Source: Symbiodinium sp. CCMP2592 (Eukaryota; Sar; Dinophyceae; Suessiales; Symbiodiniaceae). Taken from it: a stretch of DNA of 64,000 nt. Positions 1 through 64,000 of the stretch are shown here, piece after piece. The stretch's first letter is position 1. Every line of letters begins with the position of its first letter. The position numbers were made by a program, and so were the translations under genes. The notes beneath the pieces were generated by a model. It had not been told where the DNA came from and ran no database searches. It saw nothing but the letters and a program-made list of their open reading frames with translations. Location of the stretch: the NCBI GenBank assembly GCA_905221615.1, contig CAJNDT010005866.1:62001-126000 (forward strand), in the 5' to 3' direction.

Positions 1-690
1 GTTTGTTTGGGCTTGTCATGTGAATCATTCGGATGTGAACCCTGAACTCACGACCTTCGCCGCCGGATTTGAGTTGGGGTGGCTCCGAATGCCCCCAAGC
101 TTCAAAGCCGGAACCCTAGACGGGAAGCCTGTAGTCTTAACACAGCAAGCTTCTTTACCCAAAAGAGAAGATGCTGTGGAGGCGCCACCACTCCAGCCAG
201 CCAGCGGGGGCCCTAATCCACTATCGCTGTCGTTCTGAAAACGGGAACGCTTTGGATCAAATCACATTCTTGCACGAAACAGTCGATGGAAGCACACAAG
301 CCGGGGGGCTTGTGACCTGGGTTCAGGGCACAAGGTTTGGTAGTGTTTCTGTTTCGGCTTTGGAGAACTTTGGCATAATCAAAAAGGGGCCACAATAATT
401 ACCTACACTATTTCGGGGTTCCTTATTGTTCTTAAAATATAGTGGGCCCCAAAATCCTATTTTTTGTATTCAGGCCCGTATATTATAGCACCCTTATAGA
501 TGGTCGGTGCGCCTCATTTTCCCTGGCATTCTTCGCTGTTTCTTGCACATAGAAGGCATTATCGCGTGGTTTTTTTGCACGTAGGCGGCATTTTGCATTA
601 TTTTATAGTGCGTTTTGCGTGTTTTTCTGTTTTTTCTCCTGTGCTTGCATCCTGCATCCAGGCTCCCACAAAGCATCCATGCACAAAGTC
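1..690. other. Non-coding stretch with a short AT-rich repeat remnant
   Basis: No convincing gene. Small open frames overlap on both strands without recognisable domains. About 395-492 resembles a dispersed short repeat family, with a GGGGTTCCTTATTG-type interior and an AGGCCCGTAT end, also seen near 51,622-51,728. Confidence 0.5.
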
Positions 691-704
691 CGTCCGTTCC
701 CGAC

Positions 705-930
705 AGAGCATGCCCATCCATTCCCGCAGAGCATCCTTGTGGCAACCATGATAACGTCCAGATCAGACTCCATCCATTCCCGCAGAGCATCCATGTGGCA
801 ACCATGATAGCGTCCAGATCAGACTGCGTCCGCTCCCGCAGAGCATCCATGTGGCAACCAGGATAAGGTCCAGATCAGACTCCGTCCATTCCCGCAGAGC
901 ATACATGTGGCAACCATGATAACGACTTAG
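705..930. repeat. 56-bp tandem repeat, about four copies
   Basis: The motif TTCCCGCAGAGCATCCATGT starts at 721, 777, 833 and 889 with small variants, an exact 56-bp spacing. Each unit also holds GTGGCAACCATGATA and CAGATCAGACT. 56 is not a multiple of three, so the open frames reading through it shift between copies and are not genes. Confidence 0.9.
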
Positions 931-3174
931 CAATCATGAGAACATTCACAAGTATTCTTCGTACCCTGTCGGGCAAGCTTGTGATCCCTTACAGCAACCC
1001 TTATAGACCCCTTTAAAGGAACCCAGCTTTGGCGTGATTCCGATCCTCAGGTGCGGTGAATCCCACGTGATGCCTGCGGGATGCTCGGCAGAGCCGTCCA
1101 TCCCGGTTTCTTTGCAGAGGCCCTTGGCTACCACGCACAATGGCAGCCCCCAGTCTGCGACGTAATGATAATATTAGTTTAAGAATAATCGTATATAAGA
1201 ATATGCACAATAATAACAGTGATGATAACGATCATAGTAGTAGTTTTGCAGCCCGTTCGACCACAGCTTCAAAGACTACCGAACCTCTTGATCCATTGGT
1301 TGGGCGCCGTCTGGGTTCTCGGAGCAGAGCATGGAATGTTCAGTGGTTGAAAAGTCACATAGGACGTGGGGAAAGCATAGCTTTCAGAATGTCACACACA
1401 AGCTGTCGCCTCCGCAAAGTTAGCACACAGAAAGTCGAATCGGTATGAGCGGGGGCGCCTGCACTCCTCGTTGCAGCTGAGAGTCCCCCAACAGGGTTTA
1501 GGGTTTAGGGTTTAGGGAACGTGTACACTCCGAGTTTCATGCATATCTGCTTGCTCAGATCATTTTGTGTGAAGCCTCAGCAACCCTCAGACATAGATCC
1601 TAAGCCGATTGATTGTGCCGACATAGCCACGTGCCGAAGCCTTTCAAGCCCATTTCTGTGCACAATTCGCTTCTCCCAGCAAGAGCACTTGGGAGTGCTA
1701 TCATTCTAGATGATAGTAGGCTAGAGGCGCGAGGCGCTAGTGTGCCCATGGACCGCTTGGATCGTGCGGGTTTGAGGCTCTACCCAAGTCTGTCGGGTGA
1801 GGCATAAGGCGTAAGGCGTAAGGTGAAGCTTCAATGACGGCTTTGGGTCTTGAAAGCAATCGGACGGTATTTGGTGGAAGCTGTAGGTATTTCCTAACCT
1901 GTGCGGTTCTGCCCAGACATAAGACTCCGGAACAGACTCCGCGGCGGTCTCCGCCCTCTCAACACCGTCGGAAAAGAACAGCGAGAAGCTGCAGGGAGTG
2001 ATGATGGCAGGAAGTCATGGAGTTTTCATTCGCAAGAAGGGCTCAATATTTCATACAGAGTCATGTAGACTTCGGGGCTCAATGTTCGTGAATTCCTTCT
2101 TAGCTCTAAGCTCCGAGATCCGGAACTCCCCGAAGCACTCTTGCTTCTTGGTCTGCTTGATATGACGAAGCAGCCTCAAACATTTTTGTAGTTTTTGGGT
2201 TTTTTGGTAGCATGATGTCGAAGCGGGATGGAACAGGGGACAGTACTGTTGATTATTGAGACCTCCACATTACCCCCACTAGCACCCCGATAATTAGCGA
2301 ACCTCAGAACCCTGAAGGACGGGTAAAATACTTGCCTGGATGAGAACAGGTCATTCAGTTTATAAAGGGGCGGTAATGCGACAGTGTTCCTAGATCCTCA
2401 GACCGCTATATTAACGTATTACTCTCCGTATGCGATTCTTCGATGCCTCCAGGCGTGACGGATTAAACAGGTCGCTGGAATGTAGGGGTGCAGGATTCTA
2501 GGGGGGGTAAGCAGCGCCCGGATGCAATGTCCCTCTCCGAATCCACATAATGGAAGTAGCACTGCCTAGCATGTGATGTTGGAACGCGCACGCCGGGTTT
2601 GAGGCTCCGAAGACGGCTGCCCTCGGTTCAGGTTTGCAGCATTTTTGAGGGGCCGATACGAAACCCCAGTCTTTCGAGAATCGGCTTGATGGTTGAGGGT
2701 GATGGGAGTGACGACTGCCTTGCTGACTTCCTAACCAGCTTGCCCTAGCTGGCGTTGATCCAGAAGCAGCTCGCTGTTGAGATTTTCCTGGCTGCTCCTG
2801 CGCCCTGAACTCCATACTCTCCGTCAGTTAGATGTTGGAATGCGCAGCCGCGAAGAGCAAAGCTCTTAAGCTTAAAGCCCTGAAGCCGCTCAGCCTAGCA
2901 AACCCCGAAGCACCATAATGTAAGAGCCCTAATTATTAGAATAGGGTTTTAAATTTCAGGGGTTCCTTAATGTAGTTATTGCTTAATTTTATACCCCAAT
3001 CCCTATTCTGATTGTTAAGGCTCCTAAATGAAGCCAATACCCGGAAAGCTCATGGCACAAAGACCTGAACCCTGAACCCGAACATCTCGCTACCATGGCG
3101 CCGACCGTTCTTCGGCGATTTCGGACCTGTGTGTCAAATTGCTACCCGCCCCTTGGCAGACGAGGAATGAATAA
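931..3174. other. Intergenic-like DNA with a short telomeric run
   Basis: No gene recognised. A run of about three TTTAGGG units lies at 1493-1517. The longest open frames are about 100 codons, overlap on opposite strands and show no domain. A palindromic element at 2921-3028 is listed separately. Confidence 0.4.
2921..3028. mobile_element. MITE-like palindromic element (GGCCTTAAT/AGAATAGGG family)
   Basis: The left end TAAGAGCCCTAATTATTAG and the reverse complement of the right end (TAGGAGCCTTAACAATCAG) match at most positions, and both continue into AATAGGG. The inverted repeat is about 26 bp around an AT-rich 108-bp element with no coding capacity. Related termini occur near 5,640-5,742, 16,430-16,560, 21,913, 26,228-26,285, 51,622-51,728 and 59,528-59,632. 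The structure suggests a non-autonomous DNA transposon. Confidence 0.6.
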
Positions 3175-3180
3175 ATGCAT

Positions 3181-3185
3181 GCATG

Positions 3186-3221
<36 letters not shown>

Positions 3222-3358
3222 CACATAAAAGTACACACATATGTATACATGTATATACATGTACATATACATATGCATGCATACATACATGCATACATAC
3301 ATACATGCATACATACATACACGTACATACATAGATACATCCATGCATACATGCATAC
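3181..3358. repeat. (TA)n / (ACATAC)n microsatellite
   Basis: A pure TA run is followed by ATACATGC/ACATACAT tetra- and hexanucleotides. The Tyr/Ile/His/Met-rich frames on both strands are artefacts of this composition. Confidence 0.95.
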
Positions 3359-3360
3359 AA

Positions 3361-5160
3361 ACTAAATGGTTAATGCACAAGCATATGTACACTTTTTTAA
3401 AAGGTATAAGAGTATATGTGTATAGATATGGGTAGATAGATAGCTATTAAATAGATAGTTAGATATACTGATAGATTTAGATAGATAGATAGGCAGGTAG
3501 ATTGACAGATTGACAGACGGTTGTTGTTCGGAGAGGCGGCTGGTGATGTCAGGATAATAGGGTTTAGGGTTTAGGGTGGGAGGACAGAGTGAACAAGAAA
3601 CGGATGAAACGACGGTCAGGGGTCTGCACGGTACGCGCCAGCAACAGTGAAAGGAATTCTTGTCACGAAAATGCAAGAAGCCCCAAAGCCCTGAGACAGG
3701 TGAATCGGTGGTCTAGGTTGGAAAAGCTTGCTGGCAGCTGCAAGCTCACACAGCGTGCTATTTTTCGGCACTAGACTGTCTGTTTGTGTTTATGAGCGGC
3801 GAAGCATCGACACTCCGAATTCTACCCTGGGGCTGCTCCGGGATCTAGGTTCCATGGAGTCAGTGTAGCTATTCATGATACTGATGCTGTGGGCCATGTC
3901 TGTTGGTGGTAGCATCATGTCTGCATGCACATGGTTTTTCGCCATTTATCAATGTGCTGCCTGAGGATCGAGTTCACTCAAGGCGACAGGCCTTGTTCGC
4001 CGGCTAGGGTTCAGGTTTCAGGGTGTAGGGCTGTTTAAGCCTTTGCGAACTTCGGGTGTCGGGCTACTGCGTGTCCTCTTAGGCCTTTCAAGCTGGGTGT
4101 GGTACGGTCCGCTATGTGGCTGCCTAGGATGTACAAGTGATTCTACATGAGGCCTTGCCGCAACTGCCTGGACTTGGATTGTGAACCCATGGCTTCCCTT
4201 GAGGTCTGTCGGGTTGAGGATGGTGGTGCCGGCTTTTTGGTTCGGACACCTATTGTCGGTTCGCGACCTTGCGTTTGTGTTTGCGAGTGTACTCGTGCGT
4301 TTTTCTCCCTCGCTCTCTTTTTCTCTCAGGATCGTTGTATGCATGCAGCCAAGCTATGTTTGCACACAAAGTTCGATCTGCTGTAGAAACATGTTTATGT
4401 CCATCTGTCCCTGTCTCTGTCTCCTCAGAGCTCCTCTCTCTGTCTGTCTGTCTGTCTCCTTTCTCTGTTTCTCTTTTTGTCTGTCTGTCTGCCCTCCTTG
4501 TCCGTCTGTCCGTCTGTCTTTCTGTCTATCTCTGTCTCGGAGAATCTCGGCAAAAGAAAAGGGATATACACGCATGTGCGTGCGTGTGCGCACATATACA
4601 TGTACATGTGTTAAACACATCTAGAGACAGTGCCGCAGTTGTTGAAGTCCCATCGTCATGGGGCCGGATCCTCACGTCCACTGTGCAGGCACCTGCAAAT
4701 CAATATCTTCCACTGCTCCTTCTTCGATGCCGAGGCAGGAAGTTGGTTTCGGGTTCAGACATAGTAGTTGCCGTGACCTTTGTGAGCACAGTCCGAGATA
4801 CCCCAAAGCCCAGACGATGTTTCTCGGGCGAGGACTGCTGGAAGCTTTCTATTTCTGGCTTCCGATTGCCAATGTCGTCGAAACCAGGGGTCTTTCTGCT
4901 AGCTGCTGCCAATGCTCGTGCTGGCTGCTGACTACCGCTGCGAGCTCTTCCTACTCTTGCTCCTCCTACTTGCTCCTGCTTCTACTTCGTCTCTTACCAG
5001 AAGAACGACGACGGGCTACTGCGACTGCTGCTGCTGCCAGCCTTGATGAGAGCCTGCGTAAGGACTCATGCTGGATTTCTTCTCAGGGCCTGAGCTTTTC
5101 AAGTCCATCAGGCAAGGACCTAGACCCCTTTTGCCGGAAGTAGGCTTGATTTCATTCCGT
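3361..5160. other. Unassigned DNA with TAGA and CTGT microsatellites
   Basis: Contains TAGATAGA-type repeats (about 3,430-3,500), a short TTTAGGG run near 3,562-3,577 and a CTGTCTGT-rich tract at about 4,430-4,530. The 220-codon plus-strand frame at 4,269-4,931 runs through this low-complexity tract, so I do not call it a gene. Confidence 0.45.
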
Positions 5161-5162
5161 GA

Positions 5163-5290
5163 AACCCTAAACCCTAAATCCTAAATCCTAAACCCTAAAC
5201 CCTAATCCCTAAACCCTGAATGCTGAACCCTAATTCCCAAACCCTAAACCCTAATCCCTAAACCCTAAATTCTTAACCCTCAGCCCTACT
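5163..5290 (-). repeat. Degenerate interstitial telomere-like array (CCCTAAA)n
   Basis: Many CCCTAAA units with variants such as CCTAAAT, CCCTAAT and CCCTGAA over about 125 bp. It is an interstitial array, with unique-looking sequence on both sides. Confidence 0.9.
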
Positions 5291-5344
5291 CCGTAGACCC
5301 TGAGCCCTGAGCCTTCGACCTCGAGAGCCATGGCCGAAACAAGG

Positions 5345-5537
5345 CCGAGACTCCAATATCCCCTAATTAAGGAATCTTCCTTAAATCATATTAGGGATCC
5401 TACTTTAATTTAAGGAATCTTCCTTAAATCATACTAGGGATCCTACTTTAATTTAAGGAATCTTCCTTAAATCATACTAGGGATCCTACTATAATTCAAG
5501 GAATATTCCCTAATTAAGGGATATTGGAGTCTCTGGG
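5345..5537. mobile_element. Palindromic MITE-like element with internal triplication
   Basis: The ends are inverted copies: GAGACTCCAATATCCC on the left and GGGATATTGGAGTCTC on the right. The interior has three near-identical copies of a ~55-bp segment centred on AAGGAATCTTCCTTAAATCA, itself a small palindrome. The 8-mer AAGGCCGA occurs just outside both ends, a possible target duplication. A relative with the same termini (CAGAGACTCC) lies at 51,308-51,415. Confidence 0.65.
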
Positions 5538-5539
5538 AA

Positions 5540-6590
5540 GGCCGAAACCTGAGCCCTGAGCCCGAAAGCTGCTCCGCGAGGCGGATCAGCCCATGCTACC
5601 CCGTGAGGCCGGATGGGACCTGGGAGTCTCACCAGTTACTAATCAAAAAGTAACTATACTATTTTTTTGGGGTTTTCTTAGTATTTTTTCATAGTATCAT
5701 GAGCCCCGAGACCCTAGTCTGATCATTAAGGTCCCTATGATATTTGATCTCTCCCCTGATGGTTCCTGTTTCTGGGCATTGGGACGCTGTTTGGATATAT
5801 TTTCATCGTTCATCAGGATCATGATTGAAATCAATTGTTGTTCCAGTGATCCTCAGCGTTAGTACTTGTCGCTTTTGGTCTTCGGACTCTGTTGCTGCTT
5901 CTGGGCTTTATTTCTTTTGGCTTTGCTTGATGGTTCCAAGAGGCTGATGCGTACATCTTGGAAAGCCCTTGTATACCCATTGCCCACAGACCTTTGAGTC
6001 TCGAGTTCCGCAGCCTCAGCCCTAAATGCCAACATAAATGACGAGCCATAAGTGTATCTCAAGACTCCTCTTACGAAGTCCCAAGTTATGCAGGAGACAG
6101 AGCTCAAGCGCAGCATCTTCGATGTACCTCGGAGAGCGCGCCTTTGGCCTTCGAGAGGGGATGAGAGTTTGAACAAGATGCAAATAGCTTTCAGCAGTTT
6201 TTGGGGGTTGTTCTTCTGATGGCGCTGAAAGGCACCTGCAGGGTGCAAAGTTCCAGGCGAGCTCAGCACAAACATCTGTGTCATGATCTTGTCGCCGCGT
6301 GCGTGCATAGCGTCGCGAGGTGTCTGGAGAAACAATTCTGAGAAGAGAGGAAGCAGTTGCAGCGAAACGCAGGGTTTGCTTGCTCTGGGACTGGCTCTTG
6401 ATGGGTGGGACTCCTGGGTGTCCCCCCGTCCGCCGCAAAATCTCAGTTCCCGGATCCGTCCCTAAATTCTGGACGCTTCGTGCCCAGGAAGCGCCAGCAT
6501 ATGGTGGAAGCTGCTTTGGGGGTCGGTGCCTGAGACGGGGATGTTCGTCGAACTATTGTTTGATGCTGAGTTCACCGAGATTAAATTTAC
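5540..6590. other. Unassigned DNA
   Basis: Overlapping minus-strand frames (up to 158 codons, 5,859-6,335) exist, but they overlap each other in different frames and show no domain. A degenerate element of the GGCCTTAAT family lies at about 5,640-5,742. Confidence 0.35.
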
Positions 6591-6594
6591 ATAC

Positions 6595-6945
6595 AAAAAT
6601 AGGAGAGATAGACATAGACATAGACAAATACACATCGACATATACATATACATAGACACAAATACCGATACATATACCTATATGTATTATATGTATACAT
6701 ATACTTATTCATATACACATACACAGACACACCTAGACACATGCACATTCACATATACATCTACATCTACATATACACATACATGTACATGTACATATGT
6801 ATATCCAGGTACATGTACCGATACAGATACATATACATACGTGTCAGCCTACGTCCGCGCGTCCACGCAGACTTATGCGCACACGCACACGTACGTATGC
6901 ATGTGTATGTCTACGAGACAGGTATGTCTATCCATCCCTGAGACG
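6595..6945. repeat. ACATAT/ACACAT/AGACAT microsatellite tract
   Basis: Compound hexanucleotide-like repeat for about 350 bp. The Thr/Tyr-rich frame through it is a composition artefact. Confidence 0.9.
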
Positions 6946-7241
6946 GCGCTGTGGTGAATCGAATGATTTCAGGCATCTACAACAGCCTTCAAACCTAGTC
7001 CCACACCTTTTCTGTGAAGTCTGGCCTCTTTTGAAACCTAAGTAGCGTGTACTGCCCACACATCCCAAAGATATACTTCAGCCTCGTGCATAATGCCCTT
7101 GTGTTAAGTGCCTAGGTCCGCACCCTGGAGTTCGGTGGCGACTGCGCTGCTGGCCTCAGAGTGGATGCCTCGCCACTGCTTCCGGCGGCCATGCGGGCAG
7201 AGGTGAACTCGGGGTCTCCATTCCTCTTCGGAAGTAGAAGT

Positions 7242-7344
7242 GGGAGTTTCCGAAAATAGGGGACCCCAAAATAGTACCCTAAATAGTAGGATCCTTACTA
7301 TAAGAACTCCAAAATAAGGTACCCCCTAGTTTTCGGAAACTCCC
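7242..7344. mobile_element. 103-bp MITE-like palindrome, copy 1
   Basis: Starts GGGAGTTTCCGAAAATAGGG and ends with its near-exact inverse (TTTTCGGAAACTCCC). AAGT abuts both ends, a possible 4-bp target duplication. The interior carries GGATCCTTACTATAAG. Same family as 7,412-7,514, 10,594-10,693, 14,787-14,887 and 19,475-19,576. Confidence 0.8.
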
Positions 7345-7411
7345 AAGTCAGGTCGGGCGATGTAGAAGTTTCTGCTTCTTCTCAGTCTATGGAGCCCTCT
7401 GCGTGCGACTT

Positions 7412-7514
7412 GGGAGTTTCCGAGAATTAGGGGTACCTTTTTTGGGGGTCCCTTATAGTAAGGATCCTACTATTTAGGGTACTATATTAGGGTCCCCTAT
7501 TTTCGGAAACTCCC
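7412..7514. mobile_element. 103-bp MITE-like palindrome, copy 2, inverted to copy 1
   Basis: Same termini and length as 7,242-7,344, but the asymmetric interior (CTTATAGTAAGGATCC) runs the opposite way. The two copies lie only 67 bp apart head to head, so the locus can form either two small hairpins or one large one. Confidence 0.8.
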
Positions 7515-10325
7515 CTGTTTACAGGAACAGTTTTCAGCAATTCTCCGTCCCAAGATGAGGTATGTTGTCTGCTGCTTGGTATGGGGGTTGTCCTTGCTGT
7601 CGTCGGTGAAGTACAACGACGGTTATCTTGGGTCGTTCATTTTGGTGATTTCAACATGCTTTTAACACTAGGTCCCGTTGATGACTCTTACTCAGAGGCG
7701 AAATGAATAGGCACCGTGCAGAGGCAGACATGCCTAAACGCTCGTTGCATGGCTGTGCCCCGACCGAAAACCAGGAAGGCGCAGCTCAGCTCGTCTCGGA
7801 TGGATAGTCTTAGAGTTCTCTCATTAGGCGTTTCTCGACCGTTTGTCCCAGTCTTCGCTTAACTTAGGGTTGACTTCGTCTAACCCGGGCATCAGACTTT
7901 GCAGGATGTCACTGTTGGTGAAGCTGATCTCTACGAAGCCCTTATGGAGAACGATTGGCGCCTCATCCGACGACATAGTACAAACATGTACAAACCAAGA
8001 TCTACGGCTCGGATTGGACAGCAGAAGATGAAAGCAGTTCTAGGTCCGGTTCAGTGAGGGGTGGTACGTGAAGGTGCTAGTGCGGAGCAGGGACCGAATT
8101 CGCAGCTGCGGTGGACTACTGGTTGCGATGGCGGGGGTGATGGTGATGATGGTGGAGATGGAGAGTATGATGCAGGCGATGATCTTGGCAACAAGAATCG
8201 GGTGAGGATCGCGTTGCTGGTGATAAGCTGACGACTTTAAGGATGCTATAGCTGCTGCTGCCGCCGCCGTCTCTGCTGATGATGATCATGATGATGATGA
8301 TGATGAGAGCAGTCATGATGACCACGATCATGATGGTCGTGATGTTGAGCATAACAGAGAAGATCTTGACGATGATGTGGTGCTCGTGGGCGTCATTTCG
8401 ATGTTGTCCATGTCCGTGACCTTGGTGGTGCTGGCGGTCAGAGGTCATATTTGCAAGAAGATTCCAACACTTTGTAGAGGCACCCTGAAGCATAGTGAAA
8501 CCACCAGCACCACCGCCAGCACCACCGTCACCGACCGTCAGCAGCACTGCCACCACAACAGCGACGATCAACAGATTATTCTTACCTGAACCTCCTTGCG
8601 CAGCCCAGCAATCCCAGAGCTCTGCCCAGCCTGAGCCAAGAATGCATGGTCTGTAAAGCACAGAGTTCCTCCCGGCTTGATTGTACAGGGACCTTAAAAA
8701 GCGATGACCGGTTCGAAGAGCCCCATGCACTGCATCAAGGCTGCCCTGCGTCGTCCTGGACTACATCGATAGTGAGGAGATCATGGTGGCAGCTTGACCG
8801 CGACTCTACGCCTCTGCCAGTGCCAGCATAGATGGCACAAAGAAGAGTTCGTTACAACTCTGCATTGGACCTTATGTATACTTGCAGCATCAGTATGCCT
8901 CGAAGACCCTATCTACGTCCTTAGAGCCCGAGTATGGATGAGGATTCGGACTCTGCATGGTCTTCGGAGGGCTTCCCCGGAGTGTGGAGCTTCCAGATCA
9001 GATCTGTAAAGATTGTCATCGCGCCTCTTGTGCGGCCGAAATAAGCGCTAGCACCACCAAAAGAGTCCAAGACATCTCAGAGAGCCATCTCGGCATGTGC
9101 CTTCCGAACCAGCAGGGGCGTATTTCTGTGATGATCCGCCGGTTCTGCGCACCAAAAATCCATGAAGCCCACCAAACTCTAGACTCTAAACCCCAAGACC
9201 CACGCAGCCTAAACCTCACGAAGAAGGAGCTCTACACCCCCGGCAGCTTCCACTGCGAGAAGTTGGGCCGCACTGGGCCACACCGCACGTCCCTGGCACG
9301 TCTGCGGCGGCGCCAGTGGGAGGCGAAAAGCTGTTCTTCCGATAAGAAAATGGGTCTTAAGAACTATTTCAATTAATAGTATTTCTCAACATAGGTAAGA
9401 AAATGGGCCTTAAGAATTATTGATTCATAGTATTTCTAAATATAGTTATAGAATACGCTACCATAAGCCCTATTCCACTTATGCTGGCCTCTGTAGTGAG
9501 GGGTTTGCAAGGCTCAAGTCGTCCAAGGCAGACAGCTCTCACAATTCGACAGTGCGATTGTTTGGGTCAAACTTGTGCAGGATCTAAGACTACGAGGTAT
9601 GCTTTTTGTTCCATGTTCGGGTTCCAGGTGTTCGATGGCTTGAGTCGGCAGCCGAAGAATGCAGTGTGCATGGCTTCCTGCTGTATTGTGCTGTATTGCG
9701 TCGCGTTATGCATGTCCCATAGTGTGATACTAGTAAGTAGCATCCCCCCGTCATGTGCTTGCCTTCGTTGTTCGTTCTCTCTTGTCGGGTTTGGGACGAG
9801 ACTCTTCCGGAATCAATTGTTAGCCTTGCCGAGCTGCTGTCCGAAACCCCAAACCTTAAACCCTGTATCCTAACTCTTTCGAGGTAGCCCGTGTAGTGAC
9901 CCCCATCGAACCCGGTGTAGAATAGTAGAATCCTCGAACGACTCCATCAGTCTAGCCCGAGCTTCTCGAAAGTCGATCACAAAGCCAACCCTGTGCTGAC
10001 ATTTCTAACGTTTGTGTTTATGTAGGTACACAGCACACGCATGTTCAAATGCAGCCTTTTTATCTTGCTACTGGACATCTGCATACAGAAACCAAGACTG
10101 TGCCGTGAATCCAACTTTACCCATTAAGCCGTGAAGGCCTAAACAAATAAGGAGAAGAGAAACAAGCACGAATCCCGGCTTCCCTCGTGTATGCTCGCCA
10201 CAGGTCTGTCGTGGCGAGGTTCTCCGAATCCCGGATGGGGCCACACTGACACTGCGCGAGGGTCAGCCGGGGCCTCGCACACTTGAAGCCTAAGCCCGTT
10301 GGGGCACAGGTCAGGCGGGCTTCTG
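7515..10325. other. Unassigned DNA
   Basis: Holds an ATG/GAT/GGT triplet-rich tract (about 8,128-8,350) and an AT-rich direct repeat of TAAGAAAATGGG near 9,343-9,460. Frames at 8,116-8,730 (minus) and 8,957-9,376 (plus) lack recognisable domains, and the first runs through the triplet tract. Confidence 0.35.
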
Positions 10326-10332
10326 CGATGCC

Positions 10333-10455
10333 AAAACCCCTAAACCGGAAACCCTAAGCCCTAAACACTTAAAACACAAAAACAACCTAAACCCCAACTT
10401 TTTGCCCTAAACCTCAACCTTTAAGCCATAAGCCCCAAGCTTTAAGCGCGAAACC
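10333..10455 (-). repeat. Degenerate telomere-like filler
   Basis: CCCTAAA-derived units with many substitutions (CCCTAAGC, CCTAAACC, AAGCCATAAGCC). It reads as an old, mutated interstitial telomeric array. Confidence 0.7.
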
Positions 10456-10593
10456 CCTAGAACGGGAGCGGTCCCCTCGCCGATCTCTCCCGACGGCTGC
10501 CCCCCCAGCGGCCGAGGCGTCTCTGGGTCCAATCTCGTGGGCCAGGCGACGTGCTCGGTTTAGGGCTCATATGATGGGTGGCATGTATATTAT

Positions 10594-10693
10594 GGGAGTT
10601 TCCGAAACTTAGGGGTACCCTATTTTGGGGTCCTTGTAATAAGGATCCTGCTTTTTGGGGTGCTAAATCAGGGTCCCCTATTTTCGGAACTCG
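10594..10693. mobile_element. GGGAGTTTCC MITE-like palindrome, copy 3
   Basis: Termini GGGAGTTTCCGAAACTTAGG and CCTATTTTCGGAACTC. It shares the GGATCC-centred interior with the 7.2-kb copies and is slightly eroded at the right end. Confidence 0.75.
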
Positions 10694-11189
10694 CACATGG
10701 CAATTATGAGAGCACTGGCAAGTCGGCATGCTGCGGAATTCGTATTCCCCTGTTGCACCTACGTGGCTCGGGCATACAGGCAACCCAAGACCCTTTTATG
10801 CTATTTTTTCAGGTTGTTTCATCAGTGCATGTAGGCTCGGATTTGTGCGCAGTGATTCGGTTGTCTGTATGGGTTTGACTGCCGGGCCTGCACGGGTCCG
10901 CGTTCCAGCAGCCGTTGTATGGGAAATACGGCGTCGATTCGGGGTACTGCTGCAGCAGTGTGGTGTAAAGTGACGTTACTTAGTGTAGAGGTGTTGTGCA
11001 GCGCAGCGTTAAAGTCGCGTACTGCTATGTTATTATCTGATCTGATACAAGTCGCTACACGATACTACACCCTGATTGCCAAGTAGACGACTATGGCAGC
11101 ATACCAGCACAGACGGAGGGATGGATGGGTGGGACGAATACGCACTTGTTCGGGACCCCAAGAACAAGCATAAGCATCAGCATTGTATA

Positions 11190-11280
11190 GGGATATCCCG
11201 ACCCTATTGGGCTTCATTACGGTTTAGGGTTTAGGGTTTAGGGTTTATATGGGATATCCCGACCCTATTGGGCTTCATTA
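11190..11280 (+). repeat. Telomeric insert between 30-bp direct repeats
   Basis: An exact 30-bp segment beginning GGGATATCCCGACCC and ending GGGCTTCATTA occurs at 11,190-11,219 and again at 11,251-11,280. The 31 bp between are about four TTTAGGG units plus a few bases. The arrangement matches insertion of telomeric DNA at a staggered break with duplication of the overhang. Confidence 0.9.
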
Positions 11281-11409
11281 TAAGGAGGTCTGTATGAGAA
11301 ATCCCAGTGAACTCCCAAGAGGACAAGATGAGCCAGCTGGACGCCTGGAGTTGGGCGAGGAGCCGGGTCCCCGGCATATGTCGAGGGGTGGTCTCTTTTG
11401 GGTACCCTT

Positions 11410-11446
11410 TGGGGTTTAGGGTTTAGGGTTTAGGGTTTAGGGTTTC
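11410..11446 (+). repeat. Interstitial (TTTAGGG)n
   Basis: Five nearly perfect GGGTTTA units, followed by about 100 bp of degenerate G-rich derivatives. Confidence 0.9.
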
Positions 11447-13880
11447 TGGGTTTCAAGTTTCGGGAGGTTTAAGGCGAGGTTTAGGGGTCTTGATCTGGGA
11501 GTTTGGGCTTGGGGGCTGATCGGGGATTCGGGGTTGCGGGGTGCGGGGTCTCAGCTTGTCATGAGGGTATGGGTGAGACTTGGTTGGACAGTGGCTCTAA
11601 GCTCCAAAACCTCGGGCGTGAGCGACAGGCATGGCTTGTAGATTTTTGGGCCCTTGCCGCGTCCCTTCACACCTAAACCTCGCCTGAGCTTCCTGCAAGA
11701 TTCGGGTGCAGTGCTAAGTGTGATCTGAAGTTGAATTCTCTAGGGTTTAGAGTGGCAGGTTTACGGTTAGGGTTCAGTGTTTCGTTTGACACCGAAGCCT
11801 CCTACACTGCAAGCGGTGCTCGGCTAACGCCGAGGAAAGAGTCAGAGTGGCGAGGCCGTCTTTGGGAGTTGGTGGGCTCCACTCCCATGCCCAACACACG
11901 ATGTATTTTCATATTCCCGAGAAGATGGCTTGTATGCAACACCCGCACCTGGGGCTCAGGTCGTCCACGCGGGAACGCAGCAGTGCTGAAGGATCTGAAT
12001 CCTCCCGGAGACATCACAAACCACCAGAGGCTTTTAGACTCACCCGGGGCACACATCTCCCCCGACAGAAGCGTCTGGTGTAAGCGGCAGTTTCGCTTGA
12101 ACTTGTCTGCATGCACGCCATTCCACAACAAACCGTAAAGCCGTAGAGCCAAATCCTTACCGACAAATTGAATCCCGAGCCCCAAACTCTGACGCCTCAG
12201 CACTACGTGCAAAAATACTTCTGAATCTGAAACCGTCAAAGGTCATCGTTTCGCTGCTTCGGCGGGACGGTGGAGAACGAGGGCATTTTGGTCACCGGAC
12301 TGGATATCGTGGAGTTCTGCTCAGATCAATGATTCAGGGTTAGGTGCTGCAGCGGTGAGGGGCTTCGGTCTTCATTTTTGGTCGGTGGAGCCCCGCTTCG
12401 GCGACTTACTTCTGGCCAGCTGGAGCCTACCGGGAGGCCAGTGACACTGAAGCCGGGTTCTGCAGAACCTGTGGTTAAAACTAGACAAAGCCTCCATCGA
12501 GAGCAGTGTGGCTGTCTAAGGCCTTTGACCCATGAACCTCACGGGTTTGTGGTTGAGGCCTTGATGCCAATAGGGTCCCCGAAGCTCTGAAACTTCCTTC
12601 AGCCGATCCGCCTGACTCTTCCGTGGAACATCTGAGGCCTGCTCTGTGTCCCTGAACCACTACTCCACCGGCCGGCGGCAGTATAAGTTCGAGATTGAGC
12701 CGCGTCTCAAATCCAGACCCTGAGGGTCCCGAAATATTTCGAAACTCCGAACTCCGATCGATTGTTTCAGGGGCTGCTGACACACAGAATTAGGGCAATA
12801 ATTAGGGTGATCTCCAGGCTTTTGGCTTTTCGACGCTGCAGCCACAAGAAGCTATCGAAATTTAATCTGCCAAGCTCAAGCACCGCCCCTTCACCTTCAG
12901 ATAACCTCTCTGTCATGGTTTTGGCAGGCATTTTGATTTCGGTCTACACTCTGCGGCGCATGATAAAGACAGGCTCGCAGGTTCCGCAAGTGATGACCTC
13001 TTCCTTTACTTTTGGTGTAGCTACCCATCTATCTGCCTACCCACATGCCGATTACTACACAAATGTATGCACACGACCACCATCTGCTTCTACAGTCTGT
13101 GAGGAAAGCACCAAGACAGTCTTGGTGGACTGCATCAACGGGATTCCGGACCTGCCACCAGAGGTGCACGGAGCTGTGGGGGGAAAGATAAGCTAATCCG
13201 AATGCGAGCAGTTAGCAGTGAGCCGTTCCTTCCGTGGGCTCCGTACCATACACGGCCTCGGATTTAGAGATAGCTGGTTGGCTTAGGTATCCCATTGGGA
13301 GTGTGTCGGGTTCGCAGCGGTTCAAAAGGCTGATCGAGTAACAACAATCACTTACACCCAGCGCTATGTGGGGGGCTGTTATGTTTGTGTGTCGAGACTC
13401 CCATGGAGTATAATTAAGCACCGTCCAAACCCCAAACAAGCTTATTAGCACTCAATGGCTATCAGCTCCACGGCATCATCAACGGTTCCTTGTGGCTCCC
13501 GGAGCTCCGAGACTTCCCCAGATATGGCTTTGAAGCCCCACTCCCAGTCCCTTTACAGACTTGGCTGTTTGGTCGCAGTTTCGTCCGGGGGCCTTAAAGC
13601 CCGAAACGCATGGCATGTGCCAGTACATGGCGGCAACTAGTGATCGCCATGCGCACAAGCGTAGTAACAAAAACTCCATACTTCCAGTAACAACAGCATT
13701 TTAGTAGTCATCCTAGTCCTAATACGGGGGCTCGCTTGAACAACTAGCAATACCATCGCCCTTATGTCCTTATACAGTATACCCCGAAACCTTCTTGTAC
13801 CTTCTTGTCATCCCATATAAAGCCATGCAAAGCCCCATAATACAATCGACAATCACCGTTCAAGGATGTATTCAGGCCTC
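11447..13880. other. Unassigned DNA with weak ORFs
   Basis: The longest frames are 145 codons (minus, 11,802-12,239) and 144 codons (plus, 12,762-13,196). The latter has a hydrophobic stretch around VMVLAGILISVYTL but no recognisable domain. I do not call either as a gene. Confidence 0.3.
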
Positions 13881-13884
13881 AGCA

Positions 13885-14290
13885 AACCCTAAGCCCTGAA
13901 CCCTGCAACGCGGAAACCCCAAGCCCTCTAAAGGCCCTAGGACAAGCTCCCTAAACAAAAAACCCAAGCTCTAAATCCTAACCCCTGAACCCTAAAATCC
14001 TAAATTCCCAAAGCCTAAAGGCCCTAAACCCCCTCAACCCCCTAAAGCCCTAAAGCTCCCCCAAAAGGAGCGCTCCGTTGCACTCCAGTGCTTCACCTGG
14101 ATCTTCGAGCGCGCCTACCGCCAAATGCAGCTCCGCACACTGGGCCTCTCGGGAGATCTGAGGAGAATTGGTCGGAAGAAGAAGAAGAAGAAGTTGAGGG
14201 GTTTAGGGGTTTCGGGGTTAAGGGGTTTAAGGGTTAAGGGTTTGGGGTTTAGGGCTTAGGGTTTCGAGTTTAGGGTTTAGGTTTAGGATT
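13885..14290. repeat. Paired telomere-like blocks of opposite orientation
   Basis: Degenerate CCCTAAA-type units lie at about 13,885-14,060 and TTTAGGG-type units at about 14,195-14,290. They are separated by ~130 bp of unique-looking sequence that ends in an AAG triplet run (14,176-14,193). The opposed blocks form a loose inverted repeat. Confidence 0.75.
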
Positions 14291-14786
14291 AAAGTACGAG
14301 TCTCTGCTTACTGTGCTGATGCTCGGAAGCCCTTAAAGAATAAGAACCGGGCTTTGGGGTATTATCTTATAGTATAGTTGCAATTTAGGGGCCCTTTCGA
14401 AGAGCATTGGTCATTCTTCCGGCCCTGTATTACCGAGCGCAGGGATTCAGAGCCCAAGGTTTCAGGGCAAAGCTTTTTGAGCGCGGTCGGGCAAGTCGAT
14501 GCACTTGTTGAGTGTTTTTTGCGTACGGAGGTCTGTGCTCCTACTGGGCAGGGACTCAGAGGGAGTTTCACTGCATGACATGTTAGGGTTTATTGAGGCT
14601 TCAGTGCCCGGGGGGCTTTGTGGCTTTAAGATCCTACGGACAGAAGGTCTCAAGAGTCGTTGGCCGTGGAAGCTGTTCGCATGGTTCTTCAAGCTCGGGA
14701 GCTTTGGGGGATCGAGCTGCTGCGCAGATGCACAAACACGAGACTACGATAGGCTGACCGGTCTTACTGGGTCACGCTGAGGCATT

Positions 14787-14887
14787 TCGGGGTTTCCGAA
14801 AATAGGGGACCCTAATATGTACCCCAAACAGTAGGATCCTTCTTATAAGGACCCCCAATAAGGTATCCCTAATTTTCGGAAACTCCC
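14787..14887. mobile_element. GGGAGTTTCC MITE-like palindrome, copy 4
   Basis: Termini CGGGGTTTCCGAAAATAGGG and TTTTCGGAAACTCCC. ATTT lies directly outside both ends, a possible 4-bp target duplication in agreement with copy 1. Confidence 0.75.
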
Positions 14888-17184
14888 ATTTGCTCTGCAG
14901 ACGTGGAGCACTGCTTGGCTGAAAGCGAAAGCTTCCAAGGACTTCCACAACTCTGTGCCCCAAGCGCAAAACCGTGGAGAACCCCCGCCTCTGAAGGCCC
15001 AAACCCCAAACTCGAGGGGTTTCCTTACGTCTACAAAATAGTAATAGTCGTAGTCATAATAATAGTAGTAGTCATAGTAACAGTAACAGTAACAGTAATA
15101 GTAATAGTAATAGTAGTAGTAATAGTAATAGTAATAGTAATAGTAAGCTTAAGAAAATTTAAGAAATTCTCGCCAAGCCTCGAGCCCGACAGTCTCAAGG
15201 TGGCCGAGGATGGTATTTGGCGGATGAGGGCCAGGCGATTTTCCTTTGAATTGCCCCGGCTTACACGTGCTCCGTTGCTCCCTTCGGGTATAGGTTCTTG
15301 ATGTTCAGATCTTCATACGGCTCTTCAGAGGGTCAAGAGTCAGAACATGGATTCAGGCGAAAGGGTAGTCGGGTCTGAAGATTTGCGCTCAGAGGTCCTG
15401 AAGTCTTGTGCCACCGTTTTGGGGATCTTTGCCAATCGGATTCAGAACTTAGGGTGCAAAGATTCTAGGATTTTACAGGATGTTCGAGTCTTCGAGGTCT
15501 CTCCCTCAGACTCCAAGTGCTGCGACAGGTTCTTTCGGTTGATCCGCCGGAGACCTCTCTCGCTGCTCGGCTTTGAACATGACAGGGATCCTGCTGTTGC
15601 AATCTGGGCCATACTGGGCTGTTGGCACACATCTTGTTGCGGAGTTGGGTTCGGCCGCAGGGTCTAAATTCTAGATGCAGGGTTTACCGGTTTTGTCCGG
15701 GTTCTCGAAAGGAGGTGTCTCAGACATGGGTTTTGCTTGGCCCCGGAATGGATGTGAGCTGGCTGGGAAGGCGCTGACGGGTTCAGGTATTCAACACTCG
15801 CCGTCGTGATCATCATGACCAGCATGTCCTTATCATGGTCATACTCCTGATCTTTTGATCCTGATGATGATATGCATATTGGTTACGCGTCAACGGCTAA
15901 CAGTTCTCACGGTTGCTATCATTACGACAACGACACAATCCCGAACAGCAGTCACGACAGTGGTGGAAGTCATGGTGGTATGAGTGACATGAATACCCGG
16001 AATAGCATTGAAAAGGATGCAGGGACATCGTCAACACTTGCGGTGAGAAGACAAACATGCTGTCAGCCATTGCAGTGGAACAGCAGGAACTGGCTCAGTT
16101 TCGAAAATAGGTTTTGATTTTACCCATCACCCGCACAGTTACCCGTCACCCGCACAAAGTGTAGTTCTAATTCCAGAGTGTGGGATCGGGTGTGATTTGC
16201 ATTCCAACACTGACAATGGTAAGTGCCAGTCTCCATTATGTTCTATTCGTTCTAGTATACCTTAGAATCTCTATTCTATGCTCGATTCGGTTCTATGCTG
16301 TTATGCTATCTTACACGTTAAGGCCTGCAGAGACTCCAAAGTTGACTGAAACCATCGTGCGCTGAGGGCCTTCCTTCGCTGGCTCCACGCGTCTTTCTCT
16401 ACAAAGGCCGGGCTTGGGTTACTATAGGGGCCTTAATATGCATGATAATTTAACAAGGAAACCCAAGATTACCACCAGGGCCTTAATATACGTGATCCCA
16501 CAGCTGTAAATAGGACACCCAAAGTCGTATTGGTAATTAGCAGGCCCCTATGTTATTTTGCAGCGGGATGACTGCTGAGTGGTGGGTGGCAATTGTCAGC
16601 ATGGGCATTACATCGCGACTTGATGTCCCCTCCTCCTCACCATCTTCTTCGTGTATAGGGGGGCGCTGAAATTACAGCTCGATCGGCAGTCTCAGAAAAG
16701 AGGAGTATGGTAGATTAAGGTATTTTTCAGTGTATTGCAGTATATTTTAGTATAATACAGAACATTACCGTGAACTATATTATTTTTCCGTACGCTTCAG
16801 TGTATGATCGTGAACTATAGTATATTATGATGCATTACAGTGTAGCATCTTAGGCAGCTTTTGTAGTCCTATGCCCGCAGAAGCTCCCGTGGGCAGAGCC
16901 ATCCCTTCAGGCTTTGCAGCCGCCTCCGCGTATGTGGCGCGTGGGCCGTGTCTGAAGGCACATTGAATCCTTGTGGGACTTCAAGTTGCGAGGTTTGAGA
17001 CTAGAGGCTTAGATTGCTGAAATGGTCACTGGCGAGTTTTCAGTGACTTGAGTGTTTGGAATGAGATGGTTACGGAGCGGCGAGGACACAAGCAACAGCC
17101 TTGAAGCATTCCGGTGGATTGTTCGCAGCCCGGAGCCCGTGAGAGGAAGTACGCTGTTTCAGGGCCGCATGAGATCTTGAAGGA
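14888..17184. other. Unassigned DNA with an AGTAAT repeat
   Basis: A TAGTAA/CAGTAA compound repeat lies at 15,041-15,145. An AT-rich palindromic element with AGGGGCCTTAATA ends lies at about 16,430-16,560, and a TATAG/TACAG-rich tract at about 16,725-16,850. No gene recognised. Confidence 0.4.
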
Positions 17185-17515
17185 AGCCCTAAACCCAAAA
17201 CCCTAAACTCTAAAAGCCCCAAATCCTAAGCCCCTAAATCCTAAACGCTAAACCCTAAACGCCTAAGCCTTACAGCCTTGGAGCCGCCTGAAGTTCCGCG
17301 CGCTAGGTGGACATTTCCGTCCGCCTCATTCAGGGCCAGACGGTGGCTGGGCTCTGCCGGGTTCTAGAGAGCCCATGCCTGGATCCTCGCATGTCTTGGG
17401 AGCCCTAAACTCCTAAACCCTGGACCCAAAACCCTAAACCCTCAACCTACACCCTAAACCCTCGTGACCCTTAACCGTGAACCTAAACTGCCTAAACCCC
17501 GAACCCTACACCCTG
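17185..17515 (-). repeat. Degenerate telomere-like blocks
   Basis: CCCTAAA-derived units at 17,185-17,275 and again at 17,400-17,515, with about 125 bp of other sequence between. Confidence 0.75.
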
Positions 17516-18064
17516 TATGCGAGCCGTGCAGTCGAACAGCTGAAAAAATTAGAACCCCAAACTCTGAACGCCACCACACCCACAGACCCTCAAAGACCCA
17601 AAGCATCTGCAGCCGAAGACCCCGAGCCGCGTGGCCGGTTCTCAACTTAGACTAGAGGCTTTTTAGGTTGTAGGGTCGCATGTAGGAGAATGGACAATTA
17701 GAACAGGGTTTTGTCGGGACCACAAAAGGACATCAGTTCAATGGTTTAAGCAAACTCGGACCATCGACGAGGCTATGTTTGAGTGATCACATAGGGACCG
17801 CAGGGAATATACTTTTCCTCAATATTCAAGCAGTTTGCACATCCTGAGGTGCTGGACACGTTGAACCATTTTCGGGACTGCCTTAGACCCTCAACTGCAC
17901 CAGAGAGAACGACTCCGATGCAGTGTGACGTGACCTCAAACCTTTGAGTAGGTTTTTGGATGATCCCTAGGTCCACAATGCGTCTTCTCGGTTCGGGGTC
18001 CTGTCTTGGTGTCATCGCTTCTGTCTACAAGTCTCAAGCTTCGCTGCATATATGCACAAATCAA

Positions 18065-18066
18065 TC

Positions 18067-18097
<31 letters not shown>

Positions 18098-18123
18098 ACG
18101 CACATACACACATACATACATAT

Positions 18124-18176
<53 letters not shown>

Positions 18177-18290
18177 TACATACATACGTACCTGCCTGCC
18201 TGCCTGCCTGCCTACCTACGTTGGTACCTACGTACGTGCGTACATACATACATACATCCGTACATACATACATATGCGTGTTTACGCGAG
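18065..18290. repeat. TA, CA, CCTG and ACGT compound microsatellite
   Basis: TA runs, a CACACA run, four CCTG units and ACGTACGT-type tracts follow one another. Frames through it are artefacts. Confidence 0.95.
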
Positions 18291-18420
18291 CACTACCCTT
18301 TATTCGCAGGTCCCTCCGTAAGACTGCCTCTCCCTGATTTGCATACATACAATATATAGCAAGTACAACTGTTCATATAAGTTTATACTGGTATGCATAC
18401 ACACTGATACTTGCATACCT

Positions 18421-18439
18421 ACCTACATACATGCATGTG

Positions 18440-18478
<39 letters not shown>

Positions 18479-18640
18479 GTACATATATACACATATCATG
18501 CACATGCAGATACACATGCACATGCGCATGCGCATGCACATACACGTGCACATACACATACACATGCACGTACACACATACAGACATACACATACAGACA
18601 TACATACGTACGTACGTATGTACATGCATGCATATGCCCG
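18421..18640. repeat. TA/CATG/ACAT compound microsatellite
   Basis: A TA run at about 18,443-18,474 is followed by CACATGCACATG-type and ACATACGTACG-type repeats. Confidence 0.95.
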
Positions 18641-20395
18641 AAGCCAAGCGAAACGGCCGTGGTGACAACGACTGAGGACAACACTACCAGCAGACCTACT
18701 CAAGGGAGCCAAGCAAGGACGCCATTATGCTTCGAGCCTGTGAATTGAGTCTTGCTGTGAATTGAGTCTTGCAGCTAGAAACTGTTGCCGTGGAAGTTGA
18801 GCCACTCAGTGGCAGGACACCTACTGTGACAGCAAACTTCAAGCGAGAGGCATGAATCAAACCTTGAACGCTGAGCTTTAACAGGAAGCGCTGCCCTTTA
18901 AAGCCGGAGAGCCCTAAAGCTCAGAAGTGGGGCCCTCATCCCGAAAATCTTCAAAGCCTAAAACCTGGAACCCTCCACTTCCCTCAGAGCCCTTTCGGAG
19001 GAGGAGATGGATGGCTTTCTGCAGCGGCAGATCGCTGGACGCACCTGCATGAGCCGGCCGACTTCTCAGCATTCGCAGAAGCTCCTTTTCGGTGGTGGTG
19101 GTCGCCGGGGGGCCGGGGGGATCAAGGGTTAGGACTCACGTTTTCGGGGGTTCTGGAATTTAGCGCTTTGAGAGCTTTAGGTCAGGGCGTTTCAGGTGTC
19201 AAGGCTGCGGGCCCTTTTCGGGAACCTCCGGCTCAGGCGTAGGCTCCATAGCCCAAGCCCTAAGCCCTGAGCAAAAGCCCTGATGACAAAAGCTCTTCCT
19301 GCTTTTGGCCCTCTTGCCTGTGGGAGGGGTGTATGTAAAGTTGAGGCTTCAGGATAGCCTTCGGCTGCGCTTTAGGGCTCTCAGTAGAGAAGTCTTACTA
19401 TCAAGACGTGGCGAGGCACAATCAAATCCACTACCGCATCCAGAAGGTTTGCATTGCTTCTCGGCCTTTTTTGTGAGAGTTTCCGAAAATAAGGGCTCCC
19501 AATATAGTACCCGAAATAGTAGGATCCTTATTAGAAGGACCCCAAAATAAGGTACCCCCAATTTCCGGAAACTCCCATACCCCAGGCACTCCACACCCGA
19601 AGCCTGCACTGCACCTTACGGAGCCTTGTAGACCCTCTTACACAAGAGGCCGAAGTCTTCGAAGGGCCAGTGCTTGTTATTCCGCCGGCTTCAACAAGTC
19701 TACCTTCCCATCTCATGAGTTAACGCCTTGGCCGTAAGTACCTGGAGGTAGGGCACAAGAACTATGGACGAGATCCATTCGAGGTACGTATATCGTCCTG
19801 CTGCTAAGTCAGGTTGAACAGCGGAGCACGATCAGCGAACGGTCTTATAGTTGAAGTCTGAAGAGAGTTCAGGAAGCCAGCTGGGGCGAAAGCTGCAATT
19901 GATCTCCCACGCAGCGAGGGCCCAATCCCAAGTAGTCCAGCTGTAGACCAAGGACAAGGACCCGACTTCCACGTTTCCCTTCGAGGATGGTGAGATCACG
20001 TATCTGGAGCGCTGCAGGGCTGGGGTTGTCAGGCGGCATGGTAATTCAGTGGCTATTAGACAGCACAGAATGCCTCAACATAGCAAGACCCCGTAACAAC
20101 AATCAAGAATACCTAGAACAGCCAAAACGCAAGAGCAACCACAACAATGCTAGCTACAAGAGCAACGCAACAGCAATACAAATACTACGTACCGAAGTAT
20201 TGTGAATCACACCCATGGTCGCCAAAGTCGTGAAAACAAGAAGTGGATCTCTGTCCGGGCCGCCCTTGATCCCGTGGTCCCACCTGGGCATGATACCAGC
20301 CGAAGTTACTTCTACATACGCAGCGCAAAGGGTATGAACACATCTGTCCATATCAATGTCTGTCCATCCAGATAGGTAGGTAGGTAGTTAGGTAG
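18641..20395. other. Unassigned DNA
   Basis: No gene recognised. The short open frames are scattered and domain-free. A MITE-like element at 19,475-19,576 is listed separately. Confidence 0.35.
19475..19576. mobile_element. GGGAGTTTCC MITE-like palindrome, copy 5
   Basis: Termini GAGAGTTTCCGAAAATAAGG and ATTTCCGGAAACTCCC, with the same GGATCCTTATTAGAAGG-type interior and orientation as the 7,242 copy. Confidence 0.75.
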
Positions 20396-20396
20396 A

Positions 20397-20466
20397 TCCA
20401 TCCATCCATCCATCCATCCATCCATCCATCCATCCATCCATCCATCCATCCATCCATCCATCCATC
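20397..20466. repeat. (ATCC)n microsatellite
   Basis: About 17 uninterrupted CATC/ATCC tetranucleotides followed by an ACAC run. Confidence 0.97.
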
Positions 20467-20469
20467 TAC

Positions 20470-21255
20470 ACACACACACATACCCGTGAACATTTGTGAC
20501 ATGCCGAAAGGATGAGACAAGCTTTGGCAGGAATACTTCCAGCGTCGTCACGGCATCGTGCTCCAACCGCAGCAGCCGTCGCCGGTCCCACAAGAGGTTT
20601 AGACTTTATAGCGGTTGGAGGACGCGCTGGGTGGGCTGTTTTGGCAGTTTGGCGGGCTCAGGAGTTTTGACCCTCCTAGAGTCTTCCGCCACCAGATACA
20701 GGGTTGGGGTGTGAGGACTCACAGGTTTCAGAGAAGTTGAGATACATCCGTCCAGGAGTTCTGGTGCCTTTGCGAGGTTGGGCATTGTGATCCTATCCTG
20801 CAGATCCCGATACAGTGGCAGCCTGAAGGCTAAGAAGGACTCATGCTCAAAGCCAGAAGTTGCGAGGCAGCAACCTCAGGAACTAGGACCGACGGTTAAG
20901 GTTTTTGTGTCAAGGACTAGGAGTATGATTCCTCCGATGACTCGCTCCATCAACTTCACCAAGAAGCCGTGTCTGATTGTCTTAGCTACTGTCCACTGCC
21001 TGCCTCAAGCCGTAGTCGCCGTAGTCCTTCTGGAAGCACGTGAAGCTGCACTACATTAAACCCTAAACCCTGAACCCGAAACCCGCAACCCCAATCCGAA
21101 AGCCTGACAAAAACCCACAACCCTACAGATCCATTTTTCGGAGCCCTCAAAACGAAACCCCTGAAGCCACCCCGAATTGTGTTGAGTTCTTGATTTCCCC
21201 GAGGCTGCTCTACTGCCCTTTCCGGGCCAAGGCTGAGGCGCGGCTAAGTCCAAAG
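20470..21255. other. Unassigned DNA
   Basis: Two adjacent plus-strand frames of 72 and 93 codons (20,496-20,714 and 20,778-21,059) have no recognisable domain. Short CCCTAAAC-type units begin at 21,058. Confidence 0.3.
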
Positions 21256-21261
21256 CCCTCC

Positions 21262-21380
21262 CCAGATCCCCGGGAGGATCTGGAAAGTAGATCCCCTAAT
21301 TTGGGGCCCTATACTACTAAGGGTATTTTGTGGGAGCCCCCATTAAGGGATCTACTTTTTGGATCCTCCCGGGGGTCTGG
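21262..21380. mobile_element. 119-bp palindromic element with ~45-bp inverted ends
   Basis: The left end runs CCAGATCCCCGGGAGGATC and then AAAGTAGATCCC. The right end is the inverse, with GGGATCTACTTT followed by GGATCCTCCCGGGGGTCTGG. Only a few mismatches occur over about 45 bp per arm. No coding capacity. It could be a MITE. Confidence 0.75.
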
Positions 21381-21399
21381 GTCCAGAATCTTACTAACA

Positions 21400-21560
21400 C
21401 AGGTACGGTGTACTGTAGTACACTATACTACAGTATCTTGTAACATGCCAAACCAGAATGTACTGGAGCATACTAAGAATATGCTATAATATACTATAGC
21501 ATACTATAGTATAATAGAGTATACGATAGTATAGTATATTTGCTATTAAATACTCAATCC
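21400..21560. repeat. TATAG/TACAG-rich tract
   Basis: A degenerate pentamer-like tract (ACTATAGCATACTATAG and variants). Similar tracts lie near 16,725-16,850, 25,570-25,670, 50,490-50,720 and 59,700-59,830. Confidence 0.65.
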
Positions 21561-21689
21561 TCCGACTAAGGTTTGTTCAAGTAGAGGGTTCTTGAAGGGG
21601 TTGCATACGGGTTTCTAAACGAGTTTAACATTGAAGCCTGCATAGTTACGGTAAGTGTTTCGGGGCATACTATCATAAAGTCTAGTCAT

Positions 21690-21741
21690 ACTACGGCCCT
21701 AAACCCCTAAACCCTAAACCCTAAACCCTAAACCCTAAAAG
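21690..21741 (-). repeat. Interstitial (CCCTAAA)n
   Basis: Four to five consecutive CCCTAAA units with little divergence. Confidence 0.9.
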
Positions 21742-21946
21742 CCCCAAGGAGTCATACCGAGATGTCACCCGAGAAGGGAAGGCTCCCAGGCCTTTGGCCG
21801 CAGACCAACCCGAGCCCTGGCTCGCCCGAAGCCGCACTGCGAAGCCAAAACACCCCGGGGCCCTAACCCCCATATAAGGAACCTATAAGGGATCTATAAT
21901 GGGTACTATAATATAGGGGCCTTAATAATCCTATAACTTACCTTTG

Positions 21947-22027
21947 GTTAGTAGGGAATGCAAGAATGGTAGTAATAGTAGTTATAATTGTACCCCATTC
22001 CTCCATTCCCTACTAACCAAAGGTAAG
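21947..22027. mobile_element. 81-bp near-perfect hairpin element
   Basis: CTTACCTTTGGTTAGTAGGG at the left end has its exact inverse, CCCTACTAACCAAAGGTAAG, at the right end. The arms extend to about 23 bp, around a ~35-bp AT-rich loop. A TA dinucleotide lies close to each end. Confidence 0.8.
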
Positions 22028-22029
22028 CT

Positions 22030-23870
22030 ACGCAGCATGAAGAGGGAAACCCTTTGAGCCCCGAAACAAAGAATCCTCCGGAGGTCTACCTGCCAGCGGA
22101 GGTTGCTTTCCTCACCGGCTTGGACGACGAGTGGAAGAGCAACAAGGACTGGGAAGGGCCGTGGGTGGATGTTTAGGGTGTTGGGCTTGAGGGATTAAGG
22201 TCTAGTATAGGGTCAAGGGCTTGGAGGTTGGACGGTTGAGGCACACGGAAAAGGGTATGAGGTTGTAGGGTTTGTTTGGCGTTGTATGATTTTTTGCAGG
22301 GTGTGGAGGGGAGGACATCAAGTTGCCGGATACCACGTCCCAGTGCTTTTGACAGCACAGCGAAAGGGACAACAGCCTGCTTGCATGTGAATCGGTGTGC
22401 GAAGACAGCCAGTAAGACTAGCAAGTGCCAGGGCGTGAGGGTCATAGGCATGTTTGAAGGCGCGTCCGGGCTTATGTGCAGGTGTGAGTGTTCTGTCGGT
22501 TCGGGTGGCGCATGTAGGAGTGTATATACCCTTTGAGAACCGAATTCGAGTTACTTACTAGGTCTCTGTATGTGGCAACTCGCAACTCAGATTCTGAAGC
22601 CTGACACCGACATCGCCCGCTTTCGCGTGCTGTCACAGGAGTTTTCGCAGGGCCTTTGGAGGGGCCTGTTGCTCAGAGCGACATGCATGCATACCTATGT
22701 ACACCCACACATTAATGCACAGCTACATGCCTGCAGACGTGTTCGAGCACAGATGTGCACCTAAGTTCGAGCTTTCAAGTCGGACCCGAAAACCGATGAA
22801 CCCGCGTCAGCCTCGAACACCAGTCCCGGGCAGCTCAAGCTCTGTATTTATCTATCGCTGAAGGAACTCTCGCACACGAACTCCAACGGGCCCTGGTGTC
22901 GGATCAGAGGGTGCTGTTCAGTGGAAGGCTGAACCCCAATCCGTTGACCCAGTACCCTGACTTGACTTCGGTTAATCGGAGCTCAAGCCAAGTAGCTGAG
23001 ATGTAAGGCCTTCGACATCCGCCTCGAGAGCACTGGCAGCTCCAGGCAGGACTTTAGTATTTCAGGATTTTGGGACTATGAGAGTTTGGGTATCAGGGTC
23101 TAGGGTTCAGGGCGTCTGAGATTTGTCAGAACCACAGCTCGAGAATCTACCCCGGCGACTTTTGTCCGCTCGTAGAGACCCATGAAACCTTCTGGAAAAA
23201 AGGCACCTCTGTAGGCGAGAGAGCAGGGTAGCCAGACCCAATGCTTGAACCCTGAACCCCACCAGTCAGGGAAAAGAGGAAGAGGGTTTGGAATTTAGAG
23301 TGTAGGGCCTCCAGAGACTAGGGCTTCTCTTGGACCCTGAACCTTAAACGCTACTTCCTGGCTGTAGGGCAAGCTCATGCGCGGCCTTGCGGATCCAAGC
23401 GACGGGCAGGCGTTGCGCCACTCGGCGGCTCCTAAAGCACTACAAACCCTAAACTCGAGGCGGCCCTACATGCCTAAGCCTTAGCCCGTTAAGCCCAAGC
23501 CCTGAGCCCCTAAATACTACGTAAAGCTGCGCACATGCGAGCTCGTAGAACTTGTTTTGCATGGCTTTGTACTTGGTGGCTTTCGTGTAAGTGCTCAGAG
23601 CGGTTCCGAATCCCAAAGCCTAAGCTAACTCACTCCTGCCTCTCACTTGAGTTTGCGCTGAGCCCCGGAGCCCATGTGCAGTCTCGAATCACTGTCTCTC
23701 CATCATGCTTTCTGTCGTCCTCCACATCATCGAAAAAAGATCGTTGCCGATCGGCTAGAGTGCCTGGATTGAGCACAGCATGTCTGATGCAGGGGTAAAG
23801 AAGGATCGAACCACCCCGGCTTGTTTCAAGCAGTGAGACGCAAAATTGTACGTTAATGGGAAGCCCGAAA
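22030..23870. other. Unassigned DNA
   Basis: No frame over 92 codons and no recognisable domain. G-rich telomere-derived words appear around 22,170-22,270. Confidence 0.35.
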
Positions 23871-23874
23871 GCCC

Positions 23875-23930
23875 GTAAACCCTAAACCCCTAAACCTTAA
23901 AGCCTAAAAGCCCTAAACCCTAAACCCTAG
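23875..23930 (-). repeat. Interstitial telomere-like array
   Basis: CCCTAAA units with insertions such as CCTAAAAG. Confidence 0.8.
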
Positions 23931-24563
23931 CTCGCAGCGGGACTTGAACTGTCGCCCTGACCCGACACCGTCTCAGGCGAGTGGGGTGTCCAGGTTGCAT
24001 CATCGCCACTGATCCCTGGCATGCACCCCGGGGGTGTGGATTCAAGTGACTCCAGAATTCGACACATCTGCACATTGAATTTATTTTCCTAGGTCCTAGA
24101 GTTTATGGAGACGCTTTGTCGGGTGCCGGCCGCATGCTACGATCTCGGACGGTGATAAGAGTGCCTTCGGAGTCTTGGTGTCGGTTTGAGGAGTTCGCAG
24201 GCGTGGTGGGGCATCACAGAAAACAGCAGATGTGAGGGCTTACGGAATCGCCCTCAGCGGGCGAACGGTGCTATTCACAGCATGGCGTGAGTCCTTCATG
24301 GAAGGATGCTTCGAGAAACAATCGCTTTAGTTTGTTGTTTTTGTTCTCTGCACTGCCTCTATGCTACTAGCTCGATGGCGGGACACCTCATGAGACTCTA
24401 CTTGAGTTTCCCTTCAGTCCGAGAGGCCACAACCGACTCCCTGCATTTCTGAATCCGTCCCCCGAAAGCTTGCCAGAGGGTTTAGTTAGGCTTTAGGGCG
24501 TGGCCGTAGCCTCAAGGACAGGAGGGCAGGGCTTGCCTGAGTCAAAACTTTGACTGCTTGCCC

Positions 24564-24687
24564 TACTTAGAGGATCATGGAACTTAGTAACCAGGGTTAT
24601 AAGTAAGGCAACTATACTTATAACTACTTATAACCCCAATTAAAGTACTTATAACCTTACTTACTAAGTCCCATGAACCTCCAAGTA
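24564..24687. mobile_element. TA-bounded MITE-like palindrome, copy 1
   Basis: TACTTAGAGGATCATGGAAC at the left and GTCCCATGAACCTCCAAGTA at the right form an inverted repeat reaching into TTAGTAA/TTACTAA. The AT-rich interior contains TTATAACTACTTATAAC. The element is bounded by TA on both sides, as expected of Tc1/mariner-related (Stowaway-like) MITEs. Relatives: 51,096-51,196 and 60,507-60,630. Confidence 0.75.
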
Positions 24688-24689
24688 CA

Positions 24690-27455
24690 CGTCAACCGAT
24701 CTAAAGTTCCGTGTCCAGGAAAGTGCGCTTTGGCCAGCTGGAGTACGCCGCTGCGGCTGCAGAGAACATGTGACTTGCTAAAGGTTCAGGGTGGATGTTA
24801 GGGTTTAGGGTTTGGGGTTTGGTGAAGTTGAAACACATGACGGTGCTGATGGTGATGGGTGTTATTGAGCAGCTCGTTTTGGCGATAAGGGCCTTGCTCC
24901 CGGTCGAAAGAAGTCAAGATCGAGAGGGTTTCCTTGACATCCCACCGCTCTTTGCGGTTCAGGGTTTTTGTTTTGGTTCCGCTTTACGAGGGGCACGGCC
25001 CGGTCTAGTTGCACTCCCAAACGAGCTGCTGAGATTCTCAACTGCCGAGGGATTTCCAGGTCCCTTTGATCCCGGAGCCACGAGCCCAAATGCAAAAATC
25101 AAAATCGCCTTCGGCACCTCTCCCGATGCTGCAGAAGCCACGCCTCCCAGTACTCACTACTCATGATTGTTGTTTTTCATCACAGGTTGGCTTGAGTTCT
25201 GGTGAGAAAACCTACACTGGTTTTGCCTGTTCATTGTTGTTGGTCCCAGAGGCCAGACGAGCCGACCACAGGCCCAAAAAGACCACTAAACGAACGACCG
25301 CCAAGCCTGACTGATAAACGAGCACCCTGGAATCCCAAGTAAAGCAGAGCATCAGGCAGAAGCCACGAAACACCGATGCCAGGAACCGCCGACCCCCTTC
25401 GAAAAGGATGCCTCACTAAGGAACCTAGCTACTACCTGAGGAATCTTGTTTAAGGTCGGGGGGACCTTAAACCCTAAACCCTACACTCGAACCTCTAAAT
25501 GCCAGGAGCCCGTCTACTTCAATCGCGAGGCTGAAGAGGATTTCCTGCAGCTGCCTGAAGCCCCAGATTGACAGCGTATTCCAGTATAGTTCAGCGTAGT
25601 AGGATAGAGTATAGCATCGTAGGAGGATAGTATAGCATAATACAATATAGTATAGTCGAGTAGTGTCATGTGGTGAGCAGAGAGGGGCCTTCTTCGGCTT
25701 CTCAGGCGGGATTGAGGTTGAGGCGGCAGATTGCAGAGGGCAGCGGCCCAGGGACGCCTGCTTCTCCAATGGCCTGTCGCTGCTGCTACTATTCTTGGTG
25801 TTCCTCCTCCTCTGTTGTGGCCGACGACGCCGAGGAAGACGCGGACGCCGACGACGGCAACGATGACGACGACTTTGTCGTGGTCGTTCTAGCCAAAGAA
25901 AACGCACTGTAGCAGAACTAACCAGTTCACCTTAATGTTTTAATGGGCGTGGGTTTAGCAACGCCGCGCTCGGAACAGGAGCCGCGCACTCACTCACTCC
26001 AAAAAAAGCCCTAGGGTAGAAGCCTGAAAAGTCAGTAGTACTATCATAGTTATACTATTTACATAGCCCAAAAACCCCGTGTGAATTGTCAAGGCCCCAG
26101 CATCACAGCGATCTAAAGCTCCAACCCATAGTCCCGAAGCCTTCTGGATCAAGGCGTGAGCCACCAAAGGAGCTGCAGGTGCCATGCAGCGGTCTGTGTG
26201 GAAGGGGGTTATGGAAGTTTACACCCATTTTGGAGTTCCCTGATTGTAATTATAAACGTATTCTAATTATCAAGGCCCTCTATTCCGGCGGTTTGGGTTT
26301 CAGGGTTGAAGTGCAGAGTTAGGGGAGGTTAGGGTTTCTTTTCTAGGGTTGAGGAGGAGAGAGTTGGGGACCCGGCCGTTCGGGCTTTCGGAACTAGAAC
26401 GCAGGATGTGGCTTTCGAGTCTTGTTTCGTGCTGCACATGTGAGAGTGGAGTTTGCGAATGTTGGCATGCAAGGTCCTCATATGGGGGTGTTGTGTTTAT
26501 CGGTGCTTTTGAAGATTGTTAGCGGTTAGCGGCCGTGGCGACCTCCGGATTCATCGTCGACGGTCACCGGGTCGTGTGTCCCCAATCTGGTTGTGATTTC
26601 TGTGTTTTTTGCAGTACTTCTGATGACAGCTCAACAACCGAGCCCAAGGCTCAGTGTGCCCTGGCTCCCTAAAGACAGGATTCCCCCAAGAGGTCTAGCC
26701 GCTATCTAGCCCTCAAGCTTATTCCCTACCTTCCCTGCCAAGAAGCCTAGTAAGTCTTATTCGACAGGTTCCGACGTCCCCTGACGGCTTCGCGCGTCGG
26801 CCCTGGCCGGAGGTGCCGCTGCGAGCTTGGCGTTAGGGTTTGGGACGGGAGCAGTTTGCGGTTGAAAGCTTTGGGGTTCGGTGATGATAGGGTCGAGTCG
26901 GGGTCTGGTTGTGCTCGTCTGGCTGAGGGCTTTGGCTTTGCGCTATCGGGTCCGAGCCAGGGGTTTTGGGATGAAGGCGATATGCCCTGGGTAGTGGTGG
27001 GGGCATTGCAGTGGTGTGAGCTTCTGCACAGGAAAATTTGATGCCAGATAGCTGGACACTGAAAAACTTTTGATCCCCATATAAGAAGCAAGTTCAGGAC
27101 CCCAACTTCTAGACTCTACACCCAAGACCACCGATCTGTCTACGCTTCAGCTCCCAAGCTGGAATCAGGAACCTTAGAATAGTTGGTTCAATACAATGCT
27201 AGCTAGCAGTCGTCTGAATCAATCTATCGACTATTGTGACGATTCGTTTCCGTTGTATATATATATATATATATATATATGAGGCAGGAACCTTTATGTA
27301 TAATGTGTCGCTCGTTCTTTGTGTAAATACTACAAATAAATCGTCTATGCACTGCAACATTATGTTTAGTGTTCCTCATCGACAGCTGCCTGATGGGACA
27401 GAACCATTGGAGGGTCGATGAGCATGGCACGTGCAACAACTTCGGAGGCACCGCA
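24690..27455. other. Unassigned DNA with scattered short repeats
   Basis: Includes a short TTTAGGG run near 24,800, a TATAG-rich tract at about 25,575-25,665 and a TA microsatellite at 27,256-27,280. Frames of 146 codons (minus, 25,467-25,907) and 123 codons (plus, 24,795-25,166) lack recognisable domains. Confidence 0.35.
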
Positions 27456-27461
27456 AGCACT

Positions 27462-29896
27462 GACTGCTATTTTGAAACAGGGCCCTCGCCTGTCTGACTA
27501 GGTTGGAGGCGTCCCACCCTCTCTTCTTGAACGTATGCTCGCTTCCCGCTTTTTTGAAAGGTAACGGGGATAGACAGGATCTCTTTCCCCTACCTAGAAA
27601 GAAGGAGGCCTATGCTCATGGTTTAACGGGGCTCTCTTCTTGCTCGATAACTCCTAGGGACCTGTCTGTCGGTTTATGGACATGGAGCTTTCTTCTGTCT
27701 CATTAGATTGGATGAAGCTTTCAGTCCCCTCTTGTCGAAGATGAGGTAGAAGGCTTTTCGAGAAGCCAGAAGAAGCTCTGCCCTCTCTTGCCAGGGGTCT
27801 CTTCCTCCGCTCTCTTCTAGAAAGAAGCTGTCTTCTCTTACCAGGAGTAACTTGGAGTGAGTTCTCTCCTTGTTTCAGAGGATGAGGTAGAGGGCTTCTC
27901 ATCTCCTGTTTGAAGGCCGGACGAAGGGAGGACCAGACGTCTCTCGTCAAGGTTGGAAGTTTGGAAGAGCTCCATGCTTTCTTCTTGATCGTAAGATCTC
28001 TTCCTTTGTCTTGCAGAAGAGAGGGAGTGGGGGGGGGTGGCTTTGTCCTCTCTTGCTAGGAGTGAGGTCTCTTCACTGTTCTCAAGACTAAGACTTACCA
28101 AGAGGTAAGTAATGGAGCTCGCTTCTCTCACCACGAATAACTTGCAGGGGAGCCCTCTTGTTGCTTTAGAGCATGAGGTGGAGGAGTTCTCTTTCTTTTG
28201 GAAGGTTGAGGAGAGGACCAGACTTCTTTGTTTGAAGGTTGGGGGAGCCCCACCCTTTTTCTTGAGCGTATGCTCTCTTCCATTGTCTGAAGAGGTAAAG
28301 TTTTGTATAGGCAGGATCACCTTCCCTTACCTAGAGAGAAAGTTGGCCTCCTCTTGATGACTGGGGAAACTAAAATATCTTTAAAAGGGCAGCACGAATC
28401 AAAAATACAGGGCGCCGCGACCGTAAAACCCCACAAGCAAGCAGAGCTCTTTTCTTTCTCGATAGCTTGGAGGGGCCTGTCTGTCATTTTTGAGATGGAG
28501 CTCTCTTCTGATCGGAAGCTCTCTTCCATGTTTTGAAGAGGAGGGGGGAGATGGTCAGGGGTTCTCGCCCCTGACTAAGAGAGAAAGGAATCTTCTTGTC
28601 GACTGTCGACAGCGAGGTGAACACACCTCTCTTCTTTCTCGAGAAATTGGAGGAGCCTCTCTTCTGAGTTGTTGCGGTGGAAGACCTGTCAGGGGATCTC
28701 TTCCTCCATCAAAGGGTGCAGGAGCAGCCCTCTTCTGTCTTGCGAAATTGGAGGGAGCTTTCTTCCTGCTTTGGACGATTACGTTGAGAACTCAATAACC
28801 TGGAAGTGCCGGCCTATCTTATTTCGAAATCGAGCTCTCTTCTGTGTCATTGGGTTGGATGAAGCTCTCAGTCTCCTCTTGTCGAGGCTGAGGCAGCGGG
28901 CTTTTCTGTTTGGAACGAGGAAGAGGAGATACTCAGGAGCTTTCTTAATTTCCCTTGCCAAGAAAGAAAGGAGGTAGACGGAGCGCCCTTCTCTCTCGCG
29001 AAGTTGGAGCGGCTTGACTGCTATTTTGAAACAGGGCCCTCGTCTGTCTCACAAGGTTGGAGGAACCGCCCTCTCTTCTTGAACGTATAGGGTATGCTTG
29101 CTTCCCTCTTTTGCAAGGTAATGGGGGTAGTCAGGGTCTCCTTCCCTTATACCTAGAAAGAAGGAGGTCTATGCTCATGGTTTAACGGAGCTCTCTTCTT
29201 GCTCGATAACTCGTAGGGACCTGTCTGTCAGTTTATGGAAATGGAGCTTTCTTCTGTCCCATTAGATTGGATGAAGCTTTCAGTCCCCTCTTGTCGAAGA
29301 TGAGGTAGAAGGCTTTTCGAGAAGCCAGGGGAGCTTTGCCCTCTCTTGCCAGGGGTCTCGTCCTCTACCGAGAGGTACCGGAGCTCTCTTCTAGAAAGCA
29401 GCTGTCTTCTCTGACCAGGAGTAACTTGGAGTGAGTTCTCTTCTTGTTTGAGAGGATGAGGTAGAGGGCTTCTCATCTCCTGTTTGAAGGCCGGACGAAG
29501 GAGGACCAGACGTCTCTCGTCAAGGCTGGAAGTTTGGAAGAGCTCCATGCTTTCTTCTTGATCGTAAGATCTCTTCCTTTGTCTTGCAGAAGAGAGGGAG
29601 TAGGGGGGTGGCCAAGAGCGACCGCACTACCTGGGTGCTGGGTTCAGTACGGCTTGCTAGGAGTGAGGTCTCTTCACCGTTCTCAAGACTAAGAAGCCAC
29701 GTACCAAGAGGTGAGTAATGGAGCTCGCCGCTCTTACTACGAATAACTTGCAGGGGAGCTCTCTTGTTGTTTTAGAGCATGAGGTGGAGGAGTTCTCTTT
29801 CTTGTGGAAGGTTGAGGAGAGGACCAGACCAGACTTCTTTGTTTGAATCTTGGGGGGCCCCACCCCTTTTCTTGAGCGCACGCTCTCTTCCATTTT
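27462..29896. repeat. Higher-order satellite array, block 1
   Basis: First part of a tandem array with a ~1.57-kb higher-order unit. The anchor TGACTGCTATTTTGAAACAG occurs at about 27,465 and 29,018, 1,553 bp apart. Each unit is built of degenerate ~45-60-bp subunits carrying GAGCTCTCTTCT. The block ends exactly after CTCTTCCATTTT, where intact units continue CTGAAGAGG. That continuation resumes at 33,814. Open frames within it repeat with the array and show no domain, so I treat it as a satellite. Confidence 0.9.
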
Positions 29897-29939
29897 TCAC
29901 CAAACAGGTACGGTTTGGGGTTCTCTTCTCAGAAAAAAG

Positions 29940-30478
29940 GTGGGCCGCGGTGGGTTGGATGGCTGGGCCGCAGCAAACTGGCTGGGCTCCCATTGGGCTC
30001 CCTTCATGTTTCCTTTCTAGGCTCCTGGGTTGGACGGGTGGGACGCGGCGAAGGACCTGGGCTCCCTTTCACTTCCCTTCATGTTTCCTTTCTGGGCTCC
30101 TGGGTTGGACAGGTGGGCTGCGGCAAAGGACCTGGCCATTTCACTTCCCTTCATGTTTCCTTTCTGGGCTCCTGGGTTGGACGGGTGGGACGCGGCGAAG
30201 GACCTGGGCTCCCCTTCACTTCCCTTCATGGGCACTTCCCCCTTTCTGGGCTCCTGGGTTGGACGGGTGGGACGCGGCAAAGGACCTGGGCTCCCCTTCA
30301 CTTCCCCCTTTCTGGGCTCCTGGGTTGGACGGGTGGGCCGCGGCGAAGGACCTGGGCTCCCCTTCATTTCCGTACATGTTTCCTTTCTGGGCTCCTGGGT
30401 TGGACAGGTGGGCTGCGGCAAAGGACCTGAGCTCCCGCTGGGTTCCCTTAATGTTTCCTTTCTGGGCGCCTGGTCTGC
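29940..30478. repeat. Tandem repeat of ~66-81 bp, six or more units
   Basis: GGCTCCTGGGTTGGAC recurs at about 30,018, 30,097, 30,167, 30,249, 30,316 and 30,390. Units end with AAGGACCTGGGCTCCC and often include TTCATGTTTCCTTTCT. Long frames run through on both strands (up to 353 codons) because of the repeat. Unit lengths vary and are not all multiples of three, so coding is unlikely. Confidence 0.85.
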
Positions 30479-30479
30479 C

Positions 30480-32200
30480 ACAAACGTCTACAGCAGAGGC
30501 CAGGTATCCGGTATCCTGTCTTGCAAGGCAGCAATGCTGTAACAGGTGTGTGTTTTTCCGTGCGTGGTTTCTGCTGCAGCAAGATCCTGTGGACGACGCT
30601 CTTCGTTCGGTCTGCGGAAAAATCGTCAATGGTTCCGTGCAAAAGAAGATTTTCGTTCGCCTTAGAAGCCGACAAACCTCTTCGCGCTTCTTTTTGCCAA
30701 GTTTGCACGGCAAAGTTCCCAATTGCTCCGTCCGACAGGCGACCGATCCGTATACCAACCTGCTTCGTGCTTCTCCCGCAATCATCTACAGCAAAAGTCA
30801 GGTATCCTGTTTTGCAAAGCAGCAATGTTGTAATAGTTAGTTGGTCGAATACGATGTTCGCTGTCCTTGTATAGGTAACATGTCTGACTGTGTCGCTTAA
30901 TGTGCCAATGACATGATCTTTGGCTCAAGTAATGAGAAAAGAGGTACGCTTGCAGCTTGTGTTCCTCTTCGGGCTGGGCTTCCCTTTTGGGTTTCCTTGC
31001 TTTGTCCGGCGATCCTACCCCAATATCGTTGTGCTGCTGTTGAGGGTCGGACTAACTCAGTTGCGGGAAAGTTGTTTGTGTGTGTGTGTGTGTGTGTGGG
31101 TGTTCTCCTGTGCGGTCTTCTTTTCGCCAAGTTTGCGCGGCAAAGTTCCCGCTTTTCCCCGTGCGACAGCCAATCGATACGTAAACCAACCTCTTTTGTG
31201 CTTCTTCCACAAACGTCTACAGCAGAGGCCAGGTATCCGGTATCCTGTCTTGCAAGGCAGCAATGTTGTAACAGTTGCGGGAAGGTTGTGTGTTCTTCCG
31301 TGCGTGGTTTCTGCGGCAGCAAGATCCTGTGGACGACGTTCTTCGTTTTGTCTGCGGGCAAAATCGTCAATGCTTCCGTGTAAAGGGCAACTTGTGTGTT
31401 TCTCCGTGCGTGGTTTCTGCGGCAGCAAGATCCTGTGGACGACGTTCTTCGTTTTGTCGGCGAAAAAATCGTCAACGGTTTCGTGTAAAGAAAGACTATT
31501 CTTTGCGATGTAAGCCGACAAACCCCTTTGTCCTTTGTGTTTCTTTTTGCCAAGTTCGCGCGGCAAAGTTCCTACCTTTTCCCGTGTGGCAGCCAACCGA
31601 TCTGTATACCAACTTGTTTTTCGCTTCTTCCACAGACGTCTACAGCAGAGGCCACGTATCCTGTCTCGCAAAACGGCAATGTTGCGTGTTTTTTCCGTGC
31701 GTGGTTGCTGCGGCAGCAAGATCCTGTGGATCTTCGTTCGGTTTGCGGACAAAATCGTGAATGGTTCCGTGTAAAGAAAGATTTTTGTTTTGTGTTGTAA
31801 GCCGACGCACCCCTGTGCGCGCTTCTTTTCGCCAAAATTGCGCCGCAAAGTTCACACTCTTTTCCCGTGAGACAGCCAACCGATCCGTATACCAACCTGT
31901 TTTGCGCTTCTTCCACAAACGTTTACGGCAGAGGCCACATATCCTGTCTTGCAAAACGGCAATGTTGTGTGTGTGTGTGTGTGTGTTTTTTCCGTGCGTG
32001 GTTTCTGCGGTAGCTAGATTCTATGGTTCTTCGTTCGGTCTGCAGAAAAAGTCGTGAATGGTTCCGTGTAAAGAAAGATTTTTGTTTTGTGTTGTAAGCC
32101 GACGCACCCCTTTGCGCGCTTCTTGTCGCCAAAATTGCACGGCAAAGTTCACACTTTTTTTCCCGTGCGACAGCCAACCGATCCATATGAGCGCGGCGGT
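30480..32200. repeat. Tandem repeat of ~290-300 bp
   Basis: The anchor CTACAGCAGAGGCC or a close variant lies near 30,487, 30,785, 31,215, 31,638 and 31,920. Each unit also has CGTGCGTGGTTTCTGCGGCA, GGTTCCGTGTAAAGAAAGA and CGGCAAAGTTC. One unit carries an internal ~105-bp duplication (31,285-31,500). GTGTGT microsatellites interrupt at about 31,075 and 31,968. The copies continue at 33,140-33,620. Confidence 0.85.
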
Positions 32201-32263
32201 TATTTGGTCTTATTGTGTGAAGAGTACAGCGGGACATGGTAATACCGGTTTTGCCAGCGTTAT

Positions 32264-32710
32264 TTGGGGAACGAGATAGGGCCCGCAGTTAAAACGAGAC
32301 CGTTAAGAAAGTACATACCGTACATATTCATAGTTACTAAACGTTATCAATCATAATTATGTGCTTGCTTAAATGGGTACTTGTTAGTAGATATAACTGT
32401 GTGTGTGTAAATATGTATATATATATATACACATACAACTCTACATATTTGTCGTTCTTTATTCTATGTCTCTCTCTCTTTGTCTCTCTTTCTGTCCCTT
32501 TCCTTTTCTTCCTTCCTTTCCATACAGCAAGATGGCAGTCGTTTCCGAATGGCTAGAAGCGCAGGTGTGACATGGCCAATTTTCGGTTTCGAGTGTCGGA
32601 TCAGAACGAGATAGAGAACGAGATAGTTTACATTTGCCACTTTGGTCCCAGAAGGTCAGAACCCCTTCCTTGTGTAGAACAGTACTAGTACGACGACGAC
32701 GACGACGACG

Positions 32711-32747
<37 letters not shown>

Positions 32748-33128
32748 ACAGTACTACTTGTTCTGCTAGAACTACTAGTGCTACAAGTGCTGCTAGTATA
32801 AGTAGTACTTCTTGTACTAATCGTATTACTAGTAGTACTGGCACTCCTAGTATTCGTAGGATTGCTAGTATTACCCGTACTATTGCCACGGCCACTGCCA
32901 CGGTCGCCGCCCCTGCCGCTGCTCCTGCTCCTGCTCCTGCAATTGCTACTGCTACTGCTGCCGCTACTGCTGATGTTTGTGAAGCCGTTGCTCTTGTCAC
33001 TGCTGCTACAGCATTAAACCTTTATGGCATGCAGATGTGTGTAGCATGTGCTCGAACGAGATCCCCAAATATCTGACATTCATCTGGAATCCAGTCCTTC
33101 TTGGGGAACGAGATAAGGGCCCGCAGTA
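32264..33128. repeat. 810-bp segment between ~27-bp direct repeats
   Basis: TTGGGGAACGAGATAGGGCC at 32,264 recurs as TTGGGGAACGAGATAAGGGC at 33,101, both continuing to CCCGCAGT. The segment between interrupts the ~295-bp repeat family. AACGAGAT also occurs internally near 32,606, 32,618 and 33,055. Confidence 0.7.
32690..33008. repeat. ACG/ACT/GCT triplet tract
   Basis: Pure ACG, then ACT triplets grade into imperfect TACTAGTAC- and GCTACTGCT-type triplets for about 310 bp. The Ala/Val-rich minus-strand frame is an artefact of this. Confidence 0.9.
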
Positions 33129-33139
33129 AGGATACGCGT

Positions 33140-33640
33140 CCTTCAGCCGAAAACCAAATAAACTTCGTCGCTCATATAGCAACCTCTGTTGTGCTTCTTC
33201 CTCCAATGTCTACAGCGGAGGCAAGGAATCCTGTTTTGCAAAACGGTAATGTTATGAAAATTGAGGAGAAGTTGCGTTTTTTCTTTGTGCGGTTCCTGCG
33301 GCAACAAAATCTTGTGGACAATGCTCTTCGTTCGGTCAGCAGAGAAAACGTGAATGGTTCCGTGTTAAGAGAGCTTTTTGTTTGCTTTGTAAGCCGACAA
33401 ATCCTTCCTACCTTTCTTGCCAAACATGCACGGCAAAGTTCTCGTTTTCTTCCCGTCCGACAGCCAACCGAAGCGAACACCAAGCTCTTTTGCACTTCGT
33501 CCGCGAACGTTTGCAGCAGAGGCCAGGTATCCTGTTTTGCAAAGGCAACAATGTGGCAGTTGCGGGAGAAATGTGCATGTTTTCCGTGCATGGTGTTGCA
33601 GCAAGATCCTCTGAACGATGCTCCCTGGACCCTCCCAAAA
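33140..33640. repeat. ~295-bp tandem repeats, continued
   Basis: Two further diverged units, with TCTACAGCGGAGGC near 33,209 and TTTGCAGCAGAGGCC near 33,510, about 301 bp apart. Confidence 0.8.
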
Positions 33641-33813
33641 ACCTTCCCACATGCTTGAGTCCCACCACCCACTCTTCTTTCGCAGAAATATATCGCCCAA
33701 TGCCTAATTCTTCTTCGCAACATCTGCTGGCGAAGCCAGATTGGGATCCAACACATTCCAACTTGAACCGGTATGATTCGATGCATTCTGTTTGGGGTCT
33801 TCGCTGGTGTAAT

Positions 33814-36800
33814 CTGAAGAGGTAAAGTTTTGTATAGGCAGGATCACCTTCCCTTACCTAGAGAGAAAGTTGGCCTCCTCTTGATGACTGGGGAAACTAC
33901 AATATCTTTAAAAGGGCAGCACGAATCAAAAATACAGGGCGCCGCGACCGTAAAACCCCACAAGCAAGCAGAGCTCTTTTCTTTCTCGATAGCTTGGAGG
34001 GGCCTGTCTGTCATTTTTGAGATGGAGCTCTCTTCTGATCGGAAGCTCTCTTCCATGTTTTGAAGAGGAGGGGTCGCTCTCTTCTGTATCATTGGATTCA
34101 GCGGGCTTTTCTGTTTGGAACGAGGAAGAGGAGATACTCAGGAGCTCTCTTAATTTCCCTTGCCAAGAGAGAAAGGAGGCTTCTTCTGGCCGACTGAGGG
34201 GTAGACGGAGCGCTCTTCTCTCTCGCGAAGTTGGAGGGGCTTGACTGCTATTTTGAAACAGGGCCCTCGTCTGTCTCACAAGGTTGGAGGAGTCCCACCC
34301 TCTCTTCTTGAACGTATAGGGTATGCTTGCTTCCCTCTTTTGCTAGGTAATGGGGGTAGTCAGGGTCTCCTTCCCTTATACCTAGAAAGAAGGAGGTCCA
34401 TGCTCATGGTTTAACGGAGCTCTCTTCTTGCTCGATAACTCGTAGGGACCTGTCTGTCTGTTTATTTATGGACATGGAGCTTTCTTCTGTCTCATTAGAT
34501 TGGATGAAGCTTTCAGTCCCCTCTTGTCGAAGATGAGGTAGAAGGCTTTTCGAGAAGCCAGGGGAGCTCTGCCCTCTCTTGCCACGGGGTCTCCTCCTCC
34601 ACCGAGGGATAACGGAGCTCTCTTCTAGAAAGCAGCTGTGTTCTCTGACCAGGAGTAACTTGGAGTGAGTTCTCTTCTTGTTTGAGAGGATGAGGTAGAG
34701 GGCTTCTCATCTCCTGTTTGAAGGCCGGACGAAGGGAGGACCAGACGTCTCTCGTCAAGGTTGGAAGTTTGGAAGAGCTCCATGCTTTCTTCTTGATCGT
34801 AAGCTCTTTTCCTTTGTCTTGTAGAAGAGAGGGAGTGGGGGGGTGGCTCTGTCCTCTCTTGCTAGGAATGAGGTCTCTTCACTGTTTTCAAGACTAAGAC
34901 TTACCAAGAGGTAAGTAATGGAGCTCGCTTCTCTCACCACGAATAACTTGCAGGGGAGCCCTCTTGTTGTTTTAGAGCATGAGGTGGAGGAGTTCTGATT
35001 CTTGTGGAAGGTTGAGGAGAGGACCAGACTTCTTTGTTTGAAGGTTGGGGGAGCCCCACCCTTTCTCTTGAGCGTAGGCTCTCTTCCATTTTCTGAAGAG
35101 GCAAAGTTTTTGTATAGGCAGGATCACCTTCCCTTACCTAGAGAGAAAGTTGGCCTCCTCTTGATGACTGGGGAAACTACAATATCTTTAAAAGGGCAGC
35201 ACGAATCAAAAATACAGGGCGCCGCGACCGTAAAACCCCACAAGCCAGCAGAGCTCTTTTCTTTCTCGATAACTTGGAGGGGCCTGTCTGTCATTTTTGA
35301 GATGGAGCTCTCTTCTGATCGGAAGCTCTCTTCCATGTTCTGAAGAGGAGGGGGGAGATGGTCAGGAGTTCTCGCCCCTGACTAAGAGAGAAAGGAATCT
35401 TCTTGTCGACTGTCGACAGCGAGGTAAACACACCTCTCTTCTTTCTCGAGAAATTGGAGGAGCCTCTCTTCTGAGTTGTTGGGGTGGAAGACCTGTCAGG
35501 GGATCTCTTCCTCCATCAAAGGGTGCAGGAGCAGCCCTCTTCTGTCTTGCGAAATTGGAGGGAGCTTTCTTCCTGCTTTGGACGATTACGTTGAGAACTC
35601 AACCTGGAAGTGCCGGCCTATCTTATTTCGAAATCGAGCTCTCTTCTGTATCATTGGGTTGGATGAAGCTCTCAGTCTCCTCTTGTCGAAGCGAGGCAGC
35701 GGGCTTTTCTGTTTGGAACGAGGAAGAGGAGATACTCAGGAGCTTTCTTAATTTCCCTTGCCAAGAAAGAAAGGAGGCTTCTTCTGGCCGACTGAGGGGT
35801 AGACGGAGCGCTCTTCTCTCTCGCGAAGTTGGAGGGGCTTGACTGCTATTTTGAAACAGGGCCCTCGTCTGTCTCACAAGGTTGGAGGAGTCCCACCCTC
35901 TCTTCTTGAACGTATAGGGTATGCTTGCTTCCCTCTTTTGCTAGGTAATGGGGGTAGTCAGGGTCTCCTTCCCTTATACCTAGAAAGAAGGAGGTCTATG
36001 CTCATGGTTTAACGGAGCTCTCTTCTTGCTCGATAACTCGTAGGGACCTGTCTGTCTGTTTATTTATGGACATGGAGCTTTCTTCTGTCTCATTAGATTG
36101 GATGAAGCTTTCAGTCCCCTCTTGTCGAAGATGAGGTAGAAGGCTTTTCGAGAAGCCAGGGGAGCTCTGCCCTCTCTTGCCAGGGGTCTCGTCCTCTACC
36201 GAGAGGTAACGGAGCTCTGTTCTAGAAAGCAGCTGTCTTCTCTGACCAGGCGTAACTTGGAGTGAGTTCTCTTCTTGTTTGAGAGGATGCGGTAGAGGGC
36301 TTCTCATCTCCTGTTTGAAGGCCGGACGAAGGGAGGACCAGACGTCTCTCGTCAAGGTTGGAAGTTTGGAAGAGCTCCATGCTTTCTTCTTGATCGTAAG
36401 CTCTTTTCCTTTGTCTTGCAGAAGAGAGGGAGTAGGGGGGTGGCCAAGAGCGACCGCACTACCTGGGTGCTGGGTTCAATACGGCTTGCTAGGAGTGAGG
36501 TCTCTTCACTGTTCTCAAGAGTAAGAAGCGACGTACCAAGAGGTGAGTAATGGAGCTCGCCGCTCTTACTACGAATAACTTGCAGGGGAGCTCTCTTGTT
36601 GTTTTAGAGCATGAGGTGGAGGAGTTCTCTTTCTTGTGGAAGGTTGAGGAGAGGACCAGACCAGACTTCTTTGTTTGAATCTTGGGGGGCCCCACCCTTT
36701 TTCTTGAGCGCACGCTCTCTTCCATTTTCTGAAGAAGTATAGTTGGATAGGCAGGATCTCCTTTCCTTACCTAGAGAGAAAGTTGGCCTCCTCTCGATGA

Positions 36801-37630
36801 CTGAGGAAACTACAATATCTTTAAAAGGGCAGCACGAATCAAAAATACAGGGCGCCGCGACCGTAAAACCACACAAGCAAGCGGAGCTCTTTTCTTTGTC
36901 GATAACTTGGAGGGGCCCGTCTGTCATTTTTGAGAGCTCTCTTCTGATCGGAAGCTCTCCTCCATGTTTTGAAGAGAAGGGGGGAGATGGTCAGGAGTTC
37001 TCGCCCCTGACTAAGAGAGAAAGGAGTCTTCTTGTCGACTGTCGACAGAGAGGTAAACACACCTCTCTTCTTTCTCGAGAAATTGGAGGAGCCTCTCTTC
37101 TGAGTTGTTGGGGTAGAAGACCTGTCAGGGGATCTCTTCCTCCATCAAAGGGTACAGGAGCAGCCCTCTTCTGTCTTGCGAAATTGGAGGGAGCTTTCTT
37201 CCTGTTTTGGACGATTAGGTAGACAACCCAATAACTTGGAAGTGCCGGTCTATCGCTCTCTTCTGCATCATTGGATTCAGCGGGCTTTTCTGTTTGGAAC
37301 GAGGAAGAGGAGATACTCAGGAGCTTTCTTAATTTCCCTTGCCAAGAGAGAAAGAACGCCTCTTCTGGCCGACTGAGGGTAGACGGAGGGCTCTTCTCTC
37401 TCGCGAAGTTGGAGGGGCTTGACTGCTATTTTGAAACAGGGCCCTCGTCTGTCTCACAAGGTTGGAGGAGTCCCACCCTCTCTTCTTGAACGTATAGGGT
37501 ATGCTTGCTTCCCTCTTTGGCAAGGCAATGGGGATAGTCAGGATCTCCTTCCCTTACCTAGAAAGAAGGAGGCCTCTGCTGATGGGTTAACGGAGCTCCC
37601 GTCTTGCTCGATAACTCATAGGGACCTGTC
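33814..37630. repeat. Higher-order satellite array, block 2
   Basis: Continues block 1 in phase. The anchor TGACTGCTATTTTGAAACAG recurs near 34,242, 35,849 and 37,417 (1,607 and 1,568 bp apart). The first unit is short by about 270-300 bp: after TTTTGAAGAGGAGGGG it jumps to a later subunit. The block ends exactly at GGGACCTGTC (37,621-37,630), where intact units continue TGTCTGTTTAT. That continuation resumes at 52,680. Confidence 0.9.
37621..37630. repeat. Target-site duplication, left copy
   Basis: GGGACCTGTC, repeated at 52,670-52,679. Uninterrupted satellite units (about 34,446 and 36,044) carry this 10-mer once. Confidence 0.85.
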
Positions 37631-37666
37631 GAGAGAGGGTCTTATGTCCGACAAGAAAAACACAAC
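37631..37666 (+). repeat. Left terminal inverted repeat
   Basis: Begins GAGAGAGGGTCTTATG and contains CCGACAAGAAAAACACAAC. Pairs with 52,634-52,669 at 26 of 36 positions. A further CCGACAAG follows at 37,672. Confidence 0.75.
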
Positions 37667-37759
37667 GACCGACAAGCAACGCGCGTGCCCCGACAGGCAA
37701 GTCTATGGCTCTGATGTGACATATCTCTTATATCCTACAATGTACACTCCACATATTTA

Positions 37760-37999
37760 TGTACCTAAACCTTAAACCTTAAACCTTACGTACCTAAACC
37801 TTAAACCTTACGTACCTTAACCCTAAACCTTACGTACCTTAACCCTACACCTTACGTACCTTAACCCTAAACCTTACGTACCTTAACCCTAAACCTTACG
37901 TACCTTAACCCTACACCTTACGTACCTTAACCCTAAACCTTACGTACCTTAACCCTAAACCTTACGTACCTTAACCCTACACCTTACGTACCTAAACCC
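37760..37999. repeat. 22-bp minisatellite with 66-bp higher order
   Basis: The unit is CGTACCTTAACCCTAAACCT plus TA. Two unit types differ at one base (CCCTAAACC versus CCCTACACC). After the first two units they follow the order A-A-C, A-A-C, giving a 66-bp super-unit. The unit contains one telomere heptamer. Confidence 0.9.
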
Positions 38000-38063
38000 T
38001 AAACTTTTTACAGTAAAAGCTTAGGTCTAGGTGGTGGAGCCATAAAGCCATGGCAGCCTGACA

Positions 38064-41000
38064 ATGTCCGATCGTTTGTCGGTCGGAGAGCAGCTGGCAG
38101 AGCTCAGCGCAGCTCTGGCTTGTTTGTGATTTGATCTGATCCGCTGTACTGTAACGGGGGGCTGGCGAGGCGGGTTTTTGACCAGCTCAGTTCAGGTTGC
38201 CCAGCTTCGAACGACGTTGGCTCAGCGAGACCTGGACGTCTCTGGCAACAAGGCATATCGTTTCTGTCGTTGTGCACACAAAACAGTTTGACAATCCTTG
38301 TTTTCTAAGCCGTCAGGCCACCTTGCTGCGGCGCCTTCGTGGTGCTGGGACAACGAAAGAGTTCACATGTTCGAAGTGTGCTCGTGTCGTGACCGAGTTG
38401 CCATGTGGAGACCGAAAGGAATGTCAAAGTTGCCGAGCTCTTGTGAAGCAGCTCTTGGCTCACGATGTAGCGGTCCAAGACTTGGGCCTTGATGCTGCCT
38501 TGTTGCGGAGTTTCTATGCGACAGTGGCAAATGCTCGCACTGCTTCGCCGATGCCGTGGAGCGATGTGCGAGAAATGCTATTGATGTCCTTGTCCTCACA
38601 CCACGAGCTGAGCCACAAGAAAGTTCGCTTCTGCAAGGAGCGGCCGCTCAAGTATTGGACTGACCGTGGATATGATGAGAATTATATCATGCAGCACTGC
38701 CCCGTCGTGGACGATCCGAAAATGGGACGGTTGTACCAGGGCGAGGTTCGCAGCGAAAGGGAGGTGAACCATCGAAAACTTTCCCTGAAGATTCTGTCTG
38801 AGTCTATCGAGAAGACCAAGAAGCGCAAGGAGCCGCTGTCTTTGCCCACGATTGGCAGGCTGTGCAGCTGCTTGTCTTGCTAGGAGCTCCAGAAAGCCAG
38901 CTCGAAAAGGGCGAAAAAACAGAAGGCAGCGCAGGCCGGAAAGTTCACCGTTTTTGTTATGACTTCGGTGTTTACCTGTAGTAGTGTTCCGTGTTGGTGT
39001 CTAAGCGTGACAATCTCTATGACTTCCGAAAATGAGTCGTAACGCGCGTTAGTTGCGGGAAGGCTCGCCCACCGTTTTTGTTATGACTTCGGTGTTTACC
39101 TGTAGTAGTGTTCCGTGTTGGTGTCTAAGCGTGACAATCTCTTGAGCAATCTTGCTCAGGGTCACGACGCTGTCGCTTCGCCATCAGACCTGGGCGATGT
39201 CGAGCAGCAGAAGGACCGTGTTGGTGTCTAAGCGTGACAATCTCTTGAGCAATCTTGCTCAGGGTCACGACGTTGTCGCTTCGGCATCAGACCTGGGCGA
39301 GCATCAGAAGGACCGTGTTGGTGTCTAAGCGTGACAATCTCTTGAGCAATCTTGCTCAGGGTCACGACGATGTCGCTTGGCCATCAGACCTGGGCGATGT
39401 CGAGCAGCAGAAGGAGCAGAAGGAGTTGCTGCTCGACATCTGTGCTGCCAAGCTCCTCTTCTTGTTTCATCCAAAAACTCGAGAACGTTTCGCGCGGCTT
39501 TCCCTATACTTCATGAACTGAAAGCAGACTAATGAGCTGCTCAGGTGCAAGTTGGTCTGTTTCGGGCACGAGAACGCGGGAGTGACATGTTACTTGCAGG
39601 CCAGATGCTGCGACTGGTATGCTTGCGTGTGAACACACAAGTTTTTTTTCTTGGCTTTCCATTTGGGCCAGGCTACCTTGACCATCCTGGCTATGCATGA
39701 GGTCTGCGAAAGCCTGCCCTTGCAGTAATTACAGATTCTAGCTTCGATTATTTATGAGGAGCTTCTTGGCAGTGATCCTCTCGACGAGACCTTGCACAAG
39801 GACTCTCTTAAGAGGCTGCTCTCGGGTTCTGTCATCCTCCAAGCAATTGTTGACCTGGTTCCAGGACATTTCCAATATCATTGAAGTATCTCGAACTCGA
39901 GTGGTGGACCGCCTTCGCATGGCTGCTTGGCCATCATGGTCTACCGGTTTTTCGCAAGCGACTCGTGACTTCGGTCCAGGTGCAGCTGGAGCAGTACTTG
40001 TCCAATTTTGATTTGGTCTCCCGCGGTGCGCAGGCCTCTCTGAGGGATGACGCGCAACACGAGAAGAAGACCTCATTTACATACCCTCAAACACTCATTC
40101 TATAGGTTTCGGGGAAGTCGGCTTTCAGACAAGGATTACGGCTTTAGGGGTTTTGGAGGGGTTCAGGGGTTTAGGGTTTTGCAACCTGTGGCAGGAGGAT
40201 GCTGTTCGAATATTCGAAGAGATTTTGCCAGTGTGCTTGGCCTGACTTTATTTTCCTGGCACATAAAAGAAAGCATGTCCTTCGCAAGTTCCACTTTTCG
40301 AGTGGAGCCTAAGTGAGGTGCGGTGGGCCTGAGCTGACTTTCAACATGGTGAGCTGCGCCAAAATCGAAGTGCTCAATGAGCTTGAGCTGGATGCACTGT
40401 GGCGGCTTTCAAGTTGGGGGTCGAGGCATGCTGGGGGTTAGGTGAAATGCACAGTATTCTTGTTGAGGAACTGCCGCCAAGCCCAGGACTCGCGAGTTTC
40501 GGACCCTCCTTCCGAGCCGCTACACATTCTCCGCGTCCCGCTTGCTTCGTGCTCATTTTCCATCGCTGACACTTCAACGCATGCCGAGCATGTTTTGCTT
40601 TTTGTTTGGGCCTCCTTGCAAGGCTCTTGCGGGCAATGCTTCTGAGGGCTGCAACCTGCAACTCCTGCTGGAAGCCGCAATATTTGCGGAGGCGCGTGCC
40701 TTTCCTGCTGTGTTTGTCTTGAGTCTTCAGTTCCTTGTTATGAGGTGGACAATTGCAAAGTGCACCTGACCAACGGGGATAGCGCGCGATTCACAGCCAC
40801 CAGAGCGCTCAAGCGTCGATGTGGCAAGCTCCCTGTTTGCGTCTGTATATAAGACCCTCTCCCTTGGCGCGCGTCCTGCATTGTCGCATCCAGGTTGGCC
40901 CCGCTTACGCTGCCTCTATGCTTGGAGCGATGGAGTGTGCCGGACATGTCTACAACTGGCAGCTGCAAGAACTCTGTCTCCATCACTGTTCCTTTCCAGG

Positions 41001-42350
41001 TTGGCGCCTTGGTGGTCCGGGTACCCGCCTAAACCTTAAAACCCCCACCCCCCCATTTGATTCATTCAATCCCTTCCCTGCCTAGGTGGGATGGGGAAAG
41101 GGAAGCTGAGGGAAGAGCTAGGGACAGGGGGCGGGGGACCTCACACCGCATTACATCCCCCACACCCCTTATAACCCTTACACCCCGTACACACTCCCTG
41201 CACCCTTACACCTCCTTACACCCACTTACACCCTCTACGCACCCTACACGCCTCACGCCCCCTTATACACACCCCTCACACACCCTATGGTACACCCCTT
41301 TCACGCCCTACACCCTAGACTCCTAGACCCTTTACACCCAACTATCATGCGCATTTTCTCTGAGGGATTGCAATTGCCTCTGCTACCTCCGGACCACTCA
41401 GACTTATGCCTTGAAGATGTGGAGCTCCTCGGCTTTCCTTTTCTCGACTATGCGAACATATAGACAGTCCTGCGCAGTCAACTTGCTAGCTGAGGTTATG
41501 GGAATACGATCTTCGCTCTTTCATTGTGCACGAGGTGCGACCAACGTTTTGTGCAGACACTTCGCCGTTCTCATGCTGATGTGTTTTAAACACAAGGCCA
41601 TATACACCCCCAAATAACCCCTGAGGTCCCTCACACGGGTCCCTCCTTTAGTCCCTGGAGTGTTGCGAGGGCACGCTGGATGGGGGGCATTTTATTGCCT
41701 GCTACAAAGCCGACACATGGTACATGGTCGATAACAATCGACGCACAGGCTCCTTGGCCGCAAATGATCCTAAGCATTACACGTGTCAAACATATTCCCA
41801 GCGCCGCTACTTCCTCTGCCTGCTTCAGCTCTCACCAACGAGAAGGCCATCAGCCTGGCCAGTGTTGCATATCTGCTTCTCGGCAGTCGAAAGCCCGCGT
41901 TACACATGTGCTTTGTTTTTTCATGTTTGCCCGGCGCGCAGAGGCTCGTGTATGAATTGAAAAAATATCTGGGAATGACCCGTGGCGAGCCCCTCTGTCC
42001 GCCAGCAGGCCACCAGCAGTCCATTTAAGCAGCCATGCTGGCCTTTTGGATTTTCTGTTTCAGGATCTTCTGCAGACCGCCTTCCGCCTACCTTTGCTCC
42101 TTGGCCGTGTGGTTCCTTTCCAGCATATTTGCGAATGTGTCCTTCTCAAGGACTACGCCAATGTGTCTGGCGAAGGGTTGAGCTTCGAAAAAGTTCAGGA
42201 GGCCATGGCCCCACGCAGCAGATGTAGCTGCCCAAAGACTTCTGTAAATATCTGGCAGGTCCAGCGATTTGTGCGTCACCTCCGTGCCGGGCCGCGCATC
42301 GAATTGGACGGTGGGGAGGTCGGAACCCTGAACCGTCCGGGGTGTGAGGG
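38064..42350 (+). CDS. Multi-exon SAP-domain gene of unknown function (partial model)
   Basis: The best-supported exons are 38,064-38,111 (possible start, MSDRLSVGEQLAELSA), 38,196-38,252 (VAQLRTTLAQRDLDVSGNK), 38,317-38,829 and 38,884-38,943. The second exon joined to ATLLRRLRGAG makes a SAP domain, a short helix-helix DNA-binding fold. A Cys cluster follows (CSKC, then CGDRKECQSC: spacing C-x2-C-x8-C-x5-C-x2-C), possibly zinc-binding. Exon 4 is Lys-rich (ASSKRAKKQKAA), like a nuclear signal. The first intron would be GC-AG, the second is GC-AG (38,253-38,316) and the third GA-AG (38,830-38,883). Downstream exon-like pieces follow AG acceptors at 39,545, 39,672, 39,735, 41,479, 41,831, 41,941 and 42,064. 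One junction near 39,880 needs a frame change, so either an intron was missed or the gene is damaged. Exact 3' end not determined. It is cargo of the 15-kb element. Confidence 0.5.
38253..38316 (+). other. GC-AG intron inside the SAP domain
   Basis: 64 bp, starting GCATATCG and ending CCGTCAG before GCC. Its removal joins VSGNK to ATLLRRLRG in frame and restores the SAP consensus. The paralogous intron at 43,602-43,650 sits at the same codon. Confidence 0.7.
38830..38883 (+). other. GA-AG intron
   Basis: 54 bp from GAGCCGCT to TTGCTAG. It contains the stop that would otherwise end the frame. Removal fuses KKTKKRK to ELQKASSKRAKK in frame, a continuous basic region. GA donors are rare outside dinoflagellates. 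Confidence 0.55.
38945..39480 (+). repeat. Tandemly duplicated exon/intron segment
   Basis: GTGTTGGTGTCTAAGCGTGA recurs at about 38,986, 39,116, 39,218 and 39,315. The full unit encodes VLVSKRDNLLSNLAQGHD and continues SDLGDVEQQK. The upstream part (CACCGTTTTTGTTATGACTT) is also duplicated (38,947 and 39,070). Units are about 97-130 bp and mostly not multiples of three, so probably one copy, the last (to about 39,480), is used as exon. Confidence 0.75.
41130..41335. repeat. C-rich degenerate CCCTTACAC repeat
   Basis: CACCCTTACAC- and CCCTACACG-like words recur at about 10-14-bp intervals, probably within an intron of the SAP gene. Confidence 0.6.
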
Positions 42351-42375
42351 GTGTAATGGGTCTAGGGAGTGTATT

Positions 42376-42682
42376 ACACACAATACAAAACAATAAATGT
42401 CGCTCCAGATCTGTCTACCACACTACAAGCATGGACTGGGACTCGCCTTCTCTCTATCGCTCTCTCTCACATTTTTTTCGCGTCCGTAATTAATGGAATT
42501 GCGCGCGCGAAAACTTGGTCGAACCAAGCCAGGAACCGAGCCACCCCCCCACTCCACCCTAACCCATTTTTTTCGCGTCCGAAATTATTGGAATTGCGCG
42601 CGCGAAAACGGGCCACCCTTCCCCCTCCCCCTCTCCCCTCCTAGGGGGGAAGTTTTGATTAAACACACAATACAAAACAAAC
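42376..42682. repeat. Paired direct repeats with CGCG-rich arms
   Basis: ACACACAATACAAAACAA occurs at about 42,376 and 42,664. Between them a second direct repeat, TTTTTTTCGCGTCCG followed by GGAATTGCGCGCGCGAAAAC, occurs at about 42,472-42,513 and 42,568-42,609. Each copy has TTTTCGCG and CGCGAAAA arms that can pair. Confidence 0.7.
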
Positions 42683-42773
42683 ACACACGCACACACACAT
42701 ACACACCCAAAGCAAGCGTAGTTTAAAACTATCCTCTGGAAGCTCAGAGCAAGCAGTTGAGAGCCTCTAAAAG

Positions 42774-43300
42774 CCGCGCACCCTCCGCGCACCCTCCGCG
42801 CACCCTCCGCGCACCCTCCGCGCACCCTCCGCGCACCCTCCGCGCACCCTCCGCGCACCCTCCGCGCACCCTCCGCGCACCCTCCGCGCACCCTCCGCGC
42901 ACCCTCCGCGCACCCTCGCGCACCCTCCGCGCACCCTCCCGCGGACCTCCGCGGACCCTCCGCGCACCCTCGCGCACCCTCCGCGCACCCCCCGCGCACC
43001 CCCCCGCAGCACCCTCGCACCCTCCGCGCACCCTCCGCACACCCCGCCCACCCCCCGCGCACCCTCCACGCACCCTCCGCGCACCCTCCGCACACACCCC
43101 CCCGAGCACTCTCCAGCACACCCCCCGCGCACCCCCCGCGTACCCCCGCACACCCTCCGCGCACCCTCCGCACACACCCCGCGCACCCCCCGCGCACCCA
43201 AACTGTCTGCGCACCCTCCGCGCATCCCCCGCACACCCTCCGCCGCGCACCCTCCGCGCACCCTCCGCGCACTCTCCGCACACCCCCCGCGCACAGTGCG
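42774..43300. repeat. 11-bp GC-rich minisatellite CCCTCCGCGCA
   Basis: About 45 units: perfect for the first ~12, then increasingly varied (CCCCCCGCGCA, CCCTCCGCACA). The long frames on both strands (up to 310 codons, Arg/Gly/Cys- or Pro-rich) exist only because the unit has no stop. Confidence 0.95.
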
Positions 43301-43355
43301 CGCACCCTGCCTCGACTGTCAGCCATGCACTTCACTTGTCTGTCTGCTTCGCCAG

Positions 43356-43800
43356 GCTGCCATCCCGAGCAAGTCCCAGTCTTCCGGACGGCAGAAGCAA
43401 GGCGACGACTCCGGCGAGGTGCCTGGCCTCGCATCTCTCCTTGCACTTGCCATGTCTGCCTGCTTGTGCAGGTTGGCCTGGACCAGCTCAAGGACAGCCT
43501 CCACTTTCACTGGCCCTCATTTGTACGTGTTGTCGGTCTCACAGGTAGCGCAGCTCAAGGACATGCTTCGGAACCTGAAGCTGCCAGTCAGCGGAACGAA
43601 GGCCTCTCAGCCAACTCCATGATGCCGCCTGTCCTTCTCCGACTGGGCAGGCTGAACTCGTAGCTCGTCTCCGCGACTCTGGCCAACAGCAGGCTAAGTC
43701 CATTCTCTGCCATGCTTCTTTAAGCTTCCGCGGCCCGCTTCTCTGTCAGGTTCCTTCAACAAAGCGGCCGAAGCACAAGACGATGGTGTCCTTCTTAGGG
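43356..43800 (+). CDS. SAP-domain gene fragment (partial)
   Basis: Exon 43,356-43,418 (AAIPSKSQSSGRQKQGDDSG plus E) ends at a GT donor, and that intron ends at 43,471. Exon 43,545-43,601 encodes VAQLKDMLRNLKLPVSGTK. A 49-bp GC-AG intron (43,602-43,650) follows, then AELVARLRDSGQQQA. Joined, these give a textbook SAP domain (LKDML-x3-KLPVSGTKAELVARL). The 57-nt exon and intron position equal those of the gene at 38,196, so the two share an ancestor. VPSTKRPKHKTMVSF may follow after another acceptor at 43,753. No further exons are seen before telomere-like filler, so it is probably truncated. Confidence 0.6.
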
Positions 43801-44139
43801 GACGATGGGGCTTCGACTTTGGAGTATAGGGCACACAGGAGAGGCTTTACTATCCACCCAACGCCCTAAACCCGGAACCCCGCGGTGAGGCTCCACCTGG
43901 CGGGCCGAGGAATGATCCAGGCTGCGCGCCTCCTAGTTTAAGTCTACGATGTAAGGCTCAGCGTGGCCATATAGGGAACCCACGCCAGCACGAGTTGAAG
44001 CGGTGCTCGCGTCACCCTAAACCTTGAAGCAAAACCCCCTGAAAACCCGAAGCTGTCCGGAAGGCTTCTCTGGAGGGGAGGTGTTTGAGTCCGGCGACGA
44101 GATGCCCCTGGCCGAAAGCCTGGGAGGCGGAGGGCCTAG

Positions 44140-44590
44140 GGCTTTGGGCTTTGGGGTGTAGGTTTTTGGGTCTAGGGTTTCGGGCTTTTAGGGTTCGTAG
44201 GGGTTTAGGGGTTTGGGGTTTGGGGGTTGAGAAGGTTGAGGGCTTGGGGCTGAGGGTTTGGGGTTTAGGGCTCCAGGCTCGCTGTTTGGGGTTTGGTTGG
44301 GGTTTGTTTAGGGTTTGTTTCGGGTTTGTAAGTGATAGTGAATGGCTAGCCGTAGTCAGAAGAATATCAATGTCAATGAGGACCAAAAAAACAATCAGAG
44401 ACACAGGCCCTTGACCAAAACCCTAAACCCTCAATCCTCAACTCAAAGCCGTAAACCGAAACCCTACTAAACCCCAAGACACTAAATCCTAAACCCTAAA
44501 CACTGAGCCTGCATCCTAAACCCTACTGGTAGTCCTAAAACCGACATCCTAAACCGTAAACCCCCGAACGACCCCAAACCCTAAAGCGCA
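44140..44590. repeat. Opposed telomere-like blocks
   Basis: TTTAGGG-derived, G-rich units at about 44,140-44,335 are followed by CCCTAAA-derived units at about 44,410-44,590, a loose inverted arrangement. Confidence 0.75.
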
Positions 44591-45069
44591 AGGCCCCGAG
44601 GACGACCATGGCAATGATCACAGGCTCGACTGCTTCGGTTTCCGATCTTCCGCGCGTCCGGTTCAGAGTTTAGGGTTTTGGATTTGGGATTTAGGGCTTC
44701 GGGTGTGAGAAGTCCATGTAGTAGGCAGTATTCGGGAGACCCCCAGAGCACCCTTCGAAACCCCACCTGTTTTGGGTTTCTTAAACGGCACCTTACGGGA
44801 GGGTCTATCTCCCCAAAATCCGACCATGCTTCAGGAGTTTGCAGTGGCATTTCTGGGTTTAGGGCTTTTCTGGTTTCCGGGCTTGTGCTCTAGGGGTTTA
44901 GAGTTTCAGATATGATTTGGCTTTCCTAGAAAACCTTGGGGTTGGGGTTGAGCAGCGTCTCCTTCGTCGTCTGCAGCTTTCAAGTACTCAAGTCATCAGA
45001 GTCCTTTAGAGCGCCCCCTATTCGTTCTGACTCGTAGCACACATCAAACGCGGGCTTCGTCGTCTTGCA

Positions 45070-45215
45070 GACCAAAGCAACGGCAACAAATCGTCGTCGT
45101 CCTCGTCGTCGTCCTCGTCGTCGTAGGCGTCGTCGGCCTTTGTCCTTGTCGTAGTCGCAGTCTTAGTCCTCTTCGATTTAGTCGCAGGCGCAGTCGTAGT
45201 CGTCGTAGTAGTGGT
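45070..45215. repeat. TCG/TCC triplet tract
   Basis: TCGTCG triplets with TCC and TAG variants. The Thr-rich minus-strand frame is a by-product. Confidence 0.85.
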
Positions 45216-45719
45216 GTGGGTAGTCGGTGAAAGCCGAAGTAGAAGGAACAGAACCACTGGTAGAAGGAGTCTATACGGAGTAGCAGCACCACGTCAGAGG
45301 CAGGACGGACAGACGTAGTGACCTTCGCAGCTCCGGAAGGATATGGGCAGCTCTCTGAATTAGGATCTTTTCTTCGGTAACCAAATAGTACGGTACTCTC
45401 CTAAACCGGACCCTAGATGCAACCCGCATTAGGGGAAGGGCCCAGCTGTTTGTGGAGGAAGCGGACGGTGGCTACGTCCGAAGCAAACCGGCGAAATCCA
45501 GAGGCGCTCTGCTTCCTGAGACAGGGGCCTGAATCGCTCTGCACCAACACTACTTTGGGTCAGCTCAAGTTAAACATGCATGTGGCCGACGCTTATTATG
45601 AGGTTCTCCCTCCTGACACCAGAGTGACAAGAGTCTGACGATGTTATGAGTTATGGAGGTATGTGATTAGTGTTTGTTGGGTTCATTGATATGTGTACTT
45701 AGTAAGCATCACTGGGCCG

Positions 45720-46469
45720 ATGCCTCGCCGGAAGCTCGTCTATACCGACCATGGGCCTCGTGTTGGCTATGGCACAAATGTTTTGCCAAAGCCTAAGCGT
45801 CCTGGGATTCCCTTGCCTATTGGTATCCTTCTGAGGGCTGCCGCCAGACTTTACGCAAAGGAACAGGAGTGGCTCGTGGCCGACTTCCGCACGCCGCGGA
45901 AGGTGGACATCGATGTTTGGGAGACAGTTGCAAGCTGCAGAAAGTGCGAAGACTGCGGGACGTGCTACCGTTTCACTGGCGGTTGGATAGAAGATGGCGC
46001 AGTGTTTTCATTGCAAGCTGCCACCTCCGGTGATTGCGACGGTTCCACACCCAGGCGCCGCAAAGCCCGCGGACAGCGGCAGGGTTGCCAACCGACTGCT
46101 GAGCAACGGGAGAAGATCTACCGCATTTGCGACAAATTGGCGGAGAACAACTTGAAGATCACGCCGTCTGCAGTGGCTGTGCGCATGGGCCAGGACAGAG
46201 TGTCGGGTCGCGCTTTGCGCGGACTCTTGAAGCATCGCAAGCGAACGTTGGGAGCAGCTACCGAGCGTTTTCTGAACTCTTCAGAAGGTTTCCCAGAGTA
46301 TGCGATGACGCGCTCAACCGATGATGAGAGCTCCAGCTTGAAGATCCTCAGCTACGTTTCTACTCGCGCTTCCTTTATGTGGATCAGTGTCGTTCCGGTT
46401 TTCCTCGCTGCGCTGACGGCGCTGCATGCAGCGTATCCTATCGAGCACATGCTGCTTGCTTGGTTTTAA
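45720..46469 (+). CDS. Mutator-like transposase, N-terminal part
   Basis: 249 codons from ATG at 45,720, with the frame open from 45,693. Residues ~75-105 hold CRKCEDCGTCYRF, then GGW and a later Cys, resembling the Cys-rich DNA-binding modules at the start of Mutator-like (FLYWCH/WRKY-GCM1-type) transposases. A basic stretch (RRRKARGQRQG) and a helical segment beginning TAEQREKIYRICDKLAENN and including GRALRGLLKHRKR follow. This matches the region that precedes the catalytic core in protist MULEs. It lies 5' of the core ORF on the same strand with a ~340-bp AT-rich gap. The last ~50 residues look non-homologous, so the true exon may end earlier. Confidence 0.55.
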   Translation: MPRRKLVYTDHGPRVGYGTNVLPKPKRPGIPLPIGILLRAAARLYAKEQEWLVADFRTPRKVDIDVWETVASCRKCEDCGTCYRFTGGWIEDGAVFSLQAATSGDCDGSTPRRRKARGQRQGCQPTAEQREKIYRICDKLAENNLKITPSAVAVRMGQDRVSGRALRGLLKHRKRTLGAATERFLNSSEGFPEYAMTRSTDDESSSLKILSYVSTRASFMWISVVPVFLAALTALHAAYPIEHMLLAWF

Positions 46470-46806
46470 GAACCCATTACAATAAATATATAAAACACAA
46501 CAAATATACAGAGCCCGCCCCAAAAACTACTTTACTAAATGTGTCGCCCGCTTCGCCCAGGGTCGACAAATAAAGACAAATAAAAACAACTAAAGACAAA
46601 ATAAAACAAATAAAGCTAAAGCTTGCCAGATACTAGCATAAATAAGGTTTTGGGCCTTTTACATATAAGCCTTGTTGATCTAAACCCCGTGGTTCTGACT
46701 CCCCGCAAACGGTTAAGGACTTAAACCCTTAACCCTGAACCCAAAAGGTCCCTCTGCGCTGACTTTACGCATCAGCTCTGCCACATGGGGTTCAAGTACG
46801 GCCTGA
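46470..46806. other. AT-rich gap between the transposase ORFs
   Basis: Contains repeated AAATAAAGACAAATAAA-like words (about 46,566-46,620) and a CCCTTAACCCTGAACCC run near 46,725. It interrupts the transposase where the first catalytic Asp would be expected. It is either an intron or an insertion that replaced that segment. A possible acceptor, ATATACAG, lies at 46,818-46,825. Confidence 0.5.
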
Positions 46807-48357
46807 TCTGCGTGGCAATATACAGGAGCCATTTCGGAGGGATTGTATTTTTCTTTTCGAGACATGGGTTCCACTGAAATGAATGTACCCGACCGAACCA
46901 GGAAACTTGGCACTGAACAGCGCTGGCGAAGAACGGGGTGGCCTGTGGGCGTGATCTGCAGTCCGTCAGAACGAACAGAACACTACAAGGCGACGTTTGA
47001 CATCTTGAAAGCTGAGCTCCAGAGTCGACGCCTCCCGATGCCGAAGCAATTACACGTGGATTGGTTCGGTCACGGCGACGGCTCACTTGACACAGCGTGG
47101 GCCGAAGCTACCGATGGGCACGGCAAGACCGTGCATGGCGTGGAGCATATGATCCGCGCTGTGGAAAGAAACCAGAGGCGGGGTACAGCGCGGGCAACAG
47201 CGGCGGCGGAAGCCCACCGCCGCCCGGAGCGCGAGGACGTTGCGCACGCCAAAGCTGCACCGCGGCGTGGGCGTCGCGCGCGTGCTAAGGCCCCGTCACG
47301 ACCCAGGCAGCTTCGGGTTCGTCCTCCGCCACACTTGAAAAACCGCGATATCTGGTACATCATCACGTTGATTCGTTCGACGATGTTCTCGCCGACTTCG
47401 TTGTTGTTCCATGTCGCTTGGGAGACGGTTCGAAAACGCTTCATTCACGTTTACGGCGAGAAGGAATGGTGCGATTACTTTTTTGCAGAATATATGGCCA
47501 AGAACCGGGACGACCGCTGGACCTCGTCATGGTGGGCCGGGCTGTATTCTACTACTTTGCGAGGTCTCCCGCCATCCCAACAAACCTCAGAAGAGCTCAA
47601 TACAAAGCTGAAACGAGACTTTGAATCTCTTCCCAAGAGCACACACACCGAGGTGTGTGACAGCCTGGCTCGGATTTTGACAACTTGGGCCTCCCCGCTC
47701 TTGCCCGGTGAAGAATTCCACGACGAGCCAGCGTACTCCCTGATGGCGCCAAACCCGAACTTAAGTACGACTGGGCCGAAGTCCCCGGACGGCTGGATGG
47801 TGGAAAACCAATCTGTGCTGCTGTACCGGCCTGGGAACATAAGGTGCCCAAGCCCAACAATACCGCTCCTGCTTAAATACATGCGCAAGCCCAATTCGCC
47901 CTTTTTTTATCATGAACAACGAGATGAGCGAAGGTGGGTGGTCATGGCTGTCTCCAGACCGAAACACCTCAGTGCAGATTTCGGACGACAGTTCTTGAAA
48001 TTCATGCGGGAAAGCCGCGAGGAGCACTTGGTCCAGCTGCTGCTGCAAGAGCAGGTCCTGATGCCGGAGCCTGCCCATGCCGAGGCGCCGCACTCCTTCA
48101 AGTTGATGAAGTTCAACGAGCTCTTCTTGGATCACTGCGTCTGCATTTTGCAGCCTGGTTCCGACACTTCCGTGTGCACTTGCTGGTCTTTCGCTTGGCA
48201 AGGCCACTGCAGCCACAGCTACGCTTGCAATGAATATTACGAGCTGAAGAAGTATACCCGGACAGACTTGCCAAATGCAGCGCAAGCCTTGGCCGAAGCA
48301 GAGCCTGAACACGACGTCCCTCCGAGACAGCCAAAGCGTAGAAGAAGCTCTGGCTGA
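46807..48357 (+). CDS. Mutator-like transposase, core and SWIM domain
   Basis: Open from 46,807, with first ATG at 46,864 (497 codons). Near the N-terminus, GWPVGVICSPSERTEHYKAT matches the MULE stretch after the first acidic residue, and QLHVDWFGHG may cover a following Asp. The region SWWAGL...GLPPSQQTSEELN resembles the conserved WW-G...P-S-Q-x-S-E-x-L block of the MULE core. CTCWSFAWQGHCSH (CxCx8CxH, nt 48,175-48,216) is a SWIM zinc finger, typical of the C-terminus of these enzymes. The protein ends basic (PKRRRSSG). An Arg/Ala-rich insert sits between the acidic region and the conserved block. It would cut and join DNA at the terminal inverted repeats. It may be inactive, since the first catalytic region is not seen. 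Confidence 0.7.
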   Translation, partial: SAWQYTGAISEGLYFSFRDMGSTEMNVPDRTRKLGTEQRWRRTGWPVGVICSPSERTEHYKATFDILKAELQSRRLPMPKQLHVDWFGHGDGSLDTAWAEATDGHGKTVHGVEHMIRAVERNQRRGTARATAAAEAHRRPEREDVAHAKAAPRRGRRARAKAPSRPRQLRVRPPPHLKNRDIWYIITLIRSTMFSPTSLLFHVAWETVRKRFIHVYGEKEWCDYFFAEYMAKNRDDRWTSSWWAGLYSTTLRGLPPSQQTSEELNTKLKRDFESLPKSTHTEVCDSLARILTTWASPLLPGEEFHDEPAYSLMAPNPNLSTTGPKSPDGWMVENQSVLLYRPGNIRCPSPTIPLLLKYMRKPNSPFFYHEQRDERRWVVMAVSRPKHLSADFGRQFLKFMRESREEHLVQLLLQEQVLMPEPAHAEAPHSFKLMKFNELFLDHCVCILQPGSDTSVCTCWSFAWQGHCSHSYACNEYYELKKYTRTDLPNAAQALAEAEPEHDVPPRQPKRRRSSG

Positions 48358-49200
48358 AGTCTCTGTTTCAAAGCCTGTCTTCAGAATAATGACGCATACC
48401 TCCTGGCATCCGCCCTAGGAGATGGAATGCCGGCTGTGCCTTCCGTGGTTGGCTGGGGCTGACCATTGATGTTTTCCTCTCACACACCCCGGCTTTCTTG
48501 ATCGAGCAAGCCAAGCAGGTGGTTTCTGTGTTATACTACTTAAGGCCTAGAGGAAGATGCCCAATTCCTGAACACTAAATGTCTAGGTCCCTAGGTGTGG
48601 ATGTCACTCAAACTTGGCTTGCCATTCAGAGACGCTGCACATGGAGGGCTCCTGCTCCGCAAAGAGACACATGCCTACCTTACGCATCAACCCTGGTCCG
48701 GACTTTGGGAGCGGGGTTTCCCAATGTGCCAAATTTCACGACTTACATGAGCAGTTGGCTTGAAAAGAGCACCAGTAGTAGCAATAGAGCCCAGCAAAGC
48801 AGGGGTTCATGGCCAGCGTCTATTGGCTTTCGCCTCCTTGGGCCAACGACCATGTTTAAGGCAGTTTGCAAGTCCTCTTCTTAACCCGGCTGCTAAAGTC
48901 AGAGTTGTAACTGCTTCAATTTCCAAACGGAACCCTCAACCCTACAAGCCAGGCCCCGCGAGAGAAGGCAGCGCTTGAGTAAGCTTTGCCCCCAAACCCG
49001 GCTGCCCTTGATTTGCCAGGCCTCTGGTGTTCACGGTGCCAAGCGCAAGCAGGCGGGCAACGGTGGGGAGCCGGACTGGGCGAAATACAGAGGCTAGAGT
49101 GCGTGGCCGATCGTAGACGCTTAGCACTTAATCGTCCTGAAAACCTATCTGTAAACCAATTCTTCCTGAACCTTAAACCCATGCACTGTATTCTGTACCC
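48358..49200. other. Unassigned DNA downstream of the transposase
   Basis: A 101-codon frame (48,579-48,884) has no recognisable domain. Nothing else is supported. Confidence 0.3.
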
Positions 49201-49204
49201 TCCT

Positions 49205-49595
49205 AAGGTAGGGTTTAGGGTTTAAGGTATAAGCCCTTTATGACCCCTAGTACCCTTCCTGGAAAACCCAAAACCCTATTCTGACGTTGCCTTTTGACCC
49301 ACACGGCTCTTCCTATCGCTTAGATGATGAAGTCCCAAGCTCTGTCTCTCTCTGGCTTATAAAAAACGACAAGGATTTCAAGCCCTATGAACCTTGAAGT
49401 CTCAGCCCGTATAAGAACCCCGGAACTGACCAGGTGGATTCGGTGGCGACCCCTGCCGAGGGGGAGGACGCCAAGGAGTCCTGTGCCGGCTTAGGGTTCA
49501 GGGTTTGGGGGTTTAGCGTTTAGGGGTTTGGTGTTCAGGGTCTGGGGGTTTGGTGTTTATTTTAGGGGTTTAGGGTGTTAAAGTCATAAAGATTG
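49205..49595 (+). repeat. Telomere-like filler around a duplicated exon-like segment
   Basis: TTTAGGG-derived runs at 49,205-49,230 and 49,488-49,590 flank the first copy of a segment described at 49,282. Confidence 0.7.
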
Positions 49596-50165
49596 CGATG
49601 TTCGAGCTTTCTGAACCCTTTCTGCGATAGCTGCAAGTCCTGACTTAAACCCAATCGCCTGAGCTTCAAGCCCTAAATCCAAGCTTGGATAGTGGAGATC
49701 TTGTAGAGCAGAAAAATGTGGGGACCGAAATACTTATATACCAATGTGTTTTTTGGGTATCCTTATTTTGATTATAGTACATTATCACCCCAAAGCTCTG
49801 TCTTAAATATTTTGGCCGTTTTCTAACTCTTGCAATGCTGATACTTACCTCTTTTGCAACCCTACTGCCGGCTGTTGAAAGCAGGCGCCTCCGGAGAAGA
49901 TCGATTTGGAAACCACATCGGTTGAGAGTGCAGAGGCAGGGCCTGTCTGTCTGTCAGCAGCCGTCAGAGCGACGTTGCCTTTTGACCTTCACGGCTCTTC
50001 CTATCGTTTAGATGACGAAGTCCCAAGCTCTGTCTCTCTCTGGCTTATAAACAAAGTTCCGGTGCGACAAAGATTTCAAGCCCTATGAACCTTGAAGTAC
50101 TGACCAGGTGGATTCGGTGGCGACCCCTGCCGAGGAGGGAGCCAAGGAGTCCTGCGCCGGCTTAG
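49282..50165 (+). pseudogene. Duplicated exon-like segment, two copies
   Basis: GACGTTGCCTTTTGACC starts copies at 49,282 and 49,970. The copies run in parallel for about 200 bp, through AAGTCCCAAGCTCTGTCTCT and ACTGACCAGGTGGATTCGGT to CCGGCTTAGGG. Both encode TLPFD-HGSSYRLDDEVPSS followed by VSLWLI, with silent or conservative differences (GAT/GAC, CGC/CGT). This suggests past coding constraint. After LWLI the copies differ by indels and end in stops. Copy 2 has additional open frame upstream (VESAEAGPVCLSAAVRA). It looks like a captured host exon duplicated inside the element. Confidence 0.5.
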
Positions 50166-50310
50166 GGTCTGGGGGTTTAGGGTTCAGGGTTTGGGGGTTT
50201 AGCGTTTAGTGGTTTGGTGTTCAGGGTCTGGGGGTTTGTTGTTTAATTTAGGGTTTTAGGATTCAGGGTTTACGGGTTTAGCGTTTAGGGCTTCGGGTTT
50301 ATAGTGCTTT
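50165..50310 (+). repeat. Telomere-like filler
   Basis: Degenerate GGGTTTA/GGGGTTTAG units directly after the second exon-like copy, parallel to those at 49,488-49,590. Confidence 0.75.
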
Positions 50311-50489
50311 AGAGGTTGAGCGGAAGCCAGCACGCGGCAGGATTCGCAGAAGGCTGAGAACATAGCTTCGCCCGGACAGGACGCGCCAGAGGCGAAGCGG
50401 GTTCAGGGTCGGGGTTTGGGGTTTACACGGGGTTTTACACGAGGATCAAAGTGGTTTGCAGGTCTTCCTTATGGCGTAAGAAGGATTCC

Positions 50490-50720
50490 AAACTACAGTA
50501 GCACAGTAGTTGTATAGTGCAGTAGTACAGTAGTATTACAAGTAGTAGCGCAGCAGTAGTACAGTAGGTAGCACAGTAGTACAATAGTAGTACGGTAGGA
50601 CGAGTAGCAGCACAGTAGTCTAGAGCCGTGCAGCAGGGTTTGGGTGGCTGACTCTTTCACCATGACCCGAGCCCACTCATCAGAAAAGTCGGTATATTGC
50701 AGTAGGTATACTACAATATA
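50490..50720. repeat. CAGTAG/TACAGTAG tract
   Basis: Degenerate AGTAGTACAGTAG-type repeats with one ~60-bp unique-looking interruption. Similar in style to the TATAG/TACAG tracts elsewhere. Confidence 0.75.
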
Positions 50721-51095
50721 CCGCAAGATCCTAGATTCTGCATGAAGGCAACTGCAGTAGAATCTCATGTCTAGAGGCAGAGCATCGGAAAGGCTCGCGG
50801 GAGGCTTCTGCAACCGGAGGCATCACGAAACATGCTATCCGAAGCTTCAAAGCCGGACCCCGGGGGTTTGGGATCTATAAGAGTTCTTTTAAAGGGATCT
50901 ATAATGGTTCCTCTAAAGGAGTCTCCCGGTAATCACCTAGAAGCAAAAAACGGTAGTATGTATACAAATGGACCACACCGTCCCTCAACCCTAATTCCAA
51001 AACCCGAAACCCTAAAACCTTAAACCCAAGACCCTAAACCCCTCAACCCGTAGCACCCTGCAGCCGTCCAAACAATAGTAGACTCTGCAAGACCA

Positions 51096-51196
51096 TACTT
51101 GGAGGTTCATGGGACTTAGCTACTAGGTTATAAAGAAGGTAACCATACTTAAGGTACTTATAGCCTTACTTACCAAGTCCCATAAACCTCTAAGTA
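51096..51196. mobile_element. TA-bounded MITE-like palindrome, copy 2
   Basis: TACTTGGAGGTTCATGGGAC at the left and GTCCCATAAACCTCTAAGTA at the right. Shorter interior than copies 1 and 3. Nested inside the 15-kb element. Confidence 0.75.
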
Positions 51197-51307
51197 TAGA
51201 CCCCTTAAAGGAACCCTAAAAGAATATACTCTAAACTATAGCAGGATTACTATTGTGATTCAAGGACTATTCCTTATTCAAGGGATCTTGGAGTTGTTGA
51301 GACAACC

Positions 51308-51415
51308 CAGAGACTCCAGTATCCCTAAATTGAGGAATATACCTTAATTTATAATAGGATCCCTAATATGATTTAAGATAAATTTCTTAATTAAGGTATA
51401 TTGGAGTCTCTGGGA
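51308..51415. mobile_element. Palindromic MITE-like element, CAGAGACTCC ends
   Basis: CCCAGAGACTCCAGTATCCC at the left pairs with GGTATATTGGAGTCTCTGGG at the right. Relative of 5,345-5,537, without the internal triplication. The CAGAG start resembles hAT termini, but no clear 8-bp duplication is seen here. Confidence 0.65.
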
Positions 51416-51524
51416 AGTCCCTACATCGGCCCCATGCCCGAGACCCTAAGCCCTGAACCCTTTCAGGTGGAATCGAAAACAGGTGCCTCAAGAAGAGCCC
51501 GAGCCCTGAAAGCTAAAAGCCTTG

Positions 51525-51615
51525 TGCTCTAACCCTCTAAACCTCAAAACCCCTTACCCCTAAACCCCGAAACCCTCCCAAACCCTAAACCTTAAACCCG
51601 AAACCCCAAAACCTA
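51525..51615 (-). repeat. Telomere-like filler
   Basis: CCCTAAACC/CCCGAAACC degenerate units. A similar short block lies at 51,005-51,055. Confidence 0.75.
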
Positions 51616-51891
51616 CCAACTACAGGGGCCGAAAAAATTACCAATACTATCTGGGTGGTTCCCTATTACAGTTATCGCATAATGGGCCCCCCAAACCCTA
51701 TTCTAACTTTTTTAAGGCCCGTATATAAGACCCCCTCCAGCCACAAGAATGTGCCGCATTAATGTAGAACGTAGAACCAACCCTACACGCAAGGCGAAGG
51801 CGATCTTGGGGCCCTGGCGCTTCAATGATCATGTGGGTCAGGCACGGGTTTCATTCGGCCTACCCCTAAGAACCATGACAAGGTAACTTGC

Positions 51892-52275
51892 ATGGAACTG
51901 ATACTTCCGGACTCGGCAGTTCGGGCCAAAGTGGGCATTCCCCTATTCGATCATGCGAACACAAATAGCAGAAGCAAAGTCATCCGAAGCGAAAGCATGT
52001 GCGATCATGAAAAGCTTCATGAGTGCTTTAGTGAAAATGTCACTCGCAGCAGCCTCTGCAAAGTCCGGCCAGAAAGAGTGAGCGCAAGGCATATATGTGG
52101 GTATTTGTGCACACACAACCGGCACAGGCTCGACAGAAGCATGGCCGCCGAGCGTGATGATGCGGATCTGTGCGGCGAGCACGGTGGTTTGGGCGTTATC
52201 TCTCTGATTGGCACTGCCTGCCAATCCCGTAGGCTCCCTGCATACAGGACTTTTACCATGCACACTGGCCGCTAG
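51892..52275 (+). CDS. Uncertain ORF near the right end of the 15-kb element
   Basis: 127 codons from GTG/TTG-type or 126 from ATG (MELILPDSAVRAKVGIPLFD at the N-terminus). No recognisable domain, signal peptide or membrane segment. Overlapping frames of similar length exist on the minus strand (51,943-52,263), so coding is not established. Listed because it lies in otherwise non-repetitive DNA just inside the element's right end. Confidence 0.2.
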   Translation: MELILPDSAVRAKVGIPLFDHANTNSRSKVIRSESMCDHEKLHECFSENVTRSSLCKVRPERVSARHICGYLCTHNRHRLDRSMAAERDDADLCGEHGGLGVISLIGTACQSRRLPAYRTFTMHTGR

Positions 52276-52494
52276 GTCGATTTTACAACTGCAACCTGCT
52301 TTCGGGGGCAGTTGGAGCCACAGGGATTGGGCTTGCTATATAAGCCTCTGCCGATGTCGGGGCGACCGCGTGCTTAATGGGATTCCGTTGCGCAAGCACC
52401 GGCAGCAGAATCAGAAAAAACGGTGTGCTCTCTGGTTGCTTGCTGACGAGTTCTTGGAAGGACCTTGCTTCAGGGCTTCGGGTGGCTTGCTTTC

Positions 52495-52669
52495 GTGTCC
52501 GGCGTTCTGTTTTGGCCTTTCTTGTCAGGCGTTGTGTTCGGCCTTTCTTGGCAGGCGTTGTTTGGCCTTTCTTGTCAGGCGTTGTTTTTGGCTTTTCTTG
52601 TCGGGGTTGGGTTGTTTGGTTGTCGGGAACACTGTTTTGTTGTTCTTGTCGGGGTTTAAGCCCCCTGTC
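52495..52669. repeat. Right subterminal repeats and terminal inverted repeat
   Basis: GGCCTTTCTTGTCAGGCGTT recurs with variants at about 52,515, 52,540 and 52,565. TCTTGTCGGG then recurs at about 52,597 and 52,643. The final 36 bp (52,634-52,669) form the right terminal inverted repeat. The reverse complements (CCGACAAGAAAAG, CCTGACAAGAAAGG) match the left end words at 37,646 and 37,672. Confidence 0.8.
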
Positions 52670-52679
52670 GGGACCTGTC
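52670..52679. repeat. Target-site duplication, right copy
   Basis: GGGACCTGTC, identical to 37,621-37,630. The satellite resumes here with TGTCTGTTTATGGACATGG. Confidence 0.85.
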
Positions 52680-53465
52680 TGTCTGTTTATGGACATGGAG
52701 CTTTCTTCTGTCTCATTAGATTGGATGAAGCTTTCAGTCCCCTCTTGTCGAAGATGAGGTAGAAGGCTTTTCGAGAAGCCAGGGGAGATCTGCCCTCTCT
52801 TGCCACGGGGTCTCTTCCTCCACCGAGGGATAACGGAGCTCTCTTCTAGAAAGCAGCTGTGTTCTCTGACCAGGAGTAACTTGGAGTGAGTTCTCTTCTT
52901 GTTTCAGAGGATGAGGTAGAGGGCTTCTAATCTCCTGTTTGAAGGCCGGACGAAGGGAGGACCAGACGTCTCTCGTCAAGGTTGGAAGTTTGGAAGAGCT
53001 CCATGCTTTCTTCTTGATCGTAAGCTCTTTTCCTTTGTCTTGTAGAAGAGAGGGAGTGGGGGGGTGGCTCTGTCCTCTCTTGCTAGGAATGAGGTCTCTT
53101 CACTGTTTTCAAGACTAAGACTTACCAAGAGGTAAGTAATGGAGCTCGCTTCTCTCACCACGAATAACTTGCAGGGGAGCCCTCTTGTTGTTTTAGAGCA
53201 TGAGGTGGAGGAGTTCTCTTTCTTGTGCAAGGTTGAGGAGAGGACCAGACTTCTTTGTTTGAAGGTTGGGGGAGCCCCACCCTTTTTCTTGAGCGTAGGC
53301 TCTCTTCCATTTTCTGAAGAGGTAAAGTTTTGTATAGGCAGGATCACCTTCCCTTACCTAGAGAGAAAGTTGGCCTCCTCTTGATGACTGAGGAAACTAC
53401 AATATCTTTAAAAGGGCGGCACGAATCAAAAATACAGGGCGCCGCGACCGTAAAACCACACAAGC
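52680..53465. repeat. Higher-order satellite array, block 3
   Basis: In phase with block 2 across the 15-kb insertion. It carries the anchors AAGGCCGGACGAAGGGAGGA and TATAGGCAGGATCACCTTCC. It ends after GTAAAACCACACAAGCA, where other units continue AGC(A/G)GAGCTC. Confidence 0.9.
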
Positions 53466-53645
53466 ACAAAGGGGCTAAACCCGCTCAGGGCGAAACCCGC
53501 ACAGGGGGAAACCCGCTCAGGGGCGAAACCCGCTTAGGGAGCGAAATGCGCTCAGGGGCGAAACCCGCACAGGGGCGAAACCCGCTCCGGGCGAAACCCG
53601 CTCAGAGGCGAAACCCGCTCAGGGGCGAAACCCGCTCAGGTGCGC
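53466..53645. repeat. 17-bp minisatellite CGAAACCCGCTCAGGGG
   Basis: About ten units with small length changes (CGAAACCCGCACAGGGG and similar). It bridges the higher-order satellite and the palindromic satellite. Confidence 0.9.
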
Positions 53646-56600
53646 TCTGGTCTAAACCCCTCCCGGTTTAGATAGTTTGGGTAGTTTGGGCCCTTCCCCG
53701 TGCCACCCCGAACTATCTAAACTATCTAAACCCCTCTCTCTCCAGACCGACGGGAGATCCCCAAACTATCTAAACTATCTAAACTATCCAAACTATCTAA
53801 ACTATTTAAACCGGGAGGGGTTTAGATAGTTTAGATAGTTTGGGTGGCACGGGGGAAGGCCCAAACTATCTAAACTATCTGAGCCGGGAGGGGTTTAGAT
53901 AGTTTAGATAGTTTGGATAGTTTAGATTGTTTAGATAGTTTGGGGGCTCCCGCTGCTCTGGTCTAAACCCCTTCCGGTTTAGATAGTTTAGATAGTTTGG
54001 GTGGCACGGGGGAAGGCCCAAACTATCTAAACTATCTAAACCCCTCTCTCTCCAGACCAACGGGAGACCCCCAAACTATCTAAACTATCCAAAGTATCTA
54101 AACTATCTAAACCGGGAGGGGTTTAGATAGTTTAGATAGTTTGGGTGGCACGGGGGAAGGCCCAAACTATTTAAACTATCTAAACTATCTAAACCCCTCT
54201 CTCTCCAGACCAACGGGAGACCCCCAAACAATCTAAACTATCTAAACTATCCAAACTATCTAACCTAAACTATCTAAACCGGGAGGGGTTTAGATAGTTT
54301 AGATAGTTTGGGTGGCACGGGGGAAGGCCCAAACTATCTAAACTATCTAAACCGGGAGGGGTTTAGATAGTTTAGATAGTTTGGATAGTTTAGATAGTTT
54401 AGATAGTTTGGGCTCCCGCTGCTCTGGTCTACACCCCTTCCGGTTTAGATAGTTTAGATAGTTTGGGTGGCACGGGGGAAGGCCCAAACTATCTAAACTA
54501 TCTAAACCCCTCTCTCTCCAGACCAACGGGAGACCCCCAAACTATCTAAACTATCTAAACTATCCAAACTATCTAAACTATCTAAACCGGGAGGGGTTTA
54601 GATAGTTTAGATAGTTTGGGTGGCACGGGGGAAGGCCCAAACTATCTAAACTATCTAAACTATCTAAACCGGGAGGGGTTTAGATAGTTTAGACAGTTTG
54701 GATAGTTTAGATAGTTTAGATAGTTTGGGGGCTCCCGCTGCTCTGGTCTACACCCCTTCCGGTTTAGATAGTCTAGATAGTTTGGGTGGCACGGGGGAAG
54801 GCCCAAACTATCTAAACTATCTAAACTATCTAAACCTCTCTCTCCAGACCAACGGGAGACCCCCAAACTATCTAAACTATCTAAACTATCCAAACTATCT
54901 AAACTATCTAAACCGGGAGGGGTTTAGATAGTTTAGATAGTTTGGGTGGCACGGGGGAAGGCCCAAACTATCTAAACTATCTAAACCGGGAGGGGTTTAG
55001 ATAGTTTAGATAGTTTGGATAGTTTAGATAGTTTAGATAGTTTGGGGGCTCCCGCTGCCCTGGTCTAAACCCCTCCCGGTTTAGATAGTTTAGATAGTTT
55101 GGGTGGCACGGGGGACGGCCCAAACTATCTAAACTATCTAAACCCCTCTCTCTCTCCAGACCAACGGGAGACCCCCAAACTATCTAAACTATCTAAACTA
55201 TCCAAACTATCTAAACTATCTAAACTATCTAAGGGAGGGGTTTAGATAGTTTAGATAGTTTGGGTGGCACGGGGGAAGGCCCAAACTATCTAAACTATCT
55301 AAACCGGGAGGGGTTTAGATAGTTTAGATAGTTTGGATAGTTTAGATAGTTTAGATAGTTTGGGGGCTCCCGCTGCCCTGGTCTAAACCCCTCCCGGTTT
55401 AGATAGTTTAGATAGTTTGGGTGGCACGGGGGAAGGCCCAAACTATCTAAACTATCTAAACCCCTCTCTCTCTCCAGACCAACGGGAGACCCCCAAACTA
55501 TCTAAACTATCCAAACTATCTAAACTATCTAAACCGGGAGGGGTTTAGATAGTTTAGATAGTTTGGGTGGCACGGGGAAGGCCCAAACTATCTAAACTAT
55601 CTAAACCGGGAGGGGTTTAGATAGTTTAGATAGTTTGGATAGTTTAGATAGTTTAGATAGTTTGGGGGCTCCCGCTGCCCTGGTCTAAACCCCTCCCGGT
55701 TTAGATAGTTTAGATAGTTTGGGTGGCACGGGGGAAGGCCCAAACTATCTAAACTATCTAAACCCCTCTCTCTCTCCAGACCAACGGGAGACCCCCAAAC
55801 TATCTAAACTATCCAAACTATCTAAACTATCTAAACTATCTAAACCGGGAGGGGTTTAGATAGTTTAGATAGTTTGGGTGGCACGGGGGAAGGCCCAAAC
55901 TATCTAAACTGGGAGGGGTTTAGATAGTTTAGATAGTTTGGATAGTTTAGATAGTTTGGGGGCTCCCGCTGCTCTGGTCTAAACCCCTCCCGGTTTAGAT
56001 AGTTTAGATAGTTTGGGTGGCACGGGGGAAGGCCCAAACTATCTAAACTATCTAAACTATCTAAACCTCTCTCTCCAGACCAACGGGAGACCCCCAAACT
56101 ATCTAAACTATCTAAACTATCCAAACTATCTAAACTATCTAAACCGGGAGGGGTTTAGATAGTTTAGATAGTTTGGGTGGCACGGGGAAAGGCCCAAACT
56201 ATCTAAACTATCTAAACCAGGAGGGGTTTAGATAGTTTAGATAGTTTGGATAGTTTGGATAGTTTAGATAGTTTAGATAGTTTGGGGGCTCCCGCTGCCC
56301 TGGTCTAAACCCCTCCCGGTTTAGATAGTTTAGATAGTTTGGGTGGCACGGGGGAAGGCCCAAACTATCTAAACTATCTAAACTATCTAAACCCCTCTCT
56401 CTCTCCAGACCAACGGGAGACCCCCAAACTATCTAAACTATCCAAACTATCTAAACTATCTAAACTATCTAAACCGGGAGGGGTTTAGATAGTTTAGATA
56501 GTTTGGGTGGCACGGGGGGAAGCCCAAACTATCTAAACTATCTAAACCGGGAGGGGTTTAGATAGTTTAGATAGTTTGGATAGTTTAGATAGTTTAGATA

Positions 56601-56900
56601 GTTTGGGGGCTCCCGCTGCCCTGGTCTAAACCCCTCCCGGTTTAGATAGTTTAGATAGTTTGGGTGGCACGGGGGAAGGCCCAAACTATCTAAACTATCT
56701 AAACTATCTAAACCTCTCTCTCTCCAGACCAACGGGAGACCCCCAAACTATCTAAACTATCTAAACTATCCAAACTATCTAAACTATCTAAACCGGGAGG
56801 GGTTTAGATAGTTTAGATAGTTTGGGTGGCACGGGGGAAGGCCCAAACTATCTAAACTATCTAAACTATCTAAACCGGGAGGGGTTTAGATAGTTTAGAT
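53646..56900. repeat. Palindromic satellite of ~300-320-bp units built on TTTAGATAG
   Basis: CTGGTCTA marks unit starts near 53,646, 53,961, 54,424, 54,742, 55,060, 55,377, 55,679, 55,975, 56,299 and 56,619. Most units are 296-324 bp, one about 460. Each unit alternates runs of TTTAGATAG with runs of its reverse complement, CTATCTAAA. Spacers are CCGGGAGGGG, GGGTGGCACGGGGGAAGGCC, and a pair GGGGGCTCCCGCTG / CAACGGGAGACCCCC that are also inverses. The unit is therefore largely self-complementary. Frames reading LDSLDS/NYLNYL are simply the nonamer translated. The array stops abruptly at TTTAGATAAATACCCC. Confidence 0.95.
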
Positions 56901-56949
56901 AAATACCCCAAACAGGAACGCCACATTATACATAAAGGTTTCTCTTACA

Positions 56950-57000
56950 TATATATATATATATATATTCTTCTTCTTCTTCTTCTTCTTATTGTTATTA
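56950..57000. repeat. TA and TTC microsatellites
   Basis: A TA run (about 56,951-56,969) is followed by TTCTTC triplets. Confidence 0.9.
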
Positions 57001-57139
57001 CTATCATATTTATATATTTCATATATGCATGCATGCAATATACCCAGCAAAACCGATAATCTCATGCTTTGGGCCCTCGCAGGTTTGGTTGCGGCCGGGC
57101 GATGGCTTAAGCTTGGCCTCGCGCCCTGAAATTCCCTCC

Positions 57140-57460
57140 TTGCTTAGGGTTTGGGTTTACGGGTAAGTTTAGGGCTTTAGGGTTCAGTAACAAGGGTTAT
57201 AATTAGGGTAACTATACTTCTTTCTTAGGGTTTGGGTTTACGAGTTTAGGGTGTCGGGTTTGGGGTTTACGGGTTTAGGGGTTTAGGGTTTAAGGGTTTA
57301 GGGTTCTGGGGTTCAGGGTTTAGGGGTTTAGGGTTCTGGGGTTTAGGGGTTTAGGGTTTAGGGTTTAGAAACTAGGGTTATAATTAGGGTAACTAGACTT
57401 ATGTCTCCTGATAACCCCAAGTAAGCGACCTTATAACCTTACTAAGTCCCAGGGTTCAGG
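57140..57460 (+). repeat. Telomere-like filler containing MITE fragments
   Basis: TTTAGGG-derived runs. Two fragments of the TA-bounded MITE family are embedded (AGGGTTATAATTAGGGTAACTA at about 57,195 and 57,373), the second reaching ACCTTACTAAGTCCC at about 57,450. Confidence 0.75.
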
Positions 57461-57464
57461 GTTG

Positions 57465-59390
57465 AAGAGTGGGTATTGGCAGCGCCTCATCTCCCCAGAA
57501 ACTGTGGATAACGCATGTGCAGATTCTGGCGGACGACCTTTGGCTCATGTGAACGGGGTCATTACCGGGGCAGAGGCTATGGCTAAGGCACTCCTCGGGT
57601 TTGGGAGCTTCCAGGGCCAGCGATGGTTCAGGGAGCTCAGGTGAGTCACAAAAGAATCCCCAAACCTAAACAAACACAAATCTTCGAACCCCTAAACCCG
57701 GACCCCGAAACCTCAGACCTCCATCTTCAAACCTGAAACCGGGCCGTATGTTTATGTGTGCGTGCGATGTCTATGGTGAAAGCAAGCCCTCGTCCCAGGA
57801 TCGCTGGCTCATCTTTTGCAGCGTTGACGACGAGGAGGGCCAAAGTTGTCGATCCCATGGTGGGGCTTTGGGGTTTTGGCGTTCAAAGTGGGGAGCAAGC
57901 GAAAGGGATATGAAGAACGACATCTTGTATGTGGCTGGTGATAGAGAGTGGTGGGTGCCGTATTAAGCCAGACGAGACATAGCCGAATCGCACAGTCTGC
58001 GCCCATTGCAGCTGAGCAGTTGAGAGTTAACGCACCCTAAACCACAAACCCTAACCGTCGTCTTGACCTTGACCCCAAGCCCAAGGCCTTTACTACTTCC
58101 CCTGTCGGTCAATGGAGGTGAAGTCTCCTATCGCCTTGCTTGGTGTTTGGGGTTCGCTGGGTTTTCCGGGTTCAGTCTTCTTCGACAACTGTCACATACT
58201 ACTATTGACTGCAGTACACATGAGGCCCTGCAGCAATGTGCATTGCCATGCCTCAGCATTGGAAGCACAAAAGCACGGCTGTCACGTAATCTTGCCTCAT
58301 AGCATACTCCGCAGCAACATGCAGATGTTGAAGCTTCTTATGTGAAAGGCCCCAGCTCTGCATCAGCTAGCCCGTGGGAACAGCACTTTAAACTGCAAAG
58401 CACAGGCAAACGAAAGCCTCCAAAGAATCAATCCCCAATGCCCGAAGTGTGGACCGCAAATCAATGGTTGAGGGGGTCGAAAAATCGTAATGCTAGTCCT
58501 TACAGCTCCGAAGCAGGAAGCAGTCGACCGCTTCGTGGAGGAGTTGGAGCCGTGTCTTAGCCTGCACGGAGAGCCGTCCGAAAAGTAACATATCGTTAAA
58601 ATGAAGCGTTCCTATGCATTAACTACATTAGAGTCTGTCTTCCTGCACCATCAGACCATGTAGAGCTTTCCATGCAACGTAGCATATGATGGTGCGTATG
58701 CATGCTGGAAGCTCCAACCTCTGCACTGCCGGGTTCAGTTCACAGCGCAGCCGTTGAGGATGTCACTCTTGTGGGAATCCGAGCAAGAAGCCTGAAATAA
58801 CGAAGCCAACCTGTGTGTAACCCGCAAAATCGCGAAAGGTGAAAGCCTAAGGTCCGGTACAGCGCTCAAATCATCGATTTGTGGAAACTGCCTTTTCGTA
58901 TTCTGCGGGGAACCTTGACCTGCCCAACATTCGCGTGGCCTGCGTGCATTCCCAAACTTGAAGCAACACCGAACCATGGCGCGGGCAGCCAGGATGTGTT
59001 ACCTGACACCTCTTAGGGGATCTATAAGGGTACCTTTAAGGTTTCCTTTAAGGGATCTATAGGGTTTTAGGGTATATATATATAGGGTCTTAGACGCGAT
59101 GTTTTCAAGAGGGGAAGAGCCAGCAAGCGCCGAGGATGGTTGGCGAAATTCTCGACGCTTCGAAGGACAGCGGCTGCCATGCGCTTGAAAACTAAATATA
59201 GGCAATCCAAAGCGCGAGACCCTAAATTTCTAGCTCCCCACCTCCTGAACCGTAGACTTAAGTTTGGGGCCAAAACTTGCTGAGCGGGAAGAAGCCTGGA
59301 AATCCAACCGACCTCCCAAAGCCACATATGAAACCCTTAGCTTCGGCTCCCAGCCCCGGGCCAGCTTGTTTGGGTTCCGGGTTCAGGGCC
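57465..59390. other. Unassigned DNA
   Basis: Small plus-strand frames (57,462-57,644; 57,748-57,966; 58,342-58,560) have no recognisable domain. A GGGATCTATA-type short repeat lies at about 59,012-59,065. Confidence 0.3.
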
Positions 59391-59397
59391 AGTCCTC

Positions 59398-59512
59398 TTC
59401 GGGTTTAGGGCTTTAGGGTTTAGGGGTTTAGGGGTTTGGGGTTTAGGGTTTAGGGGTTTAGGGGTTTGGGGGTTTAGGGGTTTAGGGTTTAGGGTTTCAG
59501 GCTCTGAGTTTC
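59398..59512 (+). repeat. Interstitial (TTTAGGG)n, degenerate
   Basis: GGGTTTA units alternate with GGGGTTTA for about 110 bp. Confidence 0.9.
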
Positions 59513-59699
59513 GGTGGTCTGGGTTTGTAATATAGAGGCCTAAGCAGCTATAGTAGTACCATAAAAGAGCCCTTATCGACCCCTTTGAAGGAACACCATT
59601 CTAATTATTGAGGCCCCTACATTAGTTCCGGGTCGATGCTTGGGATTGTGGGTTTTATGCGGGTGCCAGGCACGGGCCGATCCAGGGGCCAGCAGGGGA

Positions 59700-59830
59700 T
59701 ATCTGTATTATACTACACTCTACGGTAAAATATCTTCCTATCTTTTTTCTATACGATACTGTACTATACTGTACAATACCGTGCTGTGAAATATCAGACT
59801 AAACTATACTATATGATATCATGAGACATC
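59700..59830. repeat. TATAC/TATAG-rich tract
   Basis: ACTATACTGTACAATAC- and ACTATACTATATGATATC-type sequence, as at 21,400-21,560. Confidence 0.6.
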
Positions 59831-60099
59831 GTGTGTATTCAAGACGATGCCCTCAGAGCCACGTCGCTGGTCTCCCCACCGCCCTATAGCTTTCTAGTGG
59901 GAATCTCGCATGACAAGCCTGATACTTGCGCAAGTGAAGCAAATTCTGCAGGAGTGTCAGATTCGTGAGCGTTAGCTGTCGAGTCCCTGATAGGCTTGCC
60001 TGGAAATTGCACGGCCGACAGTAGTGACGGTCGCCGCAGCTTGATGGCATTTGGCACAAGATCCGGAAAGACGGCTGGGCTTCGGGCCTTGCATTTCAG

Positions 60100-60378
60100 G
60101 TTTGCCGCACTTCATTCACTTCAGGTTTTGTCTCTGCGTTTCGTGGCGCAGCTTCACCTGTGATCAGAGCAAAGGTCAGTCTTGCTCAAATTTCGCCGCC
60201 AGCCGCCCGAATAACTTACATCTGTGCGCGACCCCCAAAAGTACACAGCGCAGATTTCGAGTCAGTAGTTGCCTTGGCATCTTTTCCTGACTCTCTGCTT
60301 CTCAAAGCTCCGTTGAATCATGTTACACCGTACCCCAAACCCCATTCTACATTCTCTCTGTACCGATGTCGTGATTAA
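60100..60378 (+). CDS. Exon-like open frame, uncertain
   Basis: After the acceptor-like CACTTCAG at about 60,125, one frame stays open to 60,378. It reads FVSAFRGAASPVIRAKVSLA and onward through SADFESVVALASFPDSLLLK. No domain is recognised and no splice partner identified. It could be chance. Confidence 0.2.
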   Translation, partial: VCRTSFTSGFVSAFRGAASPVIRAKVSLAQISPPAARITYICARPPKVHSADFESVVALASFPDSLLLKAPLNHVTPYPKPHSTFSLYRCRD

Positions 60379-60506
60379 GCGATCGCGGCTTCGGGGGACT
60401 GAGCCTGGCAAGGCAAACTCGCCGGCAGGATGGGCTCCGCGGCCTGCAGTCGGATGTTGCGGGAGAGAGAGCTGCACGATTTGGCTTTTTGGGGGCGGTT
60501 GGAAGG

Positions 60507-60630
60507 TACTTAGAGGATCATGGGACTTAGTAGGTTGGGTTGTAAGTACGGTAATTATACTTATAACTACTTATAACCACAATGAAGGTACTTCTAACCT
60601 TACTTACTAAGTCCCATGATCCTGCAAGTA
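60507..60630. mobile_element. TA-bounded MITE-like palindrome, copy 3
   Basis: TACTTAGAGGATCATGGGAC at the left and GTCCCATGATCCTGCAAGTA at the right, with the interior TTATAACTACTTATAAC. Very similar to 24,564-24,687, so relatively recent. Confidence 0.8.
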
Positions 60631-60950
60631 TTGAAGGGTTGAGGGATTTAGGCCTTGAGCGCTTTCAGATTTGGGGAAAAAGGGTTTGGGCGGGAAGAGA
60701 AGAACTGGGACAACCATCCAGTACTGGATTGCTGGCAGAGGATTCGCCTAGCGCTTGAACCTCCTCTGTCTGATAGACATTCCAACTAACACGCAGTGGC
60801 AGTAGGGAAAGAGGGGTATGAAAAAAAGAACCTGCTCTGAATTTTGAGGCTTTGAGGATTTTGCTTTCAGGTGAGGCTTTGGAGCTTAGATCTGGGATTC
60901 AGGTCCCAGGGTTTGGGGTGTCGGCATAGCTGAAGCTAAGAGCTCAGCCC

Positions 60951-62207
60951 TTAACCCTGAGCCGACCTCTTGGGCCTCTCGCCCCGACTTGAAAGGCAGA
61001 AAGCAAGAGTCTCTGAGGTGCGAAAGCTGACAGCCTTCGAGCCGCCGTGGCGAAAGGCGAGGGAATCCCCCGCTGGTTTAGAGTTTAAAGGGTTTTTTGA
61101 CTCATGGTAGTGGGCGCTTGGGGATGAGGACGGGAGGCCTTGAACATCCACCGGGAGCGAAGACCTCCCAAACGTAGGGGAACTTAAACCCAGCGACACA
61201 ACGAGCCTGCAAAGGCAAAGCCCACACCCTAAACCCTTTCGGCACCTTTCGGATAGCGGTAATGCCTCGGTTGATTGCGGAAGCACTCCTGGTCCGTGGG
61301 TAAGACTAACAAGGAAACTGGCAGGAATGGCCAGAAGCCAGCCTGGCAGTAAACCATGCTTCCACACGGAAGGGGAACTCCGGAAGCTTAAACGCAGTTT
61401 GGGAAAAGCAGCCGGAGGGCGCTGTCCAAGCAGCACGACTACAGTAGATCGCCGCATCGCGCAGCTCACTTCATTGGTGGTGCCTGGACAGCGGAAAGGC
61501 AAGCACAAAGCGCTTGCGCAGGAAGGGTACTACAGGGGTAGACCGCATCGCGCAATATACCTCATTGACACAACCTGTGCAGCAGAAGAAACGAACCCCT
61601 TGAAGTTCGAAAAGTTCATGGTGGCATCAAAAGCAGTACTGGCCACCGAGAAGTGCGCACTGCAACGCCGAGTTTGTAGCCTGGACAAGCACACGATAAC
61701 GAAGAACTCCCCGTCTTCCTGTCGTAAAAGGATGCCATCTTGGGAAGCGAGGATAACGAAGTTGAGCCGGACAGTGTCCACGACGAGAGAGACGACCAAC
61801 CACTGAGCAACCAACAAAAACCAGCCACATATGCCGTATGGGCCGACCAGCCGTCCCCATGGGCCATGCCCCAGATGGAACTGAAACAGAAAGGGCAGCA
61901 ATGGGACCTCCAGTAAGCTGCAGGTTGCAGGCCTTCTCCCGACAAATGTTGACCCTGATATAGCACAGCAAGATGGGATGCAAGTCATCCCAAAAGGCAA
62001 GAAGATCCAGGTAGCAAGAACCGAAAACCGCCATGCTGAATGACCACATGTCCTCTCCCTCTGTGCTTCAACCACGAAAGCGTAAGTGCCACCGCAGCTC
62101 GTCAAGCAAATGACCTGCGTCGACAATAAACGGTGCAAGATGCCCATGGCGAAAGAAACTAGAAGGAAACCTACCACCCGAGCGATCTGCCTGCTCCGCC
62201 ACACCAC
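60951..62207 (-). CDS. Overlapping uncertain minus-strand ORFs
   Basis: Two adjacent minus-strand frames, 61,530-62,207 (225 codons) and 60,951-61,508 (185 codons), lie in non-repetitive sequence. The first has several hydrophobic stretches (GFLLVSFAMGIL; WFLLVAQWLVVSLVV) that could span a membrane. A 159-codon plus-strand frame (61,327-61,806) and other minus-strand frames overlap. A ~35-bp segment is duplicated within (GATCGCCGCATCGCGCAG at 61,447 and GACCGCATCGCGCAATA at 61,540). No family recognised and coding is unproven. Confidence 0.25.
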
Positions 62208-62234
62208 TGGAAGGAGCTCGGGCCACCGTGGCTC

Positions 62235-62530
62235 ACACCCTAAACCCTAAACCGTGGCTACGCTCCGAGGTCATTCTGCCCGAACGCCTCGCGGAGACGA
62301 AACCCTGAAGCAACCCTGGAAGAGCCTTTTTTCACAACCCTGTAAAGCCCTAAACCCTAAAGGCCCTAAACCCTAAACTCTGAACCCTAAACCCTAAAGG
62401 CCCTAAAGGCCCTAAGCCCTAAGCCCTAAACCCTAAGGCCCTAAAGGCCCTAAAGGCCCCAAAGGTTCTAAAGGCCCTAAAGGCCCTAAAGGCCCTAAAG
62501 GCCCTAAAGGCCCTAAAGGCCCTGAACCAT
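62235..62530 (-). repeat. Telomere-like array grading into a 9-bp CCCTAAAGG repeat
   Basis: CCCTAAA units occur at the left. From about 62,395 the unit becomes CCCTAAAGG, repeated about eight times in near-perfect tandem at 62,470-62,522. Confidence 0.9.
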
Positions 62531-62539
62531 AAAGCCCGA

Positions 62540-63640
62540 TAAAGCCCAAGCGGACCTCACAAAGCGCGAAGCTCCGAGGCCCCCCGGAGCCCCCAAAGTG
62601 CTTTCGAGGAGCTCACGCGCTTCGCCTTGGTCGTCTTGCCAAGGACCAAGCGCCGCGAGCAGCCGGGGTCCCAAGCAGTGATTTTGGGGACTTAAGTGGG
62701 GTTTTGGGGATGTAGGGGTTAGGGTTTAGGTTTGGTTTTTGGTGTTGGGGGTTTTGGGCTCTAGCTCAGGGTTTCGGACAGGGTTGTCCGATAGGATTTT
62801 CAGTGGGGCATGCGAGGTTTTGAAGGGTCGTGACATCTGGTGTTGTTCGAAAGCATCGTCCTTTCACCATCTTACCTTTGGGCACAGCAAGAGGGCCCCA
62901 TATCGAGCTGAGCCCCAAAAGGGCTGCTGAAAGCTGCTCAGGCCTCTAGACTCTAGAGCCAGGAAGGGCAAAGAAAGAGCGGAAAGTATCGCGGCCTCAA
63001 CTTCATCGGTGTGCTGGCAGTTTCTCTGCTGTTCCCACAACTCCAAGCCCCTCAATCCGTGACCCAGCCGCAAGTAGTCCCTAACCCAAGAGCTACAAGT
63101 TCACTATGCGAGTTCGGGCAAGATAGCTTCGAGATGGGGCTCCACTAACTCTTCCCCGAGTTCTCAGAGCAAGGTTCAAAGCAAACTGGGTGGCCCCTCA
63201 GGGCTTTGAAGCAAGCAAGCCTCGTGGATTTTGGGACCCATAGTCTTCGGCGTTGGATTTTGAGACCCGTAGTCTTCGGCATTGGGGAGAAGCCCTGAGG
63301 AATCCTGTCTGAGGTACTACTACCAGCTGAAGAGCTTGCTGACCTTCCGTTGGGACCACTGTTCCTGGGCGGATTTCTTTCGTTGAAGTTGTAGACTGGC
63401 CACCCGCCCAAGAGCCTGACAACGCTTTGAGACCCTGACCTCAAATCTTAAGCTTCCCACATGAGACTTCCTAAGTGCAGTCCCAAGTGTGGAGGAAATC
63501 TGGTTCCACTCCAGGATCCTTTCCATATGGATTGAGAGGAGTTCCGGAAAGTGGACCCTTCTGCCCTTGACAGGTCTTAGGCTCCTTCGCTTCAGGTGCT
63601 GGGATGCTTTGCGGGAGTCATCTTGAAGAGTCATCTTGTC
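62540..63640. other. Unassigned DNA
   Basis: No frame above about 104 codons and no domain. A short direct repeat, CCCATAGTCTTCGGCGTTGG / CCCGTAGTCTTCGGCATTGG, lies at 63,238 and 63,267. Confidence 0.35.
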
Positions 63641-63647
63641 TCGAATA

Positions 63648-63825
63648 CCCTAAACCCTAAACCCTAAACCCTAATACCACGGAGGCCCACAAAGCAGATG
63701 TCTAGGAAACCTCAGCAAGAGCCGACGTGGTTCCGTCGCTCCCCAAGTCGAGCCTCCCGGGTTTTGGGGTTTCAAAATCCCCTCACCCCAAAACCACAGA
63801 ATTAGGGTTTGGGGTTTAGGGTTTA
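63648..63825. repeat. Telomeric runs in both orientations
   Basis: (CCCTAAA)4 at 63,648-63,674 and GGGTTTGGGGTTTAGGGTTT at about 63,805-63,825. Confidence 0.9.
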
Positions 63826-63968
63826 GAACTCCTAAAGCCGTAGTCGAAGCCTGGGGGTGTGGAGCCATGAATCGCAAAGCCTCGTGTCTCAGGCTGCCCA
63901 ACTCAGATGGTATTGGGCAGCACACTCCAGCGCGAGTTCCAGAGACCCCAGGCCTGTCTGGAGGGTTC

Positions 63969-64000
63969 ATATATATGTATGTATATGTATATGTCTATGT
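63969..64000. repeat. TATG microsatellite at window end
   Basis: ATATATGTATGTATATGTAT continues to the end of the window. Confidence 0.85.

Follow-up and report, generated by a model that had tools for sequence, protein, structure and literature searches.

The window analyzed here is a stretch of 64,000 nucleotides of Symbiodinium sp. CCMP2592, corresponding to bases 62001-126000 of contig C5004. It belongs to an assembly of 1,098,105,373 bases in 5383 contigs, which was also the genome searched. The peridinin-chlorophyll protein family PF02429, which is not known outside dinoflagellates, has 143 matches in this genome and none in 14 control genomes, so that the DNA itself points to a dinoflagellate host. 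Within the window, 15,039 bp (37631-52669) lie between two copies of an exact 10-bp duplication. These bases very probably form a single Mutator-like element (MULE), whose insertion site lies in a copy of a dispersed repeat and which carries its own, probably intact, transposase gene. The features of the element and its borders are as follows.

37621..37630, no strand: left copy of the target site duplication, GGGACCTGTC
37631..52669, + strand: complete Mutator-like element, with terminal bases common to 12 other loci, an exact target site duplication and paralogous empty sites by match coordinates
37631..37666, + strand: left terminal inverted repeat, matching the right end at 26 of 36 positions
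37649..37659, + strand: subterminal word CGACAAGAAAA, 18 bases inside the left end
37769..38004, + strand: telomere-like tandem repeat with a 22-bp unit, following the left end
38308..38859, + strand: main exon of the zinc-ribbon gene, 184 aa, in the stop-to-stop frame 38182-38883
38884..38945, + strand: zinc-ribbon gene, probable 3' exon behind a GC-AG intron, placed by eye by comparison with P0001 and C5181
39113..39415, + strand: 103-bp tandem repeat, three copies
42774..43308, + strand: array of the 11-bp unit CCGCGCACCCT
43472..43692, + strand: SAP-domain gene, with an exon from 43472, an exon 43545-43601, an intron 43602-43650 and an exon from 43651
45720..46450, + strand: predicted transposase exon 1, with an N-terminal Cys-rich stretch at 45936, placed by comparison with ORF1 of the sister family
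46748..46825, + strand: predicted transposase exon 2, with the first catalytic Asp at 46761 (ADFTH; the sister family has VTSDFTF)
46902..48357, + strand: predicted transposase exon 3, with Asp 47059, His 47146, Glu 47590 and the SWIM-type ending 48175-48216
51295..51425, no strand: nested palindromic repeat with 64-nt arms
52490..52613, + strand: 26-bp tandem repeat with subterminal CTTGTC words
52593..52603, - strand: opposed subterminal word CGACAAGAAAA
52634..52669, - strand: right terminal inverted repeat
52670..52679, no strand: right copy of the target site duplication, GGGACCTGTC

The sequence-only reading had proposed an exact 10-bp duplication at 37,621-37,630 and 52,670-52,679, present once in each intact repeat unit, together with inverted termini and opposed subterminal words, and all of these were found again. 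GGGACCTGTC occurs six times in the window, namely at the two flanks and once in each of four intact repeat units (27657, 29216, 34445 and 36043). The terminal 36 bases, left against right inverted, match at 26 positions, a value reached by 10 pairs when 200,000 pairs of 36-mers were drawn at random from the window. Terminal inverted repeats of Mutator-like elements are often long, sometimes short or missing. The word CGACAAGAAAA at 37649 and its reverse complement at 52593 have one occurrence each in the window, and this word is probably contacted by the transposase.

A repeat unit of about 1.6 kb stands on both sides of the element in exact phase, as had been claimed. On the left, the match to the unit runs up to and including 37630; on the right, it is taken up again at 52670, where the block is 97.9% identical to 34445-35245 over 801 columns. 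A genome search with one repeat unit gave 524 candidates, and scoring of the best 27 yielded at least 320 matches. The same block recurs on other contigs with a 196-bp start, four units and a closing piece, about 797 bp in length and covering unit positions 1-837. Therefore, the array is the tandem interior of a dispersed repeat and not a satellite, as it had been labeled; a free-standing satellite is rejected by the fixed ends of the array on the other contigs. Among the matches listed, the closing piece is found on ten contigs, the window included. On nine of them (C1013, C4668, C171, C2990, C5140, C2535, C5158, C2090 and C935) it follows directly after the preceding unit with no base between, according to the match coordinates. 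On the tenth, the window, unit and closing piece are separated by 15,049 bases, which is the element plus one 10-bp copy. The nine contigs are thus paralogous empty sites, defined by match coordinates and not by fetched sequence. A history in which the two flanking blocks were never adjacent had been named as a possible objection; by coordinates, the blocks adjoin to the base in these nine other repeat copies.

The ends of the element are not confined to the window. Elsewhere in the 1.1-Gb genome, 12 loci have one of them or both. With a 270-base left-end query, 73 matches were obtained among 125 candidates, 40 of which were scored; six of the matching loci, one of them the window, align from base 1, and the remaining matches are only to the telomere-like repeats further in. 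All seven matches of a 115-base left-end query and all 11 matches of the right-end query begin at base 1, the window being included in both counts. At seven loci both ends were read, with a span from 15,039 to 51 bp.

Window: 15,039 bp, exact 10-bp duplication GGGACCTGTC
C1713: 6000 bp, no 8-11 bp duplication, only AGTACT (6 bp) repeated
C102: 4213 bp, exact 10-bp duplication GTAGGTATAT
C5351: 3716 bp, exact 10-bp duplication ATCAGCAGTA
C1079: 1333 bp, exact 10-bp duplication CTTCTAGGAT
C331: 804 bp, exact 10-bp duplication GGTTTTAGGC
C857: 51 bp, exact 10-bp duplication GCAGAAAATG

Thus, six of the seven two-ended loci, all except C1713, show an exact duplication of a length within the 8-11 bp of Mutator elements, and the six duplicated words differ in sequence. 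A search for other copies with the same ends and different flanks had been named as the check, and these loci are of that kind. At C868 the right end was not found within the 8.4 kb read; at C1602, C550, C3968 and C60 the reading covered about 1.6-1.7 kb inward from the end, and C2946 stands outside the two-ended count. The borders and the mode of insertion of the window element are well supported because smaller relatives with the same ends exist elsewhere in the genome. Nine of the 11 loci compared have the same terminal 40 bp at the right end, the exceptions being C857, which holds little beyond its two tips, and the divergent C60. Identical right ends in other copies are suggestive of activity of the element on these ends. 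At C857 a left tip of about 21 bp is joined to a right tip of about 30 bp, with perfect 10-bp duplications outside. This 51-bp remnant would be the trace of an element that was excised and then poorly repaired; alternatively, it may have been inserted as such a short element. The elements at C102 and C1713 have a common piece of 1630 bp (99.5% identity). No transposase was seen in the smaller copies with the same ends.

The transposase gene of the window element is predicted to consist of three exons, which, when joined across a GC-AG and a GA-AG intron, give 754 aa with no stop, so that the protein is probably intact. Paralogues with an uninterrupted frame over this stretch guided the choice of junctions. 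Ten junction pairs would keep the frame at intron 1 and 24 at intron 2 (eight of these with G after AG), the chosen pair being included in each case. The frame of the sister family described below holds VTSDFTFRLAIMGYSYGVLC in one piece, and therefore the first Asp was placed in the short exon 46748-46825. Of the seven genome columns given in PMC7789003, three have a share of 25-74% for introns with GC or GA donors, and the other four a share of 0.02-2.95%. Searching the genome with the frame 46807-48357 gave 45 matches from 75 candidates, all scored. The frame has no other high-identity match; the next best full-length one is 35% identical, and a 47-residue piece at C435 is 64% identical. The 15-kb size rests on a single copy, since no second full-length copy of this transposase was found among the 75 scored candidates.

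The order of catalytic residues in Mutator-like DDE transposases is Asp, Asp, (C/D)xxH, Glu. The predicted residues of the window protein, read by eye, stand in this order (Asp 46761, Asp 47059, His 47146 and Glu 47590), with the C/D of the (C/D)xxH motif replaced by Gly; the paralogues L023 and L024 have Asp there. A 12-row alignment was made of the window protein and 11 of 29 other fetched loci, and residues were counted by eye. The second Asp and the Glu (in PPSQQxxE) are each kept in eight of eight covering rows, and the His in seven of eight, L022 having Arg. The Cys and His of the SWIM-type ending are kept in all five covering rows, and L043, outside the alignment, is without the last SWIM His (GHCAPL). 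Some of the transposase paralogues contain stops. The claim of a SWIM-ending transposase holds for the motif itself: a CxCx8CxH zinc finger, of a kind common though not universal in MULEs, is read by eye at 48175-48216, within the open reading frame 46807-48357. It does not extend to a profile match, as the Pfam SWIM model is silent.

Pfam gave no transposase, MULE or SWIM match for the window protein. The closest approach is the paralogue L029, which scores 20.4 bits (E 7e-4) with PF10551 MULE over positions 28-99 of 99, the cut-off being 27.6; a spliced reading of L029 does not improve this score. L023 reaches E 0.13 with the same family, and the other scanned paralogue frames have no Pfam transposase match. 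PF10551 is thus passed above cut-off by neither the window protein nor L029; detection by Pfam is a threshold of the tool and not a biological requirement. No transposase relative in a large protein database passed E 0.001 or E 1 among the best 7992 and 7993 candidates, respectively. A profile search of the PDB with A1 returned four chains, none significant: two of an integrase led the list (E 0.046 and 0.091), followed by a Mutator family transposase (E 0.38) and an aldolase (E 0.8). Taken by its residues, a divergent Mutator-like DDE/SWIM protein is the supported assignment.

Two further genes lie upstream of the transposase gene. The first is called zinc-ribbon after our own reading of its CxxC pairs; Pfam is silent on it. 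The large protein database gave one relative, P0001, which shares 67% identity along 77% of the frame. When the genome was searched with the zinc-ribbon protein, 28 candidates yielded two matches, the one besides the window being a copy at C5181 with a 97% identical protein, a 9-base insertion and one stop. The coding parts of the two copies differ at 15 of 678 sites counted (about 98% identity), with seven synonymous and eight non-synonymous differences, too few to judge selection. C5181 shares element positions from about 127, in the repeats, to 1315, and does not share the left end; the repeats before the gene are only 82% identical. The 1630-bp piece of the C102 element, common to C1713, holds a distant relative (29% over 87 aa, pairwise E 2e-4; phmmer 16.1 bits, the best of 500 shuffles reaching 8.4), which was not reported by the genome search with the window protein. 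Such a gene may therefore be old in the family.

The second is the SAP-domain gene, whose presence inside the element had been proposed and is borne out by the profile. On the bare frame 43500-43619, PF02037 scores 24.3 bits with a cut-off of 23.9 (E 2.3e-5), and the match takes in positions 7-26 of the 37 in the profile. The long frame 42771-43619 gives E 6e-4, below the cut-off, and the exon-joined reading, across a GC-AG intron of 49 bases (43602-43650), gives E 7e-12 at positions 2-34. In the genome search, the DNA of the SAP region has two matches, the window and the C1713 element, and none outside the element family. The C1713 element shares 192 bp (43305-43496) at 95%, and the similarity ends inside the gene. 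The SAP region recurs only in this other family member and therefore looks resident; the gene was probably present in the common ancestor of the two copies. The zinc-ribbon gene is probably also a resident accessory gene, less surely than the SAP gene, and its copy at C5181 without the left end would fit capture from the host as well. Of the earlier description as an element with cargo, the presence of extra genes aboard stands, the SAP gene now appearing to belong to the family and the zinc-ribbon gene occurring once without the left end.

Besides the listed tandem repeats, a stretch of about 300 bp is present twice within the element (49283-49574 and 49971-50260). Relatives of the palindromic repeat lie at 5347-5543 of the window and in the flank of the C1713 element. 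Rfam and tRNA scans of the window gave nothing, and Pfam gave nothing relevant on six bare frames of the element.

Large relatives with a transposase gene were found again in a sister family. Six loci (C389, C1335, C1802, C2613, C4579 and C5087) encode a transposase 35% identical to that of the window, all with one score, and their fetched DNA is 99.4-99.9% identical to L015. Three of the four elements fetched could be delimited; the match of the fourth, C389, ends at a stretch of N.

C1802: 12,267 bp, head to tail beside another left end
C2613: 12,340 bp, no exact duplication
C4579: 12,283 bp, exact 9-bp duplication TGGCTGCAG

The repeated bases at C1802 are explained by its position head to tail with another left end. 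An exact 9-bp duplication is thus seen in one of the three delimited copies. Like the window element, the sister elements carry a CG(A/C)C-type word 18 bases from both ends. They differ in their end sequences, in being present as several nearly identical copies, and in their extra frames, one of which has weak HMG-box and histone-fold matches. Their main blocks are 99.2-99.7% identical between copies, and the family looks recently active.

Compared with described systems, the element is an unusually large variant of a known superfamily. Mutator-like elements make duplications of 8-11 bp, encode a DDE transposase, with a SWIM domain in many groups, and may carry extra frames or, in some cases, extra genes (PMC6446971). 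The window element agrees with this scheme and differs by its size of 15 kb, its short and imperfect end repeat of about 36 bp, and a transposase too divergent for the Pfam models. Like Pack-MULEs, it has Mutator-type ends around non-transposase genes, and derivatives of its family may be moved in trans. In contrast, Pack-MULEs depend on a transposase supplied from elsewhere, and the ones in Jiang et al. 2004 measure at most 7 kb (PMC6431247); a Pack-MULE without transposase is rejected here by the 754-aa reading aboard. The full-length MULEs of arthropods are likewise defined by end repeats and duplications around a transposase gene, and span 1.4-10.0 kb (PMC13359780). The main text of the MULE survey PMC6446971 contains no term beginning with alveolat- or dinoflagell- and no mention of Symbiodinium. 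The titles and abstracts of the best-matching open-licence papers describe no Mutator-like element in a dinoflagellate. In the parts of PMC9087856 consulted, "mutator" appears in a reference only and the DNA transposons of Symbiodinium are treated generally.

From these features we infer the following course. The MULE would have inserted into one copy of the dispersed repeat, with duplication of 10 bp of target. Its own transposase, probably of 754 aa, would be made from the three-exon gene and most likely recognizes the element through the CGACAAG words close to its two ends. Excision would follow, with joining to a target whose strands are cut 10 bp apart, and the enzyme probably also mobilizes the smaller copies with the same ends. 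The SAP gene, and less surely the zinc-ribbon gene, would be accessories with DNA or chromatin as their binding partner, either while the element transposes or afterwards.

The role of these two genes is the point on which another reading has most weight. A smaller Mutator element may have taken up the zinc-ribbon and SAP genes from the host by chance, in the manner of Pack-MULEs, with no role for them in transposition. We regard this as a real possibility that falls somewhat short of an even chance. The C5181 copy, with about 98% identity in the coding part against 82% in the preceding repeats and with no adjoining left end, speaks for it, as do the 67% identical protein from another data set and the different extra frames of the sister family. 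The SAP region, with matches in the window and C1713 alone and none outside the family, and the distant zinc-ribbon relative in the C102 piece, which may make that gene an old one, argue for residence instead. It is unlikely that a smaller MULE reached the present size by later nested insertions and growth of repeats. The palindromic repeat, the internal duplication and the long simple arrays would be expected from such growth, whereas the outer ends, the duplication and the empty sites mark one insertion event at these borders. Furthermore, the sister family is itself 12.3 kb long and nearly identical between copies, and therefore large size is not peculiar to the window copy.

Membership in another DDE superfamily with duplications of 8-10 bp (hAT, P or Merlin) is very improbable. 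Merlin elements and Merlin-related proteins have been described from Symbiodinium (PMC8101967, in the parts consulted), and the window protein has no transposase hit in Pfam. Against this stand the SWIM ending and the Asp-Asp-His-Glu order as in MULEs, the duplications of 10 bp at six of seven loci and 9 bp in the sister family, and PF10551 as the only transposase family matched by paralogues, although weakly (L029, and L023 at E 0.13). The Mutator-like assignment that had been proposed thus stands on the duplication length, the DDE/SWIM layout and the weak paralogue match. A chance arrangement, or a joining of two repeat blocks around unrelated DNA during assembly, has a negligible probability, even with a single assembly at hand. 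The exact phase, the exact 10-bp repeat and the nine empty sites by coordinates speak against it, and it is rejected because the ends recur exactly at other loci. The preferred reading is that of one giant element, as originally suggested, with one or both ends at 12 other loci, 10-bp duplications at six of seven two-ended loci and nine empty sites by coordinates.

A wider reading, rather doubtful and offered tentatively, is that dinoflagellates harbor a lineage of large (12-15 kb) autonomous MULEs with their own DNA- or chromatin-binding helpers working in transposition. The helpers in question would be the SAP protein, the zinc-ribbon protein and the HMG-box/histone-fold-like protein of the sister family, in a genome with unusual chromatin.

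The element has borders defined to the base and a transposase that appears intact, and it comes with a graded series of same-ended derivatives, 15 kb down to 51 bp, as well as nine empty sites. Standard profiles (Pfam MULE and SWIM) miss this Mutator-like lineage. With such material, the activity of dinoflagellate DNA transposons, the upper size of such elements and the help that extra genes may give in moving them become testable.

The array on both sides of the 15,039-bp Mutator-like element (window 27461-53466) had been taken for a satellite in the sequence-only reading. This was rejected, a block of similar make-up being dispersed at several places. The block consists of a 196-bp start, about four units and a closing piece of about 797 bp, and its units are 84-99% identical among the matches listed in the genome search. 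It is found at the following places:

window 27461-53466, dispersed block around the main element
contigs C1013, C4668, C171, C2990, C5140, C2535, C5158, C2090 and C935 of the same assembly, dispersed block

The repeat copy hosting the main element also holds a second insertion of 3916 bp (window 29897-33812). The repeat unit breaks off and continues at one and the same point, and no more than 1-2 bp are repeated. Tandem repeats of 75 bp and 297 bp lie within this insertion, and no clear end repeats were seen in it by eye.

Smaller copies of the main element's family on contigs C1713, C331, C102 and C5351 (loci L009, L010, L011 and L012) all carry, behind their left ends, a shared repeat roughly 270 bp long. 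It is a single unit in C331, tandem in the other three, and unlike the telomere-like repeat of the window element. The copy on contig C857 comprises both tips and little else:

L062 1480-1530, C857 element, 51 bp, with a perfect 10-bp duplication

At C868 (L013), two left ends are found in direct orientation with a spacing of about 110 bp, and no right end was found within the 8.4 kb read. In the sister family, C1802 (L046 and L047, position 18380) carries a second left end (39 bp at 97%), head to tail, 5 bases past the first element's right end.

Two extra frames are present in the sister element on contig C4579:

L051 3103-3570, frame containing DGLCGWHS
L051 5719-6909, frame of 397 aa

The former has no Pfam matches; it is reminiscent of OTU-type cysteine proteases. 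The latter gives weak histone-fold (PF00125, E 0.0044) and HMG-box (PF00505, E 0.035) matches, both below the Pfam cut-off. Among its PDB matches are chains of HMG and histone H3-like type, with E values of 0.07-0.77, and unrelated chains score equally there. The 397-aa frame possibly encodes a transposon-borne chromatin protein.
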